From an uncultured bacterium (lineage in GTDB: Bacteria > Bacteroidota > Bacteroidia > Bacteroidales > Bacteroidaceae), in NCBI GenBank assembly GCA_945829425.1, contig CALZUQ010000004.1:19337-83336 (forward strand): a stretch of 64,000 nucleotides of DNA, in the 5' to 3' direction. Below the pieces are notes generated by a model, which ran no database searches, had not been told where the DNA came from, and saw only the letters and a list, made by a program, of their open reading frames with translations. The translations under genes were made by a program, and so were the position numbers. Positions 1-64,000 of this stretch are shown here, in pieces; positions within the stretch are counted from its first letter, which is position 1, and every line of letters starts with the position of its first letter.

Positions 1-1
1 C

Positions 2-367
2 ATGCCATGGTCGCTGACCTTCGGCTATGGCATCACGATGCGCGAGAACACTGCGGGGAAGTTCAACGAGAAGAGCATGAGATACCCGTACAAGTTTACG
101 CAGAACCTCAACGTCTCAGGAAACATACGCATCTCTGACGGTTGGAATATCTCTTTCTCTTCCGGCTATGACTTCGACTTCAAGAAACTGTCTATGACGA
201 CGGCTTCACTGTCGCGTGACCTCCATTGCTTCAATATGTCATGCTCTGTTGTTCTTGCGCCATATACGTCATATAACTTCACATTCAGATGTAATGCGGC
301 AACGCTTACCGACGCATTGAAATACGACAAACGAAGCAGCATATCAAACTCCATAAAATGGTATTGA
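2..367 (+). CDS. C-terminal fragment of an outer-membrane beta-barrel protein, LptD-like (5' truncated by window)
   Basis: Beta-strand-rich alternating sequence ending in aromatic residue (..SNSIKWY); resembles the C-terminus of Bacteroidetes LptD-type proteins. Begins at window edge. Confidence 0.55.
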   Translation: MPWSLTFGYGITMRENTAGKFNEKSMRYPYKFTQNLNVSGNIRISDGWNISFSSGYDFDFKKLSMTTASLSRDLHCFNMSCSVVLAPYTSYNFTFRCNAATLTDALKYDKRSSISNSIKWY

Positions 368-436
368 TGGCAACACCTCTTGCGCCCTGATGAGTATGAA
401 ACCTCTCAGGGCGTAATGTATTAATTTATAATTACA

Positions 437-513
437 GGTTACAGGTTTCAGGTTTCAGGTTACAGGTTTCAGATCAAGGTTAAGGTCAAGGTCAACGTTA
501 AGGTTAAGGTTTT
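437..513. repeat. Composite short repeats: (t)acaggtttcaggt units followed by AAGGTY hexamers
   Basis: ttacaggtttcaggtttcaggttacaggtttcag then aaggttaaggtcaaggtcaacgttaaggttaaggtt read directly. Confidence 0.85.
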
Positions 514-528
514 AAAAACGAAGGAATT

Positions 529-2778
529 ATGATACAAGATTTAGCACTCATACTTATCGTGGCAGCCATTGTCACACTGCTGTTCAAACGTCTGAAACAA
601 CCTCTTGTTTTAGGCTATATCGTGGCAGGCTTCCTTATCTCGCCACACATGGAGTATATACCTTCCGTCATGGAGAAGGAGAATATTCAGGAGTGGGCAG
701 ACATAGGTGTCATGTTCCTACTCTTCTCCCTTGGTCTTGATTTCAGCTTCAAGAAAATCGTCAAGATGGGCGCAGCACCCATCATTGCGGCAATAACCAT
801 TGTGGCATGTATGATGATGCTGGGGTATACCGTAGGCAACCTATGCTCCTGGTCGCATATCGACAGCATCTTCCTCGGAGGAATGCTCGCCATGTCGTCA
901 ACGACGATAATCTACAAGGCTTTCGACGACCTCGGACTCCGCCAGCAACGTTTCGCCTCCCTTGTCATGAGCGTCCTCATTCTGGAGGATATCCTTGCCA
1001 TTGTCATGATGGTCATGCTCGCCGCCATAGCTTCCGGTGGCAGTCCTGACAGTGGCGAGATGCTTTATTCTATCCTTAAGATAGCTTTCTTCCTCATACT
1101 GTGGTTTGTGGTAGGCATCTTCGCCATACCGCTCTTCCTGAAGAGTGTCCGTAAGCTCATGTCTGCCGAGACACTCCTCGTTGTCTCGTTAGGTCTCTGC
1201 TGCCTTATGGCTGTAGTCTCCATGAAAGCCGGCTTCAGCAGCGCTTTCGGAGCTTTCGTAATGGGCAGCATACTTGCCGAGACCATTGAGGCAGAGAAGA
1301 TAGAACGCGTCATAGAACCTGTGAAGAATCTCTTCGGAGCAATATTCTTCGTCTCTGTCGGCATGCTCGTAGACCCTGCCGTCCTTGTGGAATACGCTCT
1401 TCCGATAATAATAATCGTGATAACGATCCTTGGCGGACAAGCCGTTTTCGGCACACTGGGCTTCTTCCTCTCCGGCCAGACATTACAAACCTCTATACGC
1501 TGCGGCTTCTCCATGGCACAGATTGGTGAGTTCGCCTTTATCATAGCGTCTCTCGGCATGTCCATGGGTGTCATAGCAGACTTCCTGTACCCTGTCGTCG
1601 TCACGGTATCTGTCATAACGACATTCCTGACACCTTATATGATACGCGGCGCACAGCCGGCATACCTCTTCCTGGAGAAATACCTCCCCAATTACCTTAT
1701 CCTGCATATCAACAACCTCATGACGAAGAACCAGAATCAAGGAGACAAGAAAGACCCGGAAAGCGTAAAGCCGCGGACATTGTGGCGAAACCTTCTGAAA
1801 GCCATGGCGTTCAATACCGTAGTATATACCATACTGGTAGCCTCTGTGACATATATCATGCTGACATTCTTCCTGCTTTTCTCACGCTCCTTATTGCCAC
1901 ACTGGTGGGCAAACGGCGTCACGGGCGTGCTCACCATACTTCTGCTGGCGCCTTTTATGCGTGCTATAGTGATGAAGAAGAACCACAGCGAGGAATGGAA
2001 ACAGCTCTGGAACCTCTCCCCTATCAACCGTCTGCCGCTCCTATCCACTGTTGTGGCGAGGGCAGCGATATGCCTCGCATTCCTCTTCTATATCGTCAAC
2101 TACCTTGCACGCTTCGCCGACGCCATAGTGGTATGTCTCGCCGTAATCATAATAACCGTGACGGTACTCTCACGCTCTATCAAACAACGCAGCATAAAAC
2201 TGGAGCGTATGTTCAAAAACAACCTGAGGTCAAGGGAAATCATGGCACAGGTAAAAGGGACACAGATGCCAGAATACGCCAACCACCTCGTAGAGCGCGA
2301 CCTTACCCTCACCGAGCTGCAAGTGCCTGAGAACTCGCTGTGGGCTGGCAAGACACTTGCCGATCTGCAGTTAGGCCAGCATTTCGGAGTACATGTCAGC
2401 AGTATCCTGCGTAACGGCAGACGCCTGAACATACCTTACGGCAAGGAGCAGATCTTCTCCAACGACAAGCTGCAGGTGATAGGCACCGACGAACAGATCA
2501 CTAAACTGAACAAAGTCCTTGAGACAGCTCTATACTCCGAGGACATCGACTACGAAGAGCGTGAGATGCTTCTGAGGCAAGTCATCATAAGCAAGAAATC
2601 ACCACTTGTAGGCAAGGCGTTGCGCGACAGCCGTCTTCGCGAAGAATATTCTCTCCTCGTTGTCGGCATTGAGCAGGGCCAGCCCAACCTTACCACCATT
2701 GAGCCGGACTATGTCTTCAAGGCAGGAGATGCTGTATGGATGGTAGGAGAACATATGGCATTCGACAAAATAGAGTGA
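529..2778 (+). CDS. Kef-type cation:proton antiporter (CPA2) with C-terminal TrkA-C-like domains
   Basis: 749 aa; N-terminal multi-TM Na+/H+ exchanger signature (LGYIVAGFLISPH, FLLFSLGLDFSFKKI), C-terminal soluble RCK_C-like repeats. Confidence 0.9.
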   Translation: MIQDLALILIVAAIVTLLFKRLKQPLVLGYIVAGFLISPHMEYIPSVMEKENIQEWADIGVMFLLFSLGLDFSFKKIVKMGAAPIIAAITIVACMMMLGYTVGNLCSWSHIDSIFLGGMLAMSSTTIIYKAFDDLGLRQQRFASLVMSVLILEDILAIVMMVMLAAIASGGSPDSGEMLYSILKIAFFLILWFVVGIFAIPLFLKSVRKLMSAETLLVVSLGLCCLMAVVSMKAGFSSAFGAFVMGSILAETIEAEKIERVIEPVKNLFGAIFFVSVGMLVDPAVLVEYALPIIIIVITILGGQAVFGTLGFFLSGQTLQTSIRCGFSMAQIGEFAFIIASLGMSMGVIADFLYPVVVTVSVITTFLTPYMIRGAQPAYLFLEKYLPNYLILHINNLMTKNQNQGDKKDPESVKPRTLWRNLLKAMAFNTVVYTILVASVTYIMLTFFLLFSRSLLPHWWANGVTGVLTILLLAPFMRAIVMKKNHSEEWKQLWNLSPINRLPLLSTVVARAAICLAFLFYIVNYLARFADAIVVCLAVIIITVTVLSRSIKQRSIKLERMFKNNLRSREIMAQVKGTQMPEYANHLVERDLTLTELQVPENSLWAGKTLADLQLGQHFGVHVSSILRNGRRLNIPYGKEQIFSNDKLQVIGTDEQITKLNKVLETALYSEDIDYEEREMLLRQVIISKKSPLVGKALRDSRLREEYSLLVVGIEQGQPNLTTIEPDYVFKAGDAVWMVGEHMAFDKIE

Positions 2779-2918
2779 TGAGGGATAATTTATAATGTAT
2801 AATGAATAACGCTATTCCCCACAGCAATTATTCATTACCCGAGTGACGACGAACAGACGTCAACAATTAAAAAAACTTAACAATACATTGCAAAATATGT
2901 GCTTTAATAAAAATTCAC

Positions 2919-2926
2919 TATCTTTG
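2919..2926 (+). promoter_or_regulatory. Bacteroidetes -7 element (TATCTTTG) upstream of GH28 gene
   Basis: TAnnTTTG match about 200 nt upstream of the CDS. Confidence 0.5.
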
Positions 2927-3133
2927 CAAAGCATACTTTATACTAACAGGCGGTAACCCACCGCAAAACCAGCTGTCTGCAACAGGTAAAAGAGACATTC
3001 TGCATCTCTTTGATAATATATTCTGCATATTGATCTAATATCACGATAAAAGCCACGTATCGAAAAGACAGGTGTCTGCCACCCCCTGCAAGACGAGAAC
3101 ATGATGTTTAATTAATATAACCTAAAGAAAACT

Positions 3134-4537
3134 ATGAGAAAAGCATTGTCTATGTGTGTCGCAGCACTCCTCATGCCTTTGATGTCAATGGCACAGGACG
3201 CATGGAACACGACATACAAAGAAATCGAGTCAAGAATTGTTGCGCCGACATTCAAGGCGAAAGAGTACAAGGCTGCCGTAAAGGTAAAGAATTCTGCCAA
3301 GCAGAACCAGAAAGCCATCAACGCCGCAATAAAGAAGGCATCCAAGAACGGTGGCGGAAAGGTAATCATTCCGGCAGGAAAATACATGACGGGAGCCATA
3401 ACCCTTCTCTCCAACGTCAACCTCGTGGTAGAGAAAGGTGCAGAACTCGTCTTCGCTTTCGAGCGCGACCTGTATCCTAACGTTGAGACACGCTGGGAAG
3501 GTCTGAACCTCATAAACTACCAGCCGTGTATTTATGCCGTAGACGCAGAGAATATCGGCATATCAGGTGAGGGCATCATCAACGGCAATGGCTCTAACGA
3601 GCGTTGGTGGTATATGAAAGGCAACAAACACCACGGATATCATGAAGGTGTGGACGAATGGCAGGGAACAGACAAGACGGGACCTCGCGCCGACCTTATA
3701 AAAATGGCAGACAACAACGTGCCTACAGCACAACGCGTCTTCGGAAAGGGAAAAGGTCTCCGCCCGCAGCTTATAAACTTCCTCAGATGTCAGAACGCCA
3801 TAATAGAAGGCGTGGAACTGCGCGACTCTCCTTTCTGGGTTATACACCCAACGTTCGTCAAGAACCTCACAGTACGTGGCGTTACGATATACAACGACGG
3901 ACCTAACGGCGACGGGTGCGACCCAGAGTCATGCGAGGACGTGCTCATCGAGAACTGCACCTTCCACACCGGCGACGACTGCATAGCACTGAAGTCAGGA
4001 CGTAACGCTGACGGACACCGTGCCAACGCACCATGCAAGAACGTCATCATACGTAAATGTAAGATGGCTGACGGACACGGAGGAGTAGTGATAGGCTCGG
4101 AGATTTCCGGCGGCTGTACGAACATCTTTGCCGAAGACTGTGACATGGACTCGCCTAACCTCGACCGTGTAGTACGCATAAAGACCAACACCTGCCGTGG
4201 CGGAATAAACGAAAACATCTATGTTCGTAACATCCGTGTCGGCGAATGCCGTGAGGCTGTCATGCGCATCAACCTCGTTTACGAGCCAAAAGAGATTGCA
4301 GAGAGAGGTCACATACCTACTGTAAGAAACGTTTACGTAGAGAATATCACCTGCAAGAAGTCAAAATACGGCATCCTGCTCAACGGTCTGACAGAGAAAG
4401 ACTCCAAGACTCCTCAGATATACAATATCAATGTCAAGAACTGCAAGTTCGAGGGACTTTCCGCAGAACCGGTGTATAAGACAGGTCTTGTGAAAGATAT
4501 CCACATCAGCAACGTCACCGTAAGCGCAGACTTCTAA
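3134..4537 (+). CDS. Glycoside hydrolase family 28 (polygalacturonase-like), secreted
   Basis: 467 aa; signal peptide; GH28 motifs NDGPNGDGCDPESCEDV, TGDDCIALKSG, GHGGVVIGSE, RIKTN. Confidence 0.93.
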   Translation: MRKALSMCVAALLMPLMSMAQDAWNTTYKEIESRIVAPTFKAKEYKAAVKVKNSAKQNQKAINAAIKKASKNGGGKVIIPAGKYMTGAITLLSNVNLVVEKGAELVFAFERDLYPNVETRWEGLNLINYQPCIYAVDAENIGISGEGIINGNGSNERWWYMKGNKHHGYHEGVDEWQGTDKTGPRADLIKMADNNVPTAQRVFGKGKGLRPQLINFLRCQNAIIEGVELRDSPFWVIHPTFVKNLTVRGVTIYNDGPNGDGCDPESCEDVLIENCTFHTGDDCIALKSGRNADGHRANAPCKNVIIRKCKMADGHGGVVIGSEISGGCTNIFAEDCDMDSPNLDRVVRIKTNTCRGGINENIYVRNIRVGECREAVMRINLVYEPKEIAERGHIPTVRNVYVENITCKKSKYGILLNGLTEKDSKTPQIYNINVKNCKFEGLSAEPVYKTGLVKDIHISNVTVSADF

Positions 4538-4620
4538 AGGTGTGCAAAAATATTTTTTACACCTGCTTACCTACAAACAAGAGAAAACACACCTAATCAA
4601 ATATCAACCCATAAACGACT

Positions 4621-7278
4621 ATGAAGAAAACACTTCTTTGTCTTCTCACGTTGCTTTTCTCAGCCTCCTCATTCGCTGACGGCTGGGACGACGCACTTTA
4701 CAAGAAGATTGAACAGAACATCCAGGCTCCGACATTCTCGGAGACAGTGTACAAACCGTCTATAAAGACGAAGAACAGCGCGGCGAAGAACCAGAAGGCT
4801 ATCAATGCCGCCATAAAGAAAGCCTCTGCCAAAGGCGGAGGAAAAGTGGTCATTCCTGAGGGAACATACATGACCGGAGCCATCACGCTGCTCTCAAACG
4901 TCAACCTCGTGCTTGAAAAAGGTGCTGTGCTGAAGTTCGCTTACGAGCCTGCTCTCTACCCTCTCGTCTACACCCGCTACGAGGGTCTCGACCTTTATAA
5001 CTACTCTCCGTGTATCTATGCCAACGGAGCAAAGAACATCGGCATAACAGGCGAGGGTACAATAGACGGCAACGGCAGCAACGAGACCTTCTGGCAGTGG
5101 ACCGGCGTACCATACTTCGGATATAAGAAAGATGTCACGACAGAAGACTGCAAATACCCGAAGAACGGCGAGACAATGGGCTACCGCGACATCCTGCAGA
5201 AAATGTGCGAAGACAACGTCCCTGTCGACCAGCGCATATTTGGCATGGGAAAAGGACTCCGCATGCAGTTGGTGAACATAGTAAACTCTGAGAATATCAT
5301 CATCGAGGGCGTAACAATGCTGAACTCACCGTTCTGGGTTATGCACCCTCTCTTCTCAAAGAATATCACAGTACGTGGCGTAAAGGTCTACAACGACGGT
5401 CCTAACGGCGACGGGTGCGACCCAGAGTCATGTGAGAACGTGCTGATAGAGAACTGCCTCTTCGATACCGGCGACGACTGTATAGCAATAAAGTCCGGAC
5501 GTAACGGCGACGGACGACGCGACGGACGCCCGTCACGCAATATCATCATACGTAACTGTAAGATGGCTGACGGCCACGGTGGCGTAGTGATAGGCTCGGA
5601 GATTTCTGCCGGCGTAGAGAATGTCTTTGCCGAGAACTGTGAAATGGACTCGCCAAACCTCGACCGCGTGCTGCGTATAAAGACAAACACCTGCCGTGGC
5701 GGTGAGACAAAGAATGTCTTCATGCGTAACGTCACAGTAGGTCAGTGTAAGGAAGCCGTACTGAGGATAAACATCAACTACCAGCCCAAGGAGGCTGCCG
5801 AACGTGGACATATCCCTTACGTACATAACGTATGGATGGAGAACGTGACATGCCAGAAGTCCAAGCACGGCGTGATACTCAACGGCATAACAGAAGATGA
5901 AGCAGTTTATGACATCCACGTACGCAACTGCCGGTTCAACGGCGTGACAGGTGAGCCTTTCGTAAAGGAGAACCGCATCCGCGACATAGAGTTCGAGAAC
6001 CTCTTCATAAACGGGAAGGTGGTATTCGCAGAGATGCCACAGAAATATTACAGCGAGTGGCTGACACTCTCAGAGATGAAGCGTGTAGACAACCCTATAT
6101 ACCTTGACTTCACCGACGCCGTAAAGCATAAGAAGGGAAAGTGGTCGTATGTCATGGGCATAGAGCTGGAAGCCATGCTCGACACATACCTGAAATACGG
6201 CAATGAAGCTATCCTGAAATACTGCAAGAGATATTCTGACCAGATGATAGACAACGAGGGAAACATCACGGGATATAACATTCTTGACTATAACCTCGAC
6301 AATATCCGTACCGGACACTTCATAACACGTGAGTATGAGCTTTATCCTGAGGCAAAGAACCTTCTGGCTATAAAGACCATGATGAAACAGATGGAGAAAC
6401 AGCCACGCACAAAGGAAGGCGTTTACTGGCATAAGGCTATCTATGCATATCAGGTATGGCTCGACGGCATCTTCATGGGACTGCCGTTCCGCGTTCTCAC
6501 CACAAACATGATGGAGCGTGAGGGACTCATGAAGTCAAAGGAGGCAAAGAAGATTTACGACGACGCAACAAACCAAATCCTCAAGACTTACGCACGTACC
6601 CTCGACCCTCTTACGGGACTGAACCGCCACGCTTGGGACGAGACAAACCATACTTTCTGGGCTGACAAGACGACAGGTCTCAGCAAGCACTGTTGGGGAA
6701 GAGCACAGGGTTGGTACACCATGGCACTCATAGAACTCCTCGACGCACTCCCAGAGAACTATGCACGACGCAGCGAGATCATTGATGTCCTGAAGAAAGA
6801 TTTTGACGCTATAATAAAATGGCAGGACAAGAAAACAGGCACATGGTATCAGGTCATGGACTCTCCAGAGCGTGAGGGCAACTACCTGGAGTCGACATGT
6901 ACGTCTATGTTCGCTTACTCTCTGCTGAAGGCGTTCCGCAAAGGCTACGTAACAGAGGAGAAATACCGCGACGCTGGCGTTACAGCATATAAAGGCATCA
7001 TAAACAACTTCATACGCATGGACTCTGACAAGACCATTTCTCTCACACAGTGCTGCAGCGTGGCAGGTCTCGGTCCTGCGGCAACACCTGAGGTGAAGGC
7101 TGCCATGAAGCGCATAAACCCTAAAGGCTCCGTAAAGCATAACGAGAAACGCGACGGCTCTTTCGAATATTATCTCAGCGAGCCTATACGCGACAACGAC
7201 GCAAAGGGCGTAGGTCCTTTCATTTGGGCTTCTCTTGAAATGGAGCAGATGGGGTATAACACATCGAGCAAGTATTGA
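4621..7278 (+). CDS. Bimodular pectinase: GH28 + GH105 (unsaturated rhamnogalacturonyl hydrolase)
   Basis: 885 aa; GH28 motifs in N half (NDGPNGDGCDPES, TGDDCIAIKSG, GHGGVVIGSE); C half with GH105/YteR features (YQVWLDGIFMGLPF, SKHCWGRAQGWYTMALIELLDALP, YLESTCTSMFAYSL). Confidence 0.92.
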   Translation: MKKTLLCLLTLLFSASSFADGWDDALYKKIEQNIQAPTFSETVYKPSIKTKNSAAKNQKAINAAIKKASAKGGGKVVIPEGTYMTGAITLLSNVNLVLEKGAVLKFAYEPALYPLVYTRYEGLDLYNYSPCIYANGAKNIGITGEGTIDGNGSNETFWQWTGVPYFGYKKDVTTEDCKYPKNGETMGYRDILQKMCEDNVPVDQRIFGMGKGLRMQLVNIVNSENIIIEGVTMLNSPFWVMHPLFSKNITVRGVKVYNDGPNGDGCDPESCENVLIENCLFDTGDDCIAIKSGRNGDGRRDGRPSRNIIIRNCKMADGHGGVVIGSEISAGVENVFAENCEMDSPNLDRVLRIKTNTCRGGETKNVFMRNVTVGQCKEAVLRININYQPKEAAERGHIPYVHNVWMENVTCQKSKHGVILNGITEDEAVYDIHVRNCRFNGVTGEPFVKENRIRDIEFENLFINGKVVFAEMPQKYYSEWLTLSEMKRVDNPIYLDFTDAVKHKKGKWSYVMGIELEAMLDTYLKYGNEAILKYCKRYSDQMIDNEGNITGYNILDYNLDNIRTGHFITREYELYPEAKNLLAIKTMMKQMEKQPRTKEGVYWHKAIYAYQVWLDGIFMGLPFRVLTTNMMEREGLMKSKEAKKIYDDATNQILKTYARTLDPLTGLNRHAWDETNHTFWADKTTGLSKHCWGRAQGWYTMALIELLDALPENYARRSEIIDVLKKDFDAIIKWQDKKTGTWYQVMDSPEREGNYLESTCTSMFAYSLLKAFRKGYVTEEKYRDAGVTAYKGIINNFIRMDSDKTISLTQCCSVAGLGPAATPEVKAAMKRINPKGSVKHNEKRDGSFEYYLSEPIRDNDAKGVGPFIWASLEMEQMGYNTSSKY

Positions 7279-7402
7279 TGCTTCTATTAAACTGTCCTAA
7301 GCAACTATAGACTGGAGGGCAGCAACAGAAACCCACCTTAAGGTGTGTTACGCGAATTAACAGAACCCACCTTAAGCAAGTTTACAATCAAAACAGTAAG
7401 AA

Positions 7403-7448
7403 TACGGGGAACATTCCGGTAGACATTATTACCGAAGTGTTCCCCGTA
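7403..7448. terminator. Hairpin between convergent genes (bidirectional terminator candidate)
   Basis: tacggggaac ... gttccccgta inverted repeat between 7278(+) and 7466(-). Confidence 0.65.
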
Positions 7449-7465
7449 GTTTGTATTCTGGCAGC

Positions 7466-8314
7466 TTACCGCTTGCTGTCTGCAAGGGGTATGAAACATT
7501 CAGGCTTGCCAGCAGCATAAGGAGCAATCTCGTACGACTGGTACTTCATGCATACACCTTTCTCCGTAAGGTAAGGTGTCGTTTCTGGAAGTGGGAAGCT
7601 GTCGTCGTCAAACTGACTGTCGTCTATGAGAAGGCATCGTCTCAGCTCTTCATCACCACTGTTCTTGTCGAGGTCGAAATAAGTCTTCAGCCCCTCTTTT
7701 ATCTTGCTTCTCAACAGTCTCTTGTCATATTTCCCCACAAGGTTCCATCCTTGACATTTTCCGTCATTCTTGCTGAACGTCATGCCATACTCTGCACTAC
7801 TGCCATGCGCCCCACCGTAATACTCATACGAGGTAAGTATCAGCGTAATGTATTGTGCGTCTTCATAACCTGCCTTCACCTCCGCCTCGTAGGTGTATAT
7901 CACCTTACGTTCCACGTCAGGGTTGAACGAGAGTAGGTCGCGCAAATCTTTCGCAAGGCTGTCTGATATAATCTTGACACGTGCCTCTAAAGCCTTGCTG
8001 ATGTCCTGCTCGGCGGCATTAAGATACAGCTCCTGTCCCAACCATGCACGCATGTTGACAGCGAGTGGCTTGTCCATTCCGTCGGTGTCCACCACCTTTA
8101 TCTTTACCTCCACCTCACCGTTTTCAGTTACTGCGACAGTCTTCTTGCATTCCACCGACCGCATCTTACCCTCTGTTGCCGGCGGCACGCTGTCGTCCGT
8201 TCCTGCTGACACAACTGTGGAGTCTGTATTTTCTACTACGCCCTCAGCACCTTTCTTTCCCGTACACGAAAGGGAGAGCAACATCGCCATAACGAATACA
8301 ATTCTGTTTCTCAT
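7466..8314 (-). CDS. DUF3298/RsiV-like domain lipoprotein
   Basis: 282 aa; lipobox LSLSCTGK; YITLILTSYEYYGGAHGSSAEYGMTF is typical of DUF3298-family proteins. Confidence 0.75.
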   Translation of the reverse strand: MRNRIVFVMAMLLSLSCTGKKGAEGVVENTDSTVVSAGTDDSVPPATEGKMRSVECKKTVAVTENGEVEVKIKVVDTDGMDKPLAVNMRAWLGQELYLNAAEQDISKALEARVKIISDSLAKDLRDLLSFNPDVERKVIYTYEAEVKAGYEDAQYITLILTSYEYYGGAHGSSAEYGMTFSKNDGKCQGWNLVGKYDKRLLRSKIKEGLKTYFDLDKNSGDEELRRCLLIDDSQFDDDSFPLPETTPYLTEKGVCMKYQSYEIAPYAAGKPECFIPLADSKR

Positions 8315-8623
8315 GATATTTGTCCTGAAAAATGATTAATTACATACAGTCTGTACTCATCGTACCAGACCATTTTTTCTTGATATGCAAAGTTCTTACA
8401 AACGAGAGCAATGCAAACCTGTTTGCTAATTGCCGAGTGCAGTTAGAACTTATGCAAAGTTATAGCAAAAAAACATATCCTGCAAGTTTTTGGAGGTTTA
8501 TTATTCGCTCAATATAAAATCTTATGGTCAGAATAGAATAATCTTTTGATAAAATAGGCGGCGTCTCGGAAATAAAAATAAAAGATTTTCTTTCTTTTAT
8601 TTTGTATTTCGCTCAACTTGCAC

Positions 8624-8631
8624 TATCTTTG
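8624..8631 (+). promoter_or_regulatory. Bacteroidetes -7 element (TATCTTTG) upstream of YitT-like gene
   Basis: TAnnTTTG match, about 110 nt before CDS. Confidence 0.5.
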
Positions 8632-8739
8632 CAGTGGATTTTTATACAGATAATATTCGTATGGCGAGGACAGACAGTACTCACCATTAGATAAAGGTTG
8701 CGACACCCGCAACAAGACCTAACTAAAAGAGAGACATTT

Positions 8740-9753
8740 ATGGAAAGCAAGGGAAAAAGACTACGTGAATGGCTGAACGTATTGACGCAGCTGGAATGGT
8801 GGCTGTCTTGGACAGGAATACTCTTCGGAAGCATTGTGCTTGCCGCAGGCTTCGTCTATTTCATCAACCCGTATAATATCGTGCCGGGCGGTGTCTACGG
8901 TGCGAGCATCGTGCTGCATAACATCTTCCCGTCAATACAGGTAGGTACTTTCGGCTATATGTTCGACATCCCTCTGCTATGCCTCTCCGCCTTTCTCCTC
9001 GGCTCAAAGATTGGGTCACGCACTCTTGTGGCGGCAATGATTACGCCCGCCATAATGAATATCATGTCCTCCGCCTCCTACCCTACCCAGGAAGCTTTGG
9101 AAGCCCTCGACCCCTCCCAGCTTCTCGGAGGCTGCATGGACATGACCGACCACCTCATGCTGACAAGCATCATAGGTGCCATACTCATAGGCATAGGCAG
9201 CGGAATAGTGGTGAAGAGCAAGGCTACGACAGGCGGCAGCGACATAATAGGCATGATACTCCAGAAATACTGCGGCATAAAGTTCTCAAACGCCATACTC
9301 CTCGTCGACGGCATCGTAGTGCTCTTCGGTCTCGTAGTGATAGGCTTCGGCATAGGTCAGACTGACGGCAGTGTCACGACACAGTCGTGGCATCTCTCTT
9401 TCTACTCGCTGATAGCCATCATCATCAGCTCCCGCACCGTGGCATACGTCCTCAACGGTGCCAACGACGACAAGCTCATCTTTGTCATCACGCCGAAGCC
9501 CATGGCAGAGCTGACACATTTCATACTCCATGACCTCGACCGCACCGCGACACGCATCAAGAGCAGCGGACTGTACACCAATGAGGAGAAGGAGATGCTC
9601 TTCCTCGTAGTGAGCAAGAAAGAGGTACAGGCAGTGAAGCAGAAAATCAAGCAGGTAAACCCCACAGCCTTTGTCGTCATCACCGATGCATACGACACGT
9701 TCGGAGAGGGCTGGAAACCTCTGCCTTCGTCCAACGACATACAGCCGGAATGA
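8740..9753 (+). CDS. YitT family membrane protein (DUF2179 C-terminal domain)
   Basis: N-terminal TM region (INPYNIVPGGVYGASIVLHN), central ATTGGSDIIG, C-terminal GLYTNEEKEMLFLVVSKKE typical of DUF2179. Start moved to ATG 8740 within ORF 8698. Confidence 0.9.
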   Translation: MESKGKRLREWLNVLTQLEWWLSWTGILFGSIVLAAGFVYFINPYNIVPGGVYGASIVLHNIFPSIQVGTFGYMFDIPLLCLSAFLLGSKIGSRTLVAAMITPAIMNIMSSASYPTQEALEALDPSQLLGGCMDMTDHLMLTSIIGAILIGIGSGIVVKSKATTGGSDIIGMILQKYCGIKFSNAILLVDGIVVLFGLVVIGFGIGQTDGSVTTQSWHLSFYSLIAIIISSRTVAYVLNGANDDKLIFVITPKPMAELTHFILHDLDRTATRIKSSGLYTNEEKEMLFLVVSKKEVQAVKQKIKQVNPTAFVVITDAYDTFGEGWKPLPSSNDIQPE

Positions 9754-9807
9754 CACTGTCAAGAGTAACATTTCTCCCTCCACCCGGCAACAGGTCGTTT
9801 TTGGAGG

Positions 9808-9910
9808 CATAAGTTATGACCGGGACGAGGCATAAGTTATGACCAGGGCGGAGCATAAGTTATGACCGGGACGGGGCATAACTTATGATTCAGCCCGGTA
9901 ATAAGCTATG
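9808..9910. repeat. Five-copy 23-bp phased array of the 11-bp palindrome CATAAGTTATG
   Basis: CATAASTTATG at 9808, 9831, 9854, 9877 and degenerate aataagctatg at 9900; spacing exactly 23 bp. Confidence 0.9.
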
Positions 9911-10052
9911 CCCACGTTTTGTGTAACGTTTTACGCATTCCCTTGACGCAGCACTCCCCATCGTCATAACACCCGTCGTCCTCACGTTCCTCACGAACGT
10001 CTGGTGCCGTTGCTCACAAACGAAGCTGTTGAGTGTCTCAAGGCCTTGGAGT

Positions 10053-10330
10053 GTTAACACCGTGCCGAGAGATGTTAACACGACTGGTTCATTCAACTAA
10101 CCATACGGTTTAAGTATAAATCCATTCAACTTTTTTTAGGGTAGTACAGTTGCCTCAGACATAGAAATGTTAACTTGTTAACGTTAATTTGGCGTTAACT
10201 TTAAACTTTTTTCCTGTATTTTTACCTCGCGCGAACCTTATTATATTTAAAATTTTAAATATATATATATAATAATATAGTAACGGTAACAAAGTTTCAT
10301 TTTTGGCGGAATTAACGTTAACACGTTAAC
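10053..10330. promoter_or_regulatory. Cluster of seven GTTAAC palindromes upstream of leuB
   Basis: GTTAAC at 10053, 10074, 10169, 10177, 10194, 10317, 10325. Confidence 0.6.
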
Positions 10331-10455
10331 ACTTTTTGTTGTCTTGGCATTTTCAGAGCTTTCGGTGTCCTGCCCTTCCGTAACGTTACAGGCATGAATA
10401 AAGGCTGCCAACCTAAAAAAAGACTTTTTTCCTTGCATTAATAGAAAATATTTCG

Positions 10456-10463
10456 TAATTTTG
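10456..10463 (+). promoter_or_regulatory. Bacteroidetes -7 element (TAATTTTG) for leuB
   Basis: TAnnTTTG about 50 nt upstream of leuB ATG. Confidence 0.5.
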
Positions 10464-10512
10464 CAAGCAATTTGTAAGGAAACATATCAAAAACAAGAAA
10501 ATATCACACATC

Positions 10513-11595
10513 ATGGATTTGAAAATTGCTGTTCTGGCTGGTGATGGCATCGGCCCGGAGATTATGGAGCAGGGAGTAGCGGTACTGTCTGCCGTAGCTG
10601 AGAAATACGGACATAACGTGACATATCAAGAGGCACTGTGCGGAGCACACGCCATTGACGAGGTCGGCGACCCGTTCCCTGAGGAGACGTTCCGCATCTG
10701 CGAGGCTGCCGACGCTGTCCTCTTCGCTTCCGTCGGCGACCCGAAGTTCGACAACGACCCTACCGCCAAGGTACGTCCAGAGCAGGGTCTCCTCGCCATG
10801 CGCAAGAAGCTCGGTCTCTTTGCCAACATACGTCCTGTCACCACTTTCGACTGCCTCGTACATAAATCTCCGCTGAAAGACGAGATTGTGCGCGGCGCGG
10901 ACTTCATCTGCATCCGCGAGCTTACCGGAGGAATGTACTTCGGCAAGAAGCAGGAGCCTGCCATGAACAGCGAGAAAGGCACTGAGGACGCCCTCGACAC
11001 AAACTACTACACACGCCCCGAGGTGGAGCGCATACTGCGCGTAGGATATCAGTACGCCCTTCAGCGCAAGAAACACCTCACCGTGGTAGACAAGGCCAAT
11101 GTCCTTGCCTCAAGCCGTCTGTGGCGCAAGGTGGCACAGGAGATTATGACAGAATATCCTGAGGTAGAGACAGACTTCATGTATGTTGACAATGCCGCAA
11201 TGCGCATGATCCAGGACCCGAAGTTCTTCGACGTCATGGTGACGGAGAACACCTTCGGCGACATCCTCACCGACGAAGGCTCTTGCATCACCGGTTCCAT
11301 GGGTCTTCTCCCTTCTGCCTCTACCGGCTCTTCGACACCAGTCTTCGAACCTATCCACGGCTCATGGCCACAGGGCAAGGGTCTGAACATCGCCAACCCT
11401 CTGGCGCAGATCCTCTCCGTAGCAATGCTTTTCGAATACTTCAACCTCAAGGAGGAGGGTGCCCTCATCCGCGAAGCTGTCGACGCTTCCCTCGCCCAGA
11501 ACGTACGCACACCGGAGATACAGGTGGAAGGCGGCGGAAAATACGGCACGAAGGAAGTCGGAGCATGGATAACAGACTACATACGTAAAAAGTAA
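10513..11595 (+). CDS. leuB: 3-isopropylmalate dehydrogenase
   Basis: 360 aa; [65 protein letters not shown]. Confidence 0.96.
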
Positions 11596-11680
11596 ACACA
11601 AACCCTCCTGCCGACACCGCACCGTCAGCAGGAGACCCACCAAAAGGTGGGTTCTACACATTCCTACCGAACGAAACATC

Positions 11681-12601
11681 ATGCCATTACGCCTTCCCGA
11701 TAATCTGCCTGCCATAGAGATACTGCAGAAGGAGAATATCTTCGTCATGGACGAGCACAGAGCACATGGTCAGGATATCCGCCCTCTGAAGATTGTCATT
11801 CTCAACCTCATGCCTCTGAAGATTACTACAGAGACCGACCTGCTGCGCCTCCTCTCCAACACCCCGCTGCAGATGGACATAACGTTCATGAAGCTGAAGT
11901 CGCATACGCCGAAGAACACACCTATAGAACACATGATGATGTTCTACAAGGACTTCGACAGCTTGCGCGGCGAACGCTTTGACGGCATGATCATCACCGG
12001 AGCGCCCGTAGAGCAGATGGACTTTGAGGACGTGGCGTACTGGCCTGAGGTCAGCGCAATCTTCGAATGGGCGAAGACACACGTCACCAGTACGATGTAT
12101 ATCTGCTGGGCAGCCCAGGCAGGCATGTACTATCACTATGGCGTGCCGAAGCACGACCTTCAGAGGAAGATGTTCGGCATATTCAAACACCACTGCACCA
12201 CCTCGCTCCACCTGCCTATCTTCCGTGGCTTCGACGACATGTTCCGCATGCCCCACAGCCGGCATACGGAGGTAAGACGCGAAGACATAGAGCAACACCC
12301 CGAGCTGACAATAATAGCCGAGAGCAACGAGAGCGGCGTGGGCATAGTAATGGCGAGAGAAGGAAGGGAGTTTTTCATTACCGGACACATGGAATACAAT
12401 CCAGACACTCTCGACAATGAATACAAGAGGGACATGGGCAAACGCGACGATGTCGACATGCCACAGAACTACTACCACCACGACAACATAGCCCAAGGGC
12501 CGTTCGTGCGCTGGAGGGCTCATGCCAACCTCCTCTTCCAGAACTGGATAAACTATTACGTCTACCAGGCTACGCCATACGATATCAACCAGATCAAATA
12601 A
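11681..12601 (+). CDS. metA: Homoserine O-acyltransferase (MetA family)
   Basis: 306 aa; [62 protein letters not shown]. Confidence 0.96.
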
Positions 12602-12630
12602 CCCCTCCCCACCACACACACAACCTACCT

Positions 12631-14538
12631 ATGCGAGAGATAGAACTCCTGGCACCGGCAAAGAACCTACAGTGCGGCATCGCGGCGATAGACCACGGTG
12701 CCGACGCTGTTTACATAGGTGCCGACAGCTTCGGGGCGCGTCATGCTGCCGGCAACAGCGTAGAAGACATTGCCCTGCTATGCCGTCACGCCCATACCTT
12801 CGGCGCAAAGGTCTACGCTACGGTAAACACCGTGGTCTACGACGACGAGACAGACCGTGCCGTGGCTCTGCTGCGCCGTCTGCACTCCGCCGGTGTCGAC
12901 GCTGTGCTGCTGCAGGACATGGGGCTCCTCGCCCTTGTGCGTCGCGACGCCCCCGACCTTGCCGGGAGCATAGTATGGCACGCATCGACACAGACAGACA
13001 ACCGCACGGCGGAGAAGGTGGCATGGCTGCAGGCGCAGGGGTTTCGCCGTGCCGTCCTGGCACGTGAGCTGACACTCGACGAAATAAACGCCATACACCG
13101 TGACGTGCCGGACATGGAGCTTGAGGTATTCATACACGGAGCCTTGTGCGTAAGCTATTCCGGACAGTGTTACGCCTCACAGCGCTGTTTCCAACGCTCC
13201 GCCAACCGTGGCGAATGCGCCCAGATGTGCCGCATGAGATATTCTCTCATCGACGCTGAGGGACACTCCGTAGCCGACGACGCTTATTTCCTCTCGCTGA
13301 AAGACCAGTGCCAGTACGACAATCTGGAGGACATCATCGATGCCGGGGCGTGCTCGCTGAAGATTGAGGGCAGGCTGAAGGACGTGGCTTATGTCAAGAA
13401 CGTCGTGGCGGCATACAGCATGAAGCTCAACGACATCATAGCACGCCGCAACGCGCAAGGTGCAAGGCTCCTGGCACGCGCCTCATGGGGCACGGCGGAG
13501 TATTCCTTCACACCCGACCTCCGACGTAGCTTCAACCGTGGATATACCGACTATTTCCTCCACGGCAGACATCGTGACATGGCATCCCTGCTCACCCCGA
13601 AAGCCATCGGTGAATATGTGGGAAAGGTGAAAGAGATACGCCGTGGCAGACAGACATCCTTCAACGTTGCTGGCACGGCAGCCTTTGTCAACGGCGACGG
13701 CCTGTGCTTCATAGACAGCCGAGGCGAGCTGCGCGGTTTCCGCGTAAACCGTGCTGAGGGCAACAGGCTCTTTCCCCTCGCCATGCCCGAAGGCCTCACT
13801 CCCGGCACACCGTTATACCGCAGTCAGGACAAAGCCTTCGACGACCTTCTCTCCTCCAGGACGGCTCAAAGGACAATACCTTTGGACATACGCATAGAGG
13901 ACCGTGGCGACAGCGTGGCCATGACCCTGACAGGCTGTGAACGCCACGGCACACTGCCACCGCTGCACGGCGAGGCGACAATGTCTCTCGGAGAACGTCA
14001 GCAGGCACAGAAGCCACAGCGTGAGAATATCGTGCGTCAGGCATCACGCCTTGGTGCCACGGCATATTCCGTGGGGAGCATCAGCGTGGACGCTTCGCTC
14101 GACAATGTCTTCATACCTGCCAGCATGCTCAGCGAACTGCGTCGGAAAGCCATAGAAAGCATTGCCCTTGACCGGACATCAGAGCAGGAAAGAGGACAGC
14201 AGGACAGGAAAGGAAGACAGGTGTCAACCCACGATATTCCGGAAGACAGATACCACATGCGTTTTCCGTATCTTCACAACGCCACGAACCATGCCGCCAA
14301 AGCGTTTTACAACGCCAACGGCATATCTGCCGAGGGCTTTGAGACCATGAGGGCTGAGAAGGGAGGGAAATACCTCCTCATGCAATGCCGCTACTGCATA
14401 CGCCACGCCCTCGGACATTGCAAGAAGACAGAAGGCAAGGCAGAATGGCGCGAACCGTTATCGCTGAGGTTGGCTGACGGCAGGACCTTCACACTTGAGT
14501 TCGACTGCAAGAACTGTCAGATGAACGTCTTGGGATGA
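12631..14538 (+). CDS. Peptidase U32 family protein
   Basis: 635 aa; ELLAPAKNLQCGIAAIDHGADAVYIG, ELEVFIHGALCVSYSGQCYAS, SANRGECAQMCRM, SLKIEGRLK. Confidence 0.93.
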   Translation: MREIELLAPAKNLQCGIAAIDHGADAVYIGADSFGARHAAGNSVEDIALLCRHAHTFGAKVYATVNTVVYDDETDRAVALLRRLHSAGVDAVLLQDMGLLALVRRDAPDLAGSIVWHASTQTDNRTAEKVAWLQAQGFRRAVLARELTLDEINAIHRDVPDMELEVFIHGALCVSYSGQCYASQRCFQRSANRGECAQMCRMRYSLIDAEGHSVADDAYFLSLKDQCQYDNLEDIIDAGACSLKIEGRLKDVAYVKNVVAAYSMKLNDIIARRNAQGARLLARASWGTAEYSFTPDLRRSFNRGYTDYFLHGRHRDMASLLTPKAIGEYVGKVKEIRRGRQTSFNVAGTAAFVNGDGLCFIDSRGELRGFRVNRAEGNRLFPLAMPEGLTPGTPLYRSQDKAFDDLLSSRTAQRTIPLDIRIEDRGDSVAMTLTGCERHGTLPPLHGEATMSLGERQQAQKPQRENIVRQASRLGATAYSVGSISVDASLDNVFIPASMLSELRRKAIESIALDRTSEQERGQQDRKGRQVSTHDIPEDRYHMRFPYLHNATNHAAKAFYNANGISAEGFETMRAEKGGKYLLMQCRYCIRHALGHCKKTEGKAEWREPLSLRLADGRTFTLEFDCKNCQMNVLG

Positions 14539-14540
14539 TG

Positions 14541-14613
14541 ACCTTGACCTTAACCTTGACCTTAACCTTAACCTTAACCTTGACCTTAACCTTAACCTTG
14601 ACCTTAACCTTGA
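14541..14613. repeat. Hexanucleotide repeat ACCTT(G/A)
   Basis: About 12 consecutive ACCTTR units read directly; reverse complement of the AAGGTY units at ~476-513. Confidence 0.9.
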
Positions 14614-14639
14614 CAAGATAAATAAATCAGGAGAACAGC

Positions 14640-15692
14640 GTGACAATGTCTATCGGAAGGATTATAATATTTGTTTTCCTGCTCGTCTCGTGTTACAGCG
14701 AGAAGAGCAAGGACCATGACGCCCTCGTCATTCCGGGGGCTGATGTCGTCACGCCCTCTGTCGACTCCCTCACTCAGCAACATATCGCCGACTCCATATC
14801 GTTCAGTTCGCAGCATCACTATACCAAGAACTATAACTTCATAGTAAAGGCAGACTCCATGACGCTGCTGAAACAACAGCCGGAAGAGGTGACAAGCCAG
14901 AGGGAGTTTCCAATAGACATGACGGAGACTGTCTACGACAGTATTACGCTACGCCGTGGAGAGGTCATCGTAGTAGCCGAGATACGCATCATTCCCGCCG
15001 ATACGGTAGACACGGTATGGGTACAGGTGGCACGCGACCAGGAGACCTTCGGCTGGATACATGAGTCGGCAATGCTGAAAGGCGTGGTGCCGCGCGATCC
15101 TATCTCACAGTTCATCTCGTTCTTCTCGGACAGGCACATTCTCTGGACACTCATTGCCGTGGCGGCAATCTTAGTGACATACACGTTGCGGCTCATCAGG
15201 AAGAAGAAGGCCAAGATCATACACCTCAACGACATACCGTCGTTCTACCCTACCCTGCTCGTTCTCACTCTGGCTCTCGCGGCTACGGTTTACTCCTCCA
15301 TACAACTCTTCGAACCTGAGATGTGGCGGCATTTCTATTATCACCCTACGCTTAACCCTCTCAGCGTACCTCCAATGCTGGGTGTCTTCCTCGCCTTGGT
15401 ATGGCTGCTGCCAATCCTCGGCATGGCGACAGTGGAGGACGTCTTCCACCATATGCCGTTCGAAGAGGCTGTCCTCTACCTTGCCGGACTTGCCGCAGTA
15501 TGTATGGTGGTCTACATGGTGTTCAGCGTCTCGACACTCTATTTCATAGGCTACGCCCTCTTCGTGGCATACGCCTATTTCTCCGTCTCTGTCTTCTACC
15601 GCCACAGACGACTGGTGTTCTACTGCGGAAAATGCGGAAAAGCGCTGACGCAGAAAGGACGGTGCCCACACTGCGGAGCGATAAACGTGTGA
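14640..15692 (+). CDS. Membrane protein with SH3-like region and C-terminal zinc ribbon
   Basis: 350 aa; several TM segments; C-terminal CGKCGKALTQKGRCPHCGA zinc ribbon. Confidence 0.7.
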   Translation: MTMSIGRIIIFVFLLVSCYSEKSKDHDALVIPGADVVTPSVDSLTQQHIADSISFSSQHHYTKNYNFIVKADSMTLLKQQPEEVTSQREFPIDMTETVYDSITLRRGEVIVVAEIRIIPADTVDTVWVQVARDQETFGWIHESAMLKGVVPRDPISQFISFFSDRHILWTLIAVAAILVTYTLRLIRKKKAKIIHLNDIPSFYPTLLVLTLALAATVYSSIQLFEPEMWRHFYYHPTLNPLSVPPMLGVFLALVWLLPILGMATVEDVFHHMPFEEAVLYLAGLAAVCMVVYMVFSVSTLYFIGYALFVAYAYFSVSVFYRHRRLVFYCGKCGKALTQKGRCPHCGAINV

Positions 15693-15773
15693 GGACAGCT
15701 TGGCGGAGAAAGTACAAGCAACAGACACCCGTCTGTTACAGAAAGAATATAAATCTTTAAACACATCCAAACA

Positions 15774-16394
15774 ATGAAGAAAACAATTATCAGACTTGCT
15801 GCAGTGGCAGTACTACTCTTCGGCAGCAACAGCATTCAGGCACAGTCGTTACTCGGCTCATTGAAGAACGTGTTAAGCGGTACGGAAGACGTGGCCTCCG
15901 GGCTCGCCTCTATCTTCTCGTCAAGCAAGCAGGCTACGGCAGACAACATCGTAGGGACATGGGCGTATGAGTCGCCGGCAATAGTCTTCCAGTCTGACGA
16001 CCTTCTCTCAAAGGCAGGCACAGCGATAGCCTCCAAGAAGTTAGAGACGAAGCTTCAGGAGACGCTGACGAAATACGGCATCGCTCCGGGCAATTTCACC
16101 ATAACATTCAAGTCCGACGGCACATTCAGCGAGACGATAAAAGGCAAGACATACAGCGGAAAATGGACTGTCAAGGACAGCAAGCTGGTGCTGACATACG
16201 CTCTGAAGACAATGACGATAACGACGCAGAAAGACGGCAACAACCTTCTCTTCGTCACCGACGCCACAAAGCTCCTCACACTCCTGCAGACCCTCGGAGC
16301 CAAGACAGCCACGTCGTCAAGCCTCTCTACCATCACCTCCCTGGCAAAGAACATCAAAGGCATGCAGGTGGGCATCACGCTGGTAAAGAAATAA
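15774..16394 (+). CDS. Secreted lipocalin-like protein, DUF4923-like
   Basis: Signal peptide; IVGTWAYESPAIVFQSDDLLSKAG...SKKLETKLQETLTKYGI pattern. Confidence 0.6.
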   Translation: MKKTIIRLAAVAVLLFGSNSIQAQSLLGSLKNVLSGTEDVASGLASIFSSSKQATADNIVGTWAYESPAIVFQSDDLLSKAGTAIASKKLETKLQETLTKYGIAPGNFTITFKSDGTFSETIKGKTYSGKWTVKDSKLVLTYALKTMTITTQKDGNNLLFVTDATKLLTLLQTLGAKTATSSSLSTITSLAKNIKGMQVGITLVKK

Positions 16395-16432
16395 TCCCAC
16401 CTTACGCTTTAGAACCTCTACAGGTGGCAATA

Positions 16433-16499
16433 CCCCCTGCCATCATTCAGCCGTACAGTTCAAGAGGCTTGAACAGTACGGCTGAATGATGGCAGGGGG
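16433..16499. terminator. 67-bp near-perfect hairpin (24 bp + A/A + 7 bp, 3-nt loop)
   Basis: ccccctgccatcattcagccgtac-a-gttcaag-agg-cttgaac-a-gtacggctgaatgatggcaggggg followed by tttctt. Confidence 0.85.
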
Positions 16500-16660
16500 T
16501 TTCTTAAAATTCCCACCTTAAGGCTCACGCTCCAATCATCCAAACATTGTTACTCGCCACAATGTCATTAAAAGGGCATGATTTCTTAAGCGTTCGAATA
16601 TCTTTTGTATTAAAATGTAATTTTTTTAATAATTTTCTTTGGAAAATAAAAACTTTATAG

Positions 16661-16668
16661 TACCTTTG
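16661..16668 (+). promoter_or_regulatory. Bacteroidetes -7 element (TACCTTTG) immediately before MITE-like copy A
   Basis: TAnnTTTG ending 9 bp before the element edge. Confidence 0.5.
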
Positions 16669-16677
16669 CAACTGTTT

Positions 16678-16873
16678 TAAGGTTGGTTCTATTAATTCGC
16701 TTTGTCAGAATTCCGATTTATCTCTGAGAGCAGAGTGTCAGTTTATGAGGGAGCGATGCGGGCATCGTGACCGAGGAAACTGGCAGTATGCGCCAGAGAG
16801 AAACGGAAAGATGACAAACGTCAATACATGATTACTTACATTTTGACGGTGGGAATTAATAGAACCAACCTTA
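16678..16873. mobile_element. MITE-like element copy A (196 bp, 21-bp perfect TIRs)
   Basis: TAAGGTTGGTTCTATTAATTC ... GAATTAATAGAACCAACCTTA; internal gagggag-cgatgc ggg catcg-tgaccga core. Confidence 0.75.
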
Positions 16874-17053
16874 TGCCAAAGGAGCAGAAGGCTCTACGTG
16901 AAGCAAAAAGGCGTAGAAAATACACTTCCACGCATTTCATCTACGAAAGGCTGCTTTATGACTACAAAGCCTAAAGGTGGGAATAGCCTGTTTACATTCT
17001 TTGGAATGATTGCTATACAATTAACGATATATAAACTAACAATTACAAAACTC

Positions 17054-18925
17054 ATGAAAAAAATCTACTATTTTATCCTGACAGCGCTGCTCAGCGTTGT
17101 CGGCATGACAGCAAAGGCTCAGACAATCACCGTAACGGTGGATGTTGACGACGCAAACAGAGTAGGCATTCAGGTTCAAAACGCTAATTACGTCTTGGAA
17201 GAACAGACTGTGGTAACAGGCAAGAACGTGATTACCATGGATGCTTACAAACAATTGAGGATATACGCCAAGAGCGGAGCTCTGCTTTCTACCGTAAAAG
17301 ACGTTACTAACGGTTGGGATGTCTCAACAGGCTATAAGAGCGAATATTCAAATAACCCGTATTCTGATGTAACATACTCCGTGACATCAGTGTCAGAAGA
17401 TGCGGTATATACAAAATCCTTCAAACTGACTGTTGACGACCCTTCAATAAACGTCACGCTGACAGGTTCTTACAGAGGCATAAAACTGACAGCCGGCGAG
17501 AATACAGTAAAATACGACCCTCAGACGGAGACACAGGTCATGATAAGCCCTTACGGCGGCAAACCTTTATATAAGGTTACTGACGGTGGCAATGACGTTA
17601 CAGCTCAGGGCAATACATATTACGTAGAACTCAGCGAGGCAACAGACATCAACGTAAAGGCAGCATGGCCTGCTGACGTGAAGTTCAAGGTTTCTTTCGT
17701 ATTTGGCACCGAGGAGTCAAAGAACTTCGTGAGCAGTGTATCTGTCGACGGCACACCGGTAAACGACTTCATCAACAGCTTTGAGGTGCAGGGCGGTTCA
17801 CAGCTTTCTATCACAGGCAACAACACAGAGTATGTTCTCGACAAATTCCTCAAGAACGGATCATCAGAATACTTCGGCTACGGACAGTATAACAGCTACA
17901 TCACTGGAGACGTAGTCTTCGGCATCACCGCCCACAAATACGGCACTATAAAGGTTACGCTCAACATCGACGACCCGGCTAACGTGACGGTTTACGACGG
18001 CTACGAGTACAACAACAAGATAATCAACGTCGTTGCCGGCAGCAACACCGTAGAACTCAGCGAGGGCGGCAACAAGACCATCACAATAAAAGCTAACGAA
18101 GGCTGCTTCCTGACTTCTGTAAGTGACGGAACGACGGAATACTTCTACTCTGGCAGCACAAGTGCTTCTGTCTATAACCTTCAGGACGGCATGACTGTCA
18201 CCGTGAAGTCAGGCAAGAAAGTACGTGAGAAAGAAGCTACCGTATTAGTTTACGGAAGAGAGAAAGCATCATGGTATTTCAACTTCGCAAGCGAGACAGA
18301 CAGATATTATCAATTCGACTTCGCTGAGGGCAATGGCTCTTTGAAGTTCGGCGACAGCGACCTTCCTTTCAACTTCGGATGCGGCGGTCCTGAGATAAGC
18401 GAGAGCACAGTATTCATCAACGGCGTTCGTGCTCATGCATACTATGGACAGTACAAACTGTTCTTCGACAACGGCGCAACGATAATCATCGACCTTGACA
18501 ACACCACTCTCAACGACCGCAAGACCCTCAACATCGACTTGGAGGGCGTAGAGGCAAGCGTAATAAGCAAGGTGGAAATACCTAACGGCGAGGCTTACGA
18601 ATGGGCTACAAAGGGTATAACATACCTCCCGGAATGGATGTCGTCAGTAGGTTTCGACATAACCATTACCCCGGCAGCGGGAGCTGTAATGGGCGTAAAG
18701 GTTGACGGCACACCGATAGACTCTGACGCTGAGGGCAAGTTCAACGTGACACTGACAAAGGACATCAAGTCACTCGCGATTTACGACCCTGCCACAGGCA
18801 TAACAGAGGTTAACGCTGAGACAGCAAAGACAAACGGCAAGATTTACACCGTTGCCGGAGTAGAGGTAAAGAACGCCAAGAAGGGTCTTTACATCATCAA
18901 CGGCAAGGCACAGGTTGTGAAATAA
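17054..18925 (+). CDS. Secreted repeat protein with Prevotella-type short C-terminal tail
   Basis: ORF 16898-18925; signal peptide MKKIYYFILTALLSVVGMTAKAQT starts at 17054; ends NGKIYTVAGVEVKNAKKGLYIINGKAQVVK. Confidence 0.7.
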   Translation: MKKIYYFILTALLSVVGMTAKAQTITVTVDVDDANRVGIQVQNANYVLEEQTVVTGKNVITMDAYKQLRIYAKSGALLSTVKDVTNGWDVSTGYKSEYSNNPYSDVTYSVTSVSEDAVYTKSFKLTVDDPSINVTLTGSYRGIKLTAGENTVKYDPQTETQVMISPYGGKPLYKVTDGGNDVTAQGNTYYVELSEATDINVKAAWPADVKFKVSFVFGTEESKNFVSSVSVDGTPVNDFINSFEVQGGSQLSITGNNTEYVLDKFLKNGSSEYFGYGQYNSYITGDVVFGITAHKYGTIKVTLNIDDPANVTVYDGYEYNNKIINVVAGSNTVELSEGGNKTITIKANEGCFLTSVSDGTTEYFYSGSTSASVYNLQDGMTVTVKSGKKVREKEATVLVYGREKASWYFNFASETDRYYQFDFAEGNGSLKFGDSDLPFNFGCGGPEISESTVFINGVRAHAYYGQYKLFFDNGATIIIDLDNTTLNDRKTLNIDLEGVEASVISKVEIPNGEAYEWATKGITYLPEWMSSVGFDITITPAAGAVMGVKVDGTPIDSDAEGKFNVTLTKDIKSLAIYDPATGITEVNAETAKTNGKIYTVAGVEVKNAKKGLYIINGKAQVVK

Positions 18926-18945
18926 TCAAACCATACAGACTACAC

Positions 18946-18992
18946 AAAGAGCAGGCAGACTGTAAGGCAAAGACAGTCTTACCTGCTCTTTT
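18946..18992 (+). terminator. Rho-independent-type terminator
   Basis: aaagagcagg-c-agactgt ... acagtct-ta-cctgctcttt followed by T's. Confidence 0.8.
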
Positions 18993-19097
18993 CGTAAACA
19001 ATAGAGGTGAGGAATAATAATACCACATAATAGAACCCACCTGAAAATTGATATTAAGAGAGCAAAGAATCACTACCTACAACAATTCTTACACGAC

Positions 19098-21452
19098 ATG
19101 AAGAAAACACTCTTATCACTTGCCATGGTACTGGCGGTAACGGCAGCATCGGCACAACCGGGACTATCGGTGAAAAACCGCGTAGCCCTTCAGCAGTTCA
19201 AGATGAACCAGGCTGGAAGTCCTTTCAGCACAAAAGCCAGCAGAATAAACAAGGTGAAAGGCAAACTGGGAATACCACGTAAGGACGTCCTCGCCATAAC
19301 ACGTCTTGCCGACGGCGTTACGGAGGCCGACCTCCGCGCAGAGGGCATCAACGTGATACGTTGCAGCTACGGCTTCGCGTTCATCTCAACGCCTGTTGAA
19401 GACGCTGAGCGTATCTGCTCGCTGAATATGTTCAAGGACATCCAGTTTGAGAAGCCTGTCAAGGCGAAGATGGTCTACGCCCGTGAAGTGATCGGCGCAA
19501 GCCAGCTGCACCAAGGCATAGGACTGACACAGGCATATACGGGCAAAGGCGTTGTCTGCGGCATTGTCGACAACGGCTTTGATGTCAACCACGTCAACTT
19601 CCTTGACGACGAGGGCAACCACAGGGTGAAGTACTTCGAGACGATAGGTCTGAAAGCTGACGCTCAAGGCAATTATGACCTCGACATTAAGTACGTACAG
19701 ACGCCGAAAGAAATGGCGGAAGTGACCACCGACAACGAAAAATCGTACCACGGCACACACACCATGGGCATCATGGCGGGAAGCTACCGTGGCAACGCCA
19801 GGGTGGCGACACTCGAACAGGCAGCGTCGGGAAAACTTGATGCAAAGGTATACGAAAGCGCGCCAAACCCGTATTACGGCATAGCATACGAGGCAGACAT
19901 CGTGGCGGCAGCGCCTCTCGACATGGTTGACGTAGAGCTGGCACAGGGTGTCCTCGACATGGCGGCATACGCCGGATATTCCGGAAAGCCGGTGGTTATA
20001 AACCTCTCCATGGGCAGCTCACAGGGTCCTCACGACGGCTCTGACGTCATATGTCAGGTGTTCGACAAGATAGCTAAAGAACTGAACGGAAAAATCGTTG
20101 TCGCTTCGGGCAACGAGGGAGACATGAAGCTCGCCATAAACAAGACCTTTACTGCGGACGACAAAGTGATGCAGTCGTTCATTGAGGGAGCGACGGTGGA
20201 AATGGATGAAGGCAAAACATATATGAGATTCGGCTCACTGGAATTCTACAGCAACGACAAGACGCCACCTGCAGAAGTGCAGATTATCATATACAACAAA
20301 TCACGCAAGGCTATATCAGGACGATTCTCCATGTCACTGACGGAAGTGCCGAAGCAGACAGCAAAGTACTGGTGCAGCCCAGGCTATGAAGAATATACCG
20401 GAGTCAAGGCGGACCAGAAGTTCAGCAAATACTTCGAGGGATACCTGGGCATAGGCTGGGACATAGACCCCGGCAGCGGCAGGGCATACGCCATCTTGGA
20501 CATCGCGACGATAGACAACATGTTGAACAACAAGGATAGCAACTATATCTTAGGATTCAAGATAACAGGTGCCGACGGACAGCGTATTGACGGATTTGCC
20601 ATGGGCGACGTCATCTACGGCATAGACAACTTCGGCATCGACGGCTTCGACGACGGAACATGCAACGGAACGGTCTCCAACGAGTCAACAGCGAAGAGCG
20701 TACTCTGCGTAGGATCCATAACGTCATGCAACGTATGGCCTCAGCTCGACGGCAGCGCATACTCACAGCTTGAGAACGGACAGCCTATCGAGACAGCTGG
20801 CAAGGTAAGCTCCTTCACTTCGTACGGCACACTCGTCGACGGACGTAACCTGCCTCACGTGCTGGCGCCGGGAGCGTATGTCATATCGTCCATGAACCGT
20901 TACTACTTCGGAGGAGCAGACCTCTCACAGTATGAGGACCTTCTCACCGCCAAGGCTCTCACCCCTAACAACGACCCATTCGGCTGGTCGTTAGGAACGT
21001 CAATGGCATGTCCTGTCGTGACAGGCACTATAGCTCTCTGGCTTGAGGCAAACCCTGAGCTTACCATGGACGAGATAAAGGACATCATAGCCACAACGGC
21101 GATAAAGACCGACGACATGGTGCTCGACGACCCGGTACAGGTGGGCTACGGAATGATTGACGCTTACGAAGGACTGAAGGAAGTGTTGAGACGTAAGGGC
21201 AGCAGCGGAGTGAAGAACGTCACATCGGAGGACAACCGCCTCGTGGTGACTCCTGACGGCGACCGTCGCGTGAAAGTATTCGTGGCTGGCGAGAGCGAGC
21301 TGAAGATTGAGGTCTTCGACGTTGCCGGAGTAAACGTAGTGGAGAAAACCGTCGCCGGAGACGAAGCGCTGATAGACCTCAGCGGCAACGCAAAGGGTGC
21401 GTACGTCATAAAGGTCAATGGCCGCCTCTCGAAATGTGTATTGATTAAGTAA
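19098..21452 (+). CDS. S8 (subtilisin-like) serine peptidase, secreted
   Basis: 784 aa; catalytic blocks VCGIVDNGFDVNH (Asp), SYHGTHTMGIMAG (His), GWSLGTSMACPVVTGTIALWLEANP (Ser). Confidence 0.92.
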   Translation: MKKTLLSLAMVLAVTAASAQPGLSVKNRVALQQFKMNQAGSPFSTKASRINKVKGKLGIPRKDVLAITRLADGVTEADLRAEGINVIRCSYGFAFISTPVEDAERICSLNMFKDIQFEKPVKAKMVYAREVIGASQLHQGIGLTQAYTGKGVVCGIVDNGFDVNHVNFLDDEGNHRVKYFETIGLKADAQGNYDLDIKYVQTPKEMAEVTTDNEKSYHGTHTMGIMAGSYRGNARVATLEQAASGKLDAKVYESAPNPYYGIAYEADIVAAAPLDMVDVELAQGVLDMAAYAGYSGKPVVINLSMGSSQGPHDGSDVICQVFDKIAKELNGKIVVASGNEGDMKLAINKTFTADDKVMQSFIEGATVEMDEGKTYMRFGSLEFYSNDKTPPAEVQIIIYNKSRKAISGRFSMSLTEVPKQTAKYWCSPGYEEYTGVKADQKFSKYFEGYLGIGWDIDPGSGRAYAILDIATIDNMLNNKDSNYILGFKITGADGQRIDGFAMGDVIYGIDNFGIDGFDDGTCNGTVSNESTAKSVLCVGSITSCNVWPQLDGSAYSQLENGQPIETAGKVSSFTSYGTLVDGRNLPHVLAPGAYVISSMNRYYFGGADLSQYEDLLTAKALTPNNDPFGWSLGTSMACPVVTGTIALWLEANPELTMDEIKDIIATTAIKTDDMVLDDPVQVGYGMIDAYEGLKEVLRRKGSSGVKNVTSEDNRLVVTPDGDRRVKVFVAGESELKIEVFDVAGVNVVEKTVAGDEALIDLSGNAKGAYVIKVNGRLSKCVLIK

Positions 21453-21479
21453 TTTATAACCTTCCAAAACACTATACCT

Positions 21480-24400
21480 ATGCAGAAGACATTATCTACA
21501 TGCCGAAGGCTCATGCTGTTTATCACAGCTTTGCTCGCCTTGCCTTCAGCATCGTTCGCTCAAGAGAGCGGGAAACCAATCATCGAACTGAAGACTGCCG
21601 TACTCGAACAGGAGGGTGAGGAGACAGACCGCACCATTACGCTGTTCCTCGGAGGCTTCAAGCAGGAGACAGACTGGATAGACATAGACTGCGGCTACGG
21701 CACTGAGGAGCATGAGCTGCAGCCTGCCACCATAAGCACGTCGACAGGCCAATGGACCGGCGGAACAAGCATAACATGTGATGTATCGACAGCAGGAGTG
21801 GTGAAGATATACGGCGATGCAGCGAACATCGCCGTGATACGCTTCGACGGCTGTTACATCACAGACATCACCTTGGCAGACATGCCAAACCTGTATTACC
21901 TCAACATGGAGCATAACCTCCTCCACGAGCTGGACCTCTCCAACTTCCCGTCGTTGGCGTCTATCTCTCTCAACGACAACCCCTTCGACCGCAAGCCGCT
22001 GAAGATTGGCGGCAACAAGCCGAAACTTATGCTCCTGGAGATAGGACAGACAGAGAACCTCGACCAGTCGTTCAACCTCTCGGACTATCCGGAGCTGGTG
22101 TCGTTCGATGCTTATGCCAACAAGGGTCTCAGAACTCTCGACCCTTCCGGCTGTCCGAAGCTGCAGCGACTCTCAATAGACGGAACGAACGTCAAGACGC
22201 TCGACCTTTCGAAGAACCCTACCATAACGATCCTGAACATCAGCGATACGGGGATAAAGGACATCGACCTCAGCAGCCTCACATACCTGCAGCAGTTCTA
22301 TGCCGACCACCAGTCGAGCAGCATGAACACCGACGCAAAACTCACGAAACTCGACGTCACGAAGAACGAGAAGCTCGTATATCTCTTTGCCAGCGGAAAC
22401 CTACTTACCGACATCGACCTGAGCAAGAACTACTACCTCCAGCAGCTCTACCTCGCCGACAACCAGCTGACGAGCATTAACCTCGAAAATAACCCGAACC
22501 TCATAAACGTCATACTGCGCAAGAACAACATGGACTTCGCCACACTGCCTCTGCCGGGCGAGTGGAACCAGTATGACTATTACCAGAACAACATGCCGAT
22601 AGCGAAGACAGTAAAGGTCGGCGACGTCCTTGACTATTCAGCACGTGTGCTCAGGGAGGGGACGGAGACCTCATGCGCCGTATTCACGACATCGGAAGAG
22701 ACAGCAGGCATGACGACACGCCTCTCGGAGGAATACTACACCTACGCCGACGGCAAGGTGACGTTCCTCGCCGCTCCGTCAGACAGCGTGTACATAGCTT
22801 TCCAGAACGACAAGTTCCCGGACCTCACCTTCGAATACATGCCTCTCCGCACGAATAAGTTCAAGGTGAAGACGGTAGAGGACTTTGGCAAGGAGGACGT
22901 AACAGCAGTCATACGCCCTACGCTGACACCAAGCGGAGTGACCGTGAAGATGAGAGTGGGCATGGCAGGTGCGACACCTGAGAGTCCTAAGACATTCTAC
23001 ATCGCTGACAGCCAGGGCAACAAGAAGGAGTACAAGGCTACGACAGCGGGACTGCCCGACGCGGAGAACGTAGTGTACCAAGGCACTGACTACCTCGTGA
23101 ACATCCTCGTGCCACAGGACGAGGCGATGACCTCCCTCGCCATAGAGGGGCAGCAGCTCAACGCCATAGACCTCACCCAAGCACGCTGCCTCGGCACGCT
23201 GAGCCTCACAGGGTCGGGACTGTATGACATTGACCTGAGATACAACAGGGTGTTGAGAAGTCTGAAACTTACGGACAACCACTTCTCCACACTGAATATC
23301 CGCGGCTTAAACGACGCATACCAGAAGACCTTGCTGCAGGACATTGACCTCAGCAACAACGAGATGACTGCGGTGACGCTCAACGACATGGGTACGATAC
23401 ACAACCTCAACCTCAGCCACAACAAACTGACGGAACTCTCGCTGAAGGACGCCGACAACATGGAGACGCTCTATCTCAACGACAATATGCTTGAGACGGT
23501 GAACGCCAACTACTGCACGCTGATGACGGACTTCGACATCTCCAACAACAACATCTCTGAACTCGTGATGCCTTCAGAGCTGTCGCTGCAGCGCTTCCGT
23601 TGCAACGACAACAAGCTCTCCTTCGCCACCCTTCCGGTAATAGCGGGACTGGAGGAATATGTCTATGCTCCACAGAACGACGTGGTGATAGCCACCAAGG
23701 CTCCTGGCGTAGACCTCCAGCTACATAACGTTGAGGGCAAGACGACATACGTATGGAAGACGACAGACGGCACGGTGCTTCAGAAAGGTACGGACTACAC
23801 CATCACCGACGGCATGACGCGCTTCCTCGATCCGGCGATAGGCAAGAAGGCTTACTGCGAGATGACAAACGCCCTCTTCCCGCTACTGACGGTGAAGACA
23901 ACGACGATAGAAGCCTCTGACATGCCGAGCTACAAGATTGCGTCGTTTACAACGACCGAGGACGGCGAGGGAACAATGGTGCTGCGCTCCGAAATACCTA
24001 CCACGATATGTATCGACTGGAAAGGCGGCGGTGTTGCCGTAGAGAGCTATTCCGTAACCAACGACCTCGTGGTGACACCGGTCAAGGCACAGGCAGGAAG
24101 CGAGTGCGCCATATACGCCTACGAGGCTGAGACACCGCTCTACGTCCTCAACATCACCGGCATAAAGATGAAGGACGTAGACCTTACGAACATGAAGAAC
24201 CTCACGCTCGTAAACATCACCAGCGCCGGAATAACGGACGTGAAACTGCCGGAGTCGAAGAAACTCGCAGAGATCATCCTCGACGGCAACGCCATAGAGG
24301 CTATAGACCTTTCGAAATACGCTTCACAGCTCCGCATGGTGTCTATAAACAACAACCTCCTGACCTCCTTCGACGCTACAGGCATGAAGAACCTCTTCAG

Positions 24401-25175
24401 CCTCAGCCTCGGCGGCAACAAGCTGACATCGGTGACACTCGACAACCCTTCAATGTATAACCTCCAGCTTTCAGGCAACGAGCTTGAGACGATAGACCTC
24501 AGCAAGGCTCCTAACGTTTCGCAGCTCTTCCTGACGAACAACAAGTTCGAGAGCATTGACCTCACTCCGCTGAAGGGTCTCGTGGCTCTCACCGTAGACT
24601 ATAACCGCTTCAGGATAAGCACCCTGCCACGCCCTAACGCAAACTACACCGTCTTCCTCTATGGCAATCAGGCGAACATCGACGCACAGGCTGACGAGAA
24701 CGGTGTCGTAGACCTCTCTTCTGAGGCTTACGTCGGCGCGACACCTACGACATTCCGATGGTTCATAGACTTCCCATGGTATGACGAAAACAGCGGCGAG
24801 CTGACCGGCGAGGAGCTGTACTACGACGACGAGGTGTTCATAACCGAAGGCAAGACACGCTTCACAAAGGCTCTCAACAACGTTGTATGCGCCATGCTCA
24901 ACGAGGAGTATCCTAACCTCACGCTCTATACCAATGCTTTCAACGTCACCACCGTCTCGGGCGTAGAGAACATCTTCGCTGACAACGGAAGCAGCATCAG
25001 CATAGAAGGAAAGACAATATCCGTCAGCAACAGCGTGAGCACCCGCACAGAGGTGTTCAGCGCAAACGGCACTCTCGTAGCCACAAGCCACGGCACTGCC
25101 GCCAGATTCAATGTCGCTCCTGGAATATACATTGTGAAGAACGGTGAGAACACCGTAAAGGCTGTAGTAAGATAA
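21480..25175 (+). CDS. Large secreted leucine-rich-repeat protein
   Basis: 1231 aa; signal peptide; many LRRs (LKTLDLSKNPTITILNISDTGIKDIDLSSL, LQQLYLADNQLTSINLENNPNL). Confidence 0.9.
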   Translation: MQKTLSTCRRLMLFITALLALPSASFAQESGKPIIELKTAVLEQEGEETDRTITLFLGGFKQETDWIDIDCGYGTEEHELQPATISTSTGQWTGGTSITCDVSTAGVVKIYGDAANIAVIRFDGCYITDITLADMPNLYYLNMEHNLLHELDLSNFPSLASISLNDNPFDRKPLKIGGNKPKLMLLEIGQTENLDQSFNLSDYPELVSFDAYANKGLRTLDPSGCPKLQRLSIDGTNVKTLDLSKNPTITILNISDTGIKDIDLSSLTYLQQFYADHQSSSMNTDAKLTKLDVTKNEKLVYLFASGNLLTDIDLSKNYYLQQLYLADNQLTSINLENNPNLINVILRKNNMDFATLPLPGEWNQYDYYQNNMPIAKTVKVGDVLDYSARVLREGTETSCAVFTTSEETAGMTTRLSEEYYTYADGKVTFLAAPSDSVYIAFQNDKFPDLTFEYMPLRTNKFKVKTVEDFGKEDVTAVIRPTLTPSGVTVKMRVGMAGATPESPKTFYIADSQGNKKEYKATTAGLPDAENVVYQGTDYLVNILVPQDEAMTSLAIEGQQLNAIDLTQARCLGTLSLTGSGLYDIDLRYNRVLRSLKLTDNHFSTLNIRGLNDAYQKTLLQDIDLSNNEMTAVTLNDMGTIHNLNLSHNKLTELSLKDADNMETLYLNDNMLETVNANYCTLMTDFDISNNNISELVMPSELSLQRFRCNDNKLSFATLPVIAGLEEYVYAPQNDVVIATKAPGVDLQLHNVEGKTTYVWKTTDGTVLQKGTDYTITDGMTRFLDPAIGKKAYCEMTNALFPLLTVKTTTIEASDMPSYKIASFTTTEDGEGTMVLRSEIPTTICIDWKGGGVAVESYSVTNDLVVTPVKAQAGSECAIYAYEAETPLYVLNITGIKMKDVDLTNMKNLTLVNITSAGITDVKLPESKKLAEIILDGNAIEAIDLSKYASQLRMVSINNNLLTSFDATGMKNLFSLSLGGNKLTSVTLDNPSMYNLQLSGNELETIDLSKAPNVSQLFLTNNKFESIDLTPLKGLVALTVDYNRFRISTLPRPNANYTVFLYGNQANIDAQADENGVVDLSSEAYVGATPTTFRWFIDFPWYDENSGELTGEELYYDDEVFITEGKTRFTKALNNVVCAMLNEEYPNLTLYTNAFNVTTVSGVENIFADNGSSISIEGKTISVSNSVSTRTEVFSANGTLVATSHGTAARFNVAPGIYIVKNGENTVKAVVR

Positions 25176-25197
25176 TTACGACAGGCTAAGATATAAT

Positions 25198-25249
25198 AAA
25201 GGTGGGTTCTGAGAATATGGCATTACCATAATCTTCAGAACCCACCTTT
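25198..25249. terminator. Hairpin terminator with 15-bp perfect stem related to the MITE TIR sequence
   Basis: aaaggtgggttctga ... tcagaacccaccttt. Confidence 0.7.
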
Positions 25250-25262
25250 TGTCTTTGCCATA

Positions 25263-25318
25263 CCCAGGGGTTCTGCTTCGCTCTGCCCTGGGCTAAGGGC
25301 TTTTGCGCTTTGCCCTTA
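25263..25318. repeat. Twin hairpin repeat (cccaggg..ccctggg / taagggc..gccctta)
   Basis: Two adjacent inverted repeats read directly; same general form as dispersed Bacteroidales repeats. Confidence 0.7.
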
Positions 25319-25412
25319 GGGACGTGCCTTGCACCATTGTTTACCGGCAACAAGAACTTGCGAAAGAAAAATAAATTATGCGAAAAAGTTTGTCCATAAG
25401 GAGGAAAATATG

Positions 25413-25420
25413 TATTTTTG
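25413..25420 (+). promoter_or_regulatory. Bacteroidetes -7 element (TATTTTTG)
   Basis: TAnnTTTG 70 bp upstream of MITE-like copy B. Confidence 0.4.
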
Positions 25421-25490
25421 TAGAACAATAGAAAGAAGGGAGCCTTGTTACGCAGAAAAGAAAGGCTGACGCCTTTGCTGCACAGGAAAT

Positions 25491-25687
25491 TAAGGTGGGT
25501 TCTATAAATTCGCTTTGTCAGATTTTGGAGTTATTTTCGAGTTCAAATTGTAAGTTAAAGAGGGAGTGTAGCGAGCTACATGACCGATTTAACTTGCGAT
25601 TTGAGCCGAAAAGAACCCAAAAGATGACAAAACGTCACTCACTATTAAAACCACTTTTGACGGTGGGAATTTATAGAACCCACCTTA
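25491..25687. mobile_element. MITE-like element copy B (197 bp, 21-bp perfect TIRs)
   Basis: TAAGGTGGGTTCTATAAATTC ... GAATTTATAGAACCCACCTTA; internal aagttaaa..tttaactt stem and gagggag-tgtagc gag ctaca-tgaccga core. Confidence 0.8.
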
Positions 25688-25714
25688 AATCGTTTATCAA
25701 AAAAAAATAAAGAC

Positions 25715-27058
25715 ATGAAACTGACAGACATACTGAACCTCATAACCTCACACTTCGTGGTGAGGCAGGATATGGAGGACGAGCAGGAGATCATCCGGCA
25801 GATCAAGAACGGCGTGACGTTCCGCGGCTCCAACCTCTGGGTGCTGGTGTTCGCTATCTTCATAGCGTCGTTAGGCCTCAACGTCAACTCCACGGCAGTG
25901 ATAATAGGAGCCATGCTTATCTCCCCACTCATGGGACCTATCATAGGCATGGGTCTCGCCATAGGAATCAATGATGTCGAACTGCTGAAACGTGCGGCAC
26001 GTAACTTCGGCACGGCGACGCTGATCAGTGTGCTTACGGCAACGGTATATTTCCTCATAACGCCACTCGGTGAGGCGCAGTCAGAACTGCTGGCACGCAC
26101 GTCGCCGACGCTCTACGACGTGCTGATAGCCACCTTCGGCGGTGCGGCAGGCATCCTGGCGCTGTGTACGAAAGGCAAAGGCAACGTCATCCCGGGCGTA
26201 GCGATAGCTACAGCTCTCATGCCGCCGTTGTGTACGGCAGGGTACGGTCTTGCCACGGGACACCTGCTTTATTTCCTCGGAGCTTTTTACCTGTTCTTCA
26301 TAAACACCGTCTTCATAAGCCTTGCGACATACCTCGGAGTGAGGCTCATGCACTTCCGTCAGAAAGAGTTCGCCTCACCTGCTGCACAGAAGAAGGCACA
26401 GCGCATAATAACAGGACTGGCAGTAGTGACCATGCTGCCGGCGGTTGTCATGACGGTGAACATCGTCAGGAAGAGCATTTTCGATAACAACGTAAACAGA
26501 TTCGTACATACCGAGCTGTCGATGCCCGGCACACAGGTCATCTCGACGAACACCGACAAAGAGGGCAGTGTGCTGAACGTCGTGGCGGTAGGACGCGAGA
26601 TAAGCACGGAGAAAGCGAAAGACGCAGAAAGGCGCATGGCGCAATACGGACTTGGAGACTATGTGCTGAACATCATCCAGGGAGAGCAGTCGGACAGCAT
26701 GCTGACGCTCAGTTCGCGCCTGTCGCAGATAACGACGTCAAGGCAGGACGACCAAAAGAAAATCATGGAGATGTCGGCGCAGATAACACAGCTCCGCACG
26801 GCTCTCAACGCTTACGAGCGTTACGCCACCTTGTCACAGGAGGTTATGGGAGAAATGAAGGTTCTCTTCCCCAAGGTTAAGGCACTGAGCATGTCGAAGG
26901 CCGTGGAAGCACAGCGCGACACGACAGAGACCAAACAGTTTGTGGCAGCCAAGATCGTCACCGACGCAAAGTCCCGCATGACGGCGGAAGAGACCTCACG
27001 CCTGCAGCAATGGCTGAAGGAAAGGGTGAAGGCGGACAGTCTCGTAGTAGTATATTGA
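25715..27058 (+). CDS. DUF389 domain (TIGR00341-like) membrane protein
   Basis: 447 aa; ASLGLNVNSTAVIIGAMLISPLMGPIIGMGLAIGI, IPGVAIATALMPPLCTAGYGLATG; C-terminal coiled coil. Confidence 0.92.
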   Translation: MKLTDILNLITSHFVVRQDMEDEQEIIRQIKNGVTFRGSNLWVLVFAIFIASLGLNVNSTAVIIGAMLISPLMGPIIGMGLAIGINDVELLKRAARNFGTATLISVLTATVYFLITPLGEAQSELLARTSPTLYDVLIATFGGAAGILALCTKGKGNVIPGVAIATALMPPLCTAGYGLATGHLLYFLGAFYLFFINTVFISLATYLGVRLMHFRQKEFASPAAQKKAQRIITGLAVVTMLPAVVMTVNIVRKSIFDNNVNRFVHTELSMPGTQVISTNTDKEGSVLNVVAVGREISTEKAKDAERRMAQYGLGDYVLNIIQGEQSDSMLTLSSRLSQITTSRQDDQKKIMEMSAQITQLRTALNAYERYATLSQEVMGEMKVLFPKVKALSMSKAVEAQRDTTETKQFVAAKIVTDAKSRMTAEETSRLQQWLKERVKADSLVVVY

Positions 27059-27120
27059 CCCTGTGACGGTGTGTAATTGACCACATGCCGGACTATAATT
27101 AACCTCATACCGGACCAGGA
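27055..27120. repeat. Degenerate 22-bp x 3 phased repeat at the 3' end of the DUF389 gene
   Basis: TTGACCCTGTGACGGTGTGTAA / TTGACCACATGCCGGACTATAA / TTAACCTCATACCGGACCAGGA. Confidence 0.6.
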
Positions 27121-27146
27121 GGTTTCTCCGGAAGCCCATTTCCCTT

Positions 27147-27187
27147 ACTTCCCTTTGGCATTGTCGCCGGAGGGAAGTCTTTTTTTA
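27147..27187 (+). terminator. Rho-independent-type terminator
   Basis: acttccct ... agggaagt followed by ctttttttatt. Confidence 0.75.
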
Positions 27188-27402
27188 TTTACTTCACCTT
27201 TATTACCCCTCCTTTCCTCATGCAGCCCTACAGAGGGCTTTCGGGCAGAAAAAAAGAACAAGTCGGAACAAAAGCAGCAAATTCCCAAGAAATAGATTAC
27301 AGTTTAAAAGGAATGCACTTCATTTGCTTTCAAACTGTAAGTTTACTAAAATTTATCTACAAATACAGTCATCTTTTGTTGCTATTTTTGCTCAAAATGT
27401 TG

Positions 27403-27410
27403 TAACTTTG
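27403..27410 (+). promoter_or_regulatory. Bacteroidetes -7 element (TAACTTTG) for dapF
   Basis: TAnnTTTG about 50 nt upstream of dapF ATG. Confidence 0.55.
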
Positions 27411-27458
27411 CATCGAAAATAATAAAAATGAAACTATTTTAGAAGAATATCTCACAAT

Positions 27459-28301
27459 ATGTCACTTATACGTTTTACCAAGATGCACGGTTTAGGCAAC
27501 GATTATATATATGTATATACAGAATGTAACCATATAGCCGACCCGAATGACTTTTCGATACGCTGGAGCCGCCAGCATACAGGAATAGGCAGCGACGGTC
27601 TTGTAATGATTGGCAAGAGCGGGAAAGCCGACTTCTCCATGCGTATCTTCAACGCCGACGGCTCGGAAGCCCGTATGTGCGGCAACGCCTCGCGGTGCAT
27701 CGGTAAATACGTCTATGACAAAGGGCTTACGATGAAGACCGACCTTACGCTGGAGACACTCTCGGGCATCGTGGGGCTGCACCTTCACATAGGCGAAGAC
27801 GGAAAGGTAGAGAAGGTTACGGTAGACATGGGAGTTCCGGTCCTTGCCGACACAACGCTCATAGCCACCGCCGACGGCACTTTGGAGAACGCCCCGATAG
27901 ACACTCTTGATGGCGTTTACGAAGGAACATTCGTCAGCATGGGCAACCCTCACGCCGTGATTTTCACCAAAGACTGTGAGAAGACCGACGTGGCGAGGAT
28001 AGGAAAGCAGATAGAGTTCCACCACCTCTTTCCGGAGCGCGTCAACGTAGAGTTTGCCACCATACTCCCCCACGACGTCATAAGGATGAGGGTATGGGAG
28101 CGCGGCAGCGGAATAACACAGGCATGCGGCACAGGGGCTTGCGCCACGGCTGTTGCTGCCATGACGAACGGCTTGACGGGACGTGCGGTGACGGTAGTCA
28201 TGGACGGCGGAAGCTTAGACATACGCTGGGACGAGAGCGACAACCACGTGTACATGACGGGGACAGCGACGACAGCCTTCGAAGGGGAGCTGGAGGAATA
28301 A
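27459..28301 (+). CDS. dapF: Diaminopimelate epimerase
   Basis: 280 aa; [47 protein letters not shown]. Confidence 0.96.
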
Positions 28302-28412
28302 CGTTTCCCGCAGCGAGAACAAAAAAGACCACACACACAAATAAATATCCACCATACTGCCCAAGGCCGCGGACCTCCAAGCCCTACGGCAGAGAAAATA
28401 GAGAAAAAGAAT

Positions 28413-29642
28413 ATGACACTTGTAAACGAACATTTCCTCAAGCTGCCAAACAACTATCTGTTTGCAGACATCGCCAAGAAAGTCAATGCTTTCAAGGTAT
28501 CACACCCTAACGCACGCATCATAAGCCTCGGCATTGGCGACGTGACACAGCCGCTATGTCCCGCAGTGATAGAAGCAATGCACAAAGCGGTAGACGAAAT
28601 GGCAAACGGCGAGACGTTCAGAGGCTACGGACCGGAGCAGGGGTATAAGTTCCTCAGAGACGCCATAGTGAAGAACGACTACCTCGCACGAGGCATACAC
28701 ATCGACGCCAACGAGGTGTTCGTAAACGACGGAGCAAAGAGCGACACGGGAAACTTCCAGGAGTTGATACGTTGGGACAACTCGATATGTGTCACCGACC
28801 CTATCTATCCCGTTTACATCGACTCGAACGTGATGATCGGCAGGGCGGGAGTCCTGGAAGACGGGAAATGGAGCAATGTGATATACGTCCCTTGCACGGA
28901 AGAGAACAACTTCACGCCGGAGCCTCCGGCAAACCGTGTCGACGTCATATACCTATGCTATCCGAACAACCCTACGGGAACCGTAATAACGAAGGAAGCA
29001 CTGAAGAAATGGGTGCAGTATGCACTGAAGAACGACGCGCTGATCTTCTACGACGCTGCCTATGAGGCATATATCCAGGACCCGGACATTCCTCACAGCA
29101 TATACGAGATAAAAGGAGCGAAGAAATGTGCCGTAGAGTTCAAGAGCTTCTCGAAGACAGCCGGATTTACGGGCATACGTTGCGGATATACCGTAGTGCC
29201 GAAAGAGGTCATGGCTTCCACACTGACAGGAGAGCGCATACCGCTCAACAACCTGTGGAACAGAAGACAGTGTACGAAGTTCAACGGCACAAGCTACGTC
29301 AGCCAGAGAGCCGCCGAGGCGACATACAGCCCGGAAGGCAAGGCTCAGGTCAGGGAGGTCATTGACTACTACATGACGAATGCGAGAATCATGAAGGAAG
29401 GATTTGAGAATGTAGGCATAAAGGTTTACGGCGGCGACAACGCTCCGTATCTCTGGCTTAGGACTCCCCGCGACATGACGTCATGGAAATTCTTTGAGCA
29501 GATGCTCTATGAAGCACATGTGGTATGCACGCCGGGTGTCGGTTTCGGACCGAGCGGCGAAGGCTTCGTAAGGCTTACGGCGTTCGGAAAGCGCGAAGAC
29601 TGCATAGAAGCCATGAACTGGATAAAGGATTGGATGAAGTAG
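28413..29642 (+). CDS. dapL: LL-diaminopimelate aminotransferase
   Basis: 409 aa; LFADIAKKVNAFKVSHPNARIISLGIGDVTQPLCPAVIEAM, YLCYPNNPTGTVITKEAL, EFKSFSKTAGFTGIRCGYTVVP. Confidence 0.96.
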   Translation: MTLVNEHFLKLPNNYLFADIAKKVNAFKVSHPNARIISLGIGDVTQPLCPAVIEAMHKAVDEMANGETFRGYGPEQGYKFLRDAIVKNDYLARGIHIDANEVFVNDGAKSDTGNFQELIRWDNSICVTDPIYPVYIDSNVMIGRAGVLEDGKWSNVIYVPCTEENNFTPEPPANRVDVIYLCYPNNPTGTVITKEALKKWVQYALKNDALIFYDAAYEAYIQDPDIPHSIYEIKGAKKCAVEFKSFSKTAGFTGIRCGYTVVPKEVMASTLTGERIPLNNLWNRRQCTKFNGTSYVSQRAAEATYSPEGKAQVREVIDYYMTNARIMKEGFENVGIKVYGGDNAPYLWLRTPRDMTSWKFFEQMLYEAHVVCTPGVGFGPSGEGFVRLTAFGKREDCIEAMNWIKDWMK

Positions 29643-29818
29643 GACGACAAGAAACTTAACGATGCCAAAGACAGCAACACAGACACCAACCGCGCGACGG
29701 CATTTCAGCAACACAAACCTACGCTGACACTACAGCGACCCTATAAGGCAACCAAGACAAGCAACAATACATAACAACAACACAAACACAAAAAACTGTT
29801 TTTAAAAAGGTAAAGATT

Positions 29819-30526
29819 ATGAAAAGGAGTAACAAAATCGCAGCAATGATGGCGGCTGCCGTCATGCTGCCAGCCACAATGGTGGCGCAGGAGGAAGTAG
29901 AGGCTTCGGCAGGTGCAGACATCGTAAGCAGCTACTACTGGCGTGGTCAGGATCTTGGAGGCATCAGCGTACAGCCCTCACTCGGCGTAAGCTACAAAGG
30001 CCTCTCGCTCTCTGCCTGGGGCTCTATAGGTCTTGAGAGGACAGACACCAAGGAGTTCGACCTCACCTTGGGCTACACCACCGGCGGCCTTACCGTTTCC
30101 ATCACCGATTACTGGTTTGCCTACAGCGGTCAGGAGAACAAGTATTTCCACTATGGCGCACACTCTACGGCACACGTCTGGGAGGCGAACATTGGCTATG
30201 ACTTCGGACCTCTCGCACTGAACTGGTACACAAACATCGGAGGAGCCGACGGAGTGAATGAAGACGGCGAGAGAGCGTATTCTTCTTACATTCTCCTGGC
30301 AGCACCGTTCAAACTTGGCGGCCTGGAATGGACGGCAGAGGTAGGAGCGACACCGTGGGCAACGTCGTTCTACGGAGGAGCAAACGGTTTTGCTGTCTGC
30401 GACGTATCGCTGAAGGCGGTGAAGGAAATAAAGGTGACAGACTCTTTCAGCATTCCGGTATTCGCCAAGGTAGGCTTCAACCCAGCCATTGAGGCTGCTG
30501 ACTTCACCTTCGGCATCAGTTTATAA
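29819..30526 (+). CDS. TorF-like putative outer-membrane porin
   Basis: 235 aa; signal peptide; ADIVSSYYWRGQDLGGISVQPSLG..., beta-rich, C-terminal ..DFTFGISL; linked to PII/Amt genes. Confidence 0.65.
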   Translation: MKRSNKIAAMMAAAVMLPATMVAQEEVEASAGADIVSSYYWRGQDLGGISVQPSLGVSYKGLSLSAWGSIGLERTDTKEFDLTLGYTTGGLTVSITDYWFAYSGQENKYFHYGAHSTAHVWEANIGYDFGPLALNWYTNIGGADGVNEDGERAYSSYILLAAPFKLGGLEWTAEVGATPWATSFYGGANGFAVCDVSLKAVKEIKVTDSFSIPVFAKVGFNPAIEAADFTFGISL

Positions 30527-30553
30527 TATCACCCTCACAAACACAATGACATT

Positions 30554-30910
30554 ATGAAAAAGATTGAAGCGATAATAAGAAAGACAAAGTTTGAGGACGT
30601 CAAGGAAGCCTTGCTCGACGCCGACATTGAATGGTTTTCATACTACGACGTGAGAGGTATAGGAAAGTCAAGGCAGGAACGCATATACCGTGGTGTCGTC
30701 TATGACACAAGCTCCATAGAGCGCACACTGGTGTCTATCGTGGTGCGCGACAAGAACGTGGAGAAAACCATTGAGGCGGTATCGAAGGCTGCTCATACAG
30801 GAGAACTCGGCGACGGACGTATCTTCGTCATTCCGGTGAACGACGTCGTACGCATACGTACCGGAGAGCGTGGCGACATAGCCTTATACAACGCCGAGAA
30901 GGAAGAATAA
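30554..30910 (+). CDS. Nitrogen regulatory protein P-II
   Basis: 118 aa; MKKIEAIIRKTKFEDVKEALLDADIEWFSYYDVRGIG, GDGRIFVIPVNDVVRIRTGERG. Confidence 0.95.
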   Translation: MKKIEAIIRKTKFEDVKEALLDADIEWFSYYDVRGIGKSRQERIYRGVVYDTSSIERTLVSIVVRDKNVEKTIEAVSKAAHTGELGDGRIFVIPVNDVVRIRTGERGDIALYNAEKEE

Positions 30911-30983
30911 GCCGGGACACTCACTACCTGTCTCGACAAAGGATAATAAGCCGGGACATTCACTACCTGTCCCGACAAAGGAT
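30906..30983. repeat. 39-bp x 2 tandem repeat, each unit containing a hairpin, between P-II gene and amtB
   Basis: AATAAGCCGGGACAYTCACTACCTGTCYCGACAAAGGAT twice; CGGGACA/TGTCYCG stems. Confidence 0.85.
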
Positions 30984-31127
30984 AACGAGTTTTTTAGGGT
31001 GGCGGCAGACCACCACCCCACTTTACAGCAACACAAACAACCACAAGCATCACTCTCGCTCTTCTGCACATGACAAAGGCCGTGGGGGTCAGGGGGTACT
31101 GATGCTCTCAAACAACGTTTTTTCATT

Positions 31128-32405
31128 ATGGACACAACAATAACTTTAGCTGAACTCAGCACAGGTATCAACACCGTATGGATGCTCTTGGCGGCAATGC
31201 TGGTATTCTTCATGCAGCCGGGCTTCGCCCTCGTAGAGGCGGGCTTCACACGCGGCAAGAACACCGCGAATATCCTTATGAAGAACTTCGTGGACTTCAC
31301 CTTCGGCTCTCTGCTCTTCTGGCTCGTAGGCTTCGGTCTGATGTTCGGTGCGGGCGACTTCGTAGGCATGCCACACTTCATCGACCTTGACATCATGGAG
31401 AAGCAGATAGACAACGGACTGCCTATCGAGGGTTTCCTCATCTTCCAGACAGTGTTCTGCGCCACGGCGGCGACGATAGTTTCGGGAGCCATGGCAGAGC
31501 GCACGAAGTTCTCCATGTACCTCGTATATACGGTTTTCATCAGCGTGCTCATATACCCTGTCTCAGGCCACTGGACATGGGGCGGCGGATGGCTCATGAA
31601 CGGTGAGGAGGGTTCTTTCATGATGAACCTCTTCGGCACTACGTTCCATGACTTTGCAGGCTCTACGGTGGTTCACTCTGTCGGCGGATGGCTCGCTCTC
31701 GTAGGAGCCTCAATACTCGGACCGCGTATCGGAAAATACGGCAAGGACAAGAAGTCGAAGGCTATTCCGGGACACAACCTCACGATAGCTGCCCTCGGAG
31801 TATTCATCCTCTGGTTCGGATGGTTCGGCTTCAACCCTGGCTCACAGTTGGCAGCAAGCACAAGTGCCGACCAGACAGCCATATCACACGTCTTCCTGAC
31901 AACAAACCTCGCAGCGTGTGCCGGAGGCTTCTTCGCTCTCGCAGTGAGCTGGCTGAAATACGGCAAGCCTTCACTCTCGCTGACACTCAACGGCATTCTT
32001 GCCGGACTTGTAGGCATCACGGCAGGTTGTGACATCGTGTCACCGCTCGGATCGGTCATAATAGGTGCTATCTGCGGCATTGTAATGATTCTCTCCGTAG
32101 ACTTCATCGACCACGTGCTGAAAATTGACGACCCTGTAGGTGCCAGCTCCGTACACGGAGTATGCGGCTTCCTCGGCACGGTGCTGACAGGATTCCTCGC
32201 TACAGAAGAAGGTCTCTGCTATTCCGGCAACGCCAACTTCCTCCTCGCACAGCTCTTCGGTGCTGTCGTAGTAGGTCTGTGGGCTGCTGCAGCAGGTTTC
32301 GTAATATTCAAGTCGCTCGACAAGATACACGGTCTCCGCGTCGACAAGCGCATTGAGGAGGAGGGTCTCGACATCTACGAGCACGGAGAGTCGGCATACA
32401 ACTGA
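31128..32405 (+). CDS. amtB: Ammonium transporter
   Basis: 425 aa; FFMQPGFALVEAGFTRGKN, DFAGSTVVHSVGGWLALVGA, ILWFGWFGFNPGS. Confidence 0.96.
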   Translation: MDTTITLAELSTGINTVWMLLAAMLVFFMQPGFALVEAGFTRGKNTANILMKNFVDFTFGSLLFWLVGFGLMFGAGDFVGMPHFIDLDIMEKQIDNGLPIEGFLIFQTVFCATAATIVSGAMAERTKFSMYLVYTVFISVLIYPVSGHWTWGGGWLMNGEEGSFMMNLFGTTFHDFAGSTVVHSVGGWLALVGASILGPRIGKYGKDKKSKAIPGHNLTIAALGVFILWFGWFGFNPGSQLAASTSADQTAISHVFLTTNLAACAGGFFALAVSWLKYGKPSLSLTLNGILAGLVGITAGCDIVSPLGSVIIGAICGIVMILSVDFIDHVLKIDDPVGASSVHGVCGFLGTVLTGFLATEEGLCYSGNANFLLAQLFGAVVVGLWAAAAGFVIFKSLDKIHGLRVDKRIEEEGLDIYEHGESAYN

Positions 32406-32496
32406 TAAAACCGACACACCCCTGCCTCACTTAAGGGAACGCTACAATAAAAAACAACATACATAAAATATATACACAAAACAATTCTTTAAGATT

Positions 32497-34686
32497 ATGT
32501 CAGATTTAAGATTCAGAGTTGTCGAGACGGCTTTCAAGAAGAAGGCGTCGGCAGTAGAGTCACCTATGGAACGCCCAAGTGAATACTTCGGCAAGTATGT
32601 CTTCAACCGCGAGAAGATGTTCAAATATCTTCCAAGCAAGGTTTACGCAAAGCTTATCGACGCCATAGACAACGGCGCTGCGCTTGACCGTTCGATAGCC
32701 GACGAGGTGGCTGCCGGCATGAAACGCTGGGCTACGGAACTCGGTGTCACACACTACACCCACTGGTTCCAGCCGCTTACGGAAGGAACGGCAGAGAAGC
32801 ATGACTCTTTCGTAGAGCACGACGGCAAGGGTGGCATGATGGAAGAGTTCAGCGGAAAACTCCTCGTACAGCAGGAGCCGGACGCTTCGTCATTCCCTAA
32901 CGGTGGCATACGAAACACCTTCGAGGCACGCGGATATTCCGCATGGGACCCTTCGTCGCCTGTCTTCGTCGTTGACGACACGCTCTGCATCCCGACAGTC
33001 TTCATAGCCTATACGGGTGAGTCGCTCGACTATAAGGCTCCGCTTCTCAAGGCTCTCCGCGCTGTCAACAAGGCGGCTACAGACGTCTGCCATTACTTCA
33101 ATCCGGAAGTGAAGAAGGTCGTGGCATACCTCGGATGGGAGCAGGAGTATTTCCTCGTCGATGAGGGACTGTATGCCGCACGCCCTGACCTCCTCCTCAC
33201 CGGCAGGACACTCATGGGACACGAGGCAAGCAAGAACCAGCAGCTTGAAGACCATTACTTCGCCGCAATACCGACACGCGTGGCAGCCTTTATGAAAGAC
33301 TTGGAGATACAGGCTCTGGAACTCGGCATACCTGTCAAGACACGCCATAACGAGGTGGCTCCGAACCAGTTTGAGCTGGCACCGATATTCGAGGAGTGTA
33401 ACCTCGCCGTAGACCATAACATGCTCATCATGTCGCTCATGCGGCGTGTGGCACGCAACCACGGCTTCCGCGTCCTGCTCCACGAGAAACCCTTCAAGGG
33501 CATCAACGGCAGCGGAAAGCACAACAACTGGTCGCTCGGAACAGATACGGGAATACTGCTCCACGCACCGGGCAAGACTCCTGAAGACAACCTCCGCTTC
33601 ATAACATTCGTGGTGAACACCCTCATGGCGGTTTACCACCACAACGGACTGCTCAAGGCGTCGATCATGAGCGCAACAAACGCTCACCGCCTCGGTGCCA
33701 ACGAGGCTCCACCAGCCATCATCTCAAGCTTCCTCGGCACTCAGCTCACTGAAGTGCTCGACCACCTGGAGGTCAGCGAGGATGAAGACCTCGTGGCTCT
33801 CAGCGGAAAGCAGGGCATGAAGCTCGACATACCGCAGATACCGGAGCTGTACATCGACAATACCGACCGCAACCGTACGTCGCCGTTTGCATTCACAGGA
33901 AACCGCTTCGAGTTCCGTGCGGTAGGCAGTGAGGCAAACTGCGCAAGCGCGATGATTGCACTCAACTCTGCCCTCGCCGACCAGCTGATACGCTTCAAGA
34001 GCGACGTCGATGCTCTCATAGCCTCAGGGTTGGAGAAGGAGAAAGCCATCATACGCATCATACGCCGGTATATCAAGGAGTGCAAGCCTATACGCTTCGA
34101 CGGAAACGGATATAGCGACGAGTGGAAGGAAGAGGCAGCAAAGCGAGGACTCGACTGCGAGACAAGCTGCCCGCTGATTTTCGACAACTACCTCAAGGAG
34201 GAGAGCATAGCAATGTTCGAGGCTGCCGGAGTAATGACACGCAAAGAGCTGGAGGCACGCAACGAAGTGAAATGGGAGACATACACGAAGAAGATACAGA
34301 TTGAGGCACGTGTCCTCGGCGACCTCGCCATGAACCATATCATACCTGTCGCTACGGAATACCAGAGCAGGCTTATCGACAACGTCTATAAACTGCGTGA
34401 GCTGTTCACGGCAGAGAAGGCGGAACGCCTCTCCAGCGAGAACATGAAGCTCATCGAGGAGATCGGTGAACACACAATATACATCACTGAGCATGTCCAC
34501 ACCCTCATCGAGGCACGTAAGGTGGCGAACAAGATCGAGACGGAGCGTGAGAAGGCTATCGCCTATCACGACACTATCTCTCCTATGCTGGAGGAGATAC
34601 GTTACCACATCGACAAGCTTGAGCTCATCGTCGACAACAAGATGTGGACACTGCCAAAATACCGCGAGCTTTTGTTTATCAGATAG
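32497..34686 (+). CDS. glnN: Type III glutamine synthetase
   Basis: 729 aa; FVEHDGKGGMMEEFSGKLLVQQEPDASSFPNGGIR, RHNEVAPNQFELAPIFEECNLAVDHN, FKGINGSGKHNNWSLGT. Confidence 0.96.
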   Translation: MSDLRFRVVETAFKKKASAVESPMERPSEYFGKYVFNREKMFKYLPSKVYAKLIDAIDNGAALDRSIADEVAAGMKRWATELGVTHYTHWFQPLTEGTAEKHDSFVEHDGKGGMMEEFSGKLLVQQEPDASSFPNGGIRNTFEARGYSAWDPSSPVFVVDDTLCIPTVFIAYTGESLDYKAPLLKALRAVNKAATDVCHYFNPEVKKVVAYLGWEQEYFLVDEGLYAARPDLLLTGRTLMGHEASKNQQLEDHYFAAIPTRVAAFMKDLEIQALELGIPVKTRHNEVAPNQFELAPIFEECNLAVDHNMLIMSLMRRVARNHGFRVLLHEKPFKGINGSGKHNNWSLGTDTGILLHAPGKTPEDNLRFITFVVNTLMAVYHHNGLLKASIMSATNAHRLGANEAPPAIISSFLGTQLTEVLDHLEVSEDEDLVALSGKQGMKLDIPQIPELYIDNTDRNRTSPFAFTGNRFEFRAVGSEANCASAMIALNSALADQLIRFKSDVDALIASGLEKEKAIIRIIRRYIKECKPIRFDGNGYSDEWKEEAAKRGLDCETSCPLIFDNYLKEESIAMFEAAGVMTRKELEARNEVKWETYTKKIQIEARVLGDLAMNHIIPVATEYQSRLIDNVYKLRELFTAEKAERLSSENMKLIEEIGEHTIYITEHVHTLIEARKVANKIETEREKAIAYHDTISPMLEEIRYHIDKLELIVDNKMWTLPKYRELLFIR

Positions 34687-34722
34687 GTATTTTTATTCTT
34701 GAAACGTAATGCGAAACGTTTA

Positions 34723-34762
34723 CCCCCTACAGGACTGTGCTGCTCTTGTAGGGGGATTTTTT
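34723..34762 (+). terminator. Terminator after glnN
   Basis: ccccctaca ... tgtaggggg followed by atttttt. Confidence 0.8.
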
Positions 34763-34768
34763 ATATGC

Positions 34769-34803
34769 ACTGGGGACGCGGGCGGAATGCCCACGTCCCC
34801 AGT
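34769..34803. repeat. Second strong hairpin after glnN
   Basis: actggggacg-c-gggc ggaat gccc-a-cgtccccagt. Confidence 0.75.
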
Positions 34804-34862
34804 ATCTTTACATTCCTTTTATTAAAAATGTCGAATTGTTTGGAAATGTGAAAGAAAATAGG

Positions 34863-34870
34863 TAACTTTG
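34863..34870 (+). promoter_or_regulatory. -7 element (TAACTTTG) in promoter block shared by both DUF1703-type genes
   Basis: ttattaaaaatgtcgaattgtttggaaatgtgaaagaaaataggtaactttgccgctgaa occurs here and at ~36827-36882. Confidence 0.6.
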
Positions 34871-34914
34871 CCGCTGAATAAAAGACATCATGATACAGAA
34901 AAAGTTTGTGAGAT

Positions 34915-36483
34915 ATGGAAACGAAGCAACTGAAGCGACTGCCCGTGGGCATACAGACATTCTCAAACATCGTTGAGGACGATATGCTGTATATTGACAA
35001 GACAGAGTATATCTGGAACATGATACACCTCAGCAAGTATATCTTCCTGAGCCGTCCAAGGCGGTTCGGCAAGTCGTTGCTTCTATCTACGCTGCAGGCA
35101 TATTACGAGGGAAGAAAGGACTTGTTCAAGGGACTCTTTATCGAAACGGTGGAGAAGGAATGGACGGAACATCCCGTGCTGAGATTCGACATGTCTATGG
35201 GAAAGCACATGGAGAAGGATCAGCTGGAGAGGTATCTCGGCAACCGTCTTGCGGTATATGAAGAGAGGTATGGCATCACGCAGCCTGCCACAGACAATAA
35301 TGACCGATTCACTGCGTTGATTCAGGCAGCATACGAGCAGACAGGCAAGAAAGTAGTCATACTGATTGACGAGTACGACGCCCCGTTGCTCGACGTGGTG
35401 CATGAGAAAGAGACATTGCCTGTGCTCCGCAATGTCATGCGCAATTTCTACTCTCCGCTGAAAGCATCCGACCCATATCTTGAGTTTGTGTTCCTCACGG
35501 GCATCACGAAATTCTCCCAGCTCAGCATCTTCAGCGAGCTGAACAACCTGATGAATATCAGTATGGACGAGGAGTATGCAGCAGTTTGCGGAATTTCAAA
35601 GGAAGAAATGCTGACACAAGCCCATGATTATATCGAGAGATTGGCACAAAAAAACAAATGGACGTATGAAGAGACTGTATCACTCCTGGCACAGCAGTAT
35701 GACGGTTATCACTTCACATGGCCTTCGCCCGACATTTTCAATCCCTTCAGCCTGCTCAACGCATTAGCAAGAAATCGCATTGAGAACTATTGGTTTGCCT
35801 CGGGTACTCCGACGTATCTCATTGAGATGCTGCGCAAGTTCAATATCGTGCCGTCAAGAATTGGCTGTGGAAGTGTACAGGCAAAATCCTTTGATGCTCC
35901 CACTGAGAATATGAAGAATATAACTCCGTTACTATATCAGAGCGGTTATATCACCATCAAAGGATATAATCCAGTGTCAAAAAACTACAAGCTCGACATA
36001 CCTAACAATGAGATACAGGCAGGACTGATGGAAAGCCTTCTGCCCAATTACGTGCATGAATATGCCGACGAGGGAAGTTCTATGGTAGGTGATATGTACG
36101 AAGCCTTATACAATGACGACCTGGACGGGATGTTCCGCCTCCTTCAGGCCTACCTCCTCACCGTGCCTTACTGCGACAACGCCAACTCTGAAGGTCACTA
36201 CCAGCAGATGCTCTACGTCATCTTCTCCCTCTTCGGCAGATATGTGGATGTGGAGGTGCACACTCCCACAGGTCGTGTGGATATAGTGATGAAGACCGCC
36301 AAGGCATTGTATCTTTTCGAGCTGAAGCTCAACAAGAGTGCCGAGACTGCCATGAAGCAGATTGATCTGAAGGACTATGCCTCAAAGTTTTCATTATGTG
36401 GTCTGCCCATTGTAAAGGTGGGCATTAACTTTGACCCCGATAGACGCACAATAGGCGACTGGAAAATCAACCAGACAGAATGA
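34915..36483 (+). CDS. AAA-ATPase-like / PD-(D/E)XK nuclease superfamily protein (DUF1703 type)
   Basis: 522 aa; YIDKTEYIWNMIHLSKYIFLSRPRRFGKSLLLSTLQAYYEG; C-terminal GRVDIVMKTAKALYLFELKLN (D..ExK). Confidence 0.93.
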   Translation: METKQLKRLPVGIQTFSNIVEDDMLYIDKTEYIWNMIHLSKYIFLSRPRRFGKSLLLSTLQAYYEGRKDLFKGLFIETVEKEWTEHPVLRFDMSMGKHMEKDQLERYLGNRLAVYEERYGITQPATDNNDRFTALIQAAYEQTGKKVVILIDEYDAPLLDVVHEKETLPVLRNVMRNFYSPLKASDPYLEFVFLTGITKFSQLSIFSELNNLMNISMDEEYAAVCGISKEEMLTQAHDYIERLAQKNKWTYEETVSLLAQQYDGYHFTWPSPDIFNPFSLLNALARNRIENYWFASGTPTYLIEMLRKFNIVPSRIGCGSVQAKSFDAPTENMKNITPLLYQSGYITIKGYNPVSKNYKLDIPNNEIQAGLMESLLPNYVHEYADEGSSMVGDMYEALYNDDLDGMFRLLQAYLLTVPYCDNANSEGHYQQMLYVIFSLFGRYVDVEVHTPTGRVDIVMKTAKALYLFELKLNKSAETAMKQIDLKDYASKFSLCGLPIVKVGINFDPDRRTIGDWKINQTE

Positions 36484-36494
36484 TTCCATTTTGA

Positions 36495-36712
36495 TAAGGT
36501 GGGTTCTATAAATTCGCTTTGTCAGATTTTGGGATTTTTTTCGAGGATAAATTGTAAGTTGAAGAGGTTTCCGTCTCCCGGGAAACGTTTCTGTCCCCCG
36601 GGAAACGGGGGAACCGAAGGGGGTGTATAGCGGGCTACGTGACCGATAAGACTTACGATTTAGACCGAAAAGAAACCAAAATCTGACAAAGCGAATTAAT
36701 AGAACCCACCTA
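36495..36712. mobile_element. MITE-like element copy C (~218 bp, long TIRs, internal insertion)
   Basis: ggtgggttctat(a/t)aattcgctttgtcagattttgg inverted at both ends; core gggggtgtatagcgggctacgtgaccga; insertion containing gtttccgtctcccgggaaac-type repeats. Confidence 0.8.
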
Positions 36713-36725
36713 AAGATATTTTTTT

Positions 36726-36777
36726 ATAGGCATAAAAAATTATTTTTATAGGCATAAAAAAATATTTTCATAGGCAT
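36726..36777. repeat. 22-bp x 3 phased ATAGGCAT motif with A/T tracts upstream of second DUF1703-type gene
   Basis: ATAGGCAT at 36726, 36748, 36770; exact 22-bp spacing. Confidence 0.8.
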
Positions 36778-36894
36778 GAAAAAAAATAGACTCCAAACCA
36801 CCGGTAGATTTTCATTCCTTTTTATTAAAAATGTCGAATTGTTTGGAAATGTGAAAGAAAATAGGTAACTTTGCCGCTGAACAATATAATCATC

Positions 36895-38673
36895 ATGGTT
36901 ATGGACGAGAAAAAGGTAAAAGAAGCGGTTAAGCGAATACCCTACGGTATGATGAACTTCGTGGCTGTGCGCGAGGACAACTATTATTATGTCGATAAGA
37001 CAAGGTTTATAGAAAAAGTGGAAGATTCGAACAGATACTTTTTCTTCATCCGCCCCCGCCGTTTCGGCAAGAGTCTCACCATATCGATGTTGCACCACTA
37101 TTATGATATTAACGCAGCTGATAAGTTTGAGAGGTTGTACGGCGACTTGTATATAGGCAAGCATCCTACACCCAACCACAACAAGTATCTCATAATATAT
37201 CTCAATTTTGCCGTGGTAAATGCCGACTTGGGCAATTATCGCAGTGCGTTGGATGCAATATGCAACACTGAGTTCAATTATTTCTGCGATGTCTATGAGC
37301 AGTACTTGCCCAAAGGCATTAAGGAAGAGATGAACAAGAAGAATGGTTGTGTGGAACAGCTTGACCATCTCTATAAGGAAGCGCGAAAGACGGATGCGAA
37401 GATCTATCTCTTCATCGATGAGTATGACCACTTCACCAATCACATCCTCTCCGATGCAGCCCGCCTCGACGAATATCGGGGCGAGACTCACGGCACTGGC
37501 TATCTGCGAACTTTCTTCGACACCATAAAGGCAGGCACTTATTCGAGTATAGAGCGTGTCTTCATCACGGGCGTAAGTCCCGTAACCCTTGATGACCTCA
37601 CCAGCGGCTTCAACATCGGCACAAACTACTCACTCTCCTATGGCTTCAACCAAATGGTGGGGTTCACCGAAGAAGAGGTGCGCGAGATGCTGACATACTA
37701 TTCGCAGCACTATGAGTTCAACCACACCATTGATGAACTAATCGAGATAATGAAGCCGTATTACGACAATTACTGCTTTGCCAAGGAAGCATACGGCGAG
37801 ACGACGATGTACAACTCGAATATGGTCCTCTCATTTCTTTATAAATATATAGACAACAGGTGCTGGATTCCGGACAGAATGTTGGAGGAGAATATCCGTG
37901 TTGACTACAACAAGCTGCGTATGCTCATCCGCAAGGACAAGGAGTTTGCACACGATGCCTCCATCATCCAGACATTGGTGTCGAAAGGCTACGTGACGGG
38001 AGAACTGAAGGAAGGATTCCCGGCAGAGGACATCGCCGACAACGACAACTTCATCAGTCTGCTCTACTATTTCGGCATGGTGACTATCGGCGGATTCTAT
38101 CGTGGAAAGCCTAAGTTCGTCATTCCCAATGAAGTCGTGCGCGAACAGGTTTATTCATATCTTCTCGACAACTATCACGACAACCATCTCTACACCGACA
38201 TGGATGAGCTGAGTCGATTGGAGGAGAACATGGCATACGATGGCGAGTTCAAGCCATTCTTCCAGTTTATTGCCGACAGCATATATACCTTTGCCTCGCA
38301 GCGCGACCGCCAGAAGGGCGAGTCCTTCGTGCATGGCTATACCCTCGCCCTTACAAGCCTCTGCTGCTACTACCGTCCCATCTCCGAGCTTGACAACCAG
38401 AACGGCTATGCCGACGTCTTCCTCCGCCCACGGTGTGAGATATTCAAGGATATGGAACACTCGTATATCATCGAGCTGAAATATCTTAAGAGTAATGCGA
38501 CGGAGGCTGAGGTTAACGCCGCCATAAGGCAAGCCGAGGCTCAGGTCTGCCGCTATGCCGAGACGGTGAATGTTAACGACAACATCGGACATACCACCCT
38601 CCACAAGGTATATGTAGTATATCGGGGTGTGGAAATGGTGGCGTGCGATGAAATACAGATACTCAACATTTAA
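36895..38673 (+). CDS. AAA-ATPase-like / PD-(D/E)XK nuclease superfamily protein (DUF1703 type), second copy
   Basis: YYYVDKTRFIEKVEDSNRYFFFIRPRRFGKSLTISMLHHYYD; C-terminal DVFLRPRCEIFKDMEHSYIIELKY. ORF-track start 36871 lies in the promoter; ATG 36895 or 36901 preferred. Confidence 0.92.
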   Translation: MVMDEKKVKEAVKRIPYGMMNFVAVREDNYYYVDKTRFIEKVEDSNRYFFFIRPRRFGKSLTISMLHHYYDINAADKFERLYGDLYIGKHPTPNHNKYLIIYLNFAVVNADLGNYRSALDAICNTEFNYFCDVYEQYLPKGIKEEMNKKNGCVEQLDHLYKEARKTDAKIYLFIDEYDHFTNHILSDAARLDEYRGETHGTGYLRTFFDTIKAGTYSSIERVFITGVSPVTLDDLTSGFNIGTNYSLSYGFNQMVGFTEEEVREMLTYYSQHYEFNHTIDELIEIMKPYYDNYCFAKEAYGETTMYNSNMVLSFLYKYIDNRCWIPDRMLEENIRVDYNKLRMLIRKDKEFAHDASIIQTLVSKGYVTGELKEGFPAEDIADNDNFISLLYYFGMVTIGGFYRGKPKFVIPNEVVREQVYSYLLDNYHDNHLYTDMDELSRLEENMAYDGEFKPFFQFIADSIYTFASQRDRQKGESFVHGYTLALTSLCCYYRPISELDNQNGYADVFLRPRCEIFKDMEHSYIIELKYLKSNATEAEVNAAIRQAEAQVCRYAETVNVNDNIGHTTLHKVYVVYRGVEMVACDEIQILNI

Positions 38674-38690
38674 GGTGGGTTCTATAAATT
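38671..38690. repeat. Solo MITE TIR overlapping the stop codon of the preceding gene
   Basis: TAAGGTGGGTTCTATAAATT; TAA 38671-38673 is the in-frame stop. Confidence 0.7.
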
Positions 38691-38766
38691 TTTCGCAAGC
38701 TCAAGGAAACTCCTTCCCTTTGGTCAGTGGCTCCAGAGGACAAGTCTCCCCCCATTATTATGAATG

Positions 38767-38816
38767 ATGCGGTAAAGCCATGCGGTTTGAGAGATTGCCG
38801 CATGGCATTACCCCCC
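38767..38816 (+). terminator. Hairpin (ggtaaagccatgcgg..ccgcatggcattacc), duplicated near 51025-51075
   Basis: Inverted repeat with 14/15 matching stem; near-identical copy downstream is 15/15. Confidence 0.65.
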
Positions 38817-38899
38817 CCTATCGTATGCCATTTATCGTTTTTCTTATACTTTTTTACCAAATAATTCTTCCTTTTTTTGCTCGTTTTATTTTTTTTCTG

Positions 38900-38907
38900 T
38901 AAATTTG
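38900..38907 (+). promoter_or_regulatory. -7 element (TAAATTTG) for the BMP-like lipoprotein operon
   Basis: TAnnTTTG about 30 nt before ATG 38936; duplicated at 51159. Confidence 0.6.
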
Positions 38908-38935
38908 CAGCAGTATTGGTATTATTAGTTAGGAT

Positions 38936-40042
38936 ATGCTTATATATATATACTGTAACATTTTTCACGTTATACTCTTCCTGTTTGTAAGTGGGGGGTG
39001 CAAAAAACGTCTGTCGACAAGTAACATAGCGTTATTTGCCTTATTCACTTTTACCTTATTTTCTCTTACGGCTTGTTCGGACAATGATGACGATGACACG
39101 TCTTCCGCATTGACTTCCGCCAATGTGGTGGAGGTAGTGTTCTCGCCATCGAGCTTCGGCGACTTGGGTTATAACGACATCATACTCACGGGACTTGAGG
39201 AGTCGCGCAAGCGTCTCGGCTTCGACGTGGTGATGCATGTACCACCGTCGGTGGAGGACGGTATCGCCATCTACAACAAATGGGCGCAGAAGGATGCCAA
39301 GGGCGAGCGACGACTCTTCATCTTCGCCAGCAACCAGTATGAGAGTGCCTTGCGCAACTCTACTGTGCGCCCCTCGGATGCCAACAGCACGGTGCTGCTC
39401 TACGAGACCCACCAGCCCATCGAAGGGATATACACCTTCCGCATAGGGATGTATGGTGCGGCTTATCTCATCGGAGCATACACCGCCCTAACCAATAATG
39501 AGGAATCCGACTACAAGGCAGCCGTACTCGCAGCCAATCCCTTCGACCGTAATGTTGACGGAGCGGCACAGGGATTCCGCGACGGGTTCCTTGAGGCAGG
39601 AGGAGCTGATGCCACCATATCCTATATCTCCGACAAGGACGGCGACGGCTACAACATGCCTGACGAAGCCTACGACCTCTGCACCCGACTTTACGAGTCC
39701 GGCCACACCTTTTTCTTCCCCGTGGCAGGCGGCAGCAACAAAGCTGTATATCAGTTCTCGCGCAACAATCTTCTCGGCTCTGCAGGCATCGACGGTGACA
39801 TGTCTGCCTATTCTGGTTTGATGAACTGTTCGCTCGTAAAGAATATCGGCAGTGCCACCGGCGACTTCATCGCCCTGTGGCTCGGCAAGAAGGAAATCCC
39901 CCAACATCAGGATTTCCTCTGGGATTCGGGCTACGTCAGCGTCATCTATTGTCATGATTGTAAGGAAACTGACGCACAAGGCATTGAAACATTCAAGAAC
40001 AATATTATAGGAAAGGAGGCAGAGTATGAAAAGAGCAAGTAA
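38936..40042 (+). CDS. BMP/PnrA-like substrate-binding lipoprotein
   Basis: 368 aa; lipobox SLTACSDNDDDD; VEVVFSPSSFGDLGYNDIILTGLEESRKRLGFDV and later VDGAAQGFRDGFLEAGG resemble the BMP family. Confidence 0.65.
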   Translation: MLIYIYCNIFHVILFLFVSGGCKKRLSTSNIALFALFTFTLFSLTACSDNDDDDTSSALTSANVVEVVFSPSSFGDLGYNDIILTGLEESRKRLGFDVVMHVPPSVEDGIAIYNKWAQKDAKGERRLFIFASNQYESALRNSTVRPSDANSTVLLYETHQPIEGIYTFRIGMYGAAYLIGAYTALTNNEESDYKAAVLAANPFDRNVDGAAQGFRDGFLEAGGADATISYISDKDGDGYNMPDEAYDLCTRLYESGHTFFFPVAGGSNKAVYQFSRNNLLGSAGIDGDMSAYSGLMNCSLVKNIGSATGDFIALWLGKKEIPQHQDFLWDSGYVSVIYCHDCKETDAQGIETFKNNIIGKEAEYEKSK

Positions 40043-42131
40043 AATATGGGCAGTTAACTTCCCGATATATATAATAATGTGTATCTTCCTGCTGTTCTCC
40101 TGCTCCGATGATAACAACAACGCCACCTCGGGCCCCGAGGTCAGCTCCAACCGCGAGGTGAGGATTGCCGTGGTGCTCAAGAAGGGCGACCGCCAGGAGC
40201 GCGTGCAACGCATACTCGACTTGGCTCGCGAGAATATCACCATGGCACGGGGCGGAGTCGTGCCATCATACGAATACTACGACGAGGACACCACTACCCT
40301 CGCTTCCTTGGCGGTGGAACTCGCCTCGCGCGAGGACATTGCCGCCGTGGTGGGATGCTATGACGACCAGCACACCAAGACCCTCGCCTACGAGTGCATC
40401 AAGACCGACAAGACCATGTTCACTTTCAACACCTCGCAGGAACTTGCGCGCATCTTCGGTGAGCACGGCAACTACTGGGGACTATCCGAGAGCGACATCA
40501 CACAATGCGAGATACTGCTGTCAATTATATCGAAAGCCGCAAATGCTGACGTGGCACTCCTTGCCTGCGACAACGAATACGGACAGACCTTCGTGGATTG
40601 GTTTGCCTTCCAGGCTTCAGAGATGGGACTCAATCCCGTGGGCATCGCCACATACAAGGACAAGTCGGAGATTCCCGACGCCTATCGCAAGGCATGTGCC
40701 AGTCATCCTGTCTTCACCCTGTGCGTGCCCAACAACGCAGAAGAGGCTAATATAATGTATGAATGTACCAAGATGGATGATTTCGCCTACTGGACTATGC
40801 CTTTCTTCACCGACCGTGCCTACGAACCCGCCATTCTGAAGAACGAGGGAGTTATGGGACTCAACCTCGTGGCTGACCCCACGTCGGGATTCAGTGTCAT
40901 ATATAAGGCACGCTTCGGCGAAGCTCCCATCCATGGCGAAGCAGAGCTGTATGATGCCATCATGCTCACCTGTCTTGCAAGCCGATATGACGAGGAGCAT
41001 AATCTCAACAACCTCAACCTTGCCATAGGCACCCTGCTCTACTACCACTCCGACAGTCAGGGCGGATGGATGTCGGGCAACATGAAGCAGATTTTCGAGA
41101 CGATTGCCGAAGGTGGTGTTCCCGAGGTGAGCGGTGCCGTGGGCAAGCTCGACTTCGATCCCAAGAACTACACGCTCATCACCCATTCCACCTACGATTA
41201 CTGGATGGTGTATGAAGGAAAGTTTCTCTCGCTCAACTATATGAAGCGTTCCGAGGGCGAACACTCCTCGTCGCCCATCGTCAGCTGGGAGTGGGACAAG
41301 ACCTACCAGCAGCAGTTCGACGAGCACATGTCCGACATTGGCTATCCTGCCCTCACGGGCAACAAGGCGGTCATCATTGCCGCTTCGGGCGGATGGGAGA
41401 ACTACCGCTTCCAGGCCGACGCGCTCGAATACTACCAGATGCTCCGCAGTGCGGGCTATAGCGACGACGACATCATTCTCATCATGTCCGATGACCTGGC
41501 GCAGAACGCCAACAATCCCGACAAGGGAGTGGTGCGCCGCTCGGTGGATGGAGACAACCTGTATAAGGATGTTGTCGTTGACTATCGCCTTGAGGACATC
41601 ACCTACAACGACCTTGCCGTCATCTTCTCGGGCAAGGCAGACGTTGCCCATCCCGAAGTGCTCGACAGTGGCACAGGCGACAACGTGCTCTTCTTCTGGA
41701 GCAGCCACGGCACTCAGGCAGGACTTGCCCTTGGCAACATCTACAATGTGTCGGGCAAGCAGATGGCGCGCATACTGCAGAAGATGAGCAACGAGCAGCG
41801 CTTCCGCAAGATGATGTGGATAGTGGAGGCATGTTATGCCGGCGGAGTGGCAAAGGAGTGCGAGGGCATTCCCGGACTGCTCGTGATGACGGCAGCCAAT
41901 GCAAACGAGTCGTCGAAGGCCGACCTGTGGTATGCCCCCTACGGCGTGTATATCACCAATCGCTTCACCTCCTCCATCATCTCCCGTCTGAAGTCCGACC
42001 CTGCGACATCTCTTCGCGACCTCTACAACGTGGCGTTCACCGGAACGTTAGGTTCGCACGTCACGATATATAATGCCGACAACTACGGCAACTTGTATCA
42101 GAACACGATGAGGGAATTCTTTAGAAATTAG
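40026..42131 (+). CDS. Lipoprotein: type-1 periplasmic binding domain fused to legumain-like (C13, clan CD) cysteine peptidase
   Basis: 701 aa; lipobox LLFSCSDDNN; Peripla_BP-like N region (AAVVGCYDDQHTKTLAYECIKTDKTMFTFNTS); C region NKAVIIAASGGWENYRFQADALEYYQMLRSAGYSDDDIILIMSDDLA...NVLFFWSSHGTQAG (His)...MMWIVEACYAGG (Cys). Confidence 0.9.
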   Translation: MKRASKIWAVNFPIYIIMCIFLLFSCSDDNNNATSGPEVSSNREVRIAVVLKKGDRQERVQRILDLARENITMARGGVVPSYEYYDEDTTTLASLAVELASREDIAAVVGCYDDQHTKTLAYECIKTDKTMFTFNTSQELARIFGEHGNYWGLSESDITQCEILLSIISKAANADVALLACDNEYGQTFVDWFAFQASEMGLNPVGIATYKDKSEIPDAYRKACASHPVFTLCVPNNAEEANIMYECTKMDDFAYWTMPFFTDRAYEPAILKNEGVMGLNLVADPTSGFSVIYKARFGEAPIHGEAELYDAIMLTCLASRYDEEHNLNNLNLAIGTLLYYHSDSQGGWMSGNMKQIFETIAEGGVPEVSGAVGKLDFDPKNYTLITHSTYDYWMVYEGKFLSLNYMKRSEGEHSSSPIVSWEWDKTYQQQFDEHMSDIGYPALTGNKAVIIAASGGWENYRFQADALEYYQMLRSAGYSDDDIILIMSDDLAQNANNPDKGVVRRSVDGDNLYKDVVVDYRLEDITYNDLAVIFSGKADVAHPEVLDSGTGDNVLFFWSSHGTQAGLALGNIYNVSGKQMARILQKMSNEQRFRKMMWIVEACYAGGVAKECEGIPGLLVMTAANANESSKADLWYAPYGVYITNRFTSSIISRLKSDPATSLRDLYNVAFTGTLGSHVTIYNADNYGNLYQNTMREFFRN

Positions 42132-42191
42132 GAATGAGGAATGAGGAATGAAGAATTATAAATTATAAATTATAAATTAAAAGTAATCATT

Positions 42192-45100
42192 ATGAAACAG
42201 AAACGACCACTTAAGCCCGGGTTCTTCGGGCTGCTAATGGGACTTCTCATGCTGTTTGGCTCAACTACGTTGGGTCATGCCCAGGATAAAGCCGCAAGGG
42301 CAGCCTGGAAATCATGGGAACAGAAGTTGAAGTATGATGCCATCTACTACTCTAACGGGGATTATGTGACCGAAACCGGTGAGGGCGGGCACAAGATGTA
42401 CCATGTGCAGGTAGCAGAAGCCGAGGCTGGCATCGAACATGCCGTTATCTATAATGATATCGGCGAAGCGTGGAACTATCGCACCGTGCGTGTCACTCCA
42501 TGGGCTATCGCGATGAAACCGACGCTGATAGACATCACCTTCGCCGACTGCTCAAGCAACACCGCGGGTACCAACGCATACGCATGGATAAGCATTGACC
42601 TTGCCGAGGAGTGCTTCGCTGACAACAAGAACCTCGAGGCAGTCTATATGAAGTATAAGATGTATGCCGACGACGACCACACCATCATGCTTAAGCCCAA
42701 AGACGTGCGTGCAGGAAAAAACATCTTCTGGAACAACACCAAACCGAAGATATATGTAGATTGGGAGTATTATCAGGACTACCTCAACGACTCTAAATGG
42801 GGAGTATATAAAGACCAGATAGTGCCCACCACCACTATGCGTGAGGCAGAAAAGACATTTGAAGGCGTGGGCTATGCCCGCGACCATGTGGAGGATGGCA
42901 AGGGCTCGTTCAGGAAAGAGTCCGCAGGAGATAAGGACATCTCTTACGCCCATGTCATCGGTGCGTCGGAGTCGGATATAAGTAAAGTCAACGGCGCTAT
43001 CCTTATATATAATGACTATGGTTGGGATGCTCCATATATCATTACACGAATATGGTCGCATGCCTACGATGGTTCCTCCGCTCTGAAGTCGGTGAAGTTT
43101 CAGGACGTGCGTAACGGCAAGTCCTACAAGGACATGAACATCACCATAGGCGACTATGCCTTTGCCAACTGCCCCAACCTTCTCACCTTCGACCTCGTGA
43201 TGAAGGTAGCGTCAACGAAAGAGATGAAGGATCTGACTCCTGCCAACATCAAGATAGGCAAGCACGTGTTCGACGGCTCGCCCAATGTTCAGATCCGCGT
43301 GCCCCTCTTTCAGAAAGCCGCATTCGAGGCTGACGAGAACTGGAAGGAGTACGCCCACCTGTTTGTGCCCTACGTGGAGGATATTACCAACTCTGACGTT
43401 GAAGAGGGCGGTGTCCACTACAGCTATATCTATAATTCCAACGGCAACTACGTGACCACGAAGGTGACAGACCCCAAAGACGGGAATCACATTCTCTATC
43501 ATGTGAAAGCCACCAGCGTGGATAACGACAAGGATGCGATAGTTGTGTATAACGACATCGGCACAGCTTGGTACTACCGCACAGTGCTCTTTGACAACAA
43601 TGCACTCAACGGCAAGAGCACTCTCAAGACCATCTCCTTTGCCGACTGCGTGTCAAATCTTCCTTATAGTCAGGCATGGGTTTGGCCACGCATCGAGCTT
43701 GGCAAGACCTCAATGCAATATTGCCCCAGCCTTGAGGAGGTGCAGATGAAATATAAGATGTATGCCGGTGACGACCATACCGTCATGCTGCGACCGGGAA
43801 CCATAGTTCCGCAGGAGGGCTTCAACTTTGAGGGCAGCCCCAAGGCCAAGATTCTTGTAGATCCCGAATACTACAGCTCATATATTAACGCCCCCGAATG
43901 GCAGGGCGTAAAGGACCGCATCGTCTCCACACCGAAGATGCGCGAGGCTGAGTTCAAGGAATACGGTATGCAGTATGCCCGCGACAACAACGAGGATGCC
44001 ACGGGATCATACAAGACCACCACGAGCAACAACGGCAATACCACTGTATATAAGGTGCACGTAATAGGTCCTGATGCCGACTACATCAAGAACCACGACG
44101 GCATTGCCTATCTCTACAAGGACATAGGTCAGACCTGGGCATATACCACCACTAAGATCTGGGCACGCTCGTTCGACGGTTGTGATGACCTGAAATCGGT
44201 GAAGATATACGACATCATGCCCTCGGCAACCAAGAACTACCTCGACCTCAACATAGAGATTGGCGACTCGGCTTTCGTCAACTGCCGCAACCTTAAGTTC
44301 TTCGACGTTGTGATGAACTCGGTGGATGAGAAAGACCACTTCGAGGTCATCCATCCGTCGCAGATGCCTATAGGCAAAGATGTCTTTGCCGGCAGTCCCA
44401 AGGTGCGCATACGCGTGGCTTCATCGGCATATACCGAGTTCCTCAACGACGAGAAATGGAGCCAGTATGCTAACCTTATAGAACCATACGACTTCGAGAT
44501 GGCGGACTATAAGGAGGGCGGAGCCATATACAGCATGTGGCGCACTGAAGATGGTCAGACTTTCTATAGCAGCAAGGATGCAGAGGAGATGGAAAAGATT
44601 GTGGAGCCTTGGGCTGCTGCATTCCGCAACCTCGAACCAGATAAACTCTTGGCTCTTGACACTGATGAGACCCTGTGGTACACACATATCACCGGTCTTG
44701 ATGATGACTATCTGAAGAAACACGATGGAGAGTTGAGAATATACAATGACATCGGTACATCTTATGACTTCAAGACCCTCGCCATCGACAGCATTCAGTT
44801 GCGTGGCAATGAGAATATTAAGAAGATTGTCTTCGAGGATTGCGCATCGGGTTCAGAAAATGCCAATACCATGCTGAAGATGGTCATCCACAACGGTGCT
44901 TTCAAGGACTGCAAGAATTTGAAGGAGCTCAACATGTTCTATCTCTCTACAAAGGGTACAAACGAGATGAAATACCTGACTCCTGAGGATGTTTATATCG
45001 GTGAGAACGTGTTCGACGGAGTGGATAAGGATTTCCGCATTGTTGTTGCTCCCGAGGCATATACGGATTTCATTACAGATGCCAACTGGGGGCAGTATAA

Positions 45101-48100
45101 GGAAATGATAGTTGCATGTGACTATGTGCCTACTGCCGAAGATGACATAGTGGAGGAAGGCGTTACATACGGATATGCCGCCAATACGCTTAACTCCCTG
45201 CCAACATCAACAGTGGCTCATCTACAATCGTCTATGTGGAATCTCGCTACTTTGGCTGGAGAGGTTGTAATAGCAGTATTAACGGACGGTCTGGCGCAAG
45301 CAGGAATTAGTGGTGCGTCAACTGCTTCAAGTACCGTAGTGACAGCATTGTCACGAACAATATTCAAGCCAGCAGCACTTATTGGGCATAGTCTTTTTAT
45401 CGCAGGTCAACCTGCAACAGAAGCAGCATATAATGCCGCCATCCATGGTATAGGCTTATGTTTTGGAGTTCAATCTGCATTGAACACTCATGCGGCACTT
45501 GCAATAAGTTCAAATATTGAGTCAAATATACGACATAACACGTGGATGATTTCAGGAAGCGGATGGATCTTGACAGAGAACAAACATCCAATATATCACA
45601 TGTATGTGAAGGATGTTGACGACAGCAAGACCGACCTTACCATCTATAATGATATAGGTACTGCTTACAACTACAGTACTATAGGCTTTGGAGATCGTGC
45701 ATTCTGGAACAAGACCAATCTTATGCGCATTGGATTCAAAGACCAGCTGCGTGGCGACACCGAGGCCCGCAAGGCAATGTGCATCGCCATTCCCGACTCT
45801 TGCTTCCTGGGCTGCAGCAACCTCCGTATGCTCGACCTCGTGCTCAAGAGCAACGAGGACGGCAGCGAGCAGGCTCTCGGTCCGGAGAACTTCCTGATTC
45901 TTGGCGACAAGATATTCGAGGGATGCCATCCCGACCTGAAGATTCGCATCGGACGCGAGCGTCTTGACGACTTCCTCGCCAACGAGACTTGGCAGCCATA
46001 CAAGAATATGTTCGAGGTGGTTGACATAGAAGACAAGGTATCGTTTGAGGAAAAAGGGGTTCAGTATGCCCGTGAGTTTGAGAACGCATCGCGAGTATAT
46101 CAGACATTCATCGAGGACCACACCATCGAGCATCTCAAAGTGGTTGGTGCAACAGATGATATAGACAAGCAACAAGGCGAGGTGTCGTTGTGGAACGATA
46201 TAGGTAGATACAACAACTACAAGCTCGACCGCGTGAAATATAAGGCGTTCTATAACAATCCCAAGGTGAAGGGACTTTCCTTCTGGGATGTGCTTGGAGG
46301 CGATGCTTACACAAACCTCAACGTGACGCTGCAAGATTCTTGCTTTGCTGATTGCAAGAACCTCGAGTATGTCAACATGCTTTATATGGTGACAGACGGC
46401 TTCAACACCGCCAAGGAGATGCTGCCCGACTCAGTTCATCTGGGCAAAGGCGTGTTTGATGGCTGCGACAAGCTGAAGATTAAGATGATGTGGAATGCCA
46501 CCGACAAGTTCCTCGCCGACTCTACATGGGCAAACTATAAGGACAAGTTTGCTCCGTGCTTCTTCAAGCCGGCAGACGAGGAGGTGGAGGATGCTCTCGA
46601 TGATGCTGGTCTTTCCTACAAGTCTCCCATCAGCGACACATGGGACGTGATGGATGCCACTCAGATGAAGAATATTGAGTCTGTACGTGACCAAATAGGC
46701 AAGAGGGAAATCAAGGCATTTGAGGAATTTAAGGCATTTGAGACTGTTGGTCTTGAGCGAGTGCCAATAGAGATGTTCCGTAACCAGAAAAACTTGCAGT
46801 TGGTTAAGATTCCTTCAACAGTGAAGACCATCTGCCAGTCTGCCTTTGAGGGATGCGGTTCATTGCCAAGAATAGAGATTCCTGAGTCTGTGACTTCTAT
46901 TGAGAATTCGGCTTTCAAAGACTGCTCGACACTTAAAAGCATAAGGATGATGTCTTCAGTACCCGCCACATTGTCAGGCGAACCATTTGCTGGTCTTCCT
47001 TCTGATTATGTCATCTACGTTCCCGACACGGCTTCGGTGGTTGCTGCTTATAAGGAAAAGTGGCCTGAGTATGCCGATCATATTCAGGAATATAAATTCA
47101 AGTCAACATTTAAGACCGTCACTGTTAAAGAAGCTGGTACACTCGCAAAGGAACTTGGCTTCTATTCCGCTACTGGTACTGATGAGTCTGGTGCGATAGC
47201 TCATTATAGCATCAGTGGTGAGTTCTCTCAGTATGATAGTTTGAAGATTGTTGGTCCTCTAAATAGTGATGACTTTGCTGCTATTCGCTCTCTTGGTGGT
47301 AGAACTCCTATACATTGCAATATAGAGCCGCGTGGACGATTGAAATATCTCGACTTGTCTGATGCAGACATTGTAAAAGGCGGTTTGTTCTATTCAACAG
47401 AGAATTATGGTGTCGATATTTACCGATCAACAAAAGATGATGTAATCGGTCTGGTAATGTTCGAAAAACTGCCATACCTCGAGACTCTCATTCTTCCCAA
47501 CTCTGCAAAGAGCATAGAGGATGAGATGGCATGGAAGTGCCCGAATCTGAAGCGCATCGTCTTCGGTCCGAACATCAACGACATCGAGGAGGACATCATC
47601 CAGGAAACTCCAAACCTGACAGAAATGATATTCCTCGGTCCTGTGCCAAAGACGATGGACAAGGAGATGTTCTACGGCAAGGCAAGCCGCATAGTGGCAT
47701 ATACCACCAATGCCGAGCAAGCCAACTATACAGCCGCAGCACGTATATATAATAATGTGGATACCATCGCCACAGGATTTGAGGACGACCGCACTCTGCA
47801 GGTAATGGCAAAGAAGGGTATCTATTTGGGTACTGACCTTGCCAATCTGAACTCTTTCGAAAATGTGGTCAACGGTGAGGGGATAGGAAAGTTTATGGAG
47901 CTGATATATGCCTTAAACGTGACAACGCTCGGCGACAACTCGCTGAACGGATGCTCTGAGATGGACGTGGTGTCATTGCCTTACAACTTGAAGTCAATCA
48001 CTGCTGATGCCTTCAAGGGCTGCACAAGTCTGAACACGGTGTATGGAACATGCTCCGAGATACCAGAATTGGCAGCAGACGCCTTCCGCGACCTGCCTTC

Positions 48101-49958
48101 TAACTTCGTCATCATCGTGCCTATGGGCAAGGAGAACGAATGGCGTGAGGCATGGAAACAGTATGCCGACCATATCATCGGCTACCGCCCTGACGAGAAG
48201 TCGGAGTTGACGGAGGTTACACTGACTAAGGCAGGAACGCTGGGTGCGAAGCTCGGTCTTGAGGTGACTATGGACGCTCCAGACAACGTGGGCAGAATCA
48301 GCGGTGACTACTATAAGATCAGGGGACTGAAGGTAAACGGTAAAATCAATGGTAAGGACATAGCCGTGATACGTATGCTCGGTGGTCGTGACGAGGAAGA
48401 AGGTGACGAGGTTGCACTCTCGCGCATGACATATCTCGACCTCTACAATGCCGAGATAGTGACCGACCCGAACAATATCTGTTACAACCGCGACAGCTAC
48501 AACGACTATGTGGAGCGCGACAACGAGGTGCCCGAGAACATGTTCTGGAAGCTCGACAACATCCGCACGCTCATACTGCCGAAGAAGGCCACGAAGATCA
48601 ACGAGGAGGCTTGCTATGACATGCTCAACCTCAAGACAGTTGTCATCGGCGACGAGACAACATATATCGACAACGATGCCTTCGGCGAATGTCCAGGTCT
48701 TGAGAACATGGTGTTCCTCTGCAACAAGAAGGCAGTACTCCACGAAGATGCCTTCAGAGACCCTGCAAGCGACAAGAACTTCCAGGTGAAGAACATGTAC
48801 GTGCCGTTCAGTTATGTGAATGACTGCAGGTCGGACAAGGAATACACCGAGCACTCGATGAACATCTGGACTAAGTATCCTGACGATGGTGTCTTCCGTG
48901 CCTACGGCCGTAACCTCGTAATGACAGATGATGATCTGCAGAACGTAAGCAACATCGACGGATGGTTTGACGACTACGAGAGCATTACTGACCTATCGAC
49001 GCTCTCTAAGACAGTCATCGACTCGCTGAAGACTGACGTTCTTGCCAAGCAGCCTAAGTTGCAGAAGATCAGTCTGCCGAAGACTCTCACAACCGTTCAG
49101 GAGAATGTCTTCTCCAATAACGGCAACCTCGTCTGGGCTGATTTCACCCGCTGCTCGGAGGCTGGAGCCTCGCTTGCAGTTAACGCCGGAAAGCTCGGTG
49201 CTGCCAAGAGCACTCTCGTGTATATGCCTTCATCGTTCGGCTCTTCGGATAAGGCCAACGTGGTATATGGTGCCGATGGCGCAAGGGAGTGCGCAAGGTA
49301 TGAACTGACTGACTCGCGCGATTATGACGTGCCGATGGAGTTCACCGCCAAGGAGATAAGCTACGACCGCAACTTCAAGAAGCGCAAAGCACCTTACACC
49401 ACCTGTCTGCCGTTCGACTGCGACGTGCCTGCAGGCTGCAAGGCTTACACACTCTCAGGTCGTTCGGACAACGAACTCATCTTCACCCAGGTGTCTGACA
49501 TGAAGGGCGAGAAACCTTACCTCATCATCGCCGAGGATGCCGACGCAAAGATTGAGCAGACCTCCAACGTGAAGATTCCTGTCACTCCTACCCGTCTGCC
49601 GCAGGTGAACGCACCCGGCTACTCTATGCTCGGCACTCTCTCGTATATCGACAACGATAAGGCGGCTGGCATGAAGGCCTACGTGCTGCAGCCCGACGCC
49701 CAGTGGCATCCCGTAAGCAACGACGGCAAGAGCAACATAGCCCCCTATCGCGCCTTCATACAGGTGAACGGCACAATGGCTACGCGCGCCCTCCAGTCGT
49801 GGTTTGAGGATGTTGATGGCACGACGGGCGTGACAGTCCTGAAGACCATCGACTTCGACGGCAAGGAACGCTACTACGACCTCAGCGGCCGCCAGCTCAA
49901 TGGCGCACCGAAGCAGGGAGTGTATATTCACAACGGGAAGAAAATTATTAGGAACTAG
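42192..49958 (+). CDS. Giant secreted surface protein: seven ~185-aa YNDIG modules plus C-terminal BspA-like LRR region
   Basis: 2588 aa; signal peptide; repeated (I/V)YNDIG..Y..T motif; LRR_5-like VKIPSTVKTICQSAFEGCGSLPRIEIPESVTSIENSAFKDCSTL; tail YYDLSGRQLNGAPKQGVYIHNGKKIIRN. Confidence 0.88.
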   Translation: MKQKRPLKPGFFGLLMGLLMLFGSTTLGHAQDKAARAAWKSWEQKLKYDAIYYSNGDYVTETGEGGHKMYHVQVAEAEAGIEHAVIYNDIGEAWNYRTVRVTPWAIAMKPTLIDITFADCSSNTAGTNAYAWISIDLAEECFADNKNLEAVYMKYKMYADDDHTIMLKPKDVRAGKNIFWNNTKPKIYVDWEYYQDYLNDSKWGVYKDQIVPTTTMREAEKTFEGVGYARDHVEDGKGSFRKESAGDKDISYAHVIGASESDISKVNGAILIYNDYGWDAPYIITRIWSHAYDGSSALKSVKFQDVRNGKSYKDMNITIGDYAFANCPNLLTFDLVMKVASTKEMKDLTPANIKIGKHVFDGSPNVQIRVPLFQKAAFEADENWKEYAHLFVPYVEDITNSDVEEGGVHYSYIYNSNGNYVTTKVTDPKDGNHILYHVKATSVDNDKDAIVVYNDIGTAWYYRTVLFDNNALNGKSTLKTISFADCVSNLPYSQAWVWPRIELGKTSMQYCPSLEEVQMKYKMYAGDDHTVMLRPGTIVPQEGFNFEGSPKAKILVDPEYYSSYINAPEWQGVKDRIVSTPKMREAEFKEYGMQYARDNNEDATGSYKTTTSNNGNTTVYKVHVIGPDADYIKNHDGIAYLYKDIGQTWAYTTTKIWARSFDGCDDLKSVKIYDIMPSATKNYLDLNIEIGDSAFVNCRNLKFFDVVMNSVDEKDHFEVIHPSQMPIGKDVFAGSPKVRIRVASSAYTEFLNDEKWSQYANLIEPYDFEMADYKEGGAIYSMWRTEDGQTFYSSKDAEEMEKIVEPWAAAFRNLEPDKLLALDTDETLWYTHITGLDDDYLKKHDGELRIYNDIGTSYDFKTLAIDSIQLRGNENIKKIVFEDCASGSENANTMLKMVIHNGAFKDCKNLKELNMFYLSTKGTNEMKYLTPEDVYIGENVFDGVDKDFRIVVAPEAYTDFITDANWGQYKEMIVACDYVPTAEDDIVEEGVTYGYAANTLNSLPTSTVAHLQSSMWNLATLAGEVVIAVLTDGLAQAGISGASTASSTVVTALSRTIFKPAALIGHSLFIAGQPATEAAYNAAIHGIGLCFGVQSALNTHAALAISSNIESNIRHNTWMISGSGWILTENKHPIYHMYVKDVDDSKTDLTIYNDIGTAYNYSTIGFGDRAFWNKTNLMRIGFKDQLRGDTEARKAMCIAIPDSCFLGCSNLRMLDLVLKSNEDGSEQALGPENFLILGDKIFEGCHPDLKIRIGRERLDDFLANETWQPYKNMFEVVDIEDKVSFEEKGVQYAREFENASRVYQTFIEDHTIEHLKVVGATDDIDKQQGEVSLWNDIGRYNNYKLDRVKYKAFYNNPKVKGLSFWDVLGGDAYTNLNVTLQDSCFADCKNLEYVNMLYMVTDGFNTAKEMLPDSVHLGKGVFDGCDKLKIKMMWNATDKFLADSTWANYKDKFAPCFFKPADEEVEDALDDAGLSYKSPISDTWDVMDATQMKNIESVRDQIGKREIKAFEEFKAFETVGLERVPIEMFRNQKNLQLVKIPSTVKTICQSAFEGCGSLPRIEIPESVTSIENSAFKDCSTLKSIRMMSSVPATLSGEPFAGLPSDYVIYVPDTASVVAAYKEKWPEYADHIQEYKFKSTFKTVTVKEAGTLAKELGFYSATGTDESGAIAHYSISGEFSQYDSLKIVGPLNSDDFAAIRSLGGRTPIHCNIEPRGRLKYLDLSDADIVKGGLFYSTENYGVDIYRSTKDDVIGLVMFEKLPYLETLILPNSAKSIEDEMAWKCPNLKRIVFGPNINDIEEDIIQETPNLTEMIFLGPVPKTMDKEMFYGKASRIVAYTTNAEQANYTAAARIYNNVDTIATGFEDDRTLQVMAKKGIYLGTDLANLNSFENVVNGEGIGKFMELIYALNVTTLGDNSLNGCSEMDVVSLPYNLKSITADAFKGCTSLNTVYGTCSEIPELAADAFRDLPSNFVIIVPMGKENEWREAWKQYADHIIGYRPDEKSELTEVTLTKAGTLGAKLGLEVTMDAPDNVGRISGDYYKIRGLKVNGKINGKDIAVIRMLGGRDEEEGDEVALSRMTYLDLYNAEIVTDPNNICYNRDSYNDYVERDNEVPENMFWKLDNIRTLILPKKATKINEEACYDMLNLKTVVIGDETTYIDNDAFGECPGLENMVFLCNKKAVLHEDAFRDPASDKNFQVKNMYVPFSYVNDCRSDKEYTEHSMNIWTKYPDDGVFRAYGRNLVMTDDDLQNVSNIDGWFDDYESITDLSTLSKTVIDSLKTDVLAKQPKLQKISLPKTLTTVQENVFSNNGNLVWADFTRCSEAGASLAVNAGKLGAAKSTLVYMPSSFGSSDKANVVYGADGARECARYELTDSRDYDVPMEFTAKEISYDRNFKKRKAPYTTCLPFDCDVPAGCKAYTLSGRSDNELIFTQVSDMKGEKPYLIIAEDADAKIEQTSNVKIPVTPTRLPQVNAPGYSMLGTLSYIDNDKAAGMKAYVLQPDAQWHPVSNDGKSNIAPYRAFIQVNGTMATRALQSWFEDVDGTTGVTVLKTIDFDGKERYYDLSGRQLNGAPKQGVYIHNGKKIIRN

Positions 49959-50101
49959 GAAGGAGGAATGAGGAATGAGGAGTTAAGCCTAATGTATGTA
50001 CGCTGGGATGTCATTGCGTTAATGCCATTGCGCTGAAGACAAAAGCTCAAAACTAATGGCTTAACTCCTTATCCCCCCCATAAAAATAAAAATTTAAAGT
50101 T

Positions 50102-50701
50102 ATGATTAAAAAGTTTTTTATATTAGCAGTTGCTGCCCTCGCCCTTGTGGCGTGCGGCGGTGACGATGAGCCGGACACTCCGACTCCGGAGCCTACAGTG
50201 GAATCAAAGTGCGATGTGACTCATACGGTCAACGTGTCGCAAGACTTGCTTGAAGTGGCTAACGTCACCATATATTATATAGGTGCCAACGGACTGGTTG
50301 TCTCCGAACCGATTAATTCGGCAACATGGACAAAGACCGTGACCCAGGCTCTGCCGTGCAAGTTCGGCGTTGCTCTGTCGTGCACAATGAAGCAGGGTGT
50401 GCAGTTGGATGGAAACCGCACCTACTCGTTCTCGGGCAATGCCCAACTAAGCGCGAATATAGTAGCTCAGAACGGTAAGTTCACCGACACTTATAACAAG
50501 ACCTCCACTTTGAAGAAGGCGGAACTGAATGCCGACGGTGTCGCTGCATATATCTCAACAGCCAATATCGCAGTGGCGCGTGCTGTCGACGAGAAGGGTG
50601 AAACAAGCACAACAACCATCGACTGGGGCTTCAATGCCGGTGAAGGCGGCACGACCGATACTCCCGTGAGCGGCGACCCTGCCACGGGAGATGCGGAGTG
50701 A
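50102..50701 (+). CDS. Hypothetical lipoprotein
   Basis: 199 aa; lipobox ALVACGGDDEPDTPTPEP. Confidence 0.7.
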   Translation: MIKKFFILAVAALALVACGGDDEPDTPTPEPTVESKCDVTHTVNVSQDLLEVANVTIYYIGANGLVVSEPINSATWTKTVTQALPCKFGVALSCTMKQGVQLDGNRTYSFSGNAQLSANIVAQNGKFTDTYNKTSTLKKAELNADGVAAYISTANIAVARAVDEKGETSTTTIDWGFNAGEGGTTDTPVSGDPATGDAE

Positions 50702-50823
50702 TGTGAGAATTAGGAATTAAGAATGGGCTGCGCGATAACGCCCGCGATAAGACCCTACATATACGAAGTGGCTTTTCCGCTGTGAAAAGTCACTTTTTTT
50801 AAAAACGTAGGATTTGTTTGGAG

Positions 50824-50970
50824 ATGTCCGCCCAGGCTGCAATGAAGCAGATTGACCTCAAGGACTACGCCTCTAAGTTTGCTCTCTCTGGTCTGCCCAT
50901 AGTAAAGGTCGGCATCAACTTCGACCCTGAGCGCAGGACAATCGGCGACTGGACTGTCTGCGGCAGCTGA
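50824..50970 (+). pseudogene. C-terminal remnant of a DUF1703-type gene
   Basis: MSAQAAMKQIDLKDYASKFALSGLPIVKVGINFDPERRTIGDWTVCGS matches the C-terminus of 34915-36483; preceded by a degenerate piece of the shared promoter. Confidence 0.85.
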
Positions 50971-50996
50971 AATTATGTAGGTCCTGTTAATTATTC

Positions 50997-51445
50997 GACA
51001 AGTCTCCCCCCATTATTATAATTGCTGCGGTAAAGCCATGCGGTTTGAGAAATTGCCGCATGGCTTTACCCCCCCCCTATCGTATACCATTTATCGTTTT
51101 TATTATCCTTTTTTACTAAATAATTCTTCCTTTTTTTGCTCGTTTTATTTTTTTTCTGTAAATTTGCAACAAAATTGGTATTATTAGTTAGGATATGCTT
51201 TTTTATATATACTGTAACATTTTTCACGTTATCCTCTTCCTGTTTGTAAGTGGGGGGTGCAAAAAACGTCTGTCGACAAGTAACATAGCGTTATTTGCCT
51301 TATTCACTTTTACCTTATTTTCTCTTACGGCTTGTTCGGACAATGATGACGATGACACGTCTTCCGCATTGACTTCCGCCAATGTGGTGGAGGTAGTGTT
51401 CTCGCCATCGAGCTTCGGCGACTTGGGTTATAACGACATCATACT
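50997..51445 (+). repeat. Duplicate of 38739-39186 (hairpin, promoter, N-terminus of BMP-like lipoprotein)
   Basis: Near-identical sequence by direct comparison, ending at ..aacgacatcatact. Confidence 0.92.
51195..51445 (+). pseudogene. Truncated N-terminus of a BMP-like lipoprotein
   Basis: MLFYIYCNIFHVILFLFVSGGCKKRLSTSNIALFALFTFTLFSLTACSDNDDDD... identical to 38936 copy until junction, then unrelated frame. Confidence 0.9.
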
Positions 51446-51589
51446 GACCACAGTGTGGATTTCGAATCAACATCGTTCGACAGGAACGCTATGCCCGAGG
51501 ACATCACCAACTGCACCGAGGCGCAAGCCGACGTCATGGCAGACCTGTTCTACAAGTGTGCCGTAGCTGCCAACAGCAAATTCCATTGA
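51446..51589 (+). pseudogene. C-terminal fragment of an unidentified protein
   Basis: Open frame DHSVDFESTSFDRNAMPEDITNCTEAQADVMADLFYKCAVAANSKFH*, starting exactly at the junction, in a different frame from the BMP remnant. Confidence 0.6.
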
Positions 51590-51612
51590 TACACCTTAAA
51601 AAAATAACAGTT

Positions 51613-54210
51613 ATGAGAAAGTCTATAATGATTATCATGGCATTGGTGACGATGAATGTCACCAATGCCGATGCCAAGAAGTTCTACCACTATGGTAATA
51701 CACTTACATTTCTCTGCGACGACGAGACGCTGACGGCGGAAGTGGCGGGAACGTACCACGTGGAGACGAGCGGCACCATCACCGTGCCGGAGACATTTGT
51801 TGCCAAGGACGGAAATACTTATACCGTGACAGCCATCGGCGACAACTTCTTGTATTTCAACGGCTATTCCTATTCTCAGGGTTGCACTGAGGTAGTATTG
51901 CCCAAGACCATCAAGTCTATAGGTACATGTGCCTTCTATTACGCAAAGATAAAAAGCATCAACCTGCCCGAAGAATTGGAGTCGATAGGCGAGGCGGCAT
52001 TTATGAATTGTAAAAACCTTGAGTTGGCAGAATTGCCTTCATCGCTGAAGCATCTTGGCAGTTGGGCGTTTAGCGGATGTCCGGGCATAACAATTTCCAC
52101 ACTGCCTGAGTCGATAGAGACATTGGGCAAAGGAGTGTTTTCCGGCGTTCTCTTTGGCGACAAGATGACATCGTTCACCTTCCCTGACCATATAACGGAA
52201 CTGCCCGACAGCTTTTTCTATAGGAGGAAGGGGCTTAAGGAGCTTCATCTGCCGGCAAACCTGAAGAAGATAGGCAGTATGGTCATCAACAACACCAAGC
52301 TGACGGAATTGGTAATACCGGAAGGAGTCACCGAGATAGCGGAGCGTGCATTCTGGGGCAACAGGTCTCTGACAACCTTTGTACTTCCAAAGTCGATGAC
52401 GAAGATACCTGCCGGAGCATTCGCCAATACGGGCATAAAGAACCTGGACTTCCTGCCTGCCGGCGTAACGGAGATAGGCGATGAGGCATTCCGTGGTTCG
52501 GAACTGGTGGAGGCCAACATCCCTGAGGGCGTAACGACAATTGGGGCGGATGTACTATATGGGTGCAGCAATCTGGAGACAGCGAGCTTTCCGAAGACGG
52601 CTGTGGATGTCAGCAGTTGGCCTTTGGAGGGATGCTTTAATCTGAAGGGCTTTACTATTGCCGAAGGCAACCCGTCGTTGAAGATGACATCCGACTCGGT
52701 CATTACATGCACTATTAGCGACGGTCGTCGGTTATTGTATGTAGCACAGTCGGCAATCGTTGACAGTACATTCGTCATACCTGACGATATCAAGGAAATC
52801 GGCAACAATGCCTTCGGATACTACAGGATGGTCAACCGCATAGAGTTTCCCGAGGGCTTGAGGCGAATAGGAAATTCCAACTTCGAATATTCTCCGATAA
52901 AGAAAGTTGTGCTTCCTTCAACCCTTGAAGAACTGGGCGATGAAGTCTTTAATGGATGCACTTTGTTGGAAGAGGTCGTGCTGCCTGAAAAGCTAAGGAG
53001 TATACCTTCCAGGACTTTTGCTTACTGTAGCAATTTGTCGAAAGTTAATTGGCCAGCAGAATTGGAGGAGATCGGAAATTCTGCTTTTTCCGGTACTTCG
53101 CTGCCTTCGGAGGTGATATTGCCGAATAGTGTCAAGCGTATTGGTCAGGCTGCATTCAGCAACAACAAGAAACCTTTCGAGAACTTTGTGCTGCCCGAAG
53201 GTATCAAAAACATTGAGACTTCGACTTTTAACGGGAGCAAACTGCCCAACGGAATTGTCATTCCGGGCAGTGTGAGAACCATTGGCGAAGGAGCGTTTAT
53301 GGCTTGCAATTGGGACAACATTGTCATTCCGGAAGGAGTGGAATTCATAGGTAATGCAAGCTTTAAGTCAAATTATGCGACACAAGTATCGCTGCCGTCA
53401 ACACTGAAATACATAGACAAATACGCTTTTGCAGAGAATAACTTAGAAACCGTCATTCTCCCCGAAGGATTGAAGAGAATATGTGCCAATGCCTTCAATG
53501 GCTGTAACTATCTGAAAGAAATATCGATACCTTTTGGTGTTAATGTGAATCCGTATGCTTTCTACGAATGTACAGGATTGGAAAAGGTGACCTTTCCCGA
53601 GGACTTGCAGATCATCCATCCGGGACTGTTCGCTGGTTGCACAAGCCTGAAGAGCGTAAAGCTGCCCAAGAACGTGATAGCTCTGGAAAACGAGATATTC
53701 GACGGCTGCTCTGCCTTGGAGGAGATTGATTTCCCTGAGACGTTGGAGTGCATCGGCAACTGGGTGTTCTGCGGTACAAACCTTAAGAAAGCCAACCTGT
53801 CGCACACATCGCTGCGGAACATCATCTGGGAGGCATTTGCCGACAACAAGAGTCTCACCGAGGTGCGTCTGCCTGCCACCTGCAATTTCGTAGGCGAAAA
53901 GGCATTCGCCGGTTGTGACAACATCAGCGTGGTGGAAGTGCTCGCCACCGTACCGCCTACGGCAGAAGCTGAGGCGTTCCAGTCGCCTGTAACTGACAAT
54001 GCCGTACTCATCGTGCCGGAAGGCTCTGAGCAGGCCTACCGCAACGCCGAGGTATGGAAGGAGTTCAAGAACATCGCCACGCCGACGGGAGTGAAATCCA
54101 CCTTCGTTGACTCTCAAGACGGAGAGCGCATATATGACCTGAACGGCATAGAGATTAAGACTGAAAAGGGTCTGTTCATTAAGAATGGAATTAAAGTATT
54201 GAAAAATTAA
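51613..54210 (+). CDS. BspA-type (LRR_5) leucine-rich repeat surface protein
   Basis: Signal peptide MRKSIMIIMALVTMNVTNADA; many LRR_5 units (ITELPDSFFYRRKGLKELHLPANLKKIGSMVI); start refined from 51556 to 51613. Confidence 0.93.
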   Translation: MRKSIMIIMALVTMNVTNADAKKFYHYGNTLTFLCDDETLTAEVAGTYHVETSGTITVPETFVAKDGNTYTVTAIGDNFLYFNGYSYSQGCTEVVLPKTIKSIGTCAFYYAKIKSINLPEELESIGEAAFMNCKNLELAELPSSLKHLGSWAFSGCPGITISTLPESIETLGKGVFSGVLFGDKMTSFTFPDHITELPDSFFYRRKGLKELHLPANLKKIGSMVINNTKLTELVIPEGVTEIAERAFWGNRSLTTFVLPKSMTKIPAGAFANTGIKNLDFLPAGVTEIGDEAFRGSELVEANIPEGVTTIGADVLYGCSNLETASFPKTAVDVSSWPLEGCFNLKGFTIAEGNPSLKMTSDSVITCTISDGRRLLYVAQSAIVDSTFVIPDDIKEIGNNAFGYYRMVNRIEFPEGLRRIGNSNFEYSPIKKVVLPSTLEELGDEVFNGCTLLEEVVLPEKLRSIPSRTFAYCSNLSKVNWPAELEEIGNSAFSGTSLPSEVILPNSVKRIGQAAFSNNKKPFENFVLPEGIKNIETSTFNGSKLPNGIVIPGSVRTIGEGAFMACNWDNIVIPEGVEFIGNASFKSNYATQVSLPSTLKYIDKYAFAENNLETVILPEGLKRICANAFNGCNYLKEISIPFGVNVNPYAFYECTGLEKVTFPEDLQIIHPGLFAGCTSLKSVKLPKNVIALENEIFDGCSALEEIDFPETLECIGNWVFCGTNLKKANLSHTSLRNIIWEAFADNKSLTEVRLPATCNFVGEKAFAGCDNISVVEVLATVPPTAEAEAFQSPVTDNAVLIVPEGSEQAYRNAEVWKEFKNIATPTGVKSTFVDSQDGERIYDLNGIEIKTEKGLFIKNGIKVLKN

Positions 54211-54217
54211 TGTGCGA

Positions 54218-54256
54218 ACCTCGGCATAACCAAGCTAACTTGAGCTATGCCGAGGT
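54218..54256. terminator. Hairpin after BspA-like gene (no clear T-tract)
   Basis: acctcggcata ... tatgccgaggt. Confidence 0.5.
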
Positions 54257-54282
54257 GAAGCCATCAATCAACGAAGTCAATT

Positions 54283-56805
54283 ATGAAGACAAAATTACTG
54301 ATTGTACTATTGCTTCAGGCAATGGAGATGCTGGCAGACACGGAAGTGTACGTCGGCAAGCTGTGCTTCCGCTGCTATGATGAGACGATGACGGCGGAAC
54401 TGGTGAAAAACAGGTTCTGTGAGAACCCGGTAGATATTATCGTGCCGCAGACGGTGGAAGCTGACGACAAAGTATATACGGTAACTGCCATCGGCGACGA
54501 GCCCTTTATGAATTCCGTAGAGAGTGTGCAGTTGCCCCCCACTATCAAGCGGATTGGAGCCAAGGCGTTCTACTCCTCGAATATAGAGGAAATAGTACTC
54601 CCTGACAGCATAGAGATTATAGGCGAACATGCCTTCGGTAGTTTGTTAAGTTCTCTGAGAAAAGTCGTTTTTCCTGAAAAAGTGAAAAACCTGAAGATAG
54701 GGCCTTCGGCTTTCTGGGGGTGTCCCATAGAGGAGCTTACTCTACCAGAGGGATTGACCGAACTTGGATATTTTTCATTTGGTCACGCACATATCCGTAC
54801 GCTGACCATTCCCTCTTCGGTGAAGTCTATTCCCGATTACTGTTTTTGCGAATGTGAGAGCCTTGAAAGCGTCATTCTGCCAAAGGGAATAGAGTATATA
54901 GGAACGTGTGCCTTTGCCAACACCAATTTGCAGAGTTTCGTCATTCCTGCTACCGTAAAGAAAATGGGCGAGGCTCCTTTCAGCTCCTCTCCGATAAAAG
55001 AGATAACTATTCCAGCAACCATAACCCACTGGCCAAACCAGTTTCTGATTGGAACAGATATTGAGACCATAAATATCCCCGAGGGAGTAGTAGAAATAGG
55101 TGACGAGTGTTTTCGTTACTGCTTCAACTTGAAGAGTATCACTATCCCTGAATCTGTGAAGATTGTAGGCGAAGCCATAGCAAATGATTGTGATGCTCTC
55201 ACAACATTAACCATACCTTCAAGCCTTGAAGTCATGAAGGGAGACCCTCAAATTCCGGAAACCGCACAAGTGGTCGTCACAGGGAATGACAATAAGATAA
55301 GGCTGGAAAATGGCATGCTTATCAACGACAGGGGGGAAGAGGGGTGCTGGTTGCTCATGATTCCCGATGACGCTATCACTGACGGCAAGTTCACTGTTCC
55401 TGAGGGTGTCAACGCATTAGGCAGCAGTGTATTCTGCTCCCTGCCCCTCGAAGAACTTGTCAATGCAGAAGTCATAGAACATGTAGGTCCATACGCTTTT
55501 TCAAAAACAAACCTCACAGCTATCGAGATGCCTCGACTCAAGGATCTCGGCGTGGAAGCCTTCAGCTTTTGTTCAAGCCTTCAACAAGTCACCCTGCCTG
55601 AAGGTCTGAAGGAAATACCTGATAGATGCTTCGAATATTGCTATGCATTGGAATCGGTTAATATTCCCACCACGATAGAATCCATCGGTTCAGGGGCATT
55701 TAATGATACTGCCATCAAGCAGATAAACTTGCCTGAGGGATTGAAGGAAATAGGCAACGGTGCCTTCGCACATTGTGATATAGAGCATTTCGATGTGCCT
55801 TCGAGCTGCACCAACTTCCGTTTAAACCGCAGTGGGGTTAAAACGGTAACCCTCCCCGAGGGTTTGACTACCATACCCAGTTATGCTTTCAACGGATGCT
55901 CTTCATTGGAGAGCATCAATCTGCCTTCAACAGTGAGAAGCATCGAAGAGCAAGCATTCGTGGGATGCCAGAACCTGCAGGAGATAACGTTGCCCGAAGG
56001 TCTTGATACACTCGCTTACGGAGCCTTTGCCCTATCGGGACTCACATCGATTGTCATACCGGAGAGTGTCACCGAGATGGGCACCTATGTATTCCAAGAC
56101 TGTCCATTGACATATTGTGAAATAAAAAGCCCGTTGAGAGAAATACCTGATGGTATGTTCTTCAAATGTGAACAACTGCAAAAGGTGGTACTGCCCAATA
56201 CTGTGGAACGAATTGGTATGCACTCTTTTTGGTGCAACTTTGCCTTGAGTGACATCAACTTCCCCGCCTCGCTAAAGGAATTGGGGTATGCAGCGATGGC
56301 AGGTTGCGGCTTAGACCATCTGAAATTGCCTTCTGCCATGGAGCGGATTGGCGAATACTGTTTCGGCAGTGCCTATTGCAGCACCGTGGACCTCTCTCTC
56401 ACGCAACTCAAGGAACTGCCCGGACATGCCTTCAACGAGTGTCCGAACCTCAAGAGCATCATCCTTCCCGCCTCCATGGAAGTCATAACCGACAATTTCT
56501 ACCTCAGTCCGGAGATAGAGCGTGTGGAGTGTCGCTCCACCGTGCCGCCTGTTGTCAAGGGAATGTCATTCGATGAGGACGTTTTCGCCAAGGCAACCCT
56601 GACTGTGCCGCAGCAGAGCATTGAGGCATACAAGAGTGCCGAGTACTGGAAGGAATTCTTCAACATCAGCGGCATCACCACCGCCATTGACGGCATCACC
56701 GTTGACTCCCACACTAACCATGAGCGCATATATGACCTCAGAGGAGTTGAGATGAAGTCAGAGAAGGGTATATATATAAAAGGTGGTAAGGTGAGAATTA
56801 ATTAA
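54283..56805 (+). CDS. BspA-type (LRR_5) leucine-rich repeat surface protein
   Basis: 840 aa; repeated LRR_5 units; tail RIYDLRGVEMKSEKGIYIKGGKVRIN. Confidence 0.93.
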   Translation: MKTKLLIVLLLQAMEMLADTEVYVGKLCFRCYDETMTAELVKNRFCENPVDIIVPQTVEADDKVYTVTAIGDEPFMNSVESVQLPPTIKRIGAKAFYSSNIEEIVLPDSIEIIGEHAFGSLLSSLRKVVFPEKVKNLKIGPSAFWGCPIEELTLPEGLTELGYFSFGHAHIRTLTIPSSVKSIPDYCFCECESLESVILPKGIEYIGTCAFANTNLQSFVIPATVKKMGEAPFSSSPIKEITIPATITHWPNQFLIGTDIETINIPEGVVEIGDECFRYCFNLKSITIPESVKIVGEAIANDCDALTTLTIPSSLEVMKGDPQIPETAQVVVTGNDNKIRLENGMLINDRGEEGCWLLMIPDDAITDGKFTVPEGVNALGSSVFCSLPLEELVNAEVIEHVGPYAFSKTNLTAIEMPRLKDLGVEAFSFCSSLQQVTLPEGLKEIPDRCFEYCYALESVNIPTTIESIGSGAFNDTAIKQINLPEGLKEIGNGAFAHCDIEHFDVPSSCTNFRLNRSGVKTVTLPEGLTTIPSYAFNGCSSLESINLPSTVRSIEEQAFVGCQNLQEITLPEGLDTLAYGAFALSGLTSIVIPESVTEMGTYVFQDCPLTYCEIKSPLREIPDGMFFKCEQLQKVVLPNTVERIGMHSFWCNFALSDINFPASLKELGYAAMAGCGLDHLKLPSAMERIGEYCFGSAYCSTVDLSLTQLKELPGHAFNECPNLKSIILPASMEVITDNFYLSPEIERVECRSTVPPVVKGMSFDEDVFAKATLTVPQQSIEAYKSAEYWKEFFNISGITTAIDGITVDSHTNHERIYDLRGVEMKSEKGIYIKGGKVRIN

Positions 56806-56810
56806 AAACA

Positions 56811-57341
56811 ATGATCATGAAGTATTTCGCATTATTGCTGTCGGTTATTACCATGTTGATTACCACAGGAGAAGTTAAGGCACAGGTTGCCAGTGAAGAA
56901 ACGCGAGAGAATATCGTTGTTGATGGTCTTGCATACGTTATCTTCAAGAATGCCAAGACTGCCGCCGTTATTCCCAATTACTATTATGACGACAACAAGG
57001 AGCTGCACCTTCTGTGTGACCCCTATGCTGGCGACATCGCCGTACCGGCAACAATCACAGTGGAAGGCGTGGACTACACCGTGACCGAACTGGCAGAAGA
57101 CGCGTTTTGGGCGTCTGACGTAACAAGTCTCTCGCTTCCATCGACAATAAAGAAGCTTGGCACCAACTCAATAGTTTTTTGCACGGAGCTAAAGAAGGTC
57201 AACATACCGGCATCGGTGGAGGAAATTAGCGACGGAGTGTTTGGTATTTGTGGGGAAATCACCGATTTCACTCTTGACGAGGGCAATAGCCACTTCATCA
57301 TGGAGTCGGACATGCTGATGAGAAAGGTAATGTCTCATTAA
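56811..57341 (+). pseudogene. Internally deleted (855 bp, in-frame) copy of the 62173-63558 LRR protein gene
   Basis: Residues 1-170 identical to 62173 ORF, then joins directly to its C-terminus (..RKVMSH) at a 2-bp GA microhomology. Confidence 0.85.
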
Positions 57342-57372
57342 CAGAACTTTTGAGTACTATGTGGACGGATTA

Positions 57373-57502
57373 GGCTGGAAGCCTATACTTTGAGTAACCC
57401 GGGACGAAGTCTCCGGACTATGCCAAGGTCTCCCCCACCCTCTGCTTAGAGGGCAGTACCTTGCACGCCTCTGCTGCATAAGTGATGTACTGGCTTCCAG
57501 CC
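57373..57502. repeat. 130-bp element bounded by 11-bp inverted repeats GGCTGGAAGCC/GGCTTCCAGCC
   Basis: Inverted repeats at 57373-57383 and 57492-57502; second copy 63590-63719. Confidence 0.7.
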
Positions 57503-57506
57503 AGTA

Positions 57507-57664
57507 CCTTAACCTTGACTTGAAACCTGGAACCTGAAACCTGAAACCTGAAACTTGAAACCTGAAACTTGAAACCTGAAACCTGAAACCAGGAACTTGA
57601 AACCTGAAATCTGGAACTTGAAACCAGGAACTTGAAACCTGAAACTTGAAACCTGGAACTTGAC
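57507..57664. repeat. Tandem short repeats: accttR then gaaacctg/gaacttg units
   Basis: accttaaccttgacttgaaacctggaacctgaaacctgaaac...; second copy ~63724-63881. Confidence 0.9.
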
Positions 57665-57704
57665 AATTATACATTATACATTGTAAATTATAATAAAAGA
57701 CAAT

Positions 57705-59411
57705 ATGAAAAAGAACAAATGGTTCACAATGCTGCTGATGGCAGCAATGTGCGTGTTAGGATTCACATCGTGTAGCGATGATGACGACGACAATGGCGAC
57801 TCTCCCGACACACCTTCGGAGGAACTTGCCGACTACACCATCCTTCTATATGGATGTGGCGGAAGCAACCTCGACGATTGCCTCCTCTTCAACCTGCAAC
57901 AGATTGACGGAATGGGCTACAACGAGAAAGTGAGGTTTACGGGACTGGTGAAATTCTCCCAGCCCTACCAAAATGACGTGAAGAAGCAAGGCACGAGGCT
58001 CTTCAACATGACACCCGGTGGAATGGAGGATAGCCAAGTGGCAGACATATCCTTCAGGCTGAAAGATCCGCAGAACCTTGCCAATTTCATCGTGGATGCC
58101 CAGAAACGTATGCCCGCAAAGAAATACATCATAATATTCTGGAACCACGGCAATACCTTTGACAAGGATGACAATCTCGTGCTCGACAGCTACACCACAG
58201 GAACACGCAGTCTGCTGTACGACGACAACACCGACGAGACAATGTCAATATTCGAGGTGGAGGAAGCAATGAAGAGGGCAGAGAATCTCGGCGCGCAGAA
58301 ACTGTCGTTGGTTTATTGGGACGTATGCTTGATGAACATGATAGAGAACATATACCAAATAAAGGACCACACCGACTATGTTATGGGAGCAGGACACCTC
58401 ACCCCGGGACTTGGCGGCAACTATCCCGAACTCATCAATGCCTTGTCGAACAACGACACGCTGGAAGACGCACTGCGCGAATATGTGCCCGTTGTCCTTC
58501 AAATGTGGAGATTGACAGAAGGCAATGATGCTACAGACCTCAGCGTCATAAACACGGCAAAGCTGGAGCCGCTGGTTCAGGGAATCAGGGAATACTCGCA
58601 GCAGCTGTACGACATCATGAGCAAGCCAGACAGCCAGGAAGCCCTGCGCATTAGCTACGTTAGCGGATGCACCGACGAAAAGAGACCCTTTTACGCACAA
58701 ACCTCCAATCTGTACTTCTTCTATTCCCAGAGCACGTCGGTCGATCTCATCTCCACGTTGACGATAATGGCACATTCCTATCCTGGGTTTAACGGCACAC
58801 TGTCTGCCAGCGCAACGAAAGTGCGCAAGGCACTCGACGAGGCTACTTTAATTAAGGCTTCCAACAATCTTCCATCGCAACTGGAGGAGGTTGGCATCGG
58901 CATACATTGGATGTGGACGGAGGACTACGAGGCTACGGTGAAGAATGTCTATCCACACCTCGCCTTCGACAAGGTTGCAGGCTGGAGCCGCTTCATGGCG
59001 AACAATCCGTGGCGCATAGTCAGTCTCGACACCTCTACTCTTAAGTTCTCGCTTGTGGCGGTGCCCACATGGACACTGTCGTGGAGCCTCGTCACTCCTG
59101 GCGACCTCACGGAGAATGAGCAGCAGAGCATAGGCCAATACTTGGCACGCATCCTCACGCCGCAAGAACTGGCCTACCACAAGCAGATGCAGGTGGAAGC
59201 GGCGGAACGCCTCGCTTACACTCTTAGTCGAAGCGTACGGGAAGCAATCATTAAAAGAATCACCGCAATACTGAAGGAAACGCGCCCAAACAGCACCACA
59301 GTGCCCGAGTTCACCTATCGGCTTACACTCAAGAGCGACGACCCCTCAACCGAGGAATATATTGTAGAGATAACTGATGAAGACTTAGATCAAGAAGCAG
59401 AAGAAAGTTAA
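57705..59411 (+). CDS. Clostripain-like (C11) cysteine peptidase lipoprotein
   Basis: 568 aa; lipobox GFTSCSDDDDDN; DYTILLYGCGGSNLDDCLLFNLQQI, KKYIIIFWNHGNTFD (His), LSLVYWDVCLMNMIENIYQIKDHTDYVMGAGHLTPG (Cys). Confidence 0.9.
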   Translation: MKKNKWFTMLLMAAMCVLGFTSCSDDDDDNGDSPDTPSEELADYTILLYGCGGSNLDDCLLFNLQQIDGMGYNEKVRFTGLVKFSQPYQNDVKKQGTRLFNMTPGGMEDSQVADISFRLKDPQNLANFIVDAQKRMPAKKYIIIFWNHGNTFDKDDNLVLDSYTTGTRSLLYDDNTDETMSIFEVEEAMKRAENLGAQKLSLVYWDVCLMNMIENIYQIKDHTDYVMGAGHLTPGLGGNYPELINALSNNDTLEDALREYVPVVLQMWRLTEGNDATDLSVINTAKLEPLVQGIREYSQQLYDIMSKPDSQEALRISYVSGCTDEKRPFYAQTSNLYFFYSQSTSVDLISTLTIMAHSYPGFNGTLSASATKVRKALDEATLIKASNNLPSQLEEVGIGIHWMWTEDYEATVKNVYPHLAFDKVAGWSRFMANNPWRIVSLDTSTLKFSLVAVPTWTLSWSLVTPGDLTENEQQSIGQYLARILTPQELAYHKQMQVEAAERLAYTLSRSVREAIIKRITAILKETRPNSTTVPEFTYRLTLKSDDPSTEEYIVEITDEDLDQEAEES

Positions 59412-59421
59412 GATTGGACAA

Positions 59422-59568
59422 GTGATGCGTAGGATGTTGGAAAGTGAGCCGCCGTTCCTTATTCACTGTCAAATTGGGCGCGACAGGACAGGTATTGTCA
59501 CTACCTATAATCTTATCGTAACTTTGTACCCGGAAATTCAAATTAGAGCTATAAATAGTTTAACCAAT
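59422..59568 (+). pseudogene. Remnant of a protein tyrosine phosphatase active-site region
   Basis: GTG-start frame MMRRMLESEPPFLIHCQIGRDRTGIVTTYNLIVTLYPEIQIRAI contains the HC-X5-R-T signature HCQIGRDRT. Confidence 0.6.
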
Positions 59569-59575
59569 ATGAATT

Positions 59576-62167
59576 ATGAAAAAGTATTTCTTTATTATTT
59601 TTGCATTGGTGATGATGAATGTCACCAATGCCTACGCTAAGAAGTTCTACCACTATGGTAATACGCTCACCTTCCTCTGCGACGACGAGACGATGACGGC
59701 AGAGGTGGCGGGAACGTACCATGTGGAGACGAGCGGCACCATCACCGTGCCAGAGACATTCGTGGCAAAGGACGGAAAGACATATACCGTTACAGCCATC
59801 GGCGATGATTTCCTGTATTTTCACGGCTGTTTATATTCTCAGAATTGTAGTGAAGTGGTATTGCCCAAGACCATAAAGTCGATAGGCAAATATGCCTTCT
59901 GTGAGACAAACATCAAAAGCATCAACCTGCCGGAAGGACTGGAGTCAATAGGCGAGGCGGCATTCAAGGATTGCAGCAATCTCGAGTTGGCTGAACTGCC
60001 ATCCACGCTGAAGCATCTTGACGACTGGGCTTTTTACAGATGTGCAAATATAACAATATCCACACTGCCAGAGTCGATAGAGACTTTGGGCAAAGGAGTG
60101 TTTGGACATAATGGTCTGGGGGGCAAGATTACATCGTTCACATTCCCCGACCATATAACGGAACTGCCCGACAGTATGTTCTATGATAGAAGTGGAATGA
60201 AGGAAATCCATTTGCCGGCAAGTTTGAAGAAGATTGGCACGCATGTCATCTGCTATACCGATATAACAGAACTGGTAGTACCCGAAAGTGTCACAGAGAT
60301 AGCGGATGCCGCCTTTATGGGCGCCCCTCTGACAAACGTAGTGCTTCCCAAGTCGCTGAAAAGGGTGCCTGCCTTGGCATTTGCCCGTACGAATATGAAG
60401 AATCTCGACTTTCTGCCTGAAGGAATAACGGAAATTGGTGACCAGGCGTTCTATCGTTCACAACTGGAGGAAGCCAATATCCCGGAGGGCGTAACGACAA
60501 TAGGTTCTAATTTATTCTTGTCGAGCCGCAATCTGGAAACAGTGCATTTCCCGTCAACACTTGTGGATGTAACAGGATGGCCGTTAGACGATTGTCCAAA
60601 CCTGAAGAGCTTTACCATTTCCGAGGACAACCCGTCGCTTAAGATGACTGCCGACTCAGTCATGACATGCAATGTGAGCGATGGCCGACGTTTGTTGTAC
60701 GTCGCCCCGTCGGCAATGGTTGACAGAACGTTCGTCTTGCCTGACGATATAACGGAAATTGGCGACAATGCCTTTGGCACCTATAGACAGGTCAGTCACT
60801 TTGAGTTTCCCGAGGGTTTGAGGCGCATAGGCAATTCAAACTTCAAAAGTTCCACGATAAAAAAAGTTGTCCTTCCCTCCACCCTTGAAGAACTGGGCGA
60901 TGAGGTTTTTTCTTCATGTGAGTCGTTAGAGGAGGTTGTGCTGCCTGATAAATTGAAGAGAATACCAGCCAAGGCTTTCTTTTTATGTGAGAATTTATCA
61001 AAATTGAATTGGCCCGAAGAGTTGGAGGAAATAGGGGAAAAGGCTTTTCTTTTAGCAAATCTGCCTTCGGAGGTGATATTGCCCAAAAGTGTAAAGCATA
61101 TCAGCGCGAGCGCCTTCCGTGGTTGGGTAAACCCTATCGAGAACTTTGTACTGCCTGATGGACTTAGTACTATTGAGCCTTATACCTTCTTTACCCGCGA
61201 ACTTCCCAACGGCATTGTCATTCCTAACAGTGTAAGACGAATAGACTATTGTGCGTTCGAATTATGCCAGCTGAAAGACATCGTGATACCAGAGGGTGTG
61301 GAATACTTAGGTGAGAGATGTTACTATGATAATCACGCCACACAGGTTTCTCTGCCGTCAACACTGAGATACATTGACACGCGAGCTTTTGAAAATAATA
61401 ACTTCGAAACCGTCATTCTTCCTGAAGGATTGAAGAGAATAGGAGTTCATGGCTTCTATAACAATGTTTTTCTGAAAGAGGTGGCTATACCTTATGGCGT
61501 TGAGGTTTGTCCGTATGCCTTCGGTAGATGTACAGGATTGGAGAAGGCGACCTTCCCTGAGGATCTGCAGATAATCCATCCGGGACTATTCTCTGGCTGC
61601 ACAAGCCTTAAGAGCGTAGTACTGCCCAAGAATCTCATAGCTTTAGAAAACGAGATATTCGACGGCTGCTCCGCCTTGGAGGAGATTGATTTCCCTAAGA
61701 CGTTGGAGTGCATCGGCAACTGGGTGTTCCGCGGCACAAACCTTAAGAAAGCCGATCTGTCGCACACATCGCTGCGTAACATCATTTGGGAGGCATTTGC
61801 CGACAACAAGAGCCTCACTGAGGTGCGTCTGCCTGCCACATGCAATTTCGTAGGCGCGAAGGCTTTTGCGGGTTGCGACAACATCAGCGTTGTGGAAGTC
61901 CTCGCCACCGAGCCGCCGACGGCAGAGGCTGAGGCATTCCAGTCGCCTGTAACTGACAATGCCGTACTCATCGTGCCGGAAGGCTCTGAGCAGGCCTACC
62001 GCAACGCCGAGGTATGGAAGGAGTTCAAGAACATCGCCACGCCGACTGGAGTAAAATCCACCATTGCAGACTCTGAAAATGAAGGTCGCATCTATGACCT
62101 GCGAGGAGTTGAGATGAAGTCAGAGAAGGGTATATATATAAAAGGTGGTAAGGTGAGAATTAATTAA
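59576..62167 (+). CDS. BspA-type (LRR_5) leucine-rich repeat surface protein
   Basis: 863 aa; N- and C-terminal regions near identical to 51613-54210, extreme C-tail identical to 54283-56805. Confidence 0.93.
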   Translation: MKKYFFIIFALVMMNVTNAYAKKFYHYGNTLTFLCDDETMTAEVAGTYHVETSGTITVPETFVAKDGKTYTVTAIGDDFLYFHGCLYSQNCSEVVLPKTIKSIGKYAFCETNIKSINLPEGLESIGEAAFKDCSNLELAELPSTLKHLDDWAFYRCANITISTLPESIETLGKGVFGHNGLGGKITSFTFPDHITELPDSMFYDRSGMKEIHLPASLKKIGTHVICYTDITELVVPESVTEIADAAFMGAPLTNVVLPKSLKRVPALAFARTNMKNLDFLPEGITEIGDQAFYRSQLEEANIPEGVTTIGSNLFLSSRNLETVHFPSTLVDVTGWPLDDCPNLKSFTISEDNPSLKMTADSVMTCNVSDGRRLLYVAPSAMVDRTFVLPDDITEIGDNAFGTYRQVSHFEFPEGLRRIGNSNFKSSTIKKVVLPSTLEELGDEVFSSCESLEEVVLPDKLKRIPAKAFFLCENLSKLNWPEELEEIGEKAFLLANLPSEVILPKSVKHISASAFRGWVNPIENFVLPDGLSTIEPYTFFTRELPNGIVIPNSVRRIDYCAFELCQLKDIVIPEGVEYLGERCYYDNHATQVSLPSTLRYIDTRAFENNNFETVILPEGLKRIGVHGFYNNVFLKEVAIPYGVEVCPYAFGRCTGLEKATFPEDLQIIHPGLFSGCTSLKSVVLPKNLIALENEIFDGCSALEEIDFPKTLECIGNWVFRGTNLKKADLSHTSLRNIIWEAFADNKSLTEVRLPATCNFVGAKAFAGCDNISVVEVLATEPPTAEAEAFQSPVTDNAVLIVPEGSEQAYRNAEVWKEFKNIATPTGVKSTIADSENEGRIYDLRGVEMKSEKGIYIKGGKVRIN

Positions 62168-62172
62168 AAACA

Positions 62173-63558
62173 ATGATCATGAAGTATTTCGCATTATTGC
62201 TGTCGGTTATTACCATGTTGATTACCACAGGAGAAGTTAAGGCACAGGTTGCCAGTGAAGAAACGCGAGAGAATATCGTTGTTGATGGTCTTGCATACGT
62301 TATCTTCAAGAATGCCAAGACTGCCGCCGTTATTCCCAATTACTATTATGACGACAACAAGGAGCTGCACCTTCTGTGTGACCCCTATGCTGGCGACATC
62401 GCCGTACCGGCAACAATCACAGTGGAAGGCGTGGACTACACCGTGACCGAACTGGCAGAAGACGCGTTTTGGGCGTCTGACGTAACAAGTCTCTCGCTTC
62501 CATCGACAATAAAGAAGCTTGGCACCAACTCAATAGTTTTTTGCACGGAGCTAAAGAAGGTCAACATACCGGCATCGGTGGAGGAAATTAGCGACGGAGT
62601 GTTTGGTATTTGTGGGGAAATCACCGATTTCACTCTTGACGAGGGCAATAGCCACTTCATCATGGAGTCGGACATGCTGATGACTGCCGACAAGAAGAGG
62701 CTGATACACCTTTTCTATGCCAGGGATGAGAACAAGACCGTGAACGTGAGCTTCCCAACCACCATAACCGCCATAGACAATTACGCATTGGCATTCTGTC
62801 GTTCAGTAAAGGAAATCAAACTGCACGAGGGGGTGGAGAAAATAGGAAGGTACGCATTTGCCTGGTGCTCACTCTCCTCGATTGAGATACCTTCCTCAGT
62901 GACCTATCTCGGAGAGGGCTTCGCGGCTGTGAATGAGGGCTTGAAGAAGATAAGCGTGGCAGAGGGTAACACCTGCTGCAAGCTCGTTGACAACGTGCTG
63001 TATGACGCTGACATGAAATTCCTCTATATGGTGCTTCCAGGAATCAATAACATAGATATAGCGGAGACGGTGACGAAAATAGGAAAACACGGAATAGAGG
63101 AAACGGAGTTGGAAACCCTTGTCATACCCGACTCGGTGAAGGAGATTGACGTACAGGCAATAATAAACAACCCAAAGCTCAAGACAGTGGTGATTGGCTC
63201 TGGTATGGAATCAGCCGAGATAATGGCATTGGACGAGAACGAGAGCCTTGAGGCAATCTACCTGAGACGTGAGACACCTGCCGATATCAAGTATGACCTG
63301 TTTGAAGACGAGTATTACGACAAGGTGACGCTTTATGTGCCTACGGGAACAAAAGGAGCCTATGCACTTGCCCCATATTGGGGAAAGTTCAAGACCATTG
63401 AGGAATTCACACCAACAGCCCTGCACCATGTGAAGGCTGAGACCAAGGGGGTCGAGGAACAGATTTACAGTGTGGACGGCTCACGGTGCACGACCTTGCA
63501 TCGTGGTCTCAACATCCTGAGGAGTCAAGGAGAAACGAGAAAGGTAATGTCTCATTAA
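62173..63558 (+). CDS. BspA-like LRR protein, full-length copy
   Basis: 461 aa; VTELAEDAFWASDVTSLSLPSTIKKLGTNSIVFCTELKKVNIPASVEEISDGVFGIC; LRR_5-like. Confidence 0.85.
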   Translation: MIMKYFALLLSVITMLITTGEVKAQVASEETRENIVVDGLAYVIFKNAKTAAVIPNYYYDDNKELHLLCDPYAGDIAVPATITVEGVDYTVTELAEDAFWASDVTSLSLPSTIKKLGTNSIVFCTELKKVNIPASVEEISDGVFGICGEITDFTLDEGNSHFIMESDMLMTADKKRLIHLFYARDENKTVNVSFPTTITAIDNYALAFCRSVKEIKLHEGVEKIGRYAFAWCSLSSIEIPSSVTYLGEGFAAVNEGLKKISVAEGNTCCKLVDNVLYDADMKFLYMVLPGINNIDIAETVTKIGKHGIEETELETLVIPDSVKEIDVQAIINNPKLKTVVIGSGMESAEIMALDENESLEAIYLRRETPADIKYDLFEDEYYDKVTLYVPTGTKGAYALAPYWGKFKTIEEFTPTALHHVKAETKGVEEQIYSVDGSRCTTLHRGLNILRSQGETRKVMSH

Positions 63559-63589
63559 CTGAACTTTTGAGTACTATGTGGACGGATTA

Positions 63590-63719
63590 GGCTGGAAGCC
63601 TATACTTTGAGTAACCCGGGACGAAGTCTCCGGACTATGCCAAGGTCTCCCCCACCCTCTGCTTAGAGGGCAGTACCTTGCACGCCTCTGCTGCATAAGT
63701 GATGTACTGGCTTCCAGCC
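63590..63719. repeat. Second copy of the GGCTGGAAGCC-bounded element
   Basis: Same sequence as 57373-57502 at offset 6217. Confidence 0.75.
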
Positions 63720-63921
63720 AGTACCTTAACCTTGACTTGAAACCTGGAACCTGAAACCTGAAACCTGAAACTTGAAACCTGAAACTTGAAACCTGAAACC
63801 TGAAACCAGGAACTTGAAACCTGAAATCTGGAACTTGAAACCAGGAACTTGAAACCTGAAACTTGAAACCTGGAACTTGACAATTATACATTATACATTG
63901 TAAATTATAATAAAAGACAAT

Positions 63922-64000
63922 ATGAAAAAGAACAAATGGTTCACAATGCTGCTGATGGCAGCAATGTGTGTGTTAGGATTCACATCGTGCAGTGACGACG
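63922..64000 (+). CDS. Start of a second clostripain-like lipoprotein (truncated by window end)
   Basis: atgaaaaagaacaaatggttcacaatgctgctgatggcagcaatg... near identical to the start of 57705. Confidence 0.8.
   Translation, partial: MKKNKWFTMLLMAAMCVLGFTSCSDD

What the first reader, a model, noticed from the sequence alone, without database searches (positions are those of the whole stretch)
40026..42131. Legumain-like (C13) protease fused to a type-1 periplasmic binding domain in one lipoprotein
Seen: one 701-aa ORF has a lipobox, ~400 aa resembling a Leu/Ile/Val-type binding protein, then a C13-like block with the expected His (FFWSSHGT) and Cys (IVEACYAGG) contexts and other legumain/GPI8 landmarks (NYRFQADALEYYQML, DDIILIMSDD). 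Established: C13 and caspases are clan CD. Inference: ligand binding by the PBP domain could gate the surface protease, a sensor-protease in one chain. No ABC permease or ATPase genes are adjacent, so a simple uptake role is doubtful.
Basis: partly seen in the sequence, partly recalled or inferred. Interest (0 to 1): 0.85.

Follow-up and report, generated by a model that had tools for sequence, protein, structure and literature searches.

The report
Surface sensor-protease paired with binding lipoprotein
A gut Prevotella gene makes one outer-surface protein that joins a small-molecule binding domain to a legumain-type protease; across gut Bacteroidales its gene is almost always paired with a second binding-protein gene and often lies beside pore-forming toxin genes, which suggests a chemical sensor that switches on a surface protease.

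Summary
ORF 40026-42131 encodes a 701-aa lipoprotein with a LIV-type (type 1) binding domain (about residues 43-410) and a C-terminal Peptidase_C13 domain (448-687, E=3.7e-49). AlphaFold gives pLDDT 88 and pTM 0.85; the C13 half matches human legumain at TM 0.90. His561, Cys603, Asn459, Arg461 and Ser630 are invariant in 38 homologues, and dN/dS is about 0.18. (1) The protease is half of a two-gene module: 42 of 44 homologues directly follow, usually overlapping, a PnrA/Bmp-family lipoprotein gene (window 38936-40042). (2) The permease family that serves both kinds of binding protein is absent from 21 of 22 carrier genomes, three of them single-contig, so uptake is unlikely. (3) In one large clade the module ends an operon of one to three MACPF pore-former lipoproteins plus a divergent lipoprotein (33 C13-MACPF pairs within 12 kb; 0.4 expected). 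The window's copy is outside that clade and its genome has no MACPF gene. Best reading: a ligand-responsive surface protease, used in many relatives to process or release MACPF proteins. Ligand gating and substrates are inferred. I found no description in the papers held.

The parts
38876..38907 (+). Bacteroidota-type promoter match TTTG-N20-TAAATTTG, upstream of the two-gene unit
   Evidence: pattern found; consensus TTTG-N19-21-TAnnTTTG is from my own knowledge
38936..40042 (+). PnrA/Bmp-family binding lipoprotein (368 aa from the first ATG; lipobox LTAC, mature CSDNDDDD); near-obligate partner gene, overlaps the protease gene by 17 bp
   Evidence: PF02608 28.4 bits over cut-off 24.1; family profile matches PnrA/Bmp structures 7x0r, TmpC, BmpA; paired with PBP-C13 in 42 of 44 loci; dN/dS 0.18
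40015..40019 (+). GGAGG ribosome-binding-site-like sequence inside the end of the Bmp gene
   Evidence: sequence printed
40026..42131 (+). PBP-C13 lipoprotein, 701 aa
40026..40103 (+). signal peptide and lipobox LFSC with Cys26, followed by SDD (acidic residues typical of surface-exported lipoproteins of the phylum)
   Evidence: sequence; Cys26 invariant in 38 homologues
40152..41255 (+). type 1 (LIV/ANF) periplasmic-binding-protein domain, residues 43-410
41358..42116 (+). Peptidase C13 (legumain/GPI8) catalytic domain, residues 445-697; no legumain C-terminal prodomain
41400..41408 (+). Asn459-Tyr-Arg461 (legumain Asn42/Arg44 equivalents, S1 pocket)
   Evidence: invariant in 38; alignment
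41706..41708 (+). catalytic His561
   Evidence: invariant in 38
41832..41834 (+). catalytic Cys603
   Evidence: invariant in 38

Best explanation
The thing is a two-gene unit: a PnrA/Bmp-type binding lipoprotein and a LIV-type binding domain fused to a legumain-family (C13) cysteine protease, both anchored by lipid and probably facing outward on the outer membrane. Shown: the folds, the intact catalytic residues, the near-obligate pairing, purifying selection, the lack of the cognate permease family in carrier genomes, and a clade-wide operon link to MACPF pore-formers. Inferred: the two binding modules act as a ligand-sensing head (possibly a heterodimer, as in class C receptors) that controls or positions the protease, which then cuts neighbouring surface proteins. 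In the MACPF clade the most likely substrates are the operon's own MACPF lipoproteins, cut to activate them or free them from the cell, as the surface C11 proteases fragipain and doripain do for other Bacteroidales toxins. In the window's lineage, which has no MACPF gene, the same sensor-protease must act on other substrates or be an orphan.
For: C13 domain and fold; binding-domain family, with amino-acid-binding positions largely kept in the family (Ser at 114 in 31 of 38, Thr/Ser at 136 in 38 of 38, Asp at 263 in 30 of 38); Bmp partner upstream in 42 of 44 loci, mostly overlapping; no BPD_transp_2 permease in 21 of 22 carrier genomes; MACPF and BACON domains in upstream genes; 16 of 57 C13 genes have MACPF within 12 kb, 33 pairs against 0.42 expected, and genome co-occurrence odds ratio 11, p=1.5e-8; MACPF label clusters on the tree (5 changes against 14.6 shuffled, 0 of 500 as low); dN/dS 0.18 for both domains and the partner; precedent of surface clan CD lipoproteases activating toxins (PMC9308784; PMC8406203; PMC11169675).
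Against: No experiment shows ligand binding, proteolysis or gating. The window's genome has no MACPF gene and the window's branch lies outside the MACPF-rich clade, so the toxin link does not directly apply to this copy. In the window clade the Ser-114 position is Asp, so the ligand may differ or be lost. Clustering of genes does not show which protein is the substrate. The legumain S1 Asp231 position is Asn, so specificity is uncertain.
Confidence: 0.55

Rival explanations
1. Nutrient capture: a surface protease digests protein and the fused and partner binding domains catch the released amino acids or nucleosides for uptake.
For: Both binding families normally serve ABC importers; the window copy sits 3' of ammonium-transport and glutamine-synthetase genes.
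Against: The permease family used by both binding families is missing in 21 of 22 carrier genomes, three of them single-contig; the nitrogen genes have no counterpart in the other loci; the recurrent neighbours are MACPF genes, not SusCD or porters.
Confidence: 0.12
2. The binding domains are not switches but address tags: they dock the protease on a fixed ligand (glycan, peptide, or partner protein), and protease activity is constitutive.
For: Ligand-contact positions vary between lineages (Asp instead of Ser in the window) and the C13 part is more conserved than the N-terminal part in the homologue alignment; there is no legumain-type prodomain to keep the enzyme silent.
Against: Invariant Arg142, Asp157 and Glu199 and strong selection on the N-part, dN/dS 0.17-0.18; pTM 0.85 suggests a defined domain arrangement.
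Confidence: 0.2
3. The C13 domain works as a transpeptidase or ligase (as GPI8 and plant asparaginyl ligases do) that moves or anchors surface proteins instead of degrading them.
For: The family profile matches GPI-anchor transamidase (E=2e-52) almost as well as legumain (6e-60) and also asparaginyl ligases.
Against: Nothing in the loci resembles an acceptor or sorting-signal system; linked candidates already carry their own lipid anchor.
Confidence: 0.1

Closest known systems
Legumain / asparaginyl endopeptidase (MEROPS C13, clan CD)
   Same: Fold, catalytic His-Cys, NYR motif, Ser216-equivalent, Glu187-equivalent
   Different: Bacterial lipoprotein; no C-terminal prodomain; fused binding domain; Asp231 position is Asn in 35 of 38; His45 position is Phe in the window
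GPI8/PIGK GPI-anchor transamidase (C13)
   Same: Second-best family match over the catalytic domain (E=2e-52)
   Different: No transmembrane helix after the catalytic domain, no transamidase partners
Fragipain/doripain surface C11 proteases of Bacteroidales (toxin-activating)
   Same: Clan CD cysteine protease on a Bacteroidales lipoprotein; precedent for activating or releasing toxins (PMC9308784, PMC8406203, PMC11169675)
   Different: Family C11, cleaves after Arg/Lys, no binding domain reported, not described as paired with a Bmp-like lipoprotein
BSAP antibacterial MACPF lipoproteins and two-component CDCL toxins of Bacteroidota
   Same: Lipoprotein pore-formers of the same superfamily; the CDCL operon also holds an immunity lipoprotein and the toxins need a surface clan CD protease (PMC12853789, PMC11169675)
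   Different: In relatives of this module up to three MACPF genes sit in one operon with their own sensor-protease candidate; absent from the window's genome
Class C receptor / LIV-type binding proteins and PnrA/Bmp nucleoside-binding lipoproteins
   Same: Sequence profile matches
   Different: Output module is a protease; no cognate permease family in carrier genomes

Membership tests
Peptidase family C13 | C13 domain over curated cut-off | tested here: met
   168 bits against 22.8
Peptidase family C13 | caspase-like fold superposing on legumain | tested here: met
   Foldseek TM 0.90 to 7fqh
Peptidase family C13 | catalytic His-Gly and Glu/Asp-x-Cys dyad | tested here: met
   His561, Cys603 invariant in 38
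Legumain sensu stricto (Asn-specific endopeptidase) | complete S1 pocket Arg44-Glu187-Asp231 | tested here: not met
   Arg461 and Glu601 kept; Asp231 position is Asn645
Legumain sensu stricto (Asn-specific endopeptidase) | C-terminal activation peptide and stabilisation domain | tested here: not met
   protein ends about 15 residues after the catalytic domain
Legumain sensu stricto (Asn-specific endopeptidase) | cleavage after Asn | not testable with these tools
   needs an assay
Type 1 LIV-type substrate-binding protein | Peripla_BP_6/ANF_receptor domain | tested here: met
   sub-threshold in the window protein, over cut-off in homologues, profile to 3td9 E=3.5e-10
ABC-importer substrate-binding protein | cognate BPD_transp_2 permease in the genome | tested here: not met
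   none in own genome; 21 of 22 carriers lack it
PnrA/Bmp lipoprotein (partner gene) | PF02608 over cut-off | tested here: met
   28.4 against 24.1 bits; profile to TmpC, 7x0r
MACPF toxin operon with protease | MACPF gene next to the module | tested here: not met
   met in 16 of 57 homologous genes but absent in the window and its genome
Surface-exposed lipoprotein | lipobox Cys plus acidic residues directly after it | tested here: met
   C-SDDNNN; 22 of 37 homologues by a loose rule; location itself not tested

The most novel reading that the evidence does not exclude
A bacterial complement-like system: paired ligand-sensing lipoproteins control a built-in C13 protease that activates a set of up to three MACPF pore-formers encoded in the same operon, with a fast-evolving lipoprotein as immunity or targeting factor; the window carries the bare sensor-protease core.
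Probability: 0.35. Interest if true: 0.92.

Novelty: new variant of a known kind. Interest (0 to 1): 0.72.

Why it matters
Surface proteases are known to activate Bacteroidales toxins, but how that activation is timed is open. A protease with a built-in ligand-binding domain, a near-obligate second binding partner and, in one clade, its own MACPF genes would give a directly testable switch: a small molecule in the gut deciding when a pore-former is armed. It would also be a case of type 1 binding proteins serving as sensors of a protease outside the cell instead of transporter parts.

Tried and rejected
Uptake role: rejected because the permease family is missing. A candidate CL2 lipoprotein in the window at 57705-59411: rejected, only the signal peptide matched; the gene is a C11 protease. 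Fold of CL2: weak model (pLDDT 58.6) with no significant PDB match. CL9 as a hidden MACPF: only an N-terminal BACON-like stretch aligned, no PDB relative. The two binding modules as a recent duplication of one another: no detectable profile similarity. Phage or viral carriage: none found. A literature record of the fusion or of a C13-MACPF operon: none found. Nitrogen genes upstream as functional neighbours: no counterpart at other loci. One search failed on a frame error and was repeated; a domain table failed to parse and was repeated.

Full report
WHAT IS IN THE SEQUENCE. The ORF at 40026-42131 (+) is real and exactly as described: 701 aa, signal peptide, lipobox LFSC, Cys26 followed by SDD. 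Residues 448-687 are Peptidase_C13 (E=3.7e-49); the closest solved structures by sequence are legumains (E=4.5e-31). The N-terminal half is below the Pfam threshold in this protein but over it in homologues. A 12-member profile of that half alone finds branched-chain amino-acid binding proteins (3td9 E=3.5e-10, 4gnr E=4.8e-8) and taste-receptor ligand domains; the full-length profile also finds metabotropic glutamate and calcium-sensing receptor ligand domains. The AlphaFold model from 38 homologues has pLDDT 88.1 and pTM 0.85 and superposes on human legumain with target TM 0.90.

CATALYSIS AND LIGAND POSITIONS. In 38 homologues His561, Cys603, Asn459, Arg461 and Ser630 never vary, and Glu601 is Glu or Asp. 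The legumain S1 residue Asp231 aligns with Asn645 (Asn in 35 of 38), so Asn specificity should not be assumed. In the binding domain Arg142, Asp157 and Glu199 are invariant. The positions that, by alignment and my own knowledge of LIV-type proteins, touch the amino-acid backbone are mostly kept in the family (Ser at 114 in 31 of 38, Thr or Ser at 136 in all, Asp at 263 in 30 of 38), but the window clade has Asp at 114, so its ligand may differ. Against the two near relatives (Prevotella sp. P5-50 and P2-180) dN/dS is about 0.18 over the whole gene, both of its parts, and the partner gene. Both domains are therefore maintained.

THE PARTNER GENE. Directly upstream, overlapping by 17 bp, is a PnrA/Bmp-family lipoprotein (38936-40042; PF02608 over its cut-off; profile matches to 7x0r, TmpC and BmpA). 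A promoter match of the phylum's type, TTTG-N20-TAAATTTG, lies at 38876-38907. In 42 of 44 full-length PBP-C13 genes whose neighbourhoods I read, a gene of this family lies immediately upstream on the same strand, most with overlapping reading frames; one of the two exceptions is a truncated gene. The two binding modules belong to different families and show no profile similarity to each other. The unit of function is therefore the pair.

NOT AN IMPORTER. Both binding families normally deliver to permeases of the BPD_transp_2 family (established knowledge). That family is absent from the window's genome and from 20 of 21 other carrier genomes, three of them single-contig assemblies, while 12 of 14 control genomes show it. 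This is the strongest evidence that the binding domains sense or dock rather than feed a transporter.

DISTRIBUTION. In a 301-genome sample of the family, 45 genomes hold 57 strong C13 genes, nearly all in reading frames of about 690-850 aa. In a Bacteroidales-wide sample full-length relatives occur in six genomes beyond the window's own. A phylum-wide sample found only weak C13 matches apart from the window's own. One genome of the same genus has at least seven full-length paralogues. No phage or viral record was found to carry it.

THE MACPF LINK. In many loci the module ends an operon that begins with one to three lipoproteins with MACPF domains, some with BACON domains. The MACPF assignment is confirmed by profile matches to bacterial MACPF insecticidal proteins, perforin and complement C6-C9. 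Between them and the module there is often a divergent lipoprotein, called CL2 here, with no Pfam or PDB relative. Sixteen of 57 C13 genes have a MACPF gene within 12 kb; the 33 pairs compare with about 0.4 expected. Genomes with C13 are enriched for MACPF (17 of 45, against 13 of 256 others; p=1.5e-8; genomes are related, so this p-value is indicative only). On the protein tree the MACPF label is strongly clustered (5 changes against 14.6 shuffled). Other loci carry a different large lipoprotein, called CL9 here, or nothing. The window's copy lies outside the MACPF-rich clade, its genome has no MACPF hit (the assembly is 92.7% complete), and CL2 is intact in Prevotella P5-50, internally deleted in P2-180 and absent in the window. 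For this copy the substrate is unknown.

MECHANISM. Shown: surface-type lipoprotein signal, two intact domains, active-site conservation, near-obligate pairing, no permease, MACPF operons in relatives. Inferred: the paired binding domains form a sensing head, ligand binding controls or positions the protease, and the protease cuts nearby surface proteins. Precedent: the C11 lipoproteins fragipain and doripain activate or release Bft, Fab1, BcpT and CDCL toxins (PMC9308784; PMC8406203; PMC11169675). A 2025 BSAP study leaves open whether proteolysis or another trigger starts MACPF assembly (PMC12853789). CL2 could be the immunity or targeting factor, as the CDCL operon carries a lipoprotein that blocks its pore (PMC11169675); this is a guess.

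NOVELTY. Each domain is known, and surface clan CD proteases that activate toxins are known. The fusion, its near-obligate Bmp partner, and its place in MACPF operons were not found in the papers held; subscription literature and domain-architecture databases could not be checked. I rate it a new variant of a known kind, with a plausible but unproven case for a complement-like sensor-protease-pore system.

Noticed in passing
50997-51440 against 38739-39181: A nearly identical 443-bp copy of the Bmp gene's promoter and 5' end lies 12 kb downstream, joined to an unrelated out-of-frame tail (ORF 51195-51566); looks like a recombination relic.
   Followed up: partly
57705-59411: A second clan CD surface protease: a 568-aa lipoprotein with a Peptidase_C11 (clostripain/fragipain) domain, E=5e-28.
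   Followed up: partly
42192-49958; 51556-56805; 59576-62167: Run of BspA-type leucine-rich-repeat proteins, one of 2588 aa, directly after the protease gene; not at the same place in Prevotella P5-50.
   Followed up: partly
34915-36483 and 36871-38673: Two neighbouring AAA-ATPase_like plus PDDEXK_9 proteins just upstream of the module.
   Followed up: no
30554-34686: PII protein, ammonium transporter and type III glutamine synthetase cluster upstream.
   Followed up: no
L072, L073 and other contigs of genome G032: At least seven full-length PBP-C13 paralogues in one genome, some in tandem, plus a chimera of a MACPF gene's N-terminal end with a C13 fragment.
   Followed up: partly
L062, L063, L069, L133, L143: CL9, a family of about 740-aa lipoproteins with a BACON-like N-terminus and no other known domain, replaces MACPF beside some modules.
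   Followed up: partly
about 38777-38806: Perfect 8-bp inverted repeat CCATGCGG...CCGCATGG upstream of the module, kept in the duplicated copy; terminator or regulatory site unknown (seen in the sequence).
   Followed up: no

What the first reader, a model, noticed from the sequence alone, without database searches (positions are those of the whole stretch)
38936..50701. Candidate uncharacterised surface system: BMP-like lipoprotein, PBP-C13 protease, 2588-aa repeat protein, small lipoprotein
Four same-strand genes follow one Bacteroidetes promoter (TAAATTTG 38900). The first two overlap by 17 bp, the third starts 60 bp later, the fourth ~143 bp later; all carry lipoprotein or signal peptides. 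Inference: two binding-protein folds, a caspase-like protease and a giant repeat protein may act together in sensing, processing or displaying a surface protein. The same first-gene promoter and N-terminus occur again at 51 kb, so the cassette has been duplicated before.
Basis: inference. Interest (0 to 1): 0.8.

Follow-up and report, generated by a model that had tools for sequence, protein, structure and literature searches.

The report
Surface legumain-type protease operon, variable clients
A gut Prevotella-like bacterium carries an undescribed, horizontally moving set of cell-surface genes in which two ligand-binding lipoproteins, one fused to a legumain-like protease, travel with large surface proteins (here a giant repeat protein, elsewhere pore-forming MACPF proteins), which suggests that the protease processes or activates them.

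Summary
The four-gene cassette is real and conserved in part. The BMP-type lipoprotein occurs only with the binding-protein/C13 protease fusion (PBPC13): 29 of 32 PBPC13+ genomes, 0 of 48 PBPC13- genomes, directly upstream. The C13 domain is legumain-like (E 4e-57; catalytic His/Cys and NYR motif kept). The pair sits in a patchy, horizontally moving operon with a small lipoprotein (SLIPO), a second lipoprotein (c2) and a variable large client: MACPF pore-formers (21 of 21 MACPF hits in PBPC13+ genomes lie within 8 kb upstream, same strand), the unnamed c6 family, or the giant LRR_5 protein, which is followed by SLIPO in the window and in G060, G089 and G176. The duplication claim is wrong in extent: only 452 bp (promoter plus 84 codons) recurs at 51 kb, as a remnant. 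Best mechanism (inferred): a surface protease, perhaps ligand-gated, matures or activates its co-encoded client, as C11 proteases do for Bacteroidales CDCL toxins. I found no published description. The giant's role is the weakest part: it is not adjacent in the nearest relatives.

The parts
38876..38907 (+). Bacteroidetes-type promoter match (-33 TTTG, -7 TAAATTTG)
   Evidence: pattern scan; sequence
38936..40042 (+). BMP: PnrA/BMP-type substrate-binding lipoprotein (lipobox ...SLTAC, acidic residues after the Cys)
   Evidence: best PDB relatives BMP/PnrA-type lipoproteins such as 7x0r and 2fqw; found only in genomes with PBPC13
40026..42131 (+). PBPC13: lipoprotein with N-terminal LIVBP-type binding domain and C-terminal legumain-type C13 peptidase (NYR 459-461, H561, C603); no C-terminal prodomain
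42192..49958 (+). GIANT: 2588-aa secreted BspA-type LRR_5 protein, type-I signal peptide, hydrophobic charge-poor insert about residues 990-1105; presumed client
   Evidence: homologues at PBPC13 loci in G060, G089, G176
50102..50701 (+). SLIPO: 199-aa lipoprotein family that accompanies the client gene
50830..50953 (+). remnant of the 3' end of an AAA-ATPase/PDDEXK_9 gene (81% to 36340-36463)
50997..51448 (+). remnant copy (96%) of the BMP promoter and first 84 codons, fused to an unrelated frame

Best explanation
The window holds one version of a mobile surface operon of Bacteroidales. Its fixed core is two outer-membrane lipoproteins: a BMP/PnrA-like binding protein and a LIVBP-like binding domain fused to a legumain-type (C13) cysteine protease. 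With no legumain-like prodomain, the binding domain and the partner BMP probably gate or dock the protease. The core works on a co-encoded large client: MACPF pore-formers or c6 proteins in other genomes, the 2588-aa LRR protein here. It cleaves the client after Asn/Asp on the surface, to mature, activate or release it. SLIPO, and c2 where present, would be a client partner or self-protection protein, as BcdI is for CDCL toxins. Shown: pairing, domains, catalytic residues, lipoboxes, client linkage, patchy and horizontal distribution. Inferred: surface exposure, cleavage of the client, ligand gating, the SLIPO role, and any antagonistic purpose.
For: BMP in 29/32 PBPC13+ and 0/48 PBPC13- genomes, adjacent each time except for the window's own remnant. 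Legumain E 4e-57, GPI transamidase 2e-49; H561, C603, R461 invariant in 25 sequences. 21/21 MACPF hits in nine PBPC13+ genomes lie within 8 kb upstream on the same strand, in four families. GIANT: 6 of 9 carriers are PBPC13+ against 26/201 overall, p=2e-4; G060, G089 and G176 have it linked, followed by SLIPO. SLIPO hits at E<1e-20: all but two (G000:C46, G487:C2) at PBPC13 loci, none in the 31 negatives searched. Acidic residues after the lipid Cys in most members. No transporter permease recognised beside the pair in the loci examined. Precedent: C11 surface lipoprotein proteases activate CDCL and BcpT toxins, and a CDCL operon carries an immunity lipoprotein (PMC11169675, PMC9308784).
Against: No cleavage is shown. 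In the closest relatives (L033, L035, L036; 88-91% identical PBPC13) GIANT is not adjacent, and several PBPC13 loci have no recognisable client (L042, L051, L055, L059, L063). GIANT homologues also occur away from PBPC13 (G083, G128, G148), and the hydrophobic insert is not specific to system-linked giants. The S1-pocket position matching legumain Asp231 is Asn in the window's clade, so Asn specificity is uncertain. The c6 body has no recognisable fold.
Confidence: 0.5

Rival explanations
1. Chance neighbours: BMP-PBPC13 is a self-contained module, and GIANT-SLIPO is an unrelated pair that landed beside it in an LRR-rich recombining region.
For: GIANT not adjacent in L033, L035, L036; the region holds many recent duplications; GIANT relatives exist elsewhere without the pair.
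Against: GIANT-SLIPO is linked to the pair in G060, G089 and G176 on a different branch of the PBPC13 tree; SLIPO is strongly tied to PBPC13 loci, including c6 and MACPF ones.
Confidence: 0.2
2. Nutrient capture: the protease degrades host or dietary protein and the two binding lipoproteins capture peptides, amino acids or nucleosides.
For: BMP and LIVBP folds bind nucleosides and amino acids in their known members.
Against: No permease, SusCD or TonB partner recognised in the loci examined; repeated linkage to MACPF proteins is hard to explain; patchy, horizontally moved distribution.
Confidence: 0.13
3. Surface transpeptidase: PBPC13 works like GPI transamidase or a peptide asparaginyl ligase and joins the client to a surface acceptor.
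For: C13 includes GPI transamidase and plant ligases, which match at E 2e-49 to 1e-45.
Against: No shared C-terminal sorting motif seen across clients; MACPF and c6 clients carry their own lipid anchor; legumain is the closer match.
Confidence: 0.1
4. A type IX secretion accessory comparable to PorU that removes the C-terminal signal of T9SS cargo such as GIANT.
For: SprA is present in 25 of 26 PBPC13+ genomes against 155 of 201 overall; GIANT ends in a YDLSGR...NGKK tail.
Against: G010 (100% complete) carries PBPC13 at several loci and no SprA; lipoprotein clients do not need T9SS; the GIANT tail is not recognised by PF18962 or TIGR04183.
Confidence: 0.05

Closest known systems
Bacteroidales CDCL two-component toxins with C11 activation and BcdI immunity lipoprotein (PMC11169675)
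   Same: Lipoprotein pore-formers of the MACPF/CDC superfamily; activation by a clan-CD surface lipoprotein protease; a surface lipoprotein gene in the same operon
   Different: There the protease is C11 and encoded elsewhere, in the target cell; here a C13 protease fused to a binding domain is encoded in the operon with a BMP partner, and clients vary
BSAP antimicrobial MACPF lipoproteins (PMC12853789, PMC4999547)
   Same: MACPF lipoproteins with acidic residues after the lipid Cys (clients of nine other carriers)
   Different: I recall no dedicated protease or binding-protein pair; the window's client has no MACPF domain
Legumain / GPI transamidase (MEROPS C13)
   Same: Catalytic His and Cys and the NYR motif; legumain E 4e-57
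   Different: Bacterial lipoprotein with an N-terminal LIVBP-type domain and no C-terminal prodomain; Asp231 position is Asn in the window's clade
BspA-like LRR surface proteins (PF13306)
   Same: GIANT repeats belong to LRR_5
   Different: Very long, with a hydrophobic insert, linked to SLIPO and a protease pair

Membership tests
Peptidase family C13 (legumain family) | Significant match to the C13 profile | tested here: met
   PF01650 E 3.7e-49; legumain 4e-57 with the family profile
Peptidase family C13 (legumain family) | Catalytic His-Gly and Cys plus NYR motif | tested here: met
   H561-G562 and C603 invariant in 25 sequences, R461 invariant, N459 and Y460 at 90% or more
Peptidase family C13 (legumain family) | Cleavage after Asn/Asp | not testable with these tools
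   Needs an enzyme assay; S1 pocket partly changed
BMP/PnrA substrate-binding proteins (PF02608) | Profile match above cut-off | tested here: met
   28.4 bits against cut-off 24.1; 7x0r 1e-16
ABC importer substrate-binding protein | Linked permease and ATPase genes | tested here: not met
   None recognised beside the pair in the gene maps of the loci
BSAP antimicrobial proteins | MACPF domain in the lipoprotein | tested here: not met
   No MACPF in window proteins or in the window's genome; met by client genes of nine other carriers
BspA-like proteins | LRR_5 repeats in a secreted protein | tested here: met
   GIANT: PF13306 E 1.6e-56, 5 stretches
T9SS cargo | C-terminal sorting domain PF18962/TIGR04183 | tested here: inconclusive
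   No hit for GIANT, though the C-terminal tail resembles one; SprA present in the genome
CDCL toxin operon | PF01289 paired genes | tested here: inconclusive
   No PF01289 hit in any client scanned; the c6 fold search gave no clear match

The most novel reading that the evidence does not exclude
A ligand-gated 'sense-cut-act' surface weapon or signalling device: two solute-binding lipoproteins detect a competitor or host molecule and switch on a legumain-type protease that activates interchangeable effectors (MACPF pores, c6 proteins, giant LRR proteins), with SLIPO or c2 as immunity protein.
Probability: 0.22. Interest if true: 0.88.

Novelty: new variant of a known kind. Interest (0 to 1): 0.62.

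Why it matters
Proteolytic activation of Bacteroidales pore-formers is known through C11 proteases encoded elsewhere. Here is an operon that encodes its own legumain-type protease, joined to ligand-binding domains, next to MACPF and other large surface proteins in several gut families. It gives a testable link between sensing, surface proteolysis and interbacterial or host interaction, and it proposes functions for two unannotated lipoprotein families (SLIPO, c2) and one large one (c6).

Tried and rejected
Cassette duplication: rejected, only 452 bp plus a 124-bp piece recur. Plasmid-borne spread: no tblastn hit in PLSDB for the window protein. Phage or known defence module: no PHROGs hits, only a weak PADLOC caspase match for PBPC13. 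c6 as MACPF: profile comparison aligned only the signal-peptide/N-terminal part; two AlphaFold models of c6 (pLDDT 42.5 and 62.7) and PDB fold searches matched only the N-terminal Ig-like domain, so the c6 body stays unknown. Hydrophobic insert as a mark of system-linked giants: rejected, present in unlinked ones too. c6 is not exclusive to PBPC13 genomes. SLIPO and c2 have no PDB relatives by sequence. Ten paper searches found no description of the PBP-C13 fusion or of a MACPF-C13 operon in the open-access library; subscription papers are mostly not covered.

Full report
What is there. The window is G000:C4:19337-83336, a 2.8-Mb genome; the nearest named relatives of the protease are Prevotella sp. 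P5-50, P2-180 and P5-92. A -33/-7 promoter of Bacteroidetes type precedes the first gene, and no clear + strand terminator falls in the gaps. Pfam: BMP PF02608; C13 PF01650 with a weak Peripla_BP_6; LRR_5; none for the small lipoprotein. At 51 kb only the promoter and 84 codons of BMP recur (96% over 452 bp), preceded by 124 bp of an AAA-ATPase 3' end and followed by an unrelated frame: a decayed remnant.

Names used. BMP, PBPC13, GIANT and SLIPO are genes 1 to 4. c2 (about 300-390 aa) and c6 (about 650-790 aa) are lipoprotein clusters from neighbouring genes in related genomes.

The conserved core. PBPC13 occurs in 26 of 201 family genomes spread over 10 of 30 genera and in six further genomes of four other families in an order-wide sample. 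BMP lies directly upstream in 28 of the 34 first-round loci. With a profile, BMP occurs in 29 of 32 PBPC13+ genomes and none of 48 PBPC13- genomes; every match but the window's own remnant adjoins PBPC13. This is an obligate pair. The C13 domain matches legumain at 4e-57, GPI transamidase at 2e-49 and plant asparaginyl ligases. The lipobox Cys, R461, H561 and C603 are invariant in 25 sequences, and N459 and Y460 nearly so. The Pfam match ends at residue 687 of 701, so there is no legumain-like C-terminal prodomain. From my own knowledge of legumain numbering, the Asp231 of its S1 pocket aligns with Asn in the window's clade and Asp in the 790-aa clade, so specificity may differ. The N-terminal domain resembles LIVBP/mGluR-type binding proteins.

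The clients. Within the same strand run, PBPC13 loci hold variable large exported proteins. In G022, G048, G087, G110, G179, G190 and G307, G487, G523 these are MACPF proteins: all 21 MACPF hits of these nine genomes lie upstream of PBPC13 on the same strand within 8 kb. In G053, G134, G162, G179, G069 and G012 the slot holds c6. In G060 (two copies), G089 and G176 it holds GIANT homologues immediately followed by SLIPO and then BMP-PBPC13. In the window the order is BMP, PBPC13, GIANT, SLIPO, so the GIANT-SLIPO unit is kept and its side is swapped. SLIPO relatives also accompany c6 (L047-L050) and MACPF (L078) loci and follow PBPC13 directly in G300 and G483. GIANT carriers are enriched for PBPC13: 6 of 9 against 26 of 201, p=2e-4.

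Distribution. In a tree of 31 PBPC13 sequences, members of other families (G307, G487, G523) nest inside the window's family with support 0.91-1.0, and the GIANT-linked loci fall on two separate branches. Eleven of 13 genomes of the window's own genus lack PBPC13. This fits an accessory, transferred system.

Mechanism. The simplest reading is that the pair acts on the client. All core parts are lipoproteins, mostly with acidic residues after the Cys, the type of signal reported to export lipoproteins to the surface (Lauber 2016, as cited within PMC12853789). Precedents: C11 surface lipoprotein proteases cleave and activate CDCL toxins and BcpT, and a CDCL operon carries the immunity lipoprotein BcdI (PMC11169675, PMC9308784). 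Here the protease is C13, carries its own binding domain and is encoded in the operon. For the window, GIANT as client is inferred from linkage only.

Doubts. The nearest relatives have BMP-PBPC13 without adjacent GIANT: L033 has c2 upstream and an inverted lipoprotein downstream, L035 an LRR protein nearby, and L036 a C11 protease plus a SLIPO fragment fused to an LRR tail. Several loci have no recognised client. The GIANT hydrophobic insert is shared with unlinked giants. The body of c6 could not be assigned a fold. SprA is common in the family anyway (155 of 201), so T9SS dependence is not established. Many genomes are drafts, so absences and missing neighbours at contig ends are soft, and the counts treat related genomes as independent.

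Novelty. The open-access literature searches gave no description of this fusion or operon. I file it as a new variant of a known kind (proteolytically activated or processed Bacteroidales surface and pore-forming proteins).

Noticed in passing
window 51603-63998: BspA-type LRR genes and a C11 clostripain-family lipoprotein (57705-59411) in a recent tandem duplication: 56725-57321 vs 62087-62683 at 99.5%, 57320-57781 vs 63537-63998 at 98.9%.
   Followed up: partly
window 34839-38673: Two AAA-ATPase_like/PDDEXK_9 genes whose upstream promoter-like sequences (34839, 36842) are identical over 32 bases.
   Followed up: no
L047, L087-L098, L102, L113-L115: c6: a widespread unannotated lipoprotein family with a helical glycine/serine-rich insert between long strands, also found away from PBPC13; no Pfam or PDB match to its body.
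   Followed up: partly
L104:10524-13432 (G000:C46): A second SLIPO relative in the window's own genome, followed by an unannotated 777-aa secreted protein and no PBPC13.
   Followed up: partly
L046: In G069 the BMP-PBPC13 pair lies directly upstream of ruvA-sprA, the T9SS translocon gene.
   Followed up: partly
L036:13385-13834: A SLIPO fragment fused in frame to the C-terminal end of an LRR protein: mosaic recombination at this locus in a close relative.
   Followed up: partly
window 19098-25175: S8 subtilase with a weak T9SS sorting domain, followed by a 1231-aa LRR protein.
   Followed up: no
window 4621-7278: Protein with GH28 and GH88 domains fused, a pectin-degradation enzyme.
   Followed up: no
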